IMG/VR virus record: IMGVR_UViG_3300048835_000859
Location: 1-27,663 of that record
From: a virus
Reading direction: 5' to 3' (one strand)
Length of the DNA stretch: 27,663 nucleotides
The translations under genes were made by a program, and so were the position numbers. This document shows, piece by piece, positions 1 to 27,663 of this stretch; within the stretch, counting starts at the first letter, position 1, and every line of letters begins with the position of its first letter. The notes below the pieces were generated by a model. The model saw only the letters and a program-made list of their open reading frames with translations. It was not told the DNA's origin and did not search any database.

Positions 1-1
1 C

Positions 2-334
2 ATGATTGAAATCACTCCCGTCACGCTGTTCACAGCTGTTTTGTTTCTGATCGCTGTCATCGGCGCCGGCGCCGGCGTTCCCGCCGCACTCATGCGCGCC
101 AATGCCATCGCCTATAAAGAGCGCGCCGAGCAAACCGAAAAAAAGCTCGATGAAGTTCAAACCGAACTGAAGGATTTATCGCGCGATTTTCGCGAGTTGA
201 AATCCGATCACGAAAGCCTCAAAGACAAGTACATCCGCGTGCTCGAAGAGTCGCGCAACGACAACCGCACCCTGATCGCCGACGTGCGCCACGAGTTGCG
301 GGAAATCAAGGAATTTTTGGAGCGCCAGCATTGA
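2..334 (+). CDS. Small membrane-anchored coiled-coil protein
   Basis: This 110-residue protein has one hydrophobic segment at about residues 8-30, then a charged, heptad-like helix rich in E, K, L and R at about 38-108. That gives one transmembrane anchor and a long coiled coil. The ATG lies at the window edge, so its ribosome binding site and a possible earlier start cannot be seen. Its TGA overlaps the TTG start of the next gene, so the two are probably translationally coupled. By position before the packaging genes it could be a lysis accessory protein of spanin or holin type, but that is inference; no family was recognised. Confidence 0.7.
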   Translation: MIEITPVTLFTAVLFLIAVIGAGAGVPAALMRANAIAYKERAEQTEKKLDEVQTELKDLSRDFRELKSDHESLKDKYIRVLEESRNDNRTLIADVRHELREIKEFLERQH

Positions 335-1080
335 AAAAGTTTTTCGCCGCCTTCGCGATTTTAATCAGCGTTTGCGCGCCGGTTTTCTCGCAGCCGATCA
401 TTGACGAAACCGAAACCAGCATCGAAACGCAGCTCGCCATTCTGCGCGAACGTCAGGCCGGCATTCGCCGCGCCAAAACGATTTTGGAGACCGTGTTCGC
501 CTTCGACGGGAGTACTCCCGATGTGCGCCTTTCGATGCCGGATATGAAAGACCGCCTGCACGGGAGCTACGCTTACTGGAACCGGCTCATCGCGATCAAC
601 AACCGACACCAGGCGAGCAGCTACGCAGCGTTGATTACGTTCCATGAAGTCGGGCACTGGTTCGACAATCGCGTTTTAGCGCCGCGATTTTTGCCAGGCG
701 CGCCCGAATCGGTTTTCGCATCCGAAACCCGCGCGCCCGAAATGGCCGCGTATCGCGCGGCGATTAAAAATTCGCGCACTTATCGCGGCTTGCAGTCGCT
801 CCTCGAATCGAAAAACACCGAAAAAAACAGCGCGCGCGAAGCGTATTTGAAATACGTGATGAGCGACAGCGAAATGTTTGCCAGGTCGTTTTGCGCTTAC
901 GTGGCCGCCAAATCAAACGACGCTGAAATTCAGCGCCAGATGAAAATCTACACCGAAAACGATTGGCCCTGGAACGGCGCATTTTATCCCGACGATTTCA
1001 AGCCGATTGAAAAATCGCTTGACGAATTATTCTCTAAAAACGGCTGGCTCAAACCGGCCAAAAACCAAACCACCAACTAA
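331..1080 (+). CDS. Secreted HExxH zinc metallopeptidase-like protein
   Basis: The 249-residue product begins with a signal-peptide-like segment: basic MKK, a hydrophobic core at about 4-18, and Ala/Ser at the likely cleavage point. A zinc motif HEVGH lies at residues 105-109, and a downstream SDSEMFARSF segment places E181 as the probable third ligand. This HExxH...E arrangement is that of gluzincins, including the lethal-factor-like proteins common in phages and mobile elements. The start is TTG, chosen because it overlaps the TGA of the preceding gene and precedes the signal peptide. A GGGAGTACTCCC palindrome encodes GSTP at about residues 60-63. It could act outside the cytoplasm in lysis or entry; its substrate is unknown. 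Confidence 0.8.
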   Translation: MKKFFAAFAILISVCAPVFSQPIIDETETSIETQLAILRERQAGIRRAKTILETVFAFDGSTPDVRLSMPDMKDRLHGSYAYWNRLIAINNRHQASSYAALITFHEVGHWFDNRVLAPRFLPGAPESVFASETRAPEMAAYRAAIKNSRTYRGLQSLLESKNTEKNSAREAYLKYVMSDSEMFARSFCAYVAAKSNDAEIQRQMKIYTENDWPWNGAFYPDDFKPIEKSLDELFSKNGWLKPAKNQTTN

Positions 1081-1081
1081 C

Positions 1082-1294
1082 ATGAAAAACCTTTTTCGCG
1101 CCCTGATTTTGATGCCGCAGATTATCGTCGCCGCCGACGCGCTGTACTCCTACGTCAGCGCCATTGATGACGATCCCGAAGTGATCGCGGTCTGGCAAAC
1201 CGTGAAATCCAACAGCACCATCGCTGCGCACGCGGCGGTCATTCGCACGCAGTACGAAACGCTGGTTGGCCTCATCAAGCAGTTGAAAAAATAA
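1082..1294 (+). CDS. Small hydrophobic-N-terminus protein
   Basis: This 70-residue protein starts at an ATG one base after the stop of the metallopeptidase gene. A hydrophobic stretch at about residues 4-25 could be a membrane anchor or signal. The rest is mildly helical and ends in lysines. A stem-loop with a short T-run follows, so this appears to be the last gene of the three-gene leftmost unit. A holin-like or spanin-like role would fit its size and company, but no family signature was recognised and the function is unassigned. Confidence 0.6.
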   Translation: MKNLFRALILMPQIIVAADALYSYVSAIDDDPEVIAVWQTVKSNSTIAAHAAVIRTQYETLVGLIKQLKK

Positions 1295-1300
1295 CGATCC

Positions 1301-1351
1301 ACGCCGGCGCGTGCAGGGTTTCCTCCTTTCCCCACGCGTCGCCGGCGTTTT
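1301..1351 (+). terminator. Probable intrinsic terminator before terminase genes
   Basis: Nine-base arms ACGCCGGCG (1301-1309) and CGCCGGCGT (1340-1348) pair perfectly and continue inward with CGTG/CACG past a three-base bulge. TTTT ends the structure at 1351. The loop is about 19 bases. It separates the small left-hand unit from the terminase genes. Confidence 0.5.
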
Positions 1352-1359
1352 CTCTCATC

Positions 1360-1887
1360 GTGGCTAACCTGACAACTCTGACACCTACAAAAAGAGAAAA
1401 ATTCCTCAAGGCGCTTGCCGCCGGCGCATCAGTGGCGAAAGCCGCGAAAGCCGCTGGATGGTCGCGCCAGTCCGCATATCTGTATCGCCGCGAAAACGAA
1501 GAGTTCGCCGAAGAATGGGACGCGGCGCTTGAAGCCGGCACCGATCTGCTCGAAGACGAGGCGCTGCGGCGCGCAACGGAAGGTTTGGTTCGCTACAAGT
1601 TCGACAAGCATGGCGATCCGATTCTGAATCCGAAAACCAACCAACCGTATTTTGAGCGGCAGTACTCCGACACGCTTTTGATCGTGATGTTGAAGGCGCG
1701 CCGCCCCGATAAATACCGCGAACGCGCCAGCATCGAACATAGCGGAAAAGTGCAGTCGCAAAATGTGCCGGCGGATTTATCCCAACTCTCGAAAGCGGAA
1801 TTAAACCAGCTTGAAAACCTGCTCGCAAAAGCCGATCCCGACGCTCCAAAGCGTGCGCGCCGAAAAAGCGCGCCGGCGCCTGGCTGA
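1360..1887 (+). CDS. Terminase small subunit
   Basis: The 175-residue protein has an N-terminal helix-turn-helix region at about residues 10-45, where a run of KAAKAAGWSRQSAY leads into a helical domain. This is the DNA-recognition layout of phage small terminases, which bind the packaging site and hand DNA to the large subunit. The start is GTG; no strong ribosome binding site is seen. Its 3' end overlaps the large subunit gene by 77 bases, typical of terminase pairs. The basic C-terminus (KRARRKS) may touch DNA. The identification rests on domain type plus position. Confidence 0.85.
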   Translation: MANLTTLTPTKREKFLKALAAGASVAKAAKAAGWSRQSAYLYRRENEEFAEEWDAALEAGTDLLEDEALRRATEGLVRYKFDKHGDPILNPKTNQPYFERQYSDTLLIVMLKARRPDKYRERASIEHSGKVQSQNVPADLSQLSKAELNQLENLLAKADPDAPKRARRKSAPAPG

Positions 1888-3349
1888 TTTTATTCGCTAT
1901 GGCTGGCACGTCCTGGAGCCGGGCGCGACGCTTGACTGGAACTGGCACATTGACGCCATTGCCGATCACGTCCAGGCCGGATTAGATGACTGGATTGCAG
2001 TTCAAAAATGGCAACAGCAACGAACGGCCTATGAAGCCGGGGAAACCGATGACGAACCCGGCCCACAGCCGGTGCAGCGTTTTCAAAACCTGCTTATCAA
2101 CGTGCCGCCAGGCACCGCGAAAAGCCGCATCGTTTCGGTTTTTACACCGGCGTGGATGTGGCTGAAATGCCCCACCTGGCGCGCGATTTATCTCAGCGCA
2201 AACCCGCGCGTCGCTTTGCGCGACAGCGTGTTTTGCCGCGATGTTTTGGAAAGCGAGTGGTATCAATCGTGGTTCGCTCCCGACTGGGAATTGCGCGACG
2301 ACCAAAACTCGAAATCGTTGTATTGGAATACGTCCGGCGGTTCGCGCGCCGCGTTCGGCATCCTTTCTAAAATCACCGGCGACCGTGGCGACGCGCTGTT
2401 TGTGGACGATCCCCACGACGCCGAAGAAGTGAAGTCGGACACGCTTTGCGAAGCGGTTACGGAACGCTGGAAAGACGCGATTGCCAACCGCGTTAACGAT
2501 CTTCGAACCTCGCTGCGTTTCGGCATTATGCAGCGGCTGCGCGACAAAGATTGGTCGGGTTGCGTTTTGAAAGAGGGCACCTGGGAGCATCTTTGTTTGG
2601 AAATGGAGTACGAGCCGGAGCGCCGCCAGGCCGGGCACCGCGCGTTTATCCCGTCGATCACTTCGATTGGATGGAGCGACCCGCGCAGCGAAGCCGGTGA
2701 GCTGCTTTTTGAAAAACGGTTCCCGCGCGAAGTACTCGATGCTGAGCGCAAACGCCTGGGCGATTATGGTTACGCAGGGCAGCATCAGCAGCGCCCTGCG
2801 CCCAAAGAAGGCGGGTTTTTTAAGCCCGACAAATTGACAATTCTACCGACCGCGCCAGCAGGTTTGCGCGCGGTGCGCGCCTGGGACAAAGCAGCTACCG
2901 AAGGCGGCGGCGACTATACCGCCGGAGTACTCCTGGCAACGGACGGCGAAGGCCGCTTTTATGTTTTGGATGTGGTGCGCGGCCAGTGGGGAGTAGACAC
3001 GCGCGACGCGCGCATCCGACAAACCGCCGCGCTCGATGGAAAGAAAACGCCGATTCGCGGGCCGCAAGACCCCGGGCAGGCGGGAGTACATGAAGCGCAA
3101 GCGTTCACCCGAATGCTGGCCGGATACAGCGTGAAAATCGAGCGCGTGACCGGCGACAAGGAAACCCGCGCCGAACCTTTTTCCGGCCAGGTCAACGCCG
3201 GCAACGTGTGGCTGATCGAAGGCGACTGGAACAAGGAATTTATCGAAGAGCTTCGCCTCTTTCCCAACGGCTCACACGACGACCAGGTAGACGCCGCCGC
3301 CGACGCGTTTAACGAACTCCACGCCCGGCGTAAAGCCCGCGTTTTTTAA
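1811..3349 (+). CDS. Terminase large subunit (ATPase-nuclease)
   Basis: This 512-residue protein is the DNA packaging motor. The ATPase domain shows a Walker A motif PPGTAKS at residues 99-105 and a Walker B motif ALFVDDPH at about 195-202. The C-terminal RNase H-like nuclease domain shows AWDKA near residue 355, and the final acidic motif is SHDDQVDAAADAF. The start is TTG inside the small terminase gene; the segment downstream (DFIRYGWHVLEPG..WNWHIDAI) is conserved-looking, so translation must begin well upstream of 1880. The last base of its TAA is the first base of the portal ATG. Confidence 0.95.
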   Translation: MKTCSQKPIPTLQSVRAEKARRRLADFIRYGWHVLEPGATLDWNWHIDAIADHVQAGLDDWIAVQKWQQQRTAYEAGETDDEPGPQPVQRFQNLLINVPPGTAKSRIVSVFTPAWMWLKCPTWRAIYLSANPRVALRDSVFCRDVLESEWYQSWFAPDWELRDDQNSKSLYWNTSGGSRAAFGILSKITGDRGDALFVDDPHDAEEVKSDTLCEAVTERWKDAIANRVNDLRTSLRFGIMQRLRDKDWSGCVLKEGTWEHLCLEMEYEPERRQAGHRAFIPSITSIGWSDPRSEAGELLFEKRFPREVLDAERKRLGDYGYAGQHQQRPAPKEGGFFKPDKLTILPTAPAGLRAVRAWDKAATEGGGDYTAGVLLATDGEGRFYVLDVVRGQWGVDTRDARIRQTAALDGKKTPIRGPQDPGQAGVHEAQAFTRMLAGYSVKIERVTGDKETRAEPFSGQVNAGNVWLIEGDWNKEFIEELRLFPNGSHDDQVDAAADAFNELHARRKARVF

Positions 3350-4806
3350 TGAATCACTTCCCCACATTCACCAAAGCTGCTGAGGCCGTGCGCGAGAAAT
3401 TGCGCGACGTGCTCGAATTCGTGGCGCTTCGTCCCGGAGGCCGCGCTCGCGCGCCGCGCGCCGGAAACGGCCGCTTGCCGGGCAGTTCACGCAACTGGGA
3501 AAACGAAGCCGGCAACGTGTGGGATAACAGCGCCGTTTCGCTGTTACTGCGCTGGTTTTGCAATACGTTTTGCGAAGCGCCTTTAACGGTGCAGCAGGCC
3601 AACGCCGACGGCAACGACGAAACGGTTTTGATGCACGAACTGACGGTGCGCGTCAAACAACCGAACAGACATTTCACGCGTTCGCAGCTTTTCAAAGCGA
3701 CGCTGCTTTCGTATTTTTGTGATGGTAACGCCTATTGGTGGAAGCGGCGCAGCCAGGCGGGAAAGCCGGTTGAGCTGTGGTGGATTCCGCACTGGCTGCT
3801 GGAACCGAAATCAAGCGACGACGAAGCCGAATGGCTCGAAGGCGGCGACGCGTTCATCTCGTATTACGAGTACTCCGTCAACAACAAAACCTATCGCTAC
3901 GCGCCCGCCGACATTATCCACTTCAAGGAAGGCGTCGATCCGGCCAACTATCGCAAAGGGCTTTCGCCGCTCAAGGCGCTGTTCCGGGAAATCTGCACCG
4001 ATAACCAGATTCTCACGTACACCTACGGCATTTTGAAAAACGCCGGCGTGCCGTCCTATACCATGTCGCCCGATTTTTCCAAAGGCGAAGTGGATATTGA
4101 CGAGGATTTCGCGACGGCCACCAAGCGCAAATGGCGCGCGGCCACCAGCGAGGATAACGCCGGCGACGTGATGATCCTCACCACGCCGTGGAAGCTCGAA
4201 AAACTGGGCTACTCGCCCAACGATTTAGCCATTGACGGTATCGGCGCGCTGGGCGAAGCGCGCATCGCCGCCGCCTTCAGTATTCCCGCCGTGACGGTGG
4301 GGCTGCTCGTTGGACTGCGCGAAGCCAACGCCAAGGCCAGCCACGCCGAAGCGAAATTGCAGGCGTATGAATCCGGCATCATGCCGGTGCAGCGCGATTT
4401 TTGCGAAACGCTCGACCGCCATCTGTTGCCCGAACTCGGCGACGAAATGCGCGAGTATTGCGAATTCAATACAAGCGAAGTCGCCGCGCTCAAAGAAAAC
4501 CAGAACGAAATCGCCAAGCGTGCCGATGACGGTTTTCGTAACAACGTCGTGAAATTGAACGAAGCGCGCACCGCGCGCGGCTTGCCGATTGACGACGCGC
4601 TTGACGGCTACTCCTGGGAAATCGTGCCGCAGAGTACTCTGGGAATGCAGCTCGATTCGCATTTGAGCGATTCCGGCAATTCATCGACAAACACCGGCAA
4701 TCAGCCCGACGACGCCAACAAAGCCGCACGGCGCGCGATTACGAAATTCTGGCAACTGGCAAAGCGCCCGTCGGCGAAGCGCCCAGCCACACAACGCACG
4801 CAATGA
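3349..4806 (+). CDS. Portal protein, HK97 type
   Basis: The 485-residue protein forms the dodecameric ring through which DNA enters the head. It shows the family pattern of a GNAYWW segment near residue 125, then ADIIHFKEG followed by GLSPLKAL near residues 187-210, where HK97-type portals have IHF..YG.SPL. It starts at ATG overlapping the terminase stop (TAATG). The C-terminal 60 residues are polar and low complexity. The next gene overlaps by four bases. Two AGTACT-centred repeats lie inside it, at 3868 and 4630. Confidence 0.93.
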   Translation: MNHFPTFTKAAEAVREKLRDVLEFVALRPGGRARAPRAGNGRLPGSSRNWENEAGNVWDNSAVSLLLRWFCNTFCEAPLTVQQANADGNDETVLMHELTVRVKQPNRHFTRSQLFKATLLSYFCDGNAYWWKRRSQAGKPVELWWIPHWLLEPKSSDDEAEWLEGGDAFISYYEYSVNNKTYRYAPADIIHFKEGVDPANYRKGLSPLKALFREICTDNQILTYTYGILKNAGVPSYTMSPDFSKGEVDIDEDFATATKRKWRAATSEDNAGDVMILTTPWKLEKLGYSPNDLAIDGIGALGEARIAAAFSIPAVTVGLLVGLREANAKASHAEAKLQAYESGIMPVQRDFCETLDRHLLPELGDEMREYCEFNTSEVAALKENQNEIAKRADDGFRNNVVKLNEARTARGLPIDDALDGYSWEIVPQSTLGMQLDSHLSDSGNSSTNTGNQPDDANKAARRAITKFWQLAKRPSAKRPATQRTQ

Positions 4807-4985
4807 AAAAACTTCTCCGCGAAATATATTGGCGCATCACGCTGGGCATTATCTGGGAGTACTCCCAGTCCGAACACGTGACCGGCGCAGAGAGTGTGGT
4901 TTTGGTGGACACCGTTGAGATTCTCGCATGCGGCGCGATCAACAAAGGTTATTTGCCGGCTCCGAAATTCACGACTCGCAAATGA
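4803..4985 (+). CDS. Small conserved-position protein between portal and MuF genes
   Basis: This 60-residue protein is tied to both neighbours by ATGA overlaps: it starts within the last bases of portal and ends in the start of the MuF-like gene. That tight coupling is the main reason to accept it. A perfect 16-base palindrome, CTGGGAGTACTCCCAG, lies inside it and encodes WEYSQ. No domain is recognised. The short hydrophobic middle (VVLVDTVEILACGAI) is too polar for a confident membrane call. Confidence 0.6.
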   Translation: MKKLLREIYWRITLGIIWEYSQSEHVTGAESVVLVDTVEILACGAINKGYLPAPKFTTRK

Positions 4986-5617
4986 CGATTGACGACATTA
5001 TCGCCGCGCTCGACGGCGCCAGTGACGCCGAATTTGAACCCGTGGTGCGCGCCCAGTTCAACCGCGTGCGCGTCGAGTTGCCGCGTAGTCTGGGCGGAGT
5101 ACTCACCCGCTTGCACGACGGCGGTCTCGACGATTCCGACGCGCTGGGCGATGGCAAGCAAACCCTCGCCGACGCCCATTCCAATGCCGTTTATTTAGGC
5201 CGTCGCCTGGCCGGGAGCGATTCCCCGTATGGAGATTTCGACATTGAATTCGGCAAGCTCGTCGCCGAAGAACAATCCCAATTCCTCGAAAAATTTATCG
5301 CCGACGTGCAGGGCGGTAGTTACACCGACGACGACGGAAACATCGATGCCGAGGCTATCGAGATGCGTGCTGGTTTTTACGAGAACCGGCTGCGCGGAAC
5401 GGCCAACGAAGCCTGGTGTGGATCGCTCGATTCCGAAGAACTGATCGACTGGATTTTAGACGACGGCGCGGACTCGTGCACCGTTTGCCCCGACCTCGCC
5501 GAAAACGGCCCCTACGCGCCGAACGATATGCCGACGTGGCCCGGCGCCAATGAAACGCCGTGTCTTTTCAATTGCGCTTGCGAAGCGCGCACGCAAAGCG
5601 GCAAATCAGGCTTTTAG
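4982..5617 (+). CDS. MuF-like minor head protein
   Basis: The start at 4982 is chosen because its ATG overlaps the previous stop (ATGA); an ATG at 4928 is possible but would overlap the neighbour further. The 211-residue product has a helical N-terminal part and a C-terminal cysteine cluster (DSCTVCPDLAENG, later CLFNCAC). That matches the C-terminal segment of MuF/SPP1 gp7-type proteins, where Cys/His residues follow a D.C..C motif. Such proteins sit next to portal and enter the head in a few copies. The family assignment is moderate; the gene order portal, MuF, protease, capsid supports it. Confidence 0.7.
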   Translation: MTIDDIIAALDGASDAEFEPVVRAQFNRVRVELPRSLGGVLTRLHDGGLDDSDALGDGKQTLADAHSNAVYLGRRLAGSDSPYGDFDIEFGKLVAEEQSQFLEKFIADVQGGSYTDDDGNIDAEAIEMRAGFYENRLRGTANEAWCGSLDSEELIDWILDDGADSCTVCPDLAENGPYAPNDMPTWPGANETPCLFNCACEARTQSGKSGF

Positions 5618-5621
5618 GTAG

Positions 5622-5660
5622 ATGGCTAACCCAACTTTTCAGGAAATTATTGAATGCTGA
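5622..5660 (+). other. 12-codon reading frame overlapping the protease start
   Basis: ATG GCT AAC at 5622 opens a frame encoding MANPTFQEIIEC, which ends seven bases inside the protease gene. It could couple protease translation to ribosomes arriving from upstream, or it may be chance. Two real genes in the window also begin with Met-Ala-Asn. Confidence 0.2.
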
Positions 5661-6466
5661 CAAAAGCTCTTAGTTTTGAAATCAAGTCGCTCGATGACGG
5701 CGAAGGCATCATCGAATGCAAGGCCGCCGGCATCGGCAACATTGACCGCAGCGGCGATATTATTTTGCCCGGCGCGTTTACCGACACGCTCGAACGCTTC
5801 CTCAGGGACGGCGTGATTTTGTATCAGCATCGCAGCGATTGCCCGATCGGCAAGCCGCTCGAATGCTACGAAAAAGACGATCACTTGTTCCTGAAATGGC
5901 AGGTTGAGCGCGGCGTCGAAAAAGGCGCCGAGTGCTGGACGCTGATGAAAGCCGGCATCGTGAAAAAATTCAGCATCGGCTACGACATCATCGAAGGTGA
6001 ATGGCTATATCCCGATAACATCGAATCGTTTTTGACTGTCCCGGCAACGATGCAGGAAATCACGCGCGCCCTCGACTGGGGCCGCGCTCTAAAAAAACTC
6101 GAACTTTACGAGGTTTCGCCGGTTTCGATTCCGGCGAACGCTTCGTGCGACCTCACCGACATCAAAAGCGGCCTGCGTGCCGGGCTGCGTTTCGATGAGT
6201 ACTCCGAATTAGTGCGTGACGCTAACCGCGAGTTTGTGAAGGACGCCAAAGAAATTTTCGAGATGCGCTCGAAAGCCGGGCGCACGTTATCCGACGCCAC
6301 GCGCACCCGCCTGGCCGACGCGTGCAGCGCGATGAAAACCGCGTGCGGCGACATTGACGCATTGCTCGAAGAAACCGACCCCCAAAAGGCCGCCAAGCGC
6401 GCCCGCGCGTGCCGTATCACCGCCGAAGCGCTGGAGCTTGAAGCCGAATTATTGAGCTTCAATTAA
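5654..6466 (+). CDS. Prohead maturation protease, HK97 family
   Basis: This 270-residue serine protease would cleave the N-terminal scaffold of the capsid protein during head maturation. The family motifs are visible: the DRSGDIILPGAF segment at about 31-42, the catalytic His in LYQHRSD (H59) and the catalytic Ser in KKFSIGYD (S107). The domain closes with LYEVSPVSIPANASC. The C-terminal 90 residues are strongly helical, as in proteases that also carry scaffold function. A weak AGGAA lies 9 bases before the ATG. Major capsid follows after a 75-base gap holding a CTGTATCCC palindrome. Confidence 0.93.
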   Translation: MLTKALSFEIKSLDDGEGIIECKAAGIGNIDRSGDIILPGAFTDTLERFLRDGVILYQHRSDCPIGKPLECYEKDDHLFLKWQVERGVEKGAECWTLMKAGIVKKFSIGYDIIEGEWLYPDNIESFLTVPATMQEITRALDWGRALKKLELYEVSPVSIPANASCDLTDIKSGLRAGLRFDEYSELVRDANREFVKDAKEIFEMRSKAGRTLSDATRTRLADACSAMKTACGDIDALLEETDPQKAAKRARACRITAEALELEAELLSFN

Positions 6467-6472
6467 CGCCCA

Positions 6473-6491
6473 CTGTATCCCTGGGATACAG
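6473..6491. repeat. CTGTATCCC palindrome, copy 1
   Basis: Perfect inverted repeat CTGTATCCC-T-GGGATACAG in the gap between the protease and capsid genes. Two near-identical copies lie at 14366 and 16620, also between late genes. No T-run follows, so it may be an operator, an RNA-processing hairpin or a mobile palindrome rather than a standard terminator. Confidence 0.8.
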
Positions 6492-6541
6492 CATCGCCGC
6501 ACTAAAACGCCACACCAATTCCCGTAGGAGTCCATTCCCGA

Positions 6542-7939
6542 ATGAAATTACACCAGAAGTTAAAAGCTCTCATCGAAGAGCTCAAAGCCCTCGGCGCCAA
6601 AGCCGAGTGGACGGCTGAAGACGAGGCCGAAGAAGCGCGCATCAAAGCCGCGATTGACGAAACCAAAGCCGCCATCGCGCGCGAGCAAAAGCGCGCCGCC
6701 GTCAAAAACGAAGTCGCGCAGCTCGACGAGTTTTTGAACGAACCGGGCGACACCAATTTGCCCGTGCCCGACGAAGCGCACAGCGGCGACAAGGCCCAGA
6801 ACGGCCAGGCCGGAAAAGGCGAAGGCGCCGATAATATCGAAGTCGTTTCGCGCGCCCGCGTGAAGAACTTCAAAAGCGCCAAGAGCGCCTATGGTTTCGG
6901 CATGTTCCTGATGGCCGGACTGCACGGCGACGCCAAAGCGCGCGAGTACTGCAAGCGCAACGGCATCGAGGTCAAGGCGCAAGTCGAATCGCGCAACGAA
7001 TCGGGCGGCTTACTCGTGCCGATTCAATACGACAACGAAATGATCGATCTGCGCGAGGATTACGGTATCGCGCGCCGCTTGCTGCGCAACACGCCGATGA
7101 CCAGCGACACACTGGAGCGCAAGCGCCGCAAGGGCGGCCTCACGGCCTATCCGGTCGGCGAACGCGGCGCGGCGACGGCCTCGATGAAAGGCTGGGACGA
7201 CGTGACGCTGAACGCGCGTCGCTGGGCGATCATGGCGCTGATGTCGAGCGAATGGAGCGAGGATAGCGTCATCAACGAAGCCGACGACCTGGCCGGCGAA
7301 ATGGCGTATTCCTTCGCGCAAAAAGAAGATGACTGCGCCTTCAACGGTGACGGCACGAGCGCCTATCATCGCATCGTGGGCCTCGGCCCGGCGCTGAAAT
7401 CGCTGTCCGGCACCGTCGCCAACATCGCCGGTTTGCAAGTCGCCAGCGGCAACGCCTGGAGCGAGATCACCAAAACCGATCTCACCAATCTAATGGCGCG
7501 TTTGCCGGCGTATGCCCACGCGCGCGGCCCGCGCTGGTTCTGCTCCTCGGCGTTTTATTTCAGCGTCATCGAGCGCCTGATCGACGAAGCCGGCGGCAAC
7601 TCCCGCGTGGACGTGGTGAACGGCAAGGCGACCTACTTCTACAAGGGCTTACCCGTCGAAATGTCGCAGAGCCTGCCGCTGGTCGAAAGCAATTCCAGCA
7701 TCCCGCTGTATCTGGGCGTGCCCCAGCTCGCGGGCATGTTCGGCGATCGTCGCGGCATCACCATCGCGCAAACGACCGAAGCGACCATCGGCGATGAGTC
7801 CATGTTCGAGACCGAAAGCGCGGCGATCCGCGCCACCGAGCGTTTCGACATCAACTGGCACGATCTCGGTAACGCCAGCGGCACCGCCGCCAACCGCGTC
7901 GCCGGCCCGATCGTGGGCCTCATTATGGCCGCCAGCTAA
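6542..7939 (+). CDS. Major capsid protein, HK97 fold
   Basis: The 465-residue protein is the shell subunit. The first 75 residues form a charged helical delta domain rich in A, E and K, the usual cleavable scaffold of HK97-type capsid precursors. The mature part probably starts between about residues 100 and 140. A conserved-looking core begins near ESRNESGGLLVPIQYDNEMIDL, the typical start of the mature HK97 fold. GGAG lies about 12 bases before the ATG. It follows portal and protease, as expected, and a very strong hairpin lies just after its stop, which may stabilise or cap this highly expressed message. Confidence 0.93.
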   Translation: MKLHQKLKALIEELKALGAKAEWTAEDEAEEARIKAAIDETKAAIAREQKRAAVKNEVAQLDEFLNEPGDTNLPVPDEAHSGDKAQNGQAGKGEGADNIEVVSRARVKNFKSAKSAYGFGMFLMAGLHGDAKAREYCKRNGIEVKAQVESRNESGGLLVPIQYDNEMIDLREDYGIARRLLRNTPMTSDTLERKRRKGGLTAYPVGERGAATASMKGWDDVTLNARRWAIMALMSSEWSEDSVINEADDLAGEMAYSFAQKEDDCAFNGDGTSAYHRIVGLGPALKSLSGTVANIAGLQVASGNAWSEITKTDLTNLMARLPAYAHARGPRWFCSSAFYFSVIERLIDEAGGNSRVDVVNGKATYFYKGLPVEMSQSLPLVESNSSIPLYLGVPQLAGMFGDRRGITIAQTTEATIGDESMFETESAAIRATERFDINWHDLGNASGTAANRVAGPIVGLIMAAS

Positions 7940-7970
7940 AAGCTGATCTGCCACGCGCAGAAACAGTAAG

Positions 7971-8016
7971 GGGTGCGCCGGGAGTACTCGCTTGTTGGAG
8001 TACTTCCGGTGCACCC
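7971..8016 (+). terminator. 18-bp hairpin after the major capsid gene
   Basis: Arms 7971-7988 and 7999-8016 pair over 18 positions, 16 Watson-Crick and two G-U, around a 10-base loop. Each arm ends in an AGTACT core of the dispersed palindrome, so the hairpin joins two copies of that repeat. TATTTTT occurs 14 bases further on. It could be a partial terminator or an mRNA-protecting structure between the capsid and decoration genes. Confidence 0.6.
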
Positions 8017-8041
8017 AGACCCCAACATATTTTTCACCACC

Positions 8042-8473
8042 ATGATTCACACCCTGAAAGAAAAAGTCGTTTTGGTCACGCCGCCGGCGGCTATCGTCGA
8101 CAACGCGGCTGTCACCACGGCTTCCATTGACACCAACGGCTTCGATTACGCCAAAATCCTCGTGATTTTGGGCGCAACCGATGTCGCCGTCGCCGCGCTG
8201 AAGCTGCGCCAGAGCGACGATGACAGCACGTACTCCGATGTCGAAGGCGGCGATTTCGCCACCGACGGCACGCTGCCCGGCGCCACCGATGACAACAAGG
8301 TTTTCGCCTTCAACGTCGATCTGCTCGGCAAGAAACGCTATCTCGATGTTTCCCTGACCGGCGGCGACGGCACTACAGGCGCGTACTTCACTGTCATCGC
8401 TCTTTTGTCGAAAGGCAAAACCGGCCCCAGCGATGCGGCCTCGCGCGGCGTCGCCGGCGAATTGTTCGTTTAG
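8042..8473 (+). CDS. Probable head decoration / capsid-associated protein
   Basis: The 143-residue product is beta-rich and acidic with no membrane segment. It follows the capsid gene directly, where decoration or head-stabilising proteins are usually encoded. ATG 8042 is preferred; an upstream in-frame GTG at 7973 would place the strong 7971-8016 hairpin inside the coding region. No clear Shine-Dalgarno precedes either. Sequences of the pattern DYAKILVILGATDVAVAALKL and TYSDVEGGDFATDGTLPGA recall proteins annotated as capsid-associated in other siphoviruses, but the assignment is mainly by position. Confidence 0.6.
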   Translation: MIHTLKEKVVLVTPPAAIVDNAAVTTASIDTNGFDYAKILVILGATDVAVAALKLRQSDDDSTYSDVEGGDFATDGTLPGATDDNKVFAFNVDLLGKKRYLDVSLTGGDGTTGAYFTVIALLSKGKTGPSDAASRGVAGELFV

Positions 8474-8499
8474 CGAGTTGTCCGTTTAATTTCTCCCGA

Positions 8500-8547
8500 T
8501 TCTTAGAGGGTTTCATGAAGGGCAACCCTCATGAAACCCTCTAAGAA
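8500..8547. terminator. Perfect 19-bp hairpin upstream of the connector gene
   Basis: Arms 8500-8518 and 8529-8547 are perfect 19-base reverse complements. The loop contains a further GGG/CCC pair past a single bulged A, leaving only CAA unpaired. No T-run follows on the plus strand. It lies 11 bases before the ATG of the next gene. It is more likely an attenuator, RNA-processing site or rho-assisted terminator than a simple intrinsic terminator. Confidence 0.65.
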
Positions 8548-8558
8548 CTCCTCACGAA

Positions 8559-9215
8559 ATGTCCTACACCCTTCCCGATTGGCTGGAGCTCGATAAATCC
8601 GAACTGCGCGCCGAATGTGGTTTAATGCCGCACCAGGTGGAAGCCGACGCCGATGACGCGCGGCTTGAAACCATCATCACAGGCCATATCGCAACGCAGG
8701 CGGCGCGCGTGCTGGGCGAAGTCCGGCGCGCAGCCGGGCGGCGTTCGTTCCCTTCGACTACCACCGAATTGGAGCGCGCGTACCCGTGCGAAATTTCGTT
8801 TCCGGTCATCGTGGAATACGATTCCTCACTTTCTCGCCGCATCGCGCTTAGCGGCGCCGTTATCGACGCCGCTTACACGCTGGCAATCCCGGCGAACACG
8901 ACGTTGAATTTTCCGCGAGTTTACGGTGATCCCGAAACGCAAGTCGCGCCGGCGCAAGGCGTCATTGATGCAGCAGTCGCCGCCTGGCAAGTCGCAAACG
9001 CGGAGCGAATTACAGATCAGCAGGAACTCGCCAAACTCGCCGTAACGTCCCACGTTTACGCGAAGCTCTGGTATACGATTGCGCCGCCCGACAGCGAGTA
9101 CATGGCGACGGCCATAAACCACTACAAAACCGGGCAACAGTTGCTCGGCTCTCTCAAGCAGAACCTGGGCGAAATCGCGGCGCGCATCCGCTTGCGCTCG
9201 TGCCCGTTCGTCTAA
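8559..9215 (+). CDS. Putative head-tail connector/adaptor protein
   Basis: The 218-residue protein is mostly helical. It begins after the decoration gene and just before an HK97 gp10-like gene, the place of the head-tail adaptor in siphoviruses. It is longer than the usual gp6-type connector (about 100-200 residues), and no diagnostic motif was identified, so the function rests on order. Segments near residues 1-55 (LELDKSELRAECGL..) and 165-205 are predicted helices. No ribosome binding site is obvious; a strong hairpin ends 11 bases before the ATG. The next ATG follows the stop directly. Confidence 0.6.
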   Translation: MSYTLPDWLELDKSELRAECGLMPHQVEADADDARLETIITGHIATQAARVLGEVRRAAGRRSFPSTTTELERAYPCEISFPVIVEYDSSLSRRIALSGAVIDAAYTLAIPANTTLNFPRVYGDPETQVAPAQGVIDAAVAAWQVANAERITDQQELAKLAVTSHVYAKLWYTIAPPDSEYMATAINHYKTGQQLLGSLKQNLGEIAARIRLRSCPFV

Positions 9216-9647
9216 ATGTTCGACCTTCAAACCAACCTTGCCGACTTTGCGCGCGAGTTGAAACAGCGCGCCGAGCGAATTGAAGCGAATCAGAAACGCG
9301 CCATGAGCGCGGCGGCGCGCTCGCTGTTTGTCACCTCGAAAAACAAGCTGCGGACGCTGATTTACAACAAAGAACTGCCGCGCCGCAAAAACGGCAAAAT
9401 CGCCTGGCGGCGGACTTTTCAACTATTGCGCGCCGAACGCGTTTCTACTTCCGCGCGCGGCGATAAAGGTGAGATTTTCACCGACCCCGGCAGCAGGGCA
9501 AATCGCTACGCGCGGGCGCGCCACGAGCTGAGTCGGCCTTCGCCGGTTGACGGAAAAACCCGCCGCGCGCCGTGGCGCAGCGAAGCCCACAAAACCGGCG
9601 CGCTGCGCGCCGTGGACGCCTACCGCGAAAGCATCGCTAAAGAATAA
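9216..9647 (+). CDS. HK97 gp10-like head-tail joining protein
   Basis: This 143-residue, strongly basic protein has a long N-terminal helix (LADFARELKQRAERIEANQKRAMSAAARSLFVTSKNKLR) like that of HK97 gp10/minor tail completion proteins. It is packed against its neighbours with no gap: ATG directly after the preceding TAA, and the next ATG directly after its own TAA. The gene order connector, gp10-like, tail terminator, tail tube supports a role in joining the filled head to the tail. Confidence 0.6.
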   Translation: MFDLQTNLADFARELKQRAERIEANQKRAMSAAARSLFVTSKNKLRTLIYNKELPRRKNGKIAWRRTFQLLRAERVSTSARGDKGEIFTDPGSRANRYARARHELSRPSPVDGKTRRAPWRSEAHKTGALRAVDAYRESIAKE

Positions 9648-10157
9648 ATGAATTATTTTTCCGGCACCCAGGCCGTCAATCTCGATGAAACGGTTTTAGG
9701 AGTACTGAGATCATTTCTTAAAACGCAGCTTGCGCTGGCGCCGCATTCGGCGACGTTTGCGCGCTGGGGCGGCCCCGGCGTTTCGATTGATCCCGATAGC
9801 GATTTTGCACCCGGCGCGCGCGGATCGGGCGACTTGTATTCGAGAAAGCCGTGGATTTATCTCGAAATTGTTTCGCGCGAAACCGCCCGCTGGGGCGCCA
9901 CTGTGGACGATGTTTTTTACGACGGCACGCGCCACAGCATCGAAATTTCCGCTGAAGTCCTGACATCCGATTCCTGCCTGCCCGCCGAGAGGCCGCTCAA
10001 AGATGCACTGGTTTCCATCGTTCGCAGCGGCTATCACGCGCTGTGGGATTTAAAGCTCGAAGAAACCGAAATCCGCGCCGGACAAAGCAGCAACGACAGG
10101 CGCAACCGCCTCAACCCGCACACCATCAGCCTGATCGCGTACACGCTGCAGGTTTAA
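9648..10157 (+). CDS. Putative tail terminator/completion protein
   Basis: The 169-residue protein comes between the gp10-like gene and the probable tail tube gene, where siphoviruses encode the protein that caps the tail tube. Its alternating hydrophobic segments (PWIYLEIVSRETARWG, HSIEISAEVLTS, HTISLIAYTLQV) suggest a mixed alpha/beta fold, in keeping with that family. No diagnostic motif was recognised. A non-coding 84-base gap follows, containing degenerate copies of the AGTACT repeat. Confidence 0.5.
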   Translation: MNYFSGTQAVNLDETVLGVLRSFLKTQLALAPHSATFARWGGPGVSIDPDSDFAPGARGSGDLYSRKPWIYLEIVSRETARWGATVDDVFYDGTRHSIEISAEVLTSDSCLPAERPLKDALVSIVRSGYHALWDLKLEETEIRAGQSSNDRRNRLNPHTISLIAYTLQV

Positions 10158-10241
10158 TTTTCCAACCGCAGAGTACTTCCCGCGCCACCGCTTCGCGCAC
10201 AGGCCGGAGTGCTCCCATTTCCCCAGGAGTAAAAACTCAAA

Positions 10242-10661
10242 ATGCCTTTAGAACTCAATCGTTATCCCGGCCAGAAAGTCAAAGTGACTTTTCAGGGCGG
10301 CGTGATCGTGGATTATCTCTCGCTCGAAATTCAGCACGATGTCGAATACGATATGTGCAAAGGCGCCGGCAGCGGCGTCAAGCAGCGCGTCACCATTGAC
10401 GAAGACGCCAAGATCATGCTGAAGGCGTATTCCAACGCCACCCACAACAGCGCCACCGTCGAAGCCAACACGCCGGTCGAGGCCATCGAATACGAATCGG
10501 TCGAAACCGGCAACCCGGCCATGTTGCCGGCTTCTTTCTGGACGAAATTCCCGCCCGGAACGTGGAAAATCGGGTCGGTGAAAGTTTCCCAGGACGAAAA
10601 ATCGCAGCAATGGGACGCCGAACTCACGCCCCACCATTTGGACATTCCCGCGACTCCGTAA
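10242..10661 (+). CDS. Probable major tail tube protein
   Basis: The 139-residue, beta-rich product has one of the clearest ribosome binding sites of the late region (AGGAG about 12 bases before the ATG), in line with high expression. It directly precedes the tail assembly chaperone pair and the tape measure gene, the normal place of the tube subunit. The pattern of short strands (VKVTFQGGVIVDYLSLEIQ, WKIGSVKVSQDE) and small size fit a tube protein, though no family signature was recognised. Confidence 0.6.
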   Translation: MPLELNRYPGQKVKVTFQGGVIVDYLSLEIQHDVEYDMCKGAGSGVKQRVTIDEDAKIMLKAYSNATHNSATVEANTPVEAIEYESVETGNPAMLPASFWTKFPPGTWKIGSVKVSQDEKSQQWDAELTPHHLDIPATP

Positions 10662-10667
10662 ACCATC

Positions 10668-11219
10668 ATGGCACAACGAACCATTGTTGATAAAAACGGC
10701 GTGCGCGTGATTGAAGCGCCACCCGAACTGGTTGAAAGCGGCGCGGCGCCCGAAGGCGGCCAAACCGCCTTAGAGCGCCTGCGCGCCATGCGCGGCGCGG
10801 ACGGCGCACGCAAAAGCGCGATCAGCGTTCACCAGATTGAAGGCGAGTCGTGGCACCTCAAAACGCTCGACTGGAAAGGCACCACGCTCGTCGGCATTTT
10901 GCTGGGGCGCGAAGGCGTGCGCTACAACAAAACCGGCTCGCTCGAATGCGCCGGCGCACAGACCGGGCGAGCGCTGTCGGTGATCGAAGCGTTCACGGCG
11001 GTTTTGCTCCATGTGGGCGTTGTCTGCGGAACGGAAAAACCGCTGTGCGACACGCCCTACTTCTCGCTCGATGTCGCGCGTGAATACGCGACGGAGACGG
11101 AAGCGAAATCGCTCGTTGCCGAACTGTTTTCCAGGCTGACCGACCTCAACCCTGAAACGCTCCCTTTATTTCAGGGGATGCTGCGTGCACCGACGCCCTC
11201 ACAGCCACCGACGGCTTAG
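10668..11219 (+). CDS. Tail assembly chaperone, zero-frame product (G-like)
   Basis: The 183-residue protein occupies the position of lambda gpG, between tail tube and tape measure genes, and would bind the tape measure during tail assembly. The core is a helical domain at about 55-165. A perfect heptamer C CCT TTA at 11162-11168 lies in frame near residue 167. A second frame stays open past its stop at 11217-11219, so a fraction of ribosomes should make a longer product (next entry). The last 16 residues in the zero frame are proline-rich and low complexity, as expected where the true coding constraint is in the other frame. Confidence 0.8.
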   Translation: MAQRTIVDKNGVRVIEAPPELVESGAAPEGGQTALERLRAMRGADGARKSAISVHQIEGESWHLKTLDWKGTTLVGILLGREGVRYNKTGSLECAGAQTGRALSVIEAFTAVLLHVGVVCGTEKPLCDTPYFSLDVAREYATETEAKSLVAELFSRLTDLNPETLPLFQGMLRAPTPSQPPTA

Positions 11220-11401
11220 GCTACGCGGCGCTGGCGAATAATCCCATTGCGCGGCGCGCCGCCGTTGTCGCGGCGCGTATGGGAGTACTCCCGGAATATC
11301 GCACCGGCGTCCCTGAAATCATCAACGACATCGCCGAAGGTCTCGATTTCTATTGGAGCGTGTATCAGCTTCCCGAATTGAACCTCGCCGACGGCGATTA
11401 G
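11168..11401 (+). CDS. Tail assembly chaperone, -1 frameshift extension (GT-like)
   Basis: After a -1 slip on CCC TTT, reading resumes at 11168 and continues for 77 codons to TAG at 11399-11401. The fused product would be 244 residues. The extension (for example GYAALANNPIARRAAVVAARMG and AEGLDFYWSVYQLPELNL) looks like a real helical protein and has no start codon of its own near the overlap. A -1 shift into a T domain is the conserved arrangement in long-tailed phages. The frame and heptamer are read directly; use of the shift is inferred. Confidence 0.75.
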   Translation: MSGDAACTDALTATDGLGYAALANNPIARRAAVVAARMGVLPEYRTGVPEIINDIAEGLDFYWSVYQLPELNLADGD

Positions 11402-11535
11402 TATTTTTGCTCCAACGCTTCATCACTCATCGTCGCCGAGTCGCCCATCCACTGCGGCAGGTTCATCGCCACAAAGCCGATGATGGCGATAGTGACAATC
11501 ACCACAAACACATCCACGAACTTACTGTTTTTCAT
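11398..11535 (-). CDS. Small single-span membrane protein on the opposite strand
   Basis: Leftward ATG at 11535 opens a 45-residue frame with a basic start (MKNSKFVD), a hydrophobic span at about residues 8-24 and a polar tail ending in EQKY. Its stop overlaps the end of the chaperone extension by four bases, and the gene fills the 190-base gap before the tape measure gene. No Shine-Dalgarno is visible; TAAAAT upstream could be a -10 element. A GGCTAA-GATT-TTAGCC inverted repeat abuts the start. It may be a genuine antisense-strand gene (for instance a membrane-acting morphon) or a chance frame. Confidence 0.4.
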   Translation of the reverse strand: MKNSKFVDVFVVIVTIAIIGFVAMNLPQWMGDSATMSDEALEQKY

Positions 11536-11593
11536 GGCTAAGATTTTAGCCGTTTAATTCTGCCTTCTGCATTTTGAGTTCTGACTTTCCCGC

Positions 11594-12940
11594 ATGGCTA
11601 ATCCTCTCGACATCGTAATCCGACTCTTCGCCAAAGGCGGCGATGATGTCGCGCGTGATTTTGACAATGTGGCCGATGCCGGCGAACGGATGGGCGATTC
11701 GCTCGAAAAATCTGTCGGGCGCCTGGAGAAAATTCAGGCGTTTGAAGGCATCGCCAACGCCGGCGCCAGGCTCGCTGACGCCGGACGCAGCGTGCAGGCG
11801 TTTTCGGATTCGATGATTCAGGCGTCAGCCGATGACCGCGCCATCACCCAGCGTTTGGAGTCCATCTTGAAAGCGCAAAAACGCGTTCAGGACATGGCGA
11901 AAATCGAAACCGAAGTTGGGCGCATCGCGGTCGAGGGGCACTTCGACGACGACGATTCGATCAAGGAAGCGGGAGTACTCCTGGCTTCATTCAGCGTCAA
12001 AACCGAACACATGGGCCAGATGATGGAGATGGCCGGTCGCCAATCGCGCACCGCCGGCAAGTCCATTCAAAGCGTCGGCGAGCAGTTGGGAAAAGCCTAC
12101 TCCACCGGCAACATCGCCATGCTCGCAAAAAGCGGCCTGACGCTGGGTAAACAAGAAATCGCCGCGGTGAAAGCCGCTTACGGCGTTTCCAAACTGGCCG
12201 GGCAAATGAAGTTCATGGAAATCGTCGGCAAGGCCGTGCGCGGCAACACGGTTTCCCTCAACGATTCTCTCACCGAAACCGAAAAGCGCGCCAACGATGC
12301 CACGCGCGCCTGGGACGGCGTAGTGACCGCCTTTGGCAAAGGCGGCGCTGAAGCTCAGGCAACCACGCAAAATATCGTCGGGAGCATCGGAAAAATTCTC
12401 GACACTTCGCCCGGCCTGGTGCAGGCAGCGGGCTACTGGACACACTTCGGCGGACAGGCCGCGACTGCAGGCGGTTCGGTTTTGGAAGTGGCCGGCAACA
12501 TCGGCTCGGCGACAGTAGGCATGAAATCGCTCGGCATCACCAGCAGTCTGACATTCACCACCATGAAGGCCGGCGCGGCCAGCGTCGCTATCGCCGTGGC
12601 CGCCATCGCCGCCACGATCTACGGCGCGATCAAGGCCTATCAGGGCTTGCAGGACGCCACGATGGGCGATGAAGAGCTGGTCGAAAAGCACGGCGTGTGG
12701 GGCGAAATTTGGAGCAAGGGCGGCAAATTCCTGGGAGAAAACAAAGCCATTGGTTACACGCCACTGGGCTTAGCCGTGGGCAACAACTCCTACACCGGCC
12801 AGAACAATCAGGATTACATCGGCGCGCCGATCAAGCCGCCGCGCGCGAAAAACCGTCAGCGCAAAGCGCCCAACGGCGATACACACGTCACGTTCGATCC
12901 CGTCGTTATTAAGACTCCGAAAACGCGGGGGTTTAGCTGA
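11594..12940 (+). CDS. Tail tape measure protein (short)
   Basis: The 448-residue protein sits after the chaperone pair and before the tail tip genes. It is Ala/Gly-rich and largely helical, with a heptad-like beginning (IVIRLFAKGGDDVARDFDNVADAGERMGDSLEKSV), as tape measure proteins have. A hydrophobic segment near residues 325-348 (AASVAIAVAAIAATIYGAIKAY) fits the membrane-active region common in this family. If tail length scales at about 0.15 nm per residue, the tail would be near 65-70 nm, short for a siphovirus. The C-terminal 60 residues are basic and glycine-rich. Confidence 0.8.
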   Translation: MANPLDIVIRLFAKGGDDVARDFDNVADAGERMGDSLEKSVGRLEKIQAFEGIANAGARLADAGRSVQAFSDSMIQASADDRAITQRLESILKAQKRVQDMAKIETEVGRIAVEGHFDDDDSIKEAGVLLASFSVKTEHMGQMMEMAGRQSRTAGKSIQSVGEQLGKAYSTGNIAMLAKSGLTLGKQEIAAVKAAYGVSKLAGQMKFMEIVGKAVRGNTVSLNDSLTETEKRANDATRAWDGVVTAFGKGGAEAQATTQNIVGSIGKILDTSPGLVQAAGYWTHFGGQAATAGGSVLEVAGNIGSATVGMKSLGITSSLTFTTMKAGAASVAIAVAAIAATIYGAIKAYQGLQDATMGDEELVEKHGVWGEIWSKGGKFLGENKAIGYTPLGLAVGNNSYTGQNNQDYIGAPIKPPRAKNRQRKAPNGDTHVTFDPVVIKTPKTRGFS

Positions 12941-14340
12941 TGGCAGTTCTCCAGCTCTCGGCGCTCAGTTGGGAATATTATACCGGTGGGCATCCGCGTA
13001 ACGAAGATTTGACAAATCCGGCGTGGGGAATGTGTCGCGAGTGGTGGGTTTCACAGATAAACCGCCCCGGTTCGCCGCCGTCCTGGAACGACCCCGACAA
13101 TGGATTGCCCGATTCGTCCCTGCCAAACGGAGCGACAATTAATGATTTGCCATCGAATCTCTGCAGCAGTTTCAGCTTTCCCGACATCACGCTCACCACG
13201 CCGGGCGCGCTCCGAGACTGGGTGTTGCCCTTTGATGACAGCGCCGCCGCCTGGCCTGACGCTACTATCACCAAGCGCGGCGAGTTTGTGTTGCACGTCC
13301 TGGGGCAAGGCACTATTGACGGGCGCAGGCGCTATAACTTCGGTTCCTTTGCGCCGGATTTGTACTCCGGCTTGTCCACGTTTGTTTTTCCACTTACAAC
13401 CCTCCTGACAAACGACAATTACTATTACGAGCGACTCACGGTCACTCTGGCCGATGATATCGCTACGACTGAAAATGCGAACCTGACAGAGATTCGCTTT
13501 GACTGGGGAAACGGCGACATTGAAATTGTCGCGCCAACATTTTTGCGCGTCGTGACTGGTATTTACGGCCCCATCAAATACTGGGCAGGCGCAACCAGCA
13601 CGCGGGAGTTTCATACAAACGACGAGCGCGTTTTGAAGGTTTTTTTAGTAGATGAATTCGGGCGCGAAACGGAAATCGCGCAACCGTTTTCAATCACGCA
13701 ATGCAAGCGGATTCCGCGCTACTGCTGCGCCGCTCGACTTCCCTCGGACGTCGTGTCGGGAATGCGCGAACACGCCGCCAACAACAGCTTGCAAGTCACG
13801 AATCGCATTTTTCAATTCAAAAGCGCTGATGGGGCATTGCAAGCAGGCTTTGAACCGCGCACTCCGCGCACCGTGCAGCCCGGCGCATTGATTTCAACGC
13901 GGCGCGGCGAGTTGTGGATGGTCGGCAACTCCGGCGGCAGCCCGGTGGACGGCACCTCGCGCCTGCGATTGCTGCGCAGCCGCGATCAAAGCCGCAATTT
14001 TCAATTTCAACTTTCCACGATGGCAATCTGGAACTCCGACGATTTCATCTACACCGACATCGCCGCCACCGAAAGCGATGCGCTTCTGGCCGTCGGCGTG
14101 AAGGCGATCGGCGAAATCCCCAACCAAACCTTTTCGCTGTGGTTTCGCAGCGGCTCGCGACCAGGTCGCGGCGCAAACTCGATTAGTTGGAGCACTCCGC
14201 TTCAAATCACTGCCCTCGAACGACAGGAGCCGTTTCGAGTGTTACAACTGAACCGCAGCCGCATCATCGTCACCAACTGCTACGACCTCTTTTTCACCTC
14301 CGACGATTTCGGGCGCACCTGGCAGCAAGTCGCCGTTTAA
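12940..14340 (+). CDS. Tail-tip protein with Asp-box repeat
   Basis: The 466-residue protein starts at an ATG whose A is the last base of the tape measure stop (TGATG). The first half is aromatic-rich and beta-like (SWEYYTGGHPRNEDL, MCREWWVSQ). The second half resembles a beta-propeller: TSDDFGRTWQ near the C-terminus is an Asp-box (S.DDG.TW type), and LLRSRDQSRNFQF is a weaker copy. Asp-boxes occur in sialidase-like folds, in which catalysis is not always present. It contains at least five cysteines, unusual for this phage. By position it is a distal tail or baseplate component. Confidence 0.65.
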   Translation: MAVLQLSALSWEYYTGGHPRNEDLTNPAWGMCREWWVSQINRPGSPPSWNDPDNGLPDSSLPNGATINDLPSNLCSSFSFPDITLTTPGALRDWVLPFDDSAAAWPDATITKRGEFVLHVLGQGTIDGRRRYNFGSFAPDLYSGLSTFVFPLTTLLTNDNYYYERLTVTLADDIATTENANLTEIRFDWGNGDIEIVAPTFLRVVTGIYGPIKYWAGATSTREFHTNDERVLKVFLVDEFGRETEIAQPFSITQCKRIPRYCCAARLPSDVVSGMREHAANNSLQVTNRIFQFKSADGALQAGFEPRTPRTVQPGALISTRRGELWMVGNSGGSPVDGTSRLRLLRSRDQSRNFQFQLSTMAIWNSDDFIYTDIAATESDALLAVGVKAIGEIPNQTFSLWFRSGSRPGRGANSISWSTPLQITALERQEPFRVLQLNRSRIIVTNCYDLFFTSDDFGRTWQQVAV

Positions 14341-14365
14341 CGCCGCAACGAAATTCCATTTTCAA

Positions 14366-14386
14366 GCTGTATCCCAGGGATACGGC
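14366..14386. repeat. CTGTATCCC palindrome, copy 2
   Basis: GCTGTATCCC-A-GGGATACGGC, one G-T type mismatch from perfect. It lies between the Asp-box protein and tail hub genes, 14 bases before the ATG. A TTTTT follows at 14394-14398 directly before the start. Confidence 0.75.
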
Positions 14387-14400
14387 TTCGCCATTTTTCC

Positions 14401-16614
14401 ATGAAACACCAAGTGCGCATCGTCGCCAAAGGTTTTTTCGGCTCGCCCTCGCCCCCGGCGCTGACGTTCAACGCTACGGGCGCTGATGCCGCCGGCGCCA
14501 GGCCGCGCGGCAAGCTGAAAAATCTCAAAGCGCTTTTGGGTGACGGGAGTGCGCTGGCCGGGAGTACTCCCGGCGCCGGCGCCAGCATCGCGCCGCTGAT
14601 GCTCGATTATCGCCTGGTTTTTTCGGATGCGCTCGGCCAAAAATCGGCATGGACGTTTACGGGAACCGACTATCTGGCCGAGCGCGCCACGGCGTTTCGC
14701 AGCGGCACGGCGCTCGAACATACCAACGTCACTGACGTTGAATATGCCTCCGTCGCCGACTTCATCCTACAGAACACGGCCTGGGCGCTACGGTTGTATC
14801 TCTACGAATCCGATAACCAGAACGCATATTTTTTGCTGCGCTGGAGCGGCTGGCAAATTGTTATTCGCGACGGCGCAGCGGCGATCATGCGCCTGGCGGC
14901 GACGTGGACGCAAATCGCGGAAAATGCGTATTTTACAGCGCTGGGCGATGCCGACATTTCCGCGTCCGATCAGGAAAACATTGACACGCTCAAAGCGCAG
15001 CTCTACGCCGATTACACCGAGTTCGCCACCAGTTCCGAATCGCTGTATAATCGTGTGCTTACGCTCGTGGTTGTGCCTGATGCCGCCGGCGTTTGCCACG
15101 TTATGCTGGACGGACAATCCGTCGCCGCCGCGCCGCATTCCGATGTTTTAAAAACCCGCCAGTCGGGAGTACTCTGGCCCGAAACCGCGCTGACGATTAA
15201 ATCCAGTGCCGGCGGGTTTTTCTGGCAAGCCGGCTATCCCGAATTCATGCCCACCGGCCAATGGCGACTGGGGCAGTTCAAGGACGGCCAATGGAAAAGC
15301 GATTTTTCAGCGCTGACCTATAACCTCAACAAAATCACGCCCGACGGCACTGTCATCAACTGCGACCGCGAAATCTTGAGCGAGGTGTGGAGCGAAATCG
15401 TCGTCAATTTTTCGACGAGCGATGTGCGCCAAACGCCGTTTTTGTACTGGGCGAGCGCCCTGATCGCGCCCGGCGAGCGCAGCGCCGACGAAACGCCGGC
15501 TTTCGATTCCGACGACCATTTAGACGTTCACGGCGTGGGGCCGGTCGTGGATGGCGACGCGCAGTTCGAGGGCGACGACGCCTACACCACGCGCCGCACC
15601 TCGCTCGATGTCGAACTGCGCAACGTCAACGGATTGTTCAATTTGCCAGGCGTGTATTATCATGCGCTCGAAAACCGTTTGTGCGATGTTTATCTCAACG
15701 GCTCGCTGTATCTCAAAAACACGCTCGTTAAAAACTCCGGCCTGACCACGCTGCGCGCGGCCACGCCCAACCAGGCGCCGGTTCAGGTCATGCGCGGCGA
15801 TACGCGCCTGCACCTGGGGCTATGTGATTTCTGGGGCATTGTGGACGAGATGCCCCTGCGCGCCGATTTCATCGGCGATGCCACCAGGTTGGGCTACTAC
15901 ATCAAATTGATTTTGCGTTCGTGCGGTTTTCGCGCGAGCGAACTGGCCGGCGTTTCCGAAAACGCGGGTAGAGTACTCCCGGCTGCCGCGCCCGGAGAAT
16001 CGCCCTGCGTGCGGCCTGGCGCGGGCGTGATGGTCGGCGATTATCTGCGCTCGCTTTTGGAAAAATACGGCCTGGGCTGGACGCTGCAGCTCAATGCCAA
16101 TGGCTGGCAGTTTGGGCCGCGCGATACGACCATCCACGCCGCATTTACAACCAATGTAGCCGCCCATAATGCGCTGACGTATCCAGGACGCTGGCACGTT
16201 TTAGATCCGCTCGACTTAGGTCGCGATTTCTTGGATTTCTACAACGAATTTATCGTCGAAGGCGCGAGCGACCCTGTAACGGGATTGCCGATTTCGCGAT
16301 CCGGTCTCATTCACGAGTCCATCAAAGCCGGTCTGGGACAACTGCCGAAAAATTTTCTGGGACGCCCGAAACCCTACCCGGTCGTGCGCGACGAGGGGCT
16401 GAGAACCAAAGCGGATGTCATTTACGCGCTGCGCTCGGTGATGGCGCTGCACGGGCGCCTGGGGCGCTTCGTGGGCTTTGAAACGTATTTTCATCCCTCG
16501 CTCAAACCCGGAATGCGCATAACGATTGACGCCTTGCTGTGCGAAATTGCACGCATTTCGAGCGCCTCATTCGCGCGCGATCGCATGAACCTGGTTTGCC
16601 GAGAAGTCTTGTAA
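14401..16614 (+). CDS. Large tail hub/baseplate protein
   Basis: The 737-residue protein is the longest in the window and lies between the distal tail and fibre genes. The N-terminal half is a beta-rich region; the middle has segments such as GGFFWQAGYPEFMPTGQWRL. The C-terminal third (from about residue 470: DFWGIVDEMPLRADF, later GDYLRSLLEKYGLGWTLQ, then SLKPGMRITID) resembles the hub domain of tail-associated proteins of the gp44/gp27 type. A receptor-proximal role is likely. An 18-base perfect palindrome carrying the AGTACT core lies at 14557. No Shine-Dalgarno is seen. Confidence 0.65.
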   Translation: MKHQVRIVAKGFFGSPSPPALTFNATGADAAGARPRGKLKNLKALLGDGSALAGSTPGAGASIAPLMLDYRLVFSDALGQKSAWTFTGTDYLAERATAFRSGTALEHTNVTDVEYASVADFILQNTAWALRLYLYESDNQNAYFLLRWSGWQIVIRDGAAAIMRLAATWTQIAENAYFTALGDADISASDQENIDTLKAQLYADYTEFATSSESLYNRVLTLVVVPDAAGVCHVMLDGQSVAAAPHSDVLKTRQSGVLWPETALTIKSSAGGFFWQAGYPEFMPTGQWRLGQFKDGQWKSDFSALTYNLNKITPDGTVINCDREILSEVWSEIVVNFSTSDVRQTPFLYWASALIAPGERSADETPAFDSDDHLDVHGVGPVVDGDAQFEGDDAYTTRRTSLDVELRNVNGLFNLPGVYYHALENRLCDVYLNGSLYLKNTLVKNSGLTTLRAATPNQAPVQVMRGDTRLHLGLCDFWGIVDEMPLRADFIGDATRLGYYIKLILRSCGFRASELAGVSENAGRVLPAAAPGESPCVRPGAGVMVGDYLRSLLEKYGLGWTLQLNANGWQFGPRDTTIHAAFTTNVAAHNALTYPGRWHVLDPLDLGRDFLDFYNEFIVEGASDPVTGLPISRSGLIHESIKAGLGQLPKNFLGRPKPYPVVRDEGLRTKADVIYALRSVMALHGRLGRFVGFETYFHPSLKPGMRITIDALLCEIARISSASFARDRMNLVCREVL
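14557..14574. repeat. Longest perfect copy of the palindrome
   Basis: GCCGGGAGTACTCCCGGC, 18 bases, in the tail hub gene. The copies at 4853-4868 (16 bases) and 507-520 and 19499-19512 (14 bases) are also perfect beyond the core. Confidence 0.95.
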
Positions 16615-16619
16615 TTTTC

Positions 16620-16640
16620 GCTGTATCCCAGGGATACAGC
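16620..16640. repeat. CTGTATCCC palindrome, copy 3
   Basis: Perfect GCTGTATCCC-A-GGGATACAGC five bases after the stop of the tail hub gene and eight before the next ATG. It displaces any normal ribosome binding site for the 74-residue gene that follows. Confidence 0.8.
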
Positions 16641-16648
16641 TTCATTCC

Positions 16649-16873
16649 ATGAGACTCGAAGTTCGTAATGAAATGTCGCCGGTTGTCGCGCGAGCTGTTG
16701 GAATGGCGCGCCCCGGCGCGCCCATCGCCAACGGCGACGCGCGTTCGTTTTCCGCGCCCGCCGATCTCGTCACCGCCGAAGGCGTTGATGGCGGCGGCAC
16801 GATTTACACGATTTTTCCGGCGCTCACGGACGTGGATTCAACCGATGACCTGACCGCCGTCACCAGCTCTTAA
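16649..16873 (+). CDS. Small tail-region protein
   Basis: The 74-residue protein lies between the hub and fibre genes with only 12 bases to the latter. It has no membrane segment or known motif; it is rich in A, D, G and T with a short beta-like segment (GGTIYTIFPAL). A small connector or fibre-attachment role is possible by position alone. The palindrome ending eight bases upstream takes the place of a ribosome binding site. Confidence 0.5.
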   Translation: MRLEVRNEMSPVVARAVGMARPGAPIANGDARSFSAPADLVTAEGVDGGGTIYTIFPALTDVDSTDDLTAVTSS

Positions 16874-16885
16874 ACCGAAATTATC

Positions 16886-17896
16886 ATGCTCAAACCTGTC
16901 TGGGGGCCGCAGCCCGAAACCGTTGCCAACAATAAGCTCAATTCGATGGTGGAATATGCCGAGGAGTACGCCGAATCGCTGGTTGGCGATGCCGTGACCC
17001 AGGTCGTTTTTGACGCCCACACCGGCAACACGAGCAATCCGCACGTCGTCACCAAAGCGCAAATCGGGCTGGGCAACGCCGATAACACCAGCGACGCCAA
17101 CAAACCCATTAGCGCCGCGACGCAAACCGCGCTCGACGCTAAAGCCGATCTGGTTGCCGGCAAAGTGCAAAGCGCGCAGCTTCCGGCGTTCGTGGATGAT
17201 GTGATCGAAGCCGCCAATTTCGCGGCGCTTCCGGGCACGGGTGAAACGGGAAAAATCTACGTCACACTCGACGACAACAAAACCTTTCGCTGGAGCGGCT
17301 CGGCGTATGTGGAGATTTCGGCATCGCTGGCGCTGGGCGAAACGAGTGCGACTGCGTATCGCGGCGATCGGGGCGCAGCGGCCTACGACCACTCGCAGGC
17401 AACCGGCAATCCGCACGGCACAAAATTCAATCAGCTCTCCGATGCGCCATCAGCCTATACCGGGAACGGCGAAAAATTCGTTGCCGTCAAAGCCGACGAG
17501 AGCGGCGTGGAATTTGTGGCCGCCCCGACCGGCGGCGCAACGACCAGCGCGCCCTTCACGGCATCCGAAGCGTTGGCGGCAAACGACATCGTGAGCGTGT
17601 GGAACAGCAGCGGCGCGAAAGTGCGAAAAGCCAACGCGACGGACAGCACCAAAATCGGCATCGGCTTTGTGGACGCGGCGGTGAGTAGCAGCGCATCGGC
17701 GACGGTGGAATTTGCGGGCATCATTTCGGGGCTGTCCGGCCTCACGATTGGCGCGGATTATTTTCTTGCGACGACCGGCGGCGGCATTACGACCACTCCA
17801 CCGAGCGCGAGTGGGAACATCGTGCAGAAAATCGGCACGGCGCTTTCGGCAACGGAGCTTTTATTTGCGCCGGACGCGGCGGTGGAACTGGCATAA
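16886..17896 (+). CDS. Tail fibre protein
   Basis: This 336-residue protein carries the familiar fibre repeat: GNTSNPHVVTKAQIGLGNADNTSDANKPIS at about residues 48-77 and a second HSQATGNPHGTKFNQLSDAP copy near 170. Such NPH-T..Q.GL.N.D.T.D..KP repeats form trimeric shaft segments of receptor-binding fibres. The C-terminal part is Ser/Thr/Ala-rich and beta-like (GIISGLSGLTIGADYFLATTGGGITTTPP), as in many fibre heads. It is followed by a second receptor-binding candidate. Confidence 0.85.
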   Translation: MLKPVWGPQPETVANNKLNSMVEYAEEYAESLVGDAVTQVVFDAHTGNTSNPHVVTKAQIGLGNADNTSDANKPISAATQTALDAKADLVAGKVQSAQLPAFVDDVIEAANFAALPGTGETGKIYVTLDDNKTFRWSGSAYVEISASLALGETSATAYRGDRGAAAYDHSQATGNPHGTKFNQLSDAPSAYTGNGEKFVAVKADESGVEFVAAPTGGATTSAPFTASEALAANDIVSVWNSSGAKVRKANATDSTKIGIGFVDAAVSSSASATVEFAGIISGLSGLTIGADYFLATTGGGITTTPPSASGNIVQKIGTALSATELLFAPDAAVELA

Positions 17897-17946
17897 AATT
17901 TCGATGATACTAAGACATTCCGGCCAATCTACATTGAGAGAATATC

Positions 17947-19341
17947 ATGAACCTCAAACGATTCGTGCCGGTTTTTTGCGCCCTGTTTCTGTGCGCCCTT
18001 GCGCTACACCGGGCGCAGCCACCGGCGCAGCCCGAAACGCCACCGCTGACGTGGGCGCAGTTTTTAGCGCAATGCGAGCGCGAGGACGCAGCTTATAAAG
18101 CGTTCGCAAAACAAAACGACGAACCGGCGCGGCGCATCGAAAACGAGAGCGACCGGCTAAACTTTAGCGAGCCGAAAACAGCGAAAAAAACAACACAAAA
18201 ACGGAGCGGAATTATGGCGGATTATTTAGTGTCGGGCGCAGGCGATTCGAGTTACAACGGCACATATACACAAAGCGGGACATACAACAGCAAGGCGGCT
18301 TATACCAACGGCTCACGCTGGATTTTTTGGGAAACGATGGGCGGTTCCCGATGGGCGATGAACACCAGCAAGTCGGACATGGCTATCCCGTATGAGGGCG
18401 GCTCGTCAGGTTCCACGCCGACGACCGGTGCCTGGAGCATCGGGCCGGGCGGCGGCACCGCGCCCGCGCCGACTGTGAGTGAAGTGGTCGCCGATTCCAC
18501 GCCGCCCACCTTCGCCAGCGCCAGCGTGCCCGCCAACGGCAACAGCATCGCCGTCGCACTCACCGAAGCCGACAGCGCGCCGATTCTGCCCGCGTCGGGC
18601 GTGACCGGTTTCACGGTTCTGGTGAACGGCACGGCGCGCAGCATTAGCAGCGCGACCGCCAGCGGCACGACGGTTACGCTCAATTTAGCCAGTGCGGTTT
18701 ACGCGGGCGACGTTGTGACGGTGAGCTATGCGCCGGGCAACGTCACGGATTCGGCGTCCAACGCGATGGCGAGTTTTGGCGCGCAAAGCGTGACGAATAA
18801 TTCGACCGTGCCCGCACCGCCGACCGTGCGGCGTCCGATGACTTTGGTAAATGGGCGCTTTCAGGAAATGGGCAACAGTGAAGCGTTGCCGAGCACGCTT
18901 TTGGGAAATGCGCTTGTGATTGGTGCCGGCGTCAAGCGAACGACAAATCAAGCAATTCCCAACAACGTGGACACACTTGTTTTGTTCGACAGTGAAATTT
19001 TCGATTCTCATGCTTTCCATTCCACATCAACCAACACAAGCCGCCTGACTATCCCCGACGGGCACGGCGGCTTATACCTGGCCGTAGCTCAATGCTGCTG
19101 GGCGAACAACACTACTGGCTACCGAACAATGGATATCTTGCTTAATGGTGCATTGTCTTTCCCCGCTCCATCCACGTATATGGGAACAATACCGATCAAC
19201 AAAGCGACGCTGAATTTAACATCAATGATGGTGCTTGCAGCAGGTGACTACTTGGAAATGAAGGTAGGGCAAAACAGCGGTGGATCTTTGGATTTGACAA
19301 CCACGAGCAGCTTTCAAATCGTCAAACTGGGAATTGTCTGA
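17947..19341 (+). CDS. Receptor-binding protein with SwmB-like and C1q-like domains
   Basis: The 464-codon frame has three parts. Residues 1-89 start with a signal-like hydrophobic stretch (2-22) and then a charged segment. From M90, at 18214 with GGAG eight bases before it, comes a tail-protein segment (MADYLVSGAGDSSYNGTY). Residues about 175-285 form a SwmB/Ig-like domain (TDSASN near its end). Residues about 335-464 look like a C1q/TNF-like jelly roll (GGLYLAVAQCCWANNTTGYR, ending SFQIVKLGIV). The true start may be 18214, in which case the first 89 codons are a separate or fused small exported protein. Codon use in the last 450 bases is more AT-rich than in neighbours, suggesting domain exchange. 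Confidence 0.75.
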   Translation: MNLKRFVPVFCALFLCALALHRAQPPAQPETPPLTWAQFLAQCEREDAAYKAFAKQNDEPARRIENESDRLNFSEPKTAKKTTQKRSGIMADYLVSGAGDSSYNGTYTQSGTYNSKAAYTNGSRWIFWETMGGSRWAMNTSKSDMAIPYEGGSSGSTPTTGAWSIGPGGGTAPAPTVSEVVADSTPPTFASASVPANGNSIAVALTEADSAPILPASGVTGFTVLVNGTARSISSATASGTTVTLNLASAVYAGDVVTVSYAPGNVTDSASNAMASFGAQSVTNNSTVPAPPTVRRPMTLVNGRFQEMGNSEALPSTLLGNALVIGAGVKRTTNQAIPNNVDTLVLFDSEIFDSHAFHSTSTNTSRLTIPDGHGGLYLAVAQCCWANNTTGYRTMDILLNGALSFPAPSTYMGTIPINKATLNLTSMMVLAAGDYLEMKVGQNSGGSLDLTTTSSFQIVKLGIV

Positions 19342-19347
19342 CCGTGA

Positions 19348-19395
19348 CGGCGGCATGAGTACCAATCGTCGCCGCCGCACCCCATTCTGTTTTTC
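19348..19395 (+). terminator. Weak stem-loop before the integrase gene
   Basis: CGGCGGC (19348-19354) pairs with GCCGCCG (19371-19377) over a 16-base loop; TTTTT begins 13 bases later. It may end late transcription after the receptor-binding gene. The distance to the T-run makes it weak. Confidence 0.3.
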
Positions 19396-19397
19396 CC

Positions 19398-20468
19398 ATG
19401 CTCGCTTTGCCCGGCCCTAGCTCGCCTCAATTCCCACAATTCCCCGCGCCGATTCCCCCAGTTTTAGAAAATGTGCCAACGCCAGCGTTACCGCGCAGCG
19501 GGAGTACTCCCGATCTGGTCGCGCTGCTTTTGGAAGACAAGCGCAGCCCCGACACCAAACGCGCCTACAAATCCGACCTCAATTTCTTTTTCGCTTTCGC
19601 GCAAAAAGACGTGCAAGAATTCATTTCGCAGACCACGCCGCAAATCGCGCTGGATTTGGCGCGCTTCAAAAACGCCATGCGGGAAAACGGTTTGGCCGAG
19701 GCGACGATCAACCGCCGTTTGGCTGCCGTGAAATCGCTGCTGAAATTCGCGCACCGCCTGGGCTTTTGCGAAACGGACGGGCGCGCTTTGGTGGACGGTG
19801 AAAAAATTCAGCACTACCGCGACACGCGCGGCATTGAACTCAAACAAATGCGGAAATTGGTGCAGGCGCCCGCAAAAAAGTTTGGAAATGGATTGCGCGC
19901 CGCGCGCGATACATCAATTTTGCTGCTGCTGTGCGAAAACGCGCTGCGCCGCGCCGAAGTCTGCAAGCTGAATGAAAGCGATTTTGATTACGCGCGGCGC
20001 GAACTTTCGATTCTGGGGAAAGGGCGAGGTTTGCAAAAAGAAAAAGTGACAGTGAGCGAAAACTTAGCCGCGTGTCTGTGTACTTATATAAATAAGAAAC
20101 ATAGTAAACACACTCTCCTAATGGAGAGTTTTTCAAATAGCGAAAAAAAATGTCACGATGTTGCAGACTTACCTTTGTTTGAAACGCTGGATCGAAGGCC
20201 GGAGTACTCCCGTTCGCGTTTGACGCCGGACGGACTTTATCAGCTTGTGCAGTTTTACGGCGCGCAGATCGGACTGAAGCGCCTCACGCCTCACCAGCTT
20301 CGCCACAGCGCGATAACCGCCGCACTCGATGCCACCAAAGGCGACGTGCGGAAAGTTCAGAAACTTTCGAGGCACGCGAAACTGGCGACGCTGCAAATTT
20401 ATGATGATTCGCGAGAAAATTTTCAGGGCGAGGTTAGCGGGCTGTTGTCGAAACTACTGATGAAATAA
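19398..20468 (+). CDS. int: Tyrosine recombinase (phage integrase type)
   Basis: The 356-residue protein has a SAM-like N-terminal core-binding domain at about 37-130 and a complete catalytic domain: R184 (NALRRAEV), K208 (LGKGRG), H299-x-x-R302 (TPHQLRHS), H326 and nucleophile Y335 (LQIYDD). It should catalyse integration and excision. No integron-integrase-specific patch is recognisable, so I read it as Xer/phage type. Two oddities stand out. The first 35 residues are proline-rich. Residues about 229-258 are an AT-rich insertion with codon use unlike the rest and a terminator-like hairpin. It converges on the cassette array, whose truncated end lies 63 bases past its stop. Confidence 0.92.
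   Translation: MLALPGPSSPQFPQFPAPIPPVLENVPTPALPRSGSTPDLVALLLEDKRSPDTKRAYKSDLNFFFAFAQKDVQEFISQTTPQIALDLARFKNAMRENGLAEATINRRLAAVKSLLKFAHRLGFCETDGRALVDGEKIQHYRDTRGIELKQMRKLVQAPAKKFGNGLRAARDTSILLLLCENALRRAEVCKLNESDFDYARRELSILGKGRGLQKEKVTVSENLAACLCTYINKKHSKHTLLMESFSNSEKKCHDVADLPLFETLDRRPEYSRSRLTPDGLYQLVQFYGAQIGLKRLTPHQLRHSAITAALDATKGDVRKVQKLSRHAKLATLQIYDDSRENFQGEVSGLLSKLLMK
20112..20133 (+). other. Terminator-like hairpin inside the integrase gene
   Basis: ACTCTCC-TAAT-GGAGAGT followed by TTTT lies within the AT-rich insertion of the integrase coding sequence. If active it would cut integrase messages short at about codon 240; it may also be a relic of inserted DNA. Confidence 0.45.
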
Positions 20469-20503
20469 AAAAGCCAAACCGAAAATTCCCGGTTTGGCTT
20501 TTT
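20468..20503. terminator. Strong bidirectional terminator after integrase
   Basis: Arms AAAAAGCCAAACCG (20468-20481) and CGGTTTGGCTTTTT (20490-20503) pair perfectly over 14 bases with an 8-base loop. A- and T-runs on either side make it work both ways: it ends the rightward integrase message and also leftward transcription leaving the cassette array. Confidence 0.9.
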
Positions 20504-20530
20504 CCCGTCAGAACGCGGAAATTAACTAAC

Positions 20531-20567
20531 GCGGTAGGCGGTCGGGTGCAGCGTTTTGTTGTGCGTA
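20531..20567 (-). other. attC7, truncated distal site
   Basis: Read leftward it has R'' (ACGCACAAC), the 5-base spacer and an intact L'' arm GCTGCACCCGACCGCC. The L' arm and spacer are missing; GTTAGTT follows at once, as if the central part had been deleted onto an R'-like core. It closes the array on the integrase side. Confidence 0.75.
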
Positions 20568-20842
20568 ATGTTTGATGCGTGAGGCCGGTTCCTCCCCGAC
20601 TGCTGTTATGTCCCCCGCTTTTTGCGCCCTCTGCCTCAGTTTCTCTGTCCCAAGTTTAATTCCCGATTTTCACGGTAGCGGCTCTCTCACCGCATCCACT
20701 TTTTGCGCTCACCTCATACGACAAACATCAAAGTGTCGGCAATCCGCTTTTCGTAGAAACAGCGTCAAAGTACTTCTGGTCGCTCGGCGCTATAGTGTGT
20801 CATATCACCACACCGCCCACGCATCGAACCTTTACGCATTAC
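20568..20842 (-). other. Cassette 7, no recognisable gene
   Basis: This cassette holds no leftward frame longer than about a dozen codons (one encodes MTHYSAERPEVL), and rightward frames look like chance. It may be a decayed gene, a non-coding RNA or a promoter-bearing cassette. With the neighbouring sites it makes up most of the roughly 490-base stretch without a gene between the integrase and cassette 6. Confidence 0.6.
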
Positions 20843-20937
20843 GCACAACGCCGAACTCACCCGCCGCCTGCCGCCGCATCGTTTTGCTCACCGGAGCATG
20901 GCTGCGGCAGGCGGTCGGGTGCAGTGGTTTGTTGTAT
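20843..20937 (-). other. attC6 recombination site
   Basis: Leftward: R'' ATACAAC, spacer AAACC, L'' ACTGCACCCGACCGCC; then L' GGCGGCGGGTGAGT, spacer TCGGC, R' GTTGTGC. The central stem is CCGCCTGCCGC/GCGGCAGGCGG. L'' has the two extra bases (G and A) that set orientation. Confidence 0.88.
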
Positions 20938-20962
20938 TGCTTGTTGGCTCGCTGTAATTTCG

Positions 20963-21160
20963 TCAATCATTGAACATGAACACCGATGAATCGTCGTCCT
21001 CGCGTGGGTCATGTTCTTGCCAGTCGGTTGCGGCTTTGTCCACACCCGACACGCGCTCATCCAGCGAAACCGGATGATTTTTCCAATATTTTACACCTTG
21101 CGACGTTCGATAAATTGCAGACCGAACGTGACACTTCTGTTTTGCATCTTCGTAAGTCAT
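20963..21160 (-). CDS. Cassette 6 gene: small acidic phage-type protein
   Basis: The start at 21160 is set by AAAGGAG six bases before the ATG. The 65-residue product (MTYEDAKQKCHVRSAIYR, then KYWKNHP, then DKAATDWQEHDPRED) ends in a strongly acidic tail. The layout, an opening Y/F-E-A helix, a V-R-S/R patch and a D..A.DW motif, recalls small phage proteins of the DUF2829 type, which includes Tad2-like anti-Thoeris proteins. The resemblance is remembered, not computed, and the protein is shorter than those; treat it as a lead. The stop lies 25 bases before attC6. Confidence 0.7.
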   Translation of the reverse strand: MTYEDAKQKCHVRSAIYRTSQGVKYWKNHPVSLDERVSGVDKAATDWQEHDPREDDDSSVFMFND

Positions 21161-21202
21161 TTGCTCTCCTTTGTTCCAGTTTCTGCAACGCCGCGCGCTG
21201 CA

Positions 21203-21285
21203 ATACAACGCCGAGTTCACCCGCCGCTGGAAGGGAGCGAGGAACGAGCGGACTGTAAGCGGTCGGGTGCAACGACTGGTTGTGC
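21203..21285 (-). other. attC5 recombination site
   Basis: Leftward: R'' GCACAAC, spacer CAGTC, L'' GTTGCACCCGACCGCT; L' AGCGGCGGGTGAAC, spacer TCGGC, R' GTTGTAT. The loop has the GCTCGTTCCTCGCTC segment shared with attC3 and, with changes, attC2 and attC1. The cassette 5 gene ends inside it. Confidence 0.9.
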
Positions 21286-21492
21286 CGCTGTTGGTTCGTA
21301 TCGCGCCCGGTCTGGAAGCTCTACGAAATCAGCGACTTTGCTTTGTGCGTCACTAAGCAAAACTACTGCTTCTGTCAGCAACGTGTGCGCGCCCATTTCC
21401 TCGACTGCCAGAAGTGCGGCGCGGATTGCGCTTTCTGCTGGCGTGTAGTGGTCTATACGACTACGACGCGGAAACCCATCAATCATTTGCAT
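21217..21492 (-). CDS. Cassette 5 gene: small helical phage-type protein
   Basis: Start 21492 has GGAG eight bases upstream (a second ATG lies at 21486). The 91-residue product has a predicted helical pair, HYTPAESAIRAALLAVEEMG then TLLTEAVVLLSDAQSKVADFVE. I recall this kind of sequence as a recurrent small hypothetical protein of phages, but its function is not known to me. The last 25 or so residues are encoded by the attC5 arms and stop at TGA in the L' arm GGGTGAAC, so the C-terminus is dictated by the recombination site. A helical-hairpin sponge-type protein is one possibility, not supported by any motif here. Confidence 0.7.
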   Translation of the reverse strand: MQMIDGFPRRSRIDHYTPAESAIRAALLAVEEMGAHTLLTEAVVLLSDAQSKVADFVELPDRARYEPTAAQPVVAPDRLQSARSSLPSSGG

Positions 21493-21518
21493 AAGTTTTC
21501 TCCAAGCCGCACGCTGCG

Positions 21519-21617
21519 GCACAACGCCAAACTCACCCGCCAACTACAGCCTCATTCCGCTTCGCCCTGATTTGAGCTGCGCGGCTGTAGTTGGTCGGGT
21601 GCAGTGATTTGTTAAGC
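21519..21617 (-). other. attC4 recombination site
   Basis: Leftward: R'' GCTTAAC, spacer AAATC, L'' ACTGCACCCGACC; L' GGCGGGTGAGT, spacer TTGGC, R' GTTGTGC. The inner stem is long (CCAACTACAGCC with GGCTGTAGTTGG). R'' is the closest here to the textbook RYYYAAC. Confidence 0.9.
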
Positions 21618-21629
21618 CGCCGTTGGGGA

Positions 21630-21848
21630 TTATCGGGTGAGGTAATTCCTTTCCTTGTGACATTTTACGCAGCGAGACATTTCATGTGTATTACGCTTGA
21701 GACAGTAATGGCAAACCCATGCCGGGCCACCAATGCGAACATCGTCCAATAATTTTTGTATTGAGATTGGTCGCTTTTCCAACTCCTTTTCTAACTCTTC
21801 GACACGCGCCTCTAACTGCTCGCGCGTCATTTCAGAAACATTTGACAT
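21630..21848 (-). CDS. Cassette 4 gene: coiled-coil zinc-ribbon protein
   Basis: The 72-residue product starts with a heptad helix (MTREQLEARVEELEKELEKR, about 7-26) and ends in a zinc ribbon with CHYC and CVKC pairs 16 residues apart. A DNA- or protein-binding adaptor is plausible. The start at 21848 is set by AAGGAG; that ribosome binding site is itself part of a GAGTACTC copy of the dispersed palindrome (AAGGAGTACTC then ATG), so the repeat supplies the translation signal. The stop lies 12 bases before attC4. Confidence 0.75.
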   Translation of the reverse strand: MSNVSEMTREQLEARVEELEKELEKRPISIQKLLDDVRIGGPAWVCHYCLKRNTHEMSRCVKCHKERNYLTR

Positions 21849-21885
21849 GAGTACTCCTTGCACGCAACAAACGCCGCGCGCGGCG

Positions 21886-21971
21886 GCTTAACGTTGAGTT
21901 CACCCGCCAACGAAAGCAGAGCGAGGAACGAGCGGCGCTGTAGTTGGTCGCGGTGCAACGACTTGTTGTAA
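21886..21971 (-). other. attC3 recombination site
   Basis: Leftward: R'' TTACAAC, spacer AAGTC, L'' GTTGCACCGCGACC (an inserted G compared with the others); L' GGCGGGTGAAC, spacer TCAAC, R' GTTAAGC, which fits GTTRRRY exactly. Confidence 0.88.
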
Positions 21972-21976
21972 CGCTG

Positions 21977-22183
21977 TTAATCAGTTGCAAGTGCCATTTT
22001 CCACGCGGGGATGCCGGCTTGCAAGTTCTGAAAGCGCACCTCTTCCACGCCTTCACTTTGCCAACCGCACGCACAGCAAACACGCTGTTGTTGAGCCAAG
22101 CGAAACAAGCGCGGGTCAACGGGACGCGAGAGCAAGTTTAAGTCGAACGCTTCGGTTTTCTCATCGCAAATCGGGCATTTCAT
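21977..22183 (-). CDS. Cassette 3 gene: zinc-ribbon protein
   Basis: The 68-residue product has CPIC at residues 3-6 and CCACGW near residues 36-41, a four-cysteine zinc ribbon like those of small phage regulators and of YgiT-type proteins. Here no toxin partner or HTH accompanies it. Start 22183 is preferred because AAGGA precedes it by seven bases; the upstream in-frame ATG would run through the cassette leader. The stop lies five bases from attC3. Confidence 0.75.
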   Translation of the reverse strand: MKCPICDEKTEAFDLNLLSRPVDPRLFRLAQQQRVCCACGWQSEGVEEVRFQNLQAGIPAWKMALATD

Positions 22184-22223
22184 ATGTTTTCCTTTTCGCG
22201 CTTCCATTGCGCCGCGCGCAGCG

Positions 22224-22300
22224 TTACAACGACCAGCTCACCCGCGCCCGGAGCGCGAGGAACGAGCGCGTAGGGCGTCGGGTGCAGCGTTTTGTTCAAC
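22224..22300 (-). other. attC2 recombination site
   Basis: Leftward: R'' GTTGAAC, spacer AAAAC, L'' GCTGCACCCGACGCC; L' GGCGCGGGTGAGC, spacer TGGTC, R' GTTGTAA. The shortest complete site here; the HTH gene of cassette 2 ends inside it. Confidence 0.88.
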
Positions 22301-22495
22301 CGCAACGCTGCTACGTTTCAGTTTAAGTACTCGCTCGACTTCCTTGAGCGCCAGAGGAAGGCAGCGCGGCGGAGTACTCCTGCCCGCGCGCCAATCCTCG
22401 AAAGTTCTCAAGCTGGTTTTGTTCAAGCGCCGCGCGGCCTCGACGTTTGATAATCCAAGTCGCGCCTGCCATTTCTTCAGTTCGTCAGCGGTCAT
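22238..22495 (-). CDS. Cassette 2 second gene: helix-turn-helix regulator
   Basis: The 85-residue product shows a Cro/C1-type HTH: LKKWQARLGLSNVEAARRLNKTSLRTFEDWRAGRS at about residues 6-40, followed by a helix (PLALKEVERVLKLKR). Such proteins are phage or toxin-antitoxin repressors. ATG 22495 has no good ribosome binding site; an in-frame TTG at 22522 is an alternative start, and GGAGATACGA upstream repeats the leader of the other gene of the cassette. The C-terminus runs into attC2 and stops at TGA of GGGTGAGC. It could bind the palindromic operator at 23120 in the same cassette; that is inference. Confidence 0.75.
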   Translation of the reverse strand: MTADELKKWQARLGLSNVEAARRLNKTSLRTFEDWRAGRSTPPRCLPLALKEVERVLKLKRSSVAVEQNAAPDALRARSSRSGRG

Positions 22496-22520
22496 GGTAA
22501 AATCTGAATGTCGTATCTCC

Positions 22521-22560
22521 AATCCCGCCGCGTGTTTTGAGGCACGCGGCGGGATTTTTT
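22521..22560 (+). terminator. Strong intrinsic terminator inside cassette 2
   Basis: Arms AATCCCGCCGCGTG (22521-22534) and CACGCGGCGGGATT (22543-22556) with an 8-base loop, then T's to 22560 on the plus strand. The T-run points rightward, so it stops antisense transcripts; leftward the stem lies just upstream of the HTH gene and could lower read-through without fully ending it. Confidence 0.85.
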
Positions 22561-22566
22561 GATTGA

Positions 22567-23055
22567 TTAGAGAACTTCGTTAATCAGAGCCGAAGACGAC
22601 CGAGCCGAGTTCAAGTAATATTCGACTTTGTTTTTGATGTGATCCATCAAGCCGCCTTTGATTCTCGAAGCCAACTCCAGAAATTCAAAATCAGTAGCTT
22701 CGGTAATTCGCGGGTCGTTGTGATTGAGTTGGAAATTGATTTCGTAGGCGCGCGTCAATTCTTTATCCGCGAACAGCGCGGCGTCGGCGTCCAGGTTGAA
22801 CAACTCAACTTTCACAGGATAGAAAACATAGTGGCGAATCCACATCGCCATGAACACCGTTGCTTCCTTGAGTTCCGGTGTAATTACGACACTTTCGCTA
22901 AACATCAAGTCGGCTTGAAAAGGCGCGTTTTCTTTGATGAATTGAATCGCGAATTTGGCTTTGGCTTGATTGGCCTGATCGTGTTGAGACACCCAGTCTC
23001 CAGATAAGTCAGTGTTCAAATTCAGTTGGTCAAAAATTGAGGTCTTCGTATTCAT
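22567..23055 (-). CDS. Cassette 2 first gene: 162-residue protein of unknown function
   Basis: Start 23055 is set by AGGAGATACGATG (SD six bases before ATG). The soluble 162-residue product has no recognised domain; visible features are a polar N-terminus (MNTKTSIFDQLNLN), a hydrophobic helix-like segment near residues 66-85 (EATVFMAMWIRHYVFYPVKVELF) and a Ser-rich end (NSARSSSALINEVL). Composition is clearly more AT-rich than the phage genes, which suggests separate ancestry. It has its own sigma70-type promoter with an operator in the spacer and a leader hairpin, so it is not dependent on upstream reading. Toxin or antidefence roles are speculation. Confidence 0.8.
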   Translation of the reverse strand: MNTKTSIFDQLNLNTDLSGDWVSQHDQANQAKAKFAIQFIKENAPFQADLMFSESVVITPELKEATVFMAMWIRHYVFYPVKVELFNLDADAALFADKELTRAYEINFQLNHNDPRITEATDFEFLELASRIKGGLMDHIKNKVEYYLNSARSSSALINEVL

Positions 23056-23067
23056 CGTATCTCCTGT

Positions 23068-23100
23068 GTGAGTAGCTTGGAATTTTTGAGGACTACTCAC
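23068..23100 (-). promoter_or_regulatory. Leader hairpin before the 162-residue gene
   Basis: GTGAGTAG (23068-23075) pairs with CTACTCAC (23093-23100). In the leftward message the stem sits immediately before AGGAG and could tune access to it. Confidence 0.5.
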
Positions 23101-23112
23101 TAACAAGGTACT

Positions 23113-23141
23113 ATTATAAACCACGATAATCGTGGTGGCAA
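23113..23141 (-). promoter_or_regulatory. Promoter with a 17-bp operator in its spacer
   Basis: Leftward TTGCCA (23141-23136), a 17-base spacer, and a perfect TATAAT (23118-23113). The palindrome ACCACGAT-A-ATCGTGGT (23120-23136) fills the spacer and touches the -35 box, an arrangement that would let a bound repressor block polymerase. Transcription would start near 23106, about 50 bases before the ATG of the 162-residue gene. Confidence 0.8.
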
Positions 23142-23200
23142 GGGGTTTTGAGAAATTTTTTATTTATTTTTTTGCGCCCCCCCCGAAACACTGATTTGCG

Positions 23201-23292
23201 GTTGAACGCCGAGTTCACCCGCCAACGGAAGCGCCAGAGTGAGGCACGAACGGCGGCGCTGTAGTTGGTCGCGGTGCAACGATTTGTTGTAT
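23201..23292 (-). other. attC1 recombination site
   Basis: Leftward: R'' ATACAAC, spacer AAATC, L'' GTTGCACCGCGACC (with the inserted G also seen in attC3); L' GGCGGGTGAAC, spacer TCGGC, R' GTTCAAC. Its arms share CCAACTACAGCGCCG with attC3, so the two may be recent relatives. Confidence 0.88.
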
Positions 23293-23302
23293 TGCAGTTG
23301 GC

Positions 23303-23494
23303 TCATTGCGCGGCCAGCTTTTGCTCAACTTCCGGCCATGACAGATATTGTGCTTGCGGCATCAAATCCCGAACCTGAGTGATTGAATAGGCATCGCCGT
23401 CACCAAACATATAATGCTCTTCGTCAGCATCCAAAACACCAAACTGAATGTCGCCTTTGCAGTGAAAATCCCTGACTAAAATAAATGGTTTCAT
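23303..23494 (-). CDS. Cassette 1 gene: small protein of unknown function
   Basis: Start 23494 is set by GGGAG six bases before the ATG. The 63-residue acidic product (MKPFILVRDFHCKGDIQFGVLD, then YMFGDGDAYSITQVRDLMPQ) looks like a small beta-alpha domain. No family was recognised. Its stop lies 10 bases from attC1. As the first cassette it is nearest to transcription coming from the phage replication operon. Confidence 0.7.
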   Translation of the reverse strand: MKPFILVRDFHCKGDIQFGVLDADEEHYMFGDGDAYSITQVRDLMPQAQYLSWPEVEQKLAAQ

Positions 23495-23520
23495 TTCAAC
23501 TCCCTGCAGCGCCGCGCGCT

Positions 23521-23545
23521 GCAATACAACAACTGATTAACCGAC
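23521..23545 (-). other. Solitary recombination core at the array start (attI-like position)
   Basis: GTTGTATTGC (23530-23521 leftward) is complementary to the end of cassette 1, so a recombination point exists here, but no L boxes or stem lie upstream (leftward GGTTAATCAGTT precedes it). A single core without a folded site is what an attI looks like, yet no known attI sequence was recognised. Confidence 0.6.
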
Positions 23546-23595
23546 GTAGGATGCGGTATAACACGCCCTCGCCGGAAATTACCGTAAAACCTGAT

Positions 23596-23781
23596 TCACC
23601 GATGGCTCGACAAATGCCAGCCGTCACAGTACGGACAACAATAAATCCGCAGAACTTCCGGACGCTTACGCCGTCGCCGCAGCACTTGATTGCGCACCGT
23701 CTGGGCGTCTTTCTTGTGGGGGTAAACCACTTTTTCCCCACAGCGCGGCAACCGAACATCTGTAATCAAAATGGTTTGCAT
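23596..23781 (-). CDS. Small basic zinc-ribbon phage protein
   Basis: The 61-residue product ends in YCCPYCDGWHLSSHR, the C-P-x-C-x-G-W-H-L signature common in small phage zinc-ribbon proteins, after a basic stretch (RNQVLRRRRKRPEVLR). Start ATG 23781 is preferred; the longer frame upstream only translates the inverted-repeat region. It lies between the replication helicase and the cassette array and is the last leftward phage gene before the array core. A nucleic-acid-binding role is likely. Confidence 0.65.
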   Translation of the reverse strand: MQTILITDVRLPRCGEKVVYPHKKDAQTVRNQVLRRRRKRPEVLRIYCCPYCDGWHLSSHR

Positions 23782-23799
23782 GGTGATAATTGCAATCCC

Positions 23800-23902
23800 G
23801 ACCATGTTTGCAACTTTGCAAACTTTGCAACTTGTTTTTGCGTTTTGCGTTTTTGCAAACATGGTTTCATTTTGCAAAGTTTGCAAAGTTGCAAACATGG
23901 TC
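23800..23902. repeat. 31-bp perfect inverted repeat with TTTGCAAA-type iterons
   Basis: Arms 23800-23830 and 23872-23902 are perfect reverse complements. Each arm holds overlapping units such as TTTGCAA and ACTTTGCAA, and the 41-base loop has another TTTTTGCAAACATGG. The region is AT-rich in a GC-rich genome and ends on the helicase stop codon. Repeats like this next to a replicative helicase gene are typical of origins, but a large operator or terminator hairpin is also possible. Confidence 0.85.
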
Positions 23903-25479
23903 TAAAATCGCGGTGCCTCCTTCAGTTCCCAGAACCAGCGCCCCGCCGCGCCCGGCTCTTTGTAGCGATTGACGCCCATATTTTTAGAGGCGGTTTCGAG
24001 CGTACGGCGTGAGCAGATTTTTTCGCTCTGCGCCTGATCGAGTAGATCGGTTGAGAGGCGCGGCCCGTTTCGCAGCTCCTCGCGCAGCCAGTTCGCCGCG
24101 CGGTCGGCGGGTTTGAGGTTGGGTGCCGCTTCGCTGATGTCGCCCCACGCCGGGCCGAAGTCGGTTGTCTGATAGCCGATGGCATCACGCGCGCTTCCGA
24201 AATTCACTTTCACGGACATAAAGCCGTGCAGAAGCGGTTCGTTTTTATTGGGCGTGCCGACGCCGATGATGGAGCGTGGATACTGTGTGATGGCCGATGC
24301 GCCGCGAATCATATCCAGCGTAATCGGCCAGTCGGGAAAACCGGCGGGCAGTTTGTTGAGGTGGTGAATGCAAACGACCGCGATGTTAAATTCAGCGGCG
24401 AGTTCCGACAAGCGCAACATCACGAATTTCATGCAGTCGTTGGAATTTTCATCGCCCGAATGCGCGGCGGCGAGCGAATCAACAACGACAATCGGCGGGC
24501 GATGATCGCGCACGGCCTGGACGATCCACGCCCAGTCGCGGTCGTTATCCACGCGCAGCGCGTCGGCTTCGTTGCCTTTGGCGAACACGAAATGCCCGCG
24601 CGGAAATTCCCACTCGTGCAGGCGCTGGCGAAAAATGCCCAACCCGCTTTCCGTGTCAATCCACAAAAGGCGCATCGGGCGCTCTTCTTCGGTTTCAAAC
24701 GGGTCTTCGATTTCGGCCTGCTGACCGTCCGGCCAATCGGCGTCGAGAATAATACGTTTACAAATATCCATCACGACGGTGGATTTCCCGACGCCCGGAC
24801 GCCCGACCACCAATGTTAGCAGGCCGCGCGGAATCCAATCCGGCCACAGCCATGTGATGTCGTCGAAAACCGTGTCCAGATCGCAGTCAGTGGAGTACTC
24901 CTGCCGTGCGCGGGAATTGATCTCGCGCGCTTTGAGCGCTTCCATTTTCGCGGTGTAATGTTTGAGCGATTCCGAAACGTCTTCATCAGTCGAAGACAAA
25001 ACGGCTTGAAAAATTTCGGTTTCGCGCAGCGCTTGCCGCGCGATGGATTTCTGCAAAACGACGTGCGCGTAGCTTTCGATGTTGAGCGCCGAAGAACACT
25101 GCCCGATGCAGGCCGTCAAATACGGCGCGCCGCCGACTTCTTCATAATCGCCGCGCGCGCGCAGCTCGGCGACAACGGTCGTAAGATCAATCGCTGCTTT
25201 TTTGTCGAAAAGCGAAACGATTGCGGCAAAGATTTTTTGATGAGGGACGCGATAAAAGTCGCTGCTTTCCAAAAGTGCGGTTGCTTTGGGAATGACGCTG
25301 CTTTGCATCAGCATCGCGCCCAGCGCGCTTTGTTCCGATTCCAAACTTTGCGGCGTGACGCGCTCGCGCGGTTGCGGGCGCGTGGGAAATTCCGTGACGT
25401 TGCCGCCACGCCGTGAGTTTTGGGAGTACTCCCGGCGCGGCTTGTCGGTTTGGCGATAAAAAGCGGTTTGTGCGGCCAT
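23902..25479 (-). CDS. Replicative helicase: DnaB-type N-domain with RepA-like ATPase
   Basis: The start at 25479 is chosen because its ATG shares a base with the stop of the upstream gene (TAATG). The 525-residue protein has a DnaB N-terminal domain at about 43-150 (PQSLESEQSALGAML, then GGAPYLTACI), a linker, and a RecA-fold ATPase with Walker A GRPGVGKST (about 226-234) and Walker B IVVVDSLAAAHSGDEN (about 330-345). The ATPase part resembles RepA/AAA_25 helicases rather than the DnaB C-domain. The last 70 residues may be a winged helix (LSTDLLDQAQSEKICSRRTLE). It should unwind phage DNA at the fork. Two repeat copies lie inside the gene. Confidence 0.88.
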   Translation of the reverse strand: MAAQTAFYRQTDKPRREYSQNSRRGGNVTEFPTRPQPRERVTPQSLESEQSALGAMLMQSSVIPKATALLESSDFYRVPHQKIFAAIVSLFDKKAAIDLTTVVAELRARGDYEEVGGAPYLTACIGQCSSALNIESYAHVVLQKSIARQALRETEIFQAVLSSTDEDVSESLKHYTAKMEALKAREINSRARQEYSTDCDLDTVFDDITWLWPDWIPRGLLTLVVGRPGVGKSTVVMDICKRIILDADWPDGQQAEIEDPFETEEERPMRLLWIDTESGLGIFRQRLHEWEFPRGHFVFAKGNEADALRVDNDRDWAWIVQAVRDHRPPIVVVDSLAAAHSGDENSNDCMKFVMLRLSELAAEFNIAVVCIHHLNKLPAGFPDWPITLDMIRGASAITQYPRSIIGVGTPNKNEPLLHGFMSVKVNFGSARDAIGYQTTDFGPAWGDISEAAPNLKPADRAANWLREELRNGPRLSTDLLDQAQSEKICSRRTLETASKNMGVNRYKEPGAAGRWFWELKEAPRF

Positions 25480-26891
25480 TAAGCAGCACCGCCTTCGCTT
25501 GCTTTTTCCCACGTCAAAAACCCGCCTTCAATCGCGTTAATCAACAAATCGCACTGCAATTTGGAAAGCTGCTTGCGCGATTGGATAGGCCGAAAATGCG
25601 GGCTTGCCATGTGTCGGTTAATCGCCGCAATCATGGTTTCGCGTTCGGTGCTAAACCCGGCTTTTTGCGCGGCGATGAGGAGCGCGGCCAGATGCTTTGA
25701 TTCGCTTTCGGCGCGATGCTGGTTTGCGTTGGGGCACGTCGAAAAGTGCGAAGTGCCGTCGGGATTGGCGGGCATTTTCTTGCCGTTTTTGGTTTGGATC
25801 CAAAACACATCGGCGTCGCATGAGCGGCATTTCGCGCGCGGCGTGCCGCCCGGAATTTCAAAGACTAAGGCGCCTTGTGGCGGAGCGGGCAAAACACCTT
25901 GATAATCACCATCGGTAACTTCGCCGTAAAAAGGGATTTCGTCATCAACAATTTCGCCTTCTGAAAATTCATCGCTATCGCGCGCTACCGCGTTTTGAAA
26001 ATCAGCGTCCAAATCGTCATCGCTGTTTTCGTATTCATCGGCGAGCTGGGCAACGCGCGCCGCTTTGGTTTTCTGGAATGAATCGGCGGCGTTGGCGGTT
26101 GTGGTTGCGGGCTGATGAATTGTTGGCGGTGTTGTGGGAATGCTTTCGCGGTTCAAGGCTTGTTGCGCTTCTACTTTTTCGCGCGTCTTGCGAATCCAAA
26201 CCGCGAGTTCACCGGCGGCCATGTTTTCGCGCGCTTCGCACGGAACTTTCAAACCGAGTTCACCGCACGTTTTTCGGAGCGCGTTGTATTCTTCGATTTG
26301 CTCGCTTGTCGCGCGCGGTTCCTCGATGACGGGCGGCGGTGCTTGCGGCAGCGCACGGGGAGTACTCCCGGTGCGCGCGCCGTGAATGGTTTCGATTTCA
26401 GTTTCATCCAGCATTCCCATTCCGCAGTGCGAGAGAACCGCGCGCCGAAATGCTTTGGTGACGGCTTTCATCATGGCGTTAGCCATCGCATCGCCGCCGC
26501 CGGTTGCCGACACCACGCCGATGTTATCGGTATGACGCCCGTCCGGGCCAATCACACGGGCGCGCACGCGATACAGATTGTTGGCGAAATTTTCATCCAC
26601 AATTTCAGTCGAGAGTTTGCGTTTTTCGCAAAGCTGTTCGGTGCAGGTTTTGGTGGCATACAAAACTTCTTTTCCCGAAAGCCGCAGATAATCAAACGGC
26701 TTGGTGACTGGATCAAGCCCCGCCGCTTCGCAGCGCATTTGATACCACTGGACTTTTTGCGGTGGCGACAGTTGGGATAAATCGCCGTTCAAAATCAGCG
26801 ACTCCAAAACAGCGGCGTCGTGCGCCGCCGGATGCGCCAGCACGTTATTTTGTGAGGGCGCGGTTTCGCGTTGGGTTAAAGCTGTACTCAT
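25479..26891 (-). CDS. Probable single-strand annealing protein with C-terminal zinc finger
   Basis: This 470-residue protein has GGAG eight bases before its ATG. Residues about 30-165 (QWYQMRCEAAGLDP.TKPFDYL, ending NAMMKAVTKAFRRAVLSHCGMGMLDETEIE) match a domain common in phage recombination operons, probably of RecT/Red-beta-like annealing function. The middle is acidic and low complexity. Near residue 355 a CRSCDADVFWIQTKNGKKMP segment and a later TCP suggest a zinc finger. It is translationally coupled to the helicase. A 26-base near-perfect palindrome around an AGTACT core occurs at 26351-26376. Confidence 0.65.
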   Translation of the reverse strand: MSTALTQRETAPSQNNVLAHPAAHDAAVLESLILNGDLSQLSPPQKVQWYQMRCEAAGLDPVTKPFDYLRLSGKEVLYATKTCTEQLCEKRKLSTEIVDENFANNLYRVRARVIGPDGRHTDNIGVVSATGGGDAMANAMMKAVTKAFRRAVLSHCGMGMLDETEIETIHGARTGSTPRALPQAPPPVIEEPRATSEQIEEYNALRKTCGELGLKVPCEARENMAAGELAVWIRKTREKVEAQQALNRESIPTTPPTIHQPATTTANAADSFQKTKAARVAQLADEYENSDDDLDADFQNAVARDSDEFSEGEIVDDEIPFYGEVTDGDYQGVLPAPPQGALVFEIPGGTPRAKCRSCDADVFWIQTKNGKKMPANPDGTSHFSTCPNANQHRAESESKHLAALLIAAQKAGFSTERETMIAAINRHMASPHFRPIQSRKQLSKLQCDLLINAIEGGFLTWEKASEGGAA

Positions 26892-26923
26892 ATTTCTTGC
26901 TCCAATTCGTTTTCAAAATCACG

Positions 26924-27217
26924 TCAGTTCAAAGCCGCTTTTTCGCGGCTGGTTTCGGCCAACTCGCGGCGCAAATACAGCGTGCGCGCGCGGTTGTTCA
27001 ACTCGATTCGGGCGGCGCATAATTCGCGTTTGCGCATTTGCTCGGCGCGCCACGCGGCGGCTTTTATCAGCCGCGCGCGGTGCAGTTTCCAGTTGGCATA
27101 GCACACCCACAGCGGATAGCCGAAGGCGAAAACCACAACCGGAATCCAGAAAACTTTTACGTTGGCGGCGGCGATTGCTAACTCGTGTGCGCGCATCAGT
27201 TCGATTTCAGGAATCAT
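26924..27217 (-). CDS. Small membrane protein in the replication operon
   Basis: The 97-residue product has one clear hydrophobic span at about residues 20-43 (VKVFWIPVVVFAFGYPLWVCYANW) and then a long basic, helical tail rich in R, A and E. It overlaps the upstream gene by ATGA, so it is coupled to it. No family was recognised. A membrane-tethered nucleic-acid-associated role, or superinfection exclusion, could be imagined, but nothing here proves either. Confidence 0.65.
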   Translation of the reverse strand: MIPEIELMRAHELAIAAANVKVFWIPVVVFAFGYPLWVCYANWKLHRARLIKAAAWRAEQMRKRELCAARIELNNRARTLYLRRELAETSREKAALN

Positions 27218-27663
27218 GGCGCACCGCCTTTATTGATTTCGGCAATCACGGCTTCAATCGGCACCACGTCACCAGAGCGGGAGTACTCCTCGCGTTTTTT
27301 GCCGTGCACCGCGGCTTGAATGTAGCCGGTTTCGACGCCGTTTTTATCGAAGCAGCGATAAACGAGAGCGGAACTACAGCCCTTCGGTTCGGACGTCACA
27401 ACATAGCGCATTCCCGCCGCGTCCCAAACGTTGAAGGTGTCCGCTTTTTCGGTATCGGGCAACACGTAAAACTCGCTAATTTCGCCACGCAAATGCGCCC
27501 GCGCCTGGGCGAGCGCTTCGTTATGGCGACGCGAGCAAAACGAAATATCCCAGCCGTCGCGCTCGCGCCGCGCGTGCCCCAGCCGCGCTTTCCACCGCGT
27601 CACATCGTCTTGCAGCTGCGGCGAGAGGTCGCGAAAACAGGTGAAGCAAAAATCGAATTTTTC
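27214..27663 (-). CDS. Partial gene, protein of unknown function
   Basis: The frame stays open to the right edge of the window, so the true start is outside; a GTG at 27603 is a poor alternative because the upstream codons (FDFCFTCFRDLSPQLQDD) look coding and carry a C-x-x-C pair. The visible 149 codons encode an alpha/beta protein with several Cys and a DKNGVETGYIQAAVHG segment. It ends in an ATGA overlap with the membrane protein gene. The C-x-x-C start suggests a zinc-binding domain. Confidence 0.7.
   Translation of the reverse strand, partial: EKFDFCFTCFRDLSPQLQDDVTRWKARLGHARRERDGWDISFCSRRHNEALAQARAHLRGEISEFYVLPDTEKADTFNVWDAAGMRYVVTSEPKGCSSALVYRCFDKNGVETGYIQAAVHGKKREEYSRSGDVVPIEAVIAEINKGGAP

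Follow-up and report, generated by a model that had tools for sequence, protein, structure and literature searches.

The window analysed here is a 27,663-nucleotide stretch of viral DNA, positions 1 to 27,663 of the IMG/VR record IMGVR_UViG_3300048835_000859. It is near certain that this window holds an integron-type cassette array pointing left. Phage genes flank the array on both sides, an integrase and a helicase, with portal and major head genes further away and a terminase gene also present. The attC sites of the array span 20541-23292, and the region comprises the following features, from right to left (bit scores refer to the attC model R1 described below, and slashes mark recombination junctions).

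23902-25512, minus strand: phage DnaB-like helicase gene, co-oriented with the array (phrog_19, E 5e-35; PF00772, E 7e-26)
23596-23898, minus strand: phage gene directly upstream of the array and co-oriented with it, function unknown (phrog_15216, E 2.9e-7)
23530-23584, minus strand: attI-like docking site, a diverged copy, with CGGTAATTTCCG (23584-23573), GTGTTATACCGC (23564-23553) and junction G/TT at 23530
23208-23529, minus strand: cassette 1, ORF 23303-23524 (73 aa), attC 23201-23292 (49.2 bits, E 1e-10), start matching R'' over 12 nt
22231-23207, minus strand: cassette 2, two genes, attC 22224-22300 (56.8 bits), 12 nt end match
22567-23124 and 22238-22522, minus strand: the genes of cassette 2 (185 and 94 aa as given in the ORF list)
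23141-23113, minus strand: promoter-like site in cassette 2, with a CCACGATTATCGTGG palindrome (23121-23135) within its spacer (promoter scan)
22521-22556, T run on the plus strand: terminator-like hairpin in cassette 2 (terminator scan)
21893-22230, minus strand: cassette 3, ORF 21977-22207 (76 aa), attC 21886-21971 (55.4 bits), 12 nt end match
21526-21892, minus strand: cassette 4, ORF 21630-21863 (77 aa), attC 21519-21617 (61.8 bits), 12 nt end match
21210-21525, minus strand: cassette 5, ORF 21217-21543 (108 aa as listed, extending into the attC), attC 21203-21285 (61.5 bits), 10 nt end match
20850-21209, minus strand: cassette 6, ORF 20963-21220 (85 aa as listed), attC 20843-20937 (57.7 bits), 10 nt end match
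20541-20849, minus strand: cassette 7, closing with a half attC at 20541-20564, 13 nt end match
20572-20973, plus strand: opposing 133-aa ORF at cassette 7
20468-20503, no strand assigned: inverted repeat AAAAAGCCAAACCG / CGGTTTGGCTTTTT, 14 of 14 positions complementary, between the array and the integrase gene
19398-20468, plus strand: phage tyrosine recombinase gene, XerC-like (PF00589, E 3e-18)

Integrity and content of the array

The attC sites were scored with a covariance model, R1, trained on 37 sites from bacterial contigs and none from the window; R1 is distinct from the model of IntegronFinder, and its bacterial sites were chosen by a 20-base pattern that came from the window. All six full sites score 49 to 62 bits (E 6.5e-14 to 1e-10) on the minus strand, against a top score of 12.5 bits on the plus strand. 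The seventh site, also on the minus strand, consists of the R''-L'' half only and reaches 20.2 bits (E 0.002, over 20460-20564). None of the eight Rfam matches in the window is to an attC model and we know of no attC family in Rfam, so that this search is no test of attC here. Each of the seven cassette starts is complementary to its own R'' over 10-13 bases, with a summed score of 81 against a mean of 38 for all 5040 reassignments; two of these equal it, instead of one, because cassettes 1 and 6 have similar starts. Moreover, L'' carries unpaired bases absent from L' in all six full sites (G and A in four of them, one extra base in those at 21886 and 23201), and the cassette genes are oriented toward their own attC. 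With at least two attC sites and no intI nearby, the array corresponds to a CALIN. The original prediction of a leftward array inside a phage genome, made from matching cassette ends and extra L'' bases and with a covariance search named as its check, is thereby borne out, coordinates and orientation included, the scores being far from background at all six sites. Its seven attC-bounded cassettes are present too, but the last attC is truncated, the second cassette contains two genes, and the seventh has, on its own strand, no ORF of at least 40 aa with a start codon inside it.

A weak helix-turn-helix match was found for the 94-aa protein of cassette 2 (E 0.07 in Pfam, 0.036 in PHROG). The protein of cassette 3 belongs to a family of unknown function (phrog_6332, E 2e-5) and reads as zinc-ribbon-like from its CxxC pairs, and that of cassette 4 has a weak, below cut-off match to a RanBP-type zinc finger (PF00641, E 0.008). 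The suggestion that the cassettes carry anti-defence genes finds no backing, as PADLOC returned nothing for the seven cassette proteins of the window and their Pfam and NCBIfam matches are weak. No match was obtained in INPHARED for the three of seven window proteins tried (185, 108 and 73 aa) or the one tried of two G002 cassette proteins, nor for the array DNA among INPHARED phages and PLSDB plasmids. In IMG/VR, no close relatives of the window integrase and helicase were confirmed, and the RecT-like relatives (8 loci) are all at 38-39%.

The inverted repeat at 20468-20503 was not listed by the terminator scan; its T run suggests that it may be terminator-like on both strands. The adjacent recombinase scores 41.7 bits with the integron-integrase model (cut-off 265) and 114 bits with the XerC model (cut-off 335), and on this comparison it is XerC-like and not an integron integrase. 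Similarly, intI had no match in the records G001-G003 of the other array phages, which may be fragments. As the window record has no integron integrase, recombination would need that of a host.

Docking sites in three phages and their bacterial counterparts

Arrays of attC sites are also present in two further phages, one represented by the records G003 and G001 (a single virus recovered from two samples, with 98.3% identity across 7.3 kb) and the other by the 53.9 kb record G002. Tape-measure and major head genes are found on their array contigs, joined in G001 by those for terminase and portal. The major head families differ (phrog_10 in the window, phrog_3990 in G001, phrog_29 in G002), as do the genes neighbouring the array, and the terminal attC is truncated in each of the three arrays. 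Its presence in two phages with unlike structural genes makes the arrangement a recurrent trait, not a single accident; this recurrence, together with a shared docking site, looks new. Both the attI-like site ahead of cassette 1 and these other phages had escaped the original prediction.

The site TTGCGGYATAAYAYATTG/TT heads the arrays of both further phages, and the layout GTTATACCGC(N8-34)GCGGTATAACA occurs in only two stretches of the IMG/VR scan, both immediately ahead of these arrays. In G003 and in G002, the 17 nt ahead of the first-cassette junction match the attI of G031, a bacterial genome of Abditibacterium's phylum, at 14 of 17 positions, ranking 1 of 880 and 1 of 1623 GTT sites, respectively. 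The attI of Abditibacterium sp. YX2bin22 (G017) is matched at 10 of 17 by each, at rank 1 (tied) of 880 and rank 2 of 1623. Shuffled sequences align as well with the G031 attI in 29 of 2000 cases for locus L050 and 2 of 2000 for G002; with the G017 attI, 113 and 118 of 2000 do so for the two phage sites. The two bacterial attI sites themselves align no better than shuffles (497 of 2000 as well). The docking site of the window is 8/17 identical to the G031 attI (rank 15 of 943 GTT sites, 1648 of 2000 shuffles aligning as well) and 4/17 to that of G017, and no shuffle out of 2000 aligns with the G002 site as well as it does. Its own match to bacterial attI being poor, its link to attI depends on the resemblance to G002.

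The inverted repeat shared by the phage sites forms a strong hairpin in L050 and L186 (unequalled by any shuffle), but none in the window, and a conserved hairpin was therefore rejected as a common feature. The layout TTATACCGC(N8-34)GCGGTATAA was found in none of the 291 genomes of the bacterial phylum, so that the phage layout, in which an inverted arm lies close by, differs from the bacterial one. A leader GCGCGCGGC (or GCGTGCGGC) follows the junction in 14 of 91 pattern-found junctions, five of the 14 being duplicates from overlapping loci; by locus, there are four in the window, one in G002, one in Abditibacterium L111 and three in L136.

The consensus TTGCGGYATAAYAYATTGTT, built using the first G031 site, was found with at most one mismatch in two of the 291 phylum genomes, with four exact sites in G031 and one site with a mismatch in G263. 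Among the G031 sites, that on contig C5 adjoins intI, and at C56 the following cassette has a start that fits its own R'' (12 nt). At C17 and C8, attC sites lie 0.8 and 2.4 kb further along; the start at C17 fits (8 nt) the R'' of the second attC there and not that of the first, and the start at C8 has no R'' match. A remnant of the C-terminal part of IntI is present on contig C8, but not on C17 or C56. Candidate relics at C17 and C56 were discarded because these short matches precede the first likely IntI start codon. An attI beside intI was recognised at two of the 15 intI loci examined (L204 and L207). The closest bacterial attC to the L050 site and to both G002 sites is not from Abditibacterium.

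Host and origin of the phage arrays

The word GAGTACTC is present in 21 copies in the window, two of them inside the array, against 0.2 expected; there are 10 copies in G001 and 14, 11 and 7 in three pieces of G002. The two other array phages apparently have the same kind of host as that of the window. The word GGAGTACTCC reaches at most 24 copies per genome in 291 genomes of Abditibacterium's phylum and is equally rare in 297 genomes from the phylum of a Pyrinomonadaceae MAG, and no genome enriched in it was found among 13, 291 and 297 genomes (overlaps included). In a literature search for this word, the matches listed appeared chance-like by title.

On balance, we favour an integrase-less integron within the phage, in which seven cassettes follow an attI-type docking site and are, as we infer, mobilised in trans by a host IntI. 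Gene order and strand show that the array closes, on the downstream side, a group of phage genes reading leftward. The host would be a relative of an integron-bearing Abditibacterium-type lineage, and its IntI, acting during infection or lysogeny, would recombine folded attC bottom strands with the phage attI, cassettes being exchanged between the host cassette pool and the phage genome. The cassettes would probably be transcribed from a phage transcript running into the array, and cassette 2 additionally from its own promoter. Tentatively, and with more doubt than confidence, phages of one Abditibacterium-like host lineage may keep a satellite integron into which the host IntI loads cassettes and from which it takes them back. 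Such an arrangement parallels the attI-type sites without intact intI in G031 and, if true, would mean that one integrase serves many integron platforms in this lineage, on the chromosome and in phages alike.

It appears unlikely that the array is instead a passive piece of a host chromosomal integron, gained through illegitimate or homologous recombination, with attI brought along by chance and no recombination in the phage now. Breakage, not IntI, is indicated by the truncated attC that ends three of three arrays; an end in a half attC is not a product of IntI action at R' and counts against mobilisation by a host IntI. For the window, aberrant excision may perhaps be responsible, its half attC starting 73 bp from the integrase gene, and its attI-like site is decayed. 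Precedents exist, according to the text of PMC9892861, in Vibrio phages and a cryptic Shewanella prophage, and plasmid deletions with endpoints in the variable part of attC have been described (PMC10127599). However, the attI side is retained in three phages with different structural genes, every cassette start in the window still fits its own R'', and the neighbouring genes differ among the three phages, so that one local accident cannot explain all.

We regard it as improbable that docking site and array form a module acquired once from a host and exchanged by recombination among its phages. L050 and G002 do share GTGTTATACCGCAAA and ATATTTTGCGGTATAACACATTG around an unlike loop, and a 425-nt methylase stretch with 68.7% identity; the last half attC of the window is 97% identical to that of L050 over 36 nt. 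However, the cassette proteins have no similarity between phages apart from short attC-derived tails, and the docking site of the window is far diverged; such a module would need to be ancient and to have had its cassettes exchanged, a step that once more calls for an integrase. Finally, a chimeric assembly of phage and bacterial integron contigs can practically be dismissed: the window is a single metagenome contig whose relatives (L003, L004) reach only positions 1-7939, but like junctions occur on both sides in G002 and G003, the downstream one recurs in G001 from another sample, and the array contains the phage's own GAGTACTC words.

Retention of an attI-related docking site, with no integrase, in three unrelated phages would imply that phages draw on the adaptive cassette system of the host as a source of genes and that chromosomal and phage cassette pools mix, where phages with attC had previously appeared as scattered cases.

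Relation to known integrons

The original prediction knew of no well-described phage with such an array, but phages of this kind have been described. According to the text of Qi et al. 2023 (PMC9892861), a screen of 10,705 phage genomes yielded 21 phages: 17 have attC clusters without an integrase, three have complete integrons and one has an integrase without cassettes. Of six phage attC sites assayed there, five recombine with attI1 via IntI1. As in the phages described here, the attC arrays lie inside phage genomes, mostly without intI. The same text reports Vibrio phages that took up part of an adjoining chromosomal integron, and a cryptic Shewanella prophage, M16-3, in which a complete integron and a second array, this one lacking an integrase, are each headed by a Shewanella-type attI. 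M16-3 differs in having its own intact IntI, none being found in the three phage records. As far as is known from the article's text, it contains no group of unrelated phages from one host that share an attI-like site.

The closest bacterial systems are the integrons of Abditibacterium and G031. The first attC of the G017 integron is 90.5% identical to 21203-21285 of the window (cassette 5), a GCGCGCGG-type cassette leader is found at L111 and at C5, C17 and C56 of G031, and the G031 attI has the sequence TTGCGGYATAAYAYATTG/TT of the phage sites. These chromosomal integrons have intI beside attI, whereas none was found in the phage records. Contigs C8, C17 and C56 of G031 resemble the phages in combining an attI-type site and attC with no intact intI near, but they are bacterial, and proof that the site heads a cassette exists only for C56.

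IntI can reportedly place cassettes in DNA that lacks attI. Cassette insertion at non-classical genomic sites is known as attG (Loot et al. 2024, as cited in PMC12901181). In two of the three phages described here, the sequence of the first junction is attI-like and not that of an arbitrary site.

The cassette array and its cargo

The window is 27,663 bases long and makes up an entire IMG/VR virus record; it carries six complete attC sites and a half site consisting of R''-L'' only, all on the - strand. They bound seven cassettes running leftward between two phage flanks:

19398-20468, + strand, phage tyrosine recombinase
23596-25512, - strand, phage gene together with the adjoining DnaB-like helicase gene

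A leftward attC-bounded array between a phage integrase and replication genes was the original prediction, and it is borne out by a covariance model, which found all six full sites on the - strand above background (E values of 6.5e-14 to 1e-10), and by the matches of the cassette starts to R''. The model gave the half site an E value of 0.002 and reached a maximum of 12.5 bits on the + strand. It was built from 37 attC sites, all from bacterial contigs among the matches listed, which had been gathered by a 20-base pattern based on the R''-L'' half of the window sites. In its data the model is thus independent, yet biased toward likeness in this half, because the collecting pattern came from the window. 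Complementarity to R'' is the stronger test and is unaffected by that pattern: all seven cassette starts are complementary to the R'' of their own attC over 10-13 bases, and the sum of these matches is reached by only 2 of 5040 reassignments of cassette starts. Moreover, L'' has extra unpaired bases relative to L' in 6/6 sites. A perfect inverted repeat (31-nt arms, 41 nt between them) lies at 23800-23902, where the helicase gene ends, and covers the start listed for the ORF preceding the array.

Seven ORFs lie in the cassettes, cassette 2 having two, and no ORF of at least 40 aa was found inside cassette 7 on its coding strand. Two products are zinc-finger-like and one is HTH-like, as judged by weak matches or by eye. 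Cassette 2, which also encodes the HTH-like protein, has a promoter-like site at 23113-23141 (11/12 positions matching) whose spacer contains the palindrome CCACGATTATCGTGG; this may be a self-regulated two-gene cassette. PADLOC returned nothing for the seven window cassette proteins, and one weak Cmr5 match (E 7e-4) for three proteins of G002, another phage, and L050, the array locus of a further one (G003). The protein encoded by the first cassette gene of L050 (1404-1856) is of a type already known from phages: 30 records match (23 Mycobacterium, 7 Bacillus), hypothetical proteins from phages of these two genera, and phage-type genes therefore occur in the cassette pool. An anti-defence role of the cassettes is possible.

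Related arrays and a shared host signature

Two IMG/VR pattern scans gave 14 and 13 stretches, three being common to both. Sites of attC type at E <=0.001 were present in 5 of 16 records (the first scan's 14, with two terminase relatives added), namely G001, G003, G002, G008 (one site) and G012. The same model detected no attC at this threshold in the 10 loci that the second scan added, three of which are short pieces of longer records. G001 and G003 are the same virus in two samples, and the structural genes of this virus and of G002 are unlike those of the window and unlike each other. In all three phages the array has the direction of the preceding gene; the phages of this host compared here were found via attC, and array-less ones fall outside the count. 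G012 (IMGVR_UViG_3300033388_008211, 45,102 b) is a phage record, by its portal, major head, tape-measure and tail-fibre matches, and apparently carries a complete integron, with its own IntI (11715-12656, - strand, 397 bits against a cut-off of 265) and attC at 5317-5793 and 13158-15233 (+ strand, L188), five sites being at E <=0.001.

The motif GAGTACTC is present in 21 copies in the window, where 0.2 would be expected, and in 4-14 copies in each piece of G001/G003 and G002, and by this density the three phages share a host signature. The palindrome GGAGTACTCC has 13 copies across the window (for example at 509, 2924, 4856 and 11282), also inside genes, a spread resembling the HIP1 repeats of cyanobacteria. 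A genome dense in GGAGTACTCC was not found among sets of 13, 291 and 297 genomes (overlaps included). Among 86 bacterial attC sites, to which Abditibacterium contributes seven, the closest is from Abditibacterium for four of the six window sites (A, B, D and F); site C gives a four-way tie including Abditibacterium at the printed precision, and site E has its closest relative elsewhere. For the L050 site and both G002 sites the closest bacterial attC is not from Abditibacterium. The GCGCGCGG-type cassette leader of the window and G002 recurs in Abditibacterium and in L136 (JAUJON010000196.1, 3418 b), a small contig with three attC sites and this leader in a MAG labelled Thermosynechococcaceae, a cyanobacterium, in which it may be mis-binned.

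The attI-like docking site and its probable bacterial counterpart

In L050 and G002, GTGTTATACCGCAAA, a loop and then TTTGCGGTATAACACATTG|TT stand directly before the first cassette, and in the whole IMG/VR scan an inverted pair of this type occurs in these two stretches only. At the docking position of the window GTGTTATACCGC is present and the right half is diverged; the alignment of 61 nt of the window with the G002 site beats all 2000 shuffles.

A probable identity for the phage docking site comes from integrons of bacteria whose attC sites are of this type. In G017, an Abditibacterium MAG, intI adjoins a first junction that is proven by its R'' match over 12 nt, and TTTGCGGGTGAATAACATTG stands before this junction. 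In G031, a genome of the same phylum, TTGCGGCATAATATATTG|TT lies beside intI on contig C5, which stops about 470 b past the junction. Over the 17 nt before the junction L050 and G002 each agree with G031 at 14 positions, the best likeness among 880 GTT sites in L050 and 1623 in G002, and with G017 at 10. Gapped alignments to G031 were equalled in 2/2000 shuffles for G002 and 29/2000 for L050; the likeness between the G017 and G031 attI was no better than that of shuffles.

A consensus of the phage and G031 sites was searched in 291 genomes with <=1 mismatch, giving four exact matches in G031, of which the first is part of the consensus and the other three are independent of it, and a single match with one mismatch in one other genome. 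The four cores lie on C5, C8, C17 and C56 (L215, L226-L228), one by the intact intI and three without, and attC sites are present on the C8, C17 and C56 pieces. A cassette whose start matches R'' over 12 nt follows the C56 site, and the C17 start has an 8 nt match to its second attC. On C8, which carries a relic of the IntI C-terminus, the nearest attC is 2.4 kb off and the start has no R'' match. No IntI coding match was found near C17 and C56. The position of the shared core beside intI, at further G031 sites and at the head of the C56 cassette argues that this core marks attI, and in G031 a single intact integrase appears to be accompanied by more than one attI platform.

Proposed mobility, truncated ends and known phage integrons

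No intI was found in the records of the window, G001/G003 and G002. IntI supplied in trans by the host would insert cassettes into the phage genome and excise them by recombination, and their transcription would be driven by the phage operon. In all three phages the last attC of the array is a half site, broken off shortly after L'' (window 20530-20565, L050 2175-2210, and about 14370-14400 in the third locus, L186), at nearly the same place in each, and the remnants of the window and L050 are 97% identical over 36 nt. These ends are not products of IntI acting at R'; plasmids are known in which a deletion stops within the variable part of attC (PMC10127599).

The original claim that no well-described phage is known to carry an integron array does not hold, as Qi et al. 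2023 (PMC9892861) reported 21 phages with integrons or attC clusters and tested sites from three of these. In one of them, the cryptic Shewanella prophage M16-3, attI heads a complete integron and also an array that lacks the integrase (PMC9892861); this element has its own IntI, whereas none was found in the records of the window, G001/G003 and G002. Given M16-3, a phage array headed by attI is in itself no novelty.

Follow-up and report, generated by a model that had tools for sequence, protein, structure and literature searches.

The 103-bp element at positions 23800-23902 of the window, the IMG/VR contig of 27,663 bases that was analyzed here over its whole length, probably forms the iteron part of a phage replication origin, and the adjacent helicase would bind it through its C-terminal domain. 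We give this reading a probability of about 0.7. Many distant relatives of the helicase carry differently spelled repeats in the corresponding place, which suggests that the helicase recognizes its own start site for DNA copying. An initial annotation had proposed the element as a candidate origin; the iteron-type reading beside the helicase gene gained support from the comparison with relatives, and GC skew added little to it. For uncultured phages, the replication origin is hardly ever known. If the reading is right, a simple rule for finding such origins would be to inspect the region immediately behind a helicase with a winged helix at its end. It would also provide a modular helicase/iteron pair, the specificity of which is open to study by domain exchange.

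Structure of the inverted-repeat element

The perfect inverted repeat described in the initial annotation was confirmed. Its arms, at 23800-23830 and 23872-23902, match at 31/31 pairs and enclose a loop of 41 nt. It is the longest perfect inverted repeat of the window, and no second copy of the element was found in the record. The longest inverted repeat obtained by chance was 16 in 200 Markov-1 randomizations of the whole window, and also 16 in 1000 randomizations of the 103 bp; the 31-bp repeat is far above the chance expectation. A search of IMG/VR with the palindrome itself returned four matches, all of them in unrelated contexts.

Each arm is a short tandem array that advances in steps of 8-9 bp and has TTTGCAA cores. 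The units of the element are of the TTTGCAAA type and measure 8-9 bp; TTTGCAAA occurs five times in the window, and four of these occurrences lie inside the element. The left arm, which would be the first iteron cluster (23800-23830), reads GACCATG TTTGCAAC TTTGCAAAC TTTGCAA with a tandem period of 8-9. It forms the perfect inverted repeat with the right arm, the putative second and opposed cluster (23872-23902), which reads TTGCAAAG TTTGCAAAG TTGCAAACATGGTC with a tandem period of 9. Between them lies a spacer at 23831-23871, a candidate melting site, with a third partial copy at 23844-23865. Partial repeat copies had been claimed for the loop, and we did find a third copy of ACCATGTTTGCAA there (23853-23865, minus strand), which gives rise to additional imperfect pairings. 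The AT-richness noted for the element was likewise borne out: the arms are 61% AT and the loop is 66% AT, compared with 43% AT in the window.

Genes surrounding the element

The record encodes a terminase and a major head protein on its plus strand, together with more late-type open reading frames (ORFs); the right end is occupied, on the minus strand, by replication and recombination genes. The gene that precedes the element on the minus strand (23902-25512) encodes a replicative helicase, the proposed initiator, as judged from Pfam, PHROG 19, PDB sequence matches to DnaB, AlphaFold and Foldseek. The protein comprises a DnaB N-terminal domain, a RecA-fold AAA_25 ATPase and a predicted C-terminal winged helix. 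Its AlphaFold model has a mean pLDDT of 81.7, and a Foldseek search with this model led to DnaB structures. The winged helix spans residues 468-530 (23923-24111, minus strand; model m903d1a4114de) and is the proposed iteron-binding domain; it is modeled as three helices (H468-480, H487-496, H502-512) and two strands (E515-518, E526-529), with a pLDDT of about 82-92 in this block. Pfam gave no name for the isolated C-terminal domain, and a DUF927 or D5 match to the helicase was not found.

The initial annotation rightly placed the repeat at the end of the helicase gene: the stop codon occupies 23902-23904, and the repeat begins on its last base. On the minus strand, the order is thus the helicase stop codon TAG (23904-23902), the element, about 18 nt, and an ATG at 23781. 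The next gene in the operon (23596-23781, minus strand) encodes a small zinc-ribbon-like protein that matches PHROG 15216. A longer ORF at 23596-23898 reads through the element, and only its residues 52-99 match PHROG 15216; the true start of the gene is probably the ATG ending at 23781.

A XerC-like tyrosine recombinase/integrase is encoded at 19398-20468; phage contigs and Chthonomonadaceae MAGs contain its closest relatives. For the helicase, a 44-51% relative was found in a genome of the Armatimonadota. Because the integrase is nearest to genes of Chthonomonadaceae MAGs and the helicase has this relative, the host is likely a member of the Armatimonadota. Of the window, two near-identical contigs, L007 and L008, span the left part only. 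The first of these is 99.98% identical over the overlap and, with its positions 1-710, extends the window 710 bp leftward. A 19-bp perfect inverted repeat lies between late genes at 8500-8547.

GC skew was also considered. The cumulative minimum falls at 23953, in line with an origin, but the curve is flat there and is confounded by gene orientation. Since the coding strands are C-rich in both directions, GC skew was set aside as evidence for an origin.

Opposed repeat units behind related helicases

Relatives of the helicase were fetched by protein similarity only. They were found with alignment queries, and single-protein queries with the helicase or the integrase gave no match. The nearest phage with a comparable replication region is G016, with an integrase identity of 51% and a helicase identity of about 45%. 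Behind its helicase (L052) stand 9-bp units, TTTGCGGAC/TTTACGGAG, in both orientations. As these units stood at the corresponding place, the regions behind the helicases of all relatives were inspected. Opposed clusters were present in L076-L083, where they are built from the unrelated units ACTATGAC, GGAAAAT, CATCTTCGA, CGAAGGGAGC, TTGCGCAAC and CGAAGGTGCTCA; the GACCATG...CATGGTC ends of the window element recur in L080. Arrays were also seen in relatives from Armatimonadota genomes and a cultured phage (L114, L116, L117, L121, L127). Among these, the perfect arms of L121 are 29 bp long and consist of TTTGCCACG units; in L127, from Microbacterium phage OneinaGillian, GGTGTGAC units stand behind the helicase. 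A comparable architecture was found behind the helicases of L145, L147, L150, L151, L159, L161 and L162.

Several of these loci show further features. The 9-bp units of G016 stand at both ends of the helicase gene (L052 9891-9958 and 11446-11510), in frame at the N-terminus (NSVKSANSVKSANS) and inverted behind the gene. L114 and L121 both belong to the Armatimonadota genome G022, which thus has two helicases of the family with a different iteron unit behind each. In L150 and L159, the opposed units lie inside longer near-perfect tandem repeats with a period of about 45-60 bp, as if the whole module had been amplified. Plasmid pCG2 (L129) has a large opposed ACATACA/TGTATGT array at about 2340-2620, directly behind an AAA family ATPase gene. 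As this plasmid is classed in a rolling-circle family (PMC4379921), its use as proof of plasmid-origin function was dropped. At the plasmid loci L130, L132, L133 and L135, the array score described below was not clearly reached.

Statistical evaluation of the arrays

An array score was computed for each locus as the maximum number of non-overlapping copies of one 7-mer, with both orientations present, in a stretch of 250 bp that begins 20 bp ahead of the helicase stop codon. At least four copies were taken as the threshold, and other windows of the same loci served as controls. In the first sample, 12/23 loci had at least four copies, as compared with 10/475 control windows (Mann-Whitney p = 2e-8); when the window itself was left out, the Fisher p-value was 2e-11. 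These first 23 loci had been partly inspected by eye before the score was fixed, and the unchanged rule was therefore applied to 16 further loci. In this held-out sample, the threshold was reached by 7/16 loci versus 14/358 controls (p = 5e-6). By eye, two of the seven (L144, L156) were not clean arrays, and L147, L151 and L152 appeared array-like yet fell below the threshold. In 12-13 of 26 loci, the longest perfect inverted repeat within 4 kb fell into the interval from -200 to +250 relative to the helicase stop codon, while 2.0 were expected.

Not all helicases of this kind are followed by an array. About half of the winged-helix loci fell below the array score, which counts against the origin reading. 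No array was found behind DnaB-type helicases without a C-terminal winged helix (0/6, P1 ban included); with n = 6, the contrast between helicases with and without the winged helix is modest (p = 0.03).

Association between repeat unit and winged helix

Four of the relatives allowed the repeat unit to be compared with the two parts of the protein. L082 and L083 have ATPase domains that are 94% identical and C-terminal domains that are about 40% identical, and their units differ (CGAAGGTGCTCA versus CGAAGGGAGC). L082 and L081, the ATPases of which are 63% identical and the C-terminal domains 61% identical, have the unit CGAAGGTGCTCA in common. Likewise, L079 and L083 have C-terminal domains that are 69% identical and a common unit, CGAAGGGAGC. 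Judged from these domain identities, the unit tracks the winged helix and not the ATPase. The comparison represents one natural domain swap in four sequences and is not a survey, a limit that counts against the origin reading.

Comparison with known origin systems

The closest parallels are found in the phage-inducible islands (SaPI/PICI). The Rep proteins of SaPIs, helicases of the DUF927 and D5/Primase_Cterm families, are reported to recognize iterons directly downstream of their own gene through their C-terminal domain (PMC7581432). In PICI origins, two iteron sets surround an AT-rich stretch immediately 3' of rep, and such origins drive plasmid replication (PMC6092414). The window element resembles them in several respects: it lies immediately 3' of the helicase and proposed initiator gene, it has two sets of short putative iterons around an AT-rich stretch (here 41 bp), and the iteron sequence differs between elements. 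Recognition by the helicase C-terminal domain would be a further parallel, the candidate domain being the predicted winged helix that the unit tracks in one natural swap among relatives. It differs in that the helicase combines a DnaB N-domain with a RecA-fold AAA_25 ATPase instead of belonging to the DUF927 or D5/Primase_Cterm families, that it is carried by a tailed phage, which has terminase and head genes of its own, rather than by a helper-dependent satellite, and that the clusters are strictly opposed and nearly palindromic. Thus, by helicase class and carrier the module is not a PICI, although it would work like one.

Lambda-type origins, with the iterons of the O protein, are similar in that iterons stand at the replication genes, beside an AT-rich stretch. 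In lambda, the initiator gene contains the iterons, and a separate protein serves as the helicase. In the window, by contrast, the repeats come after the stop codon of the helicase gene, and one protein would act as both initiator and helicase. The alpha protein of satellite phage P4 is a primase-helicase of another class, whose C-terminal DNA-binding domain recognizes octamer iterons, both direct and inverted; the unit in ori1 and crr is GGTGAACA, and two separated sites are needed. The proposed role of the window helicase resembles that of alpha, a helicase with a C-terminal DNA-binding domain for short iterons. The P4 type I iteron GGTGAACA was not found in 23800-23902. P4 has been compared with PICIs (PMC6092414). 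In SCCmec, the helicase Cch2 uses its C-terminal domain to bind repeats a short way downstream of its own gene, the arrangement that we propose here. Cch2 is of the D5 type and its binding is carried by direct AAGTG repeats, deletion of the inverted repeats being without effect; the origin is putative, and SCC replication in vivo was not shown (PMC7581432).

Proposed mechanism and scope

In the window, two opposed clusters flank an AT-rich spacer directly 3' of the gene of what would be their own initiator, the helicase itself. First, the C-terminal winged helix of the helicase would bind the units, a step that the comparison of relatives supports. By analogy with SaPI/PICI replication, two opposed sets of helicase subunits would then assemble on either side of the spacer, the spacer would melt, and helicase rings would load on opposite strands. 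The DnaB-like N-terminal domain would subsequently recruit primase. Binding, melting, helicase loading, primase recruitment and origin activity are thus steps that we infer.

The window may represent a large, unrecognized class of phage and mobile-element replicons, a generalization to which we give even odds. In this class, a single-chain initiator-helicase, comprising a RecA-fold ATPase, often a DnaB N-domain, and a C-terminal winged helix, would have its cognate opposed iterons directly behind its own gene, and unit and winged helix would change together and be exchangeable as a cassette. If true, the PICI-type layout would be a general design and not a hallmark of PICIs, and the origins of many uncultured phages could be read from the region that follows the helicase on its 3' side. 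In the open-access papers covered by the search, this layout was not found described for DnaB/AAA_25-type phage helicases, and novelty is provisional.

Alternative explanations

The alternative that survives best, itself unlikely, is that the repeats are regulatory iterons without origin function. A helicase or a repressor would bind them and control its own operon or the copy number, and replication would start elsewhere. Two findings agree with this and count against the origin reading: in G016, tandem units are also found at the 5' end of the helicase gene, a place that would suit an operator, and in pCG2 a module of this kind stands behind an AAA ATPase of this helicase family, though the plasmid is classed as rolling-circle. 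However, in nearly all array-bearing loci the array is found on the 3' side of the gene, away from its promoter, and the layout matches SaPI/PICI origins that were shown to drive plasmid replication (PMC6092414).

A second alternative, which we regard as improbable, is an RNA element. The 31-bp hairpin in the early-operon transcript would protect or process the mRNA or restrict downstream translation, similarly to intercistronic REP/BIME hairpins. The element does lie between two genes of the same direction, and its predicted RNA fold reaches -64.5 kcal/mol with a z-score of -10 (-4.2 for the G016 element), a stability that counts against the origin reading. Rfam gave only sub-threshold matches on the element, mostly of eukaryotic miRNA models to a long hairpin. 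Protein-binding sites fit better than an RNA function with arms that consist of tandem units, with the unevenly spaced opposed units of L114, L116, L117, L127 and L131, which form no clean hairpin, with a unit that co-varies with the DNA-binding domain of a protein, and with the absence of the element beside helicases that lack the winged helix.

It is more doubtful still that the element is a neutral or mobile repeat, either a tandem repeat that grew through slippage and template switching or an insertion of the MITE type, with no function. Similar-looking 9-bp repeats do occur as in-frame minisatellites in phage methylase genes, and no relative found is close enough to show conservation of this very copy. 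Against neutrality stand its single copy in the record and the strong positional enrichment of arrays behind one gene family in two samples. Moreover, 291 Armatimonadota genomes do not contain the 9-mer tandem as a dispersed repeat; two of them have an isolated 9-mer match. A host-wide short tandem repeat was also considered and rejected, since the 9-mers gave isolated matches only in 291 and 121 Armatimonadota genomes. The methylase minisatellites were observed in L086, L089 and L091-L093, where TTTGCAGAG nine-bp repeats of up to 21 copies run in frame (LQSLQ) through genes resembling DNA adenine methylases.

Finally, a hairpin after a gene and near the cassette array might be a transcription terminator or part of the neighboring integron-like recombination sites, but this can practically be dismissed: the stem is AT-rich and has no T-run, no terminator was predicted there in a scan, and the array repeats, which end about 250 bp away, belong to a different, GC-rich family. 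The element was rejected as an integron attC site on the same account of the repeats.

Neighboring cassette array

The array near the element, mentioned in the initial annotation, is real, and its near end is some 250 bp off. A link between the two is not supported, since the array is integron-like and has different repeats. Integrons and attC clusters are already known from phages (PMC9892861). The array in the window extends over about 20515-23540 and contains about six imperfectly palindromic repeats, which are spaced 316-977 bp apart and separate small ORFs on the minus strand. The repeats have GTTGT../..ACAAC ends and an extra base in one arm, and are foldable as single strands. A half-site near 23519-23540 resembles an attI/attC junction. 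The recombinase encoded at 19398-20468 stands at the far end of the array, is oriented towards it and has a weaker match to an integron integrase model; it may act on the cassettes or serve as the integrase of the phage. Phage G016 is without a cassette array. Inside the array of the window, a terminator-like stem of 16 pairs with a T-tail lies at 22521-22556.
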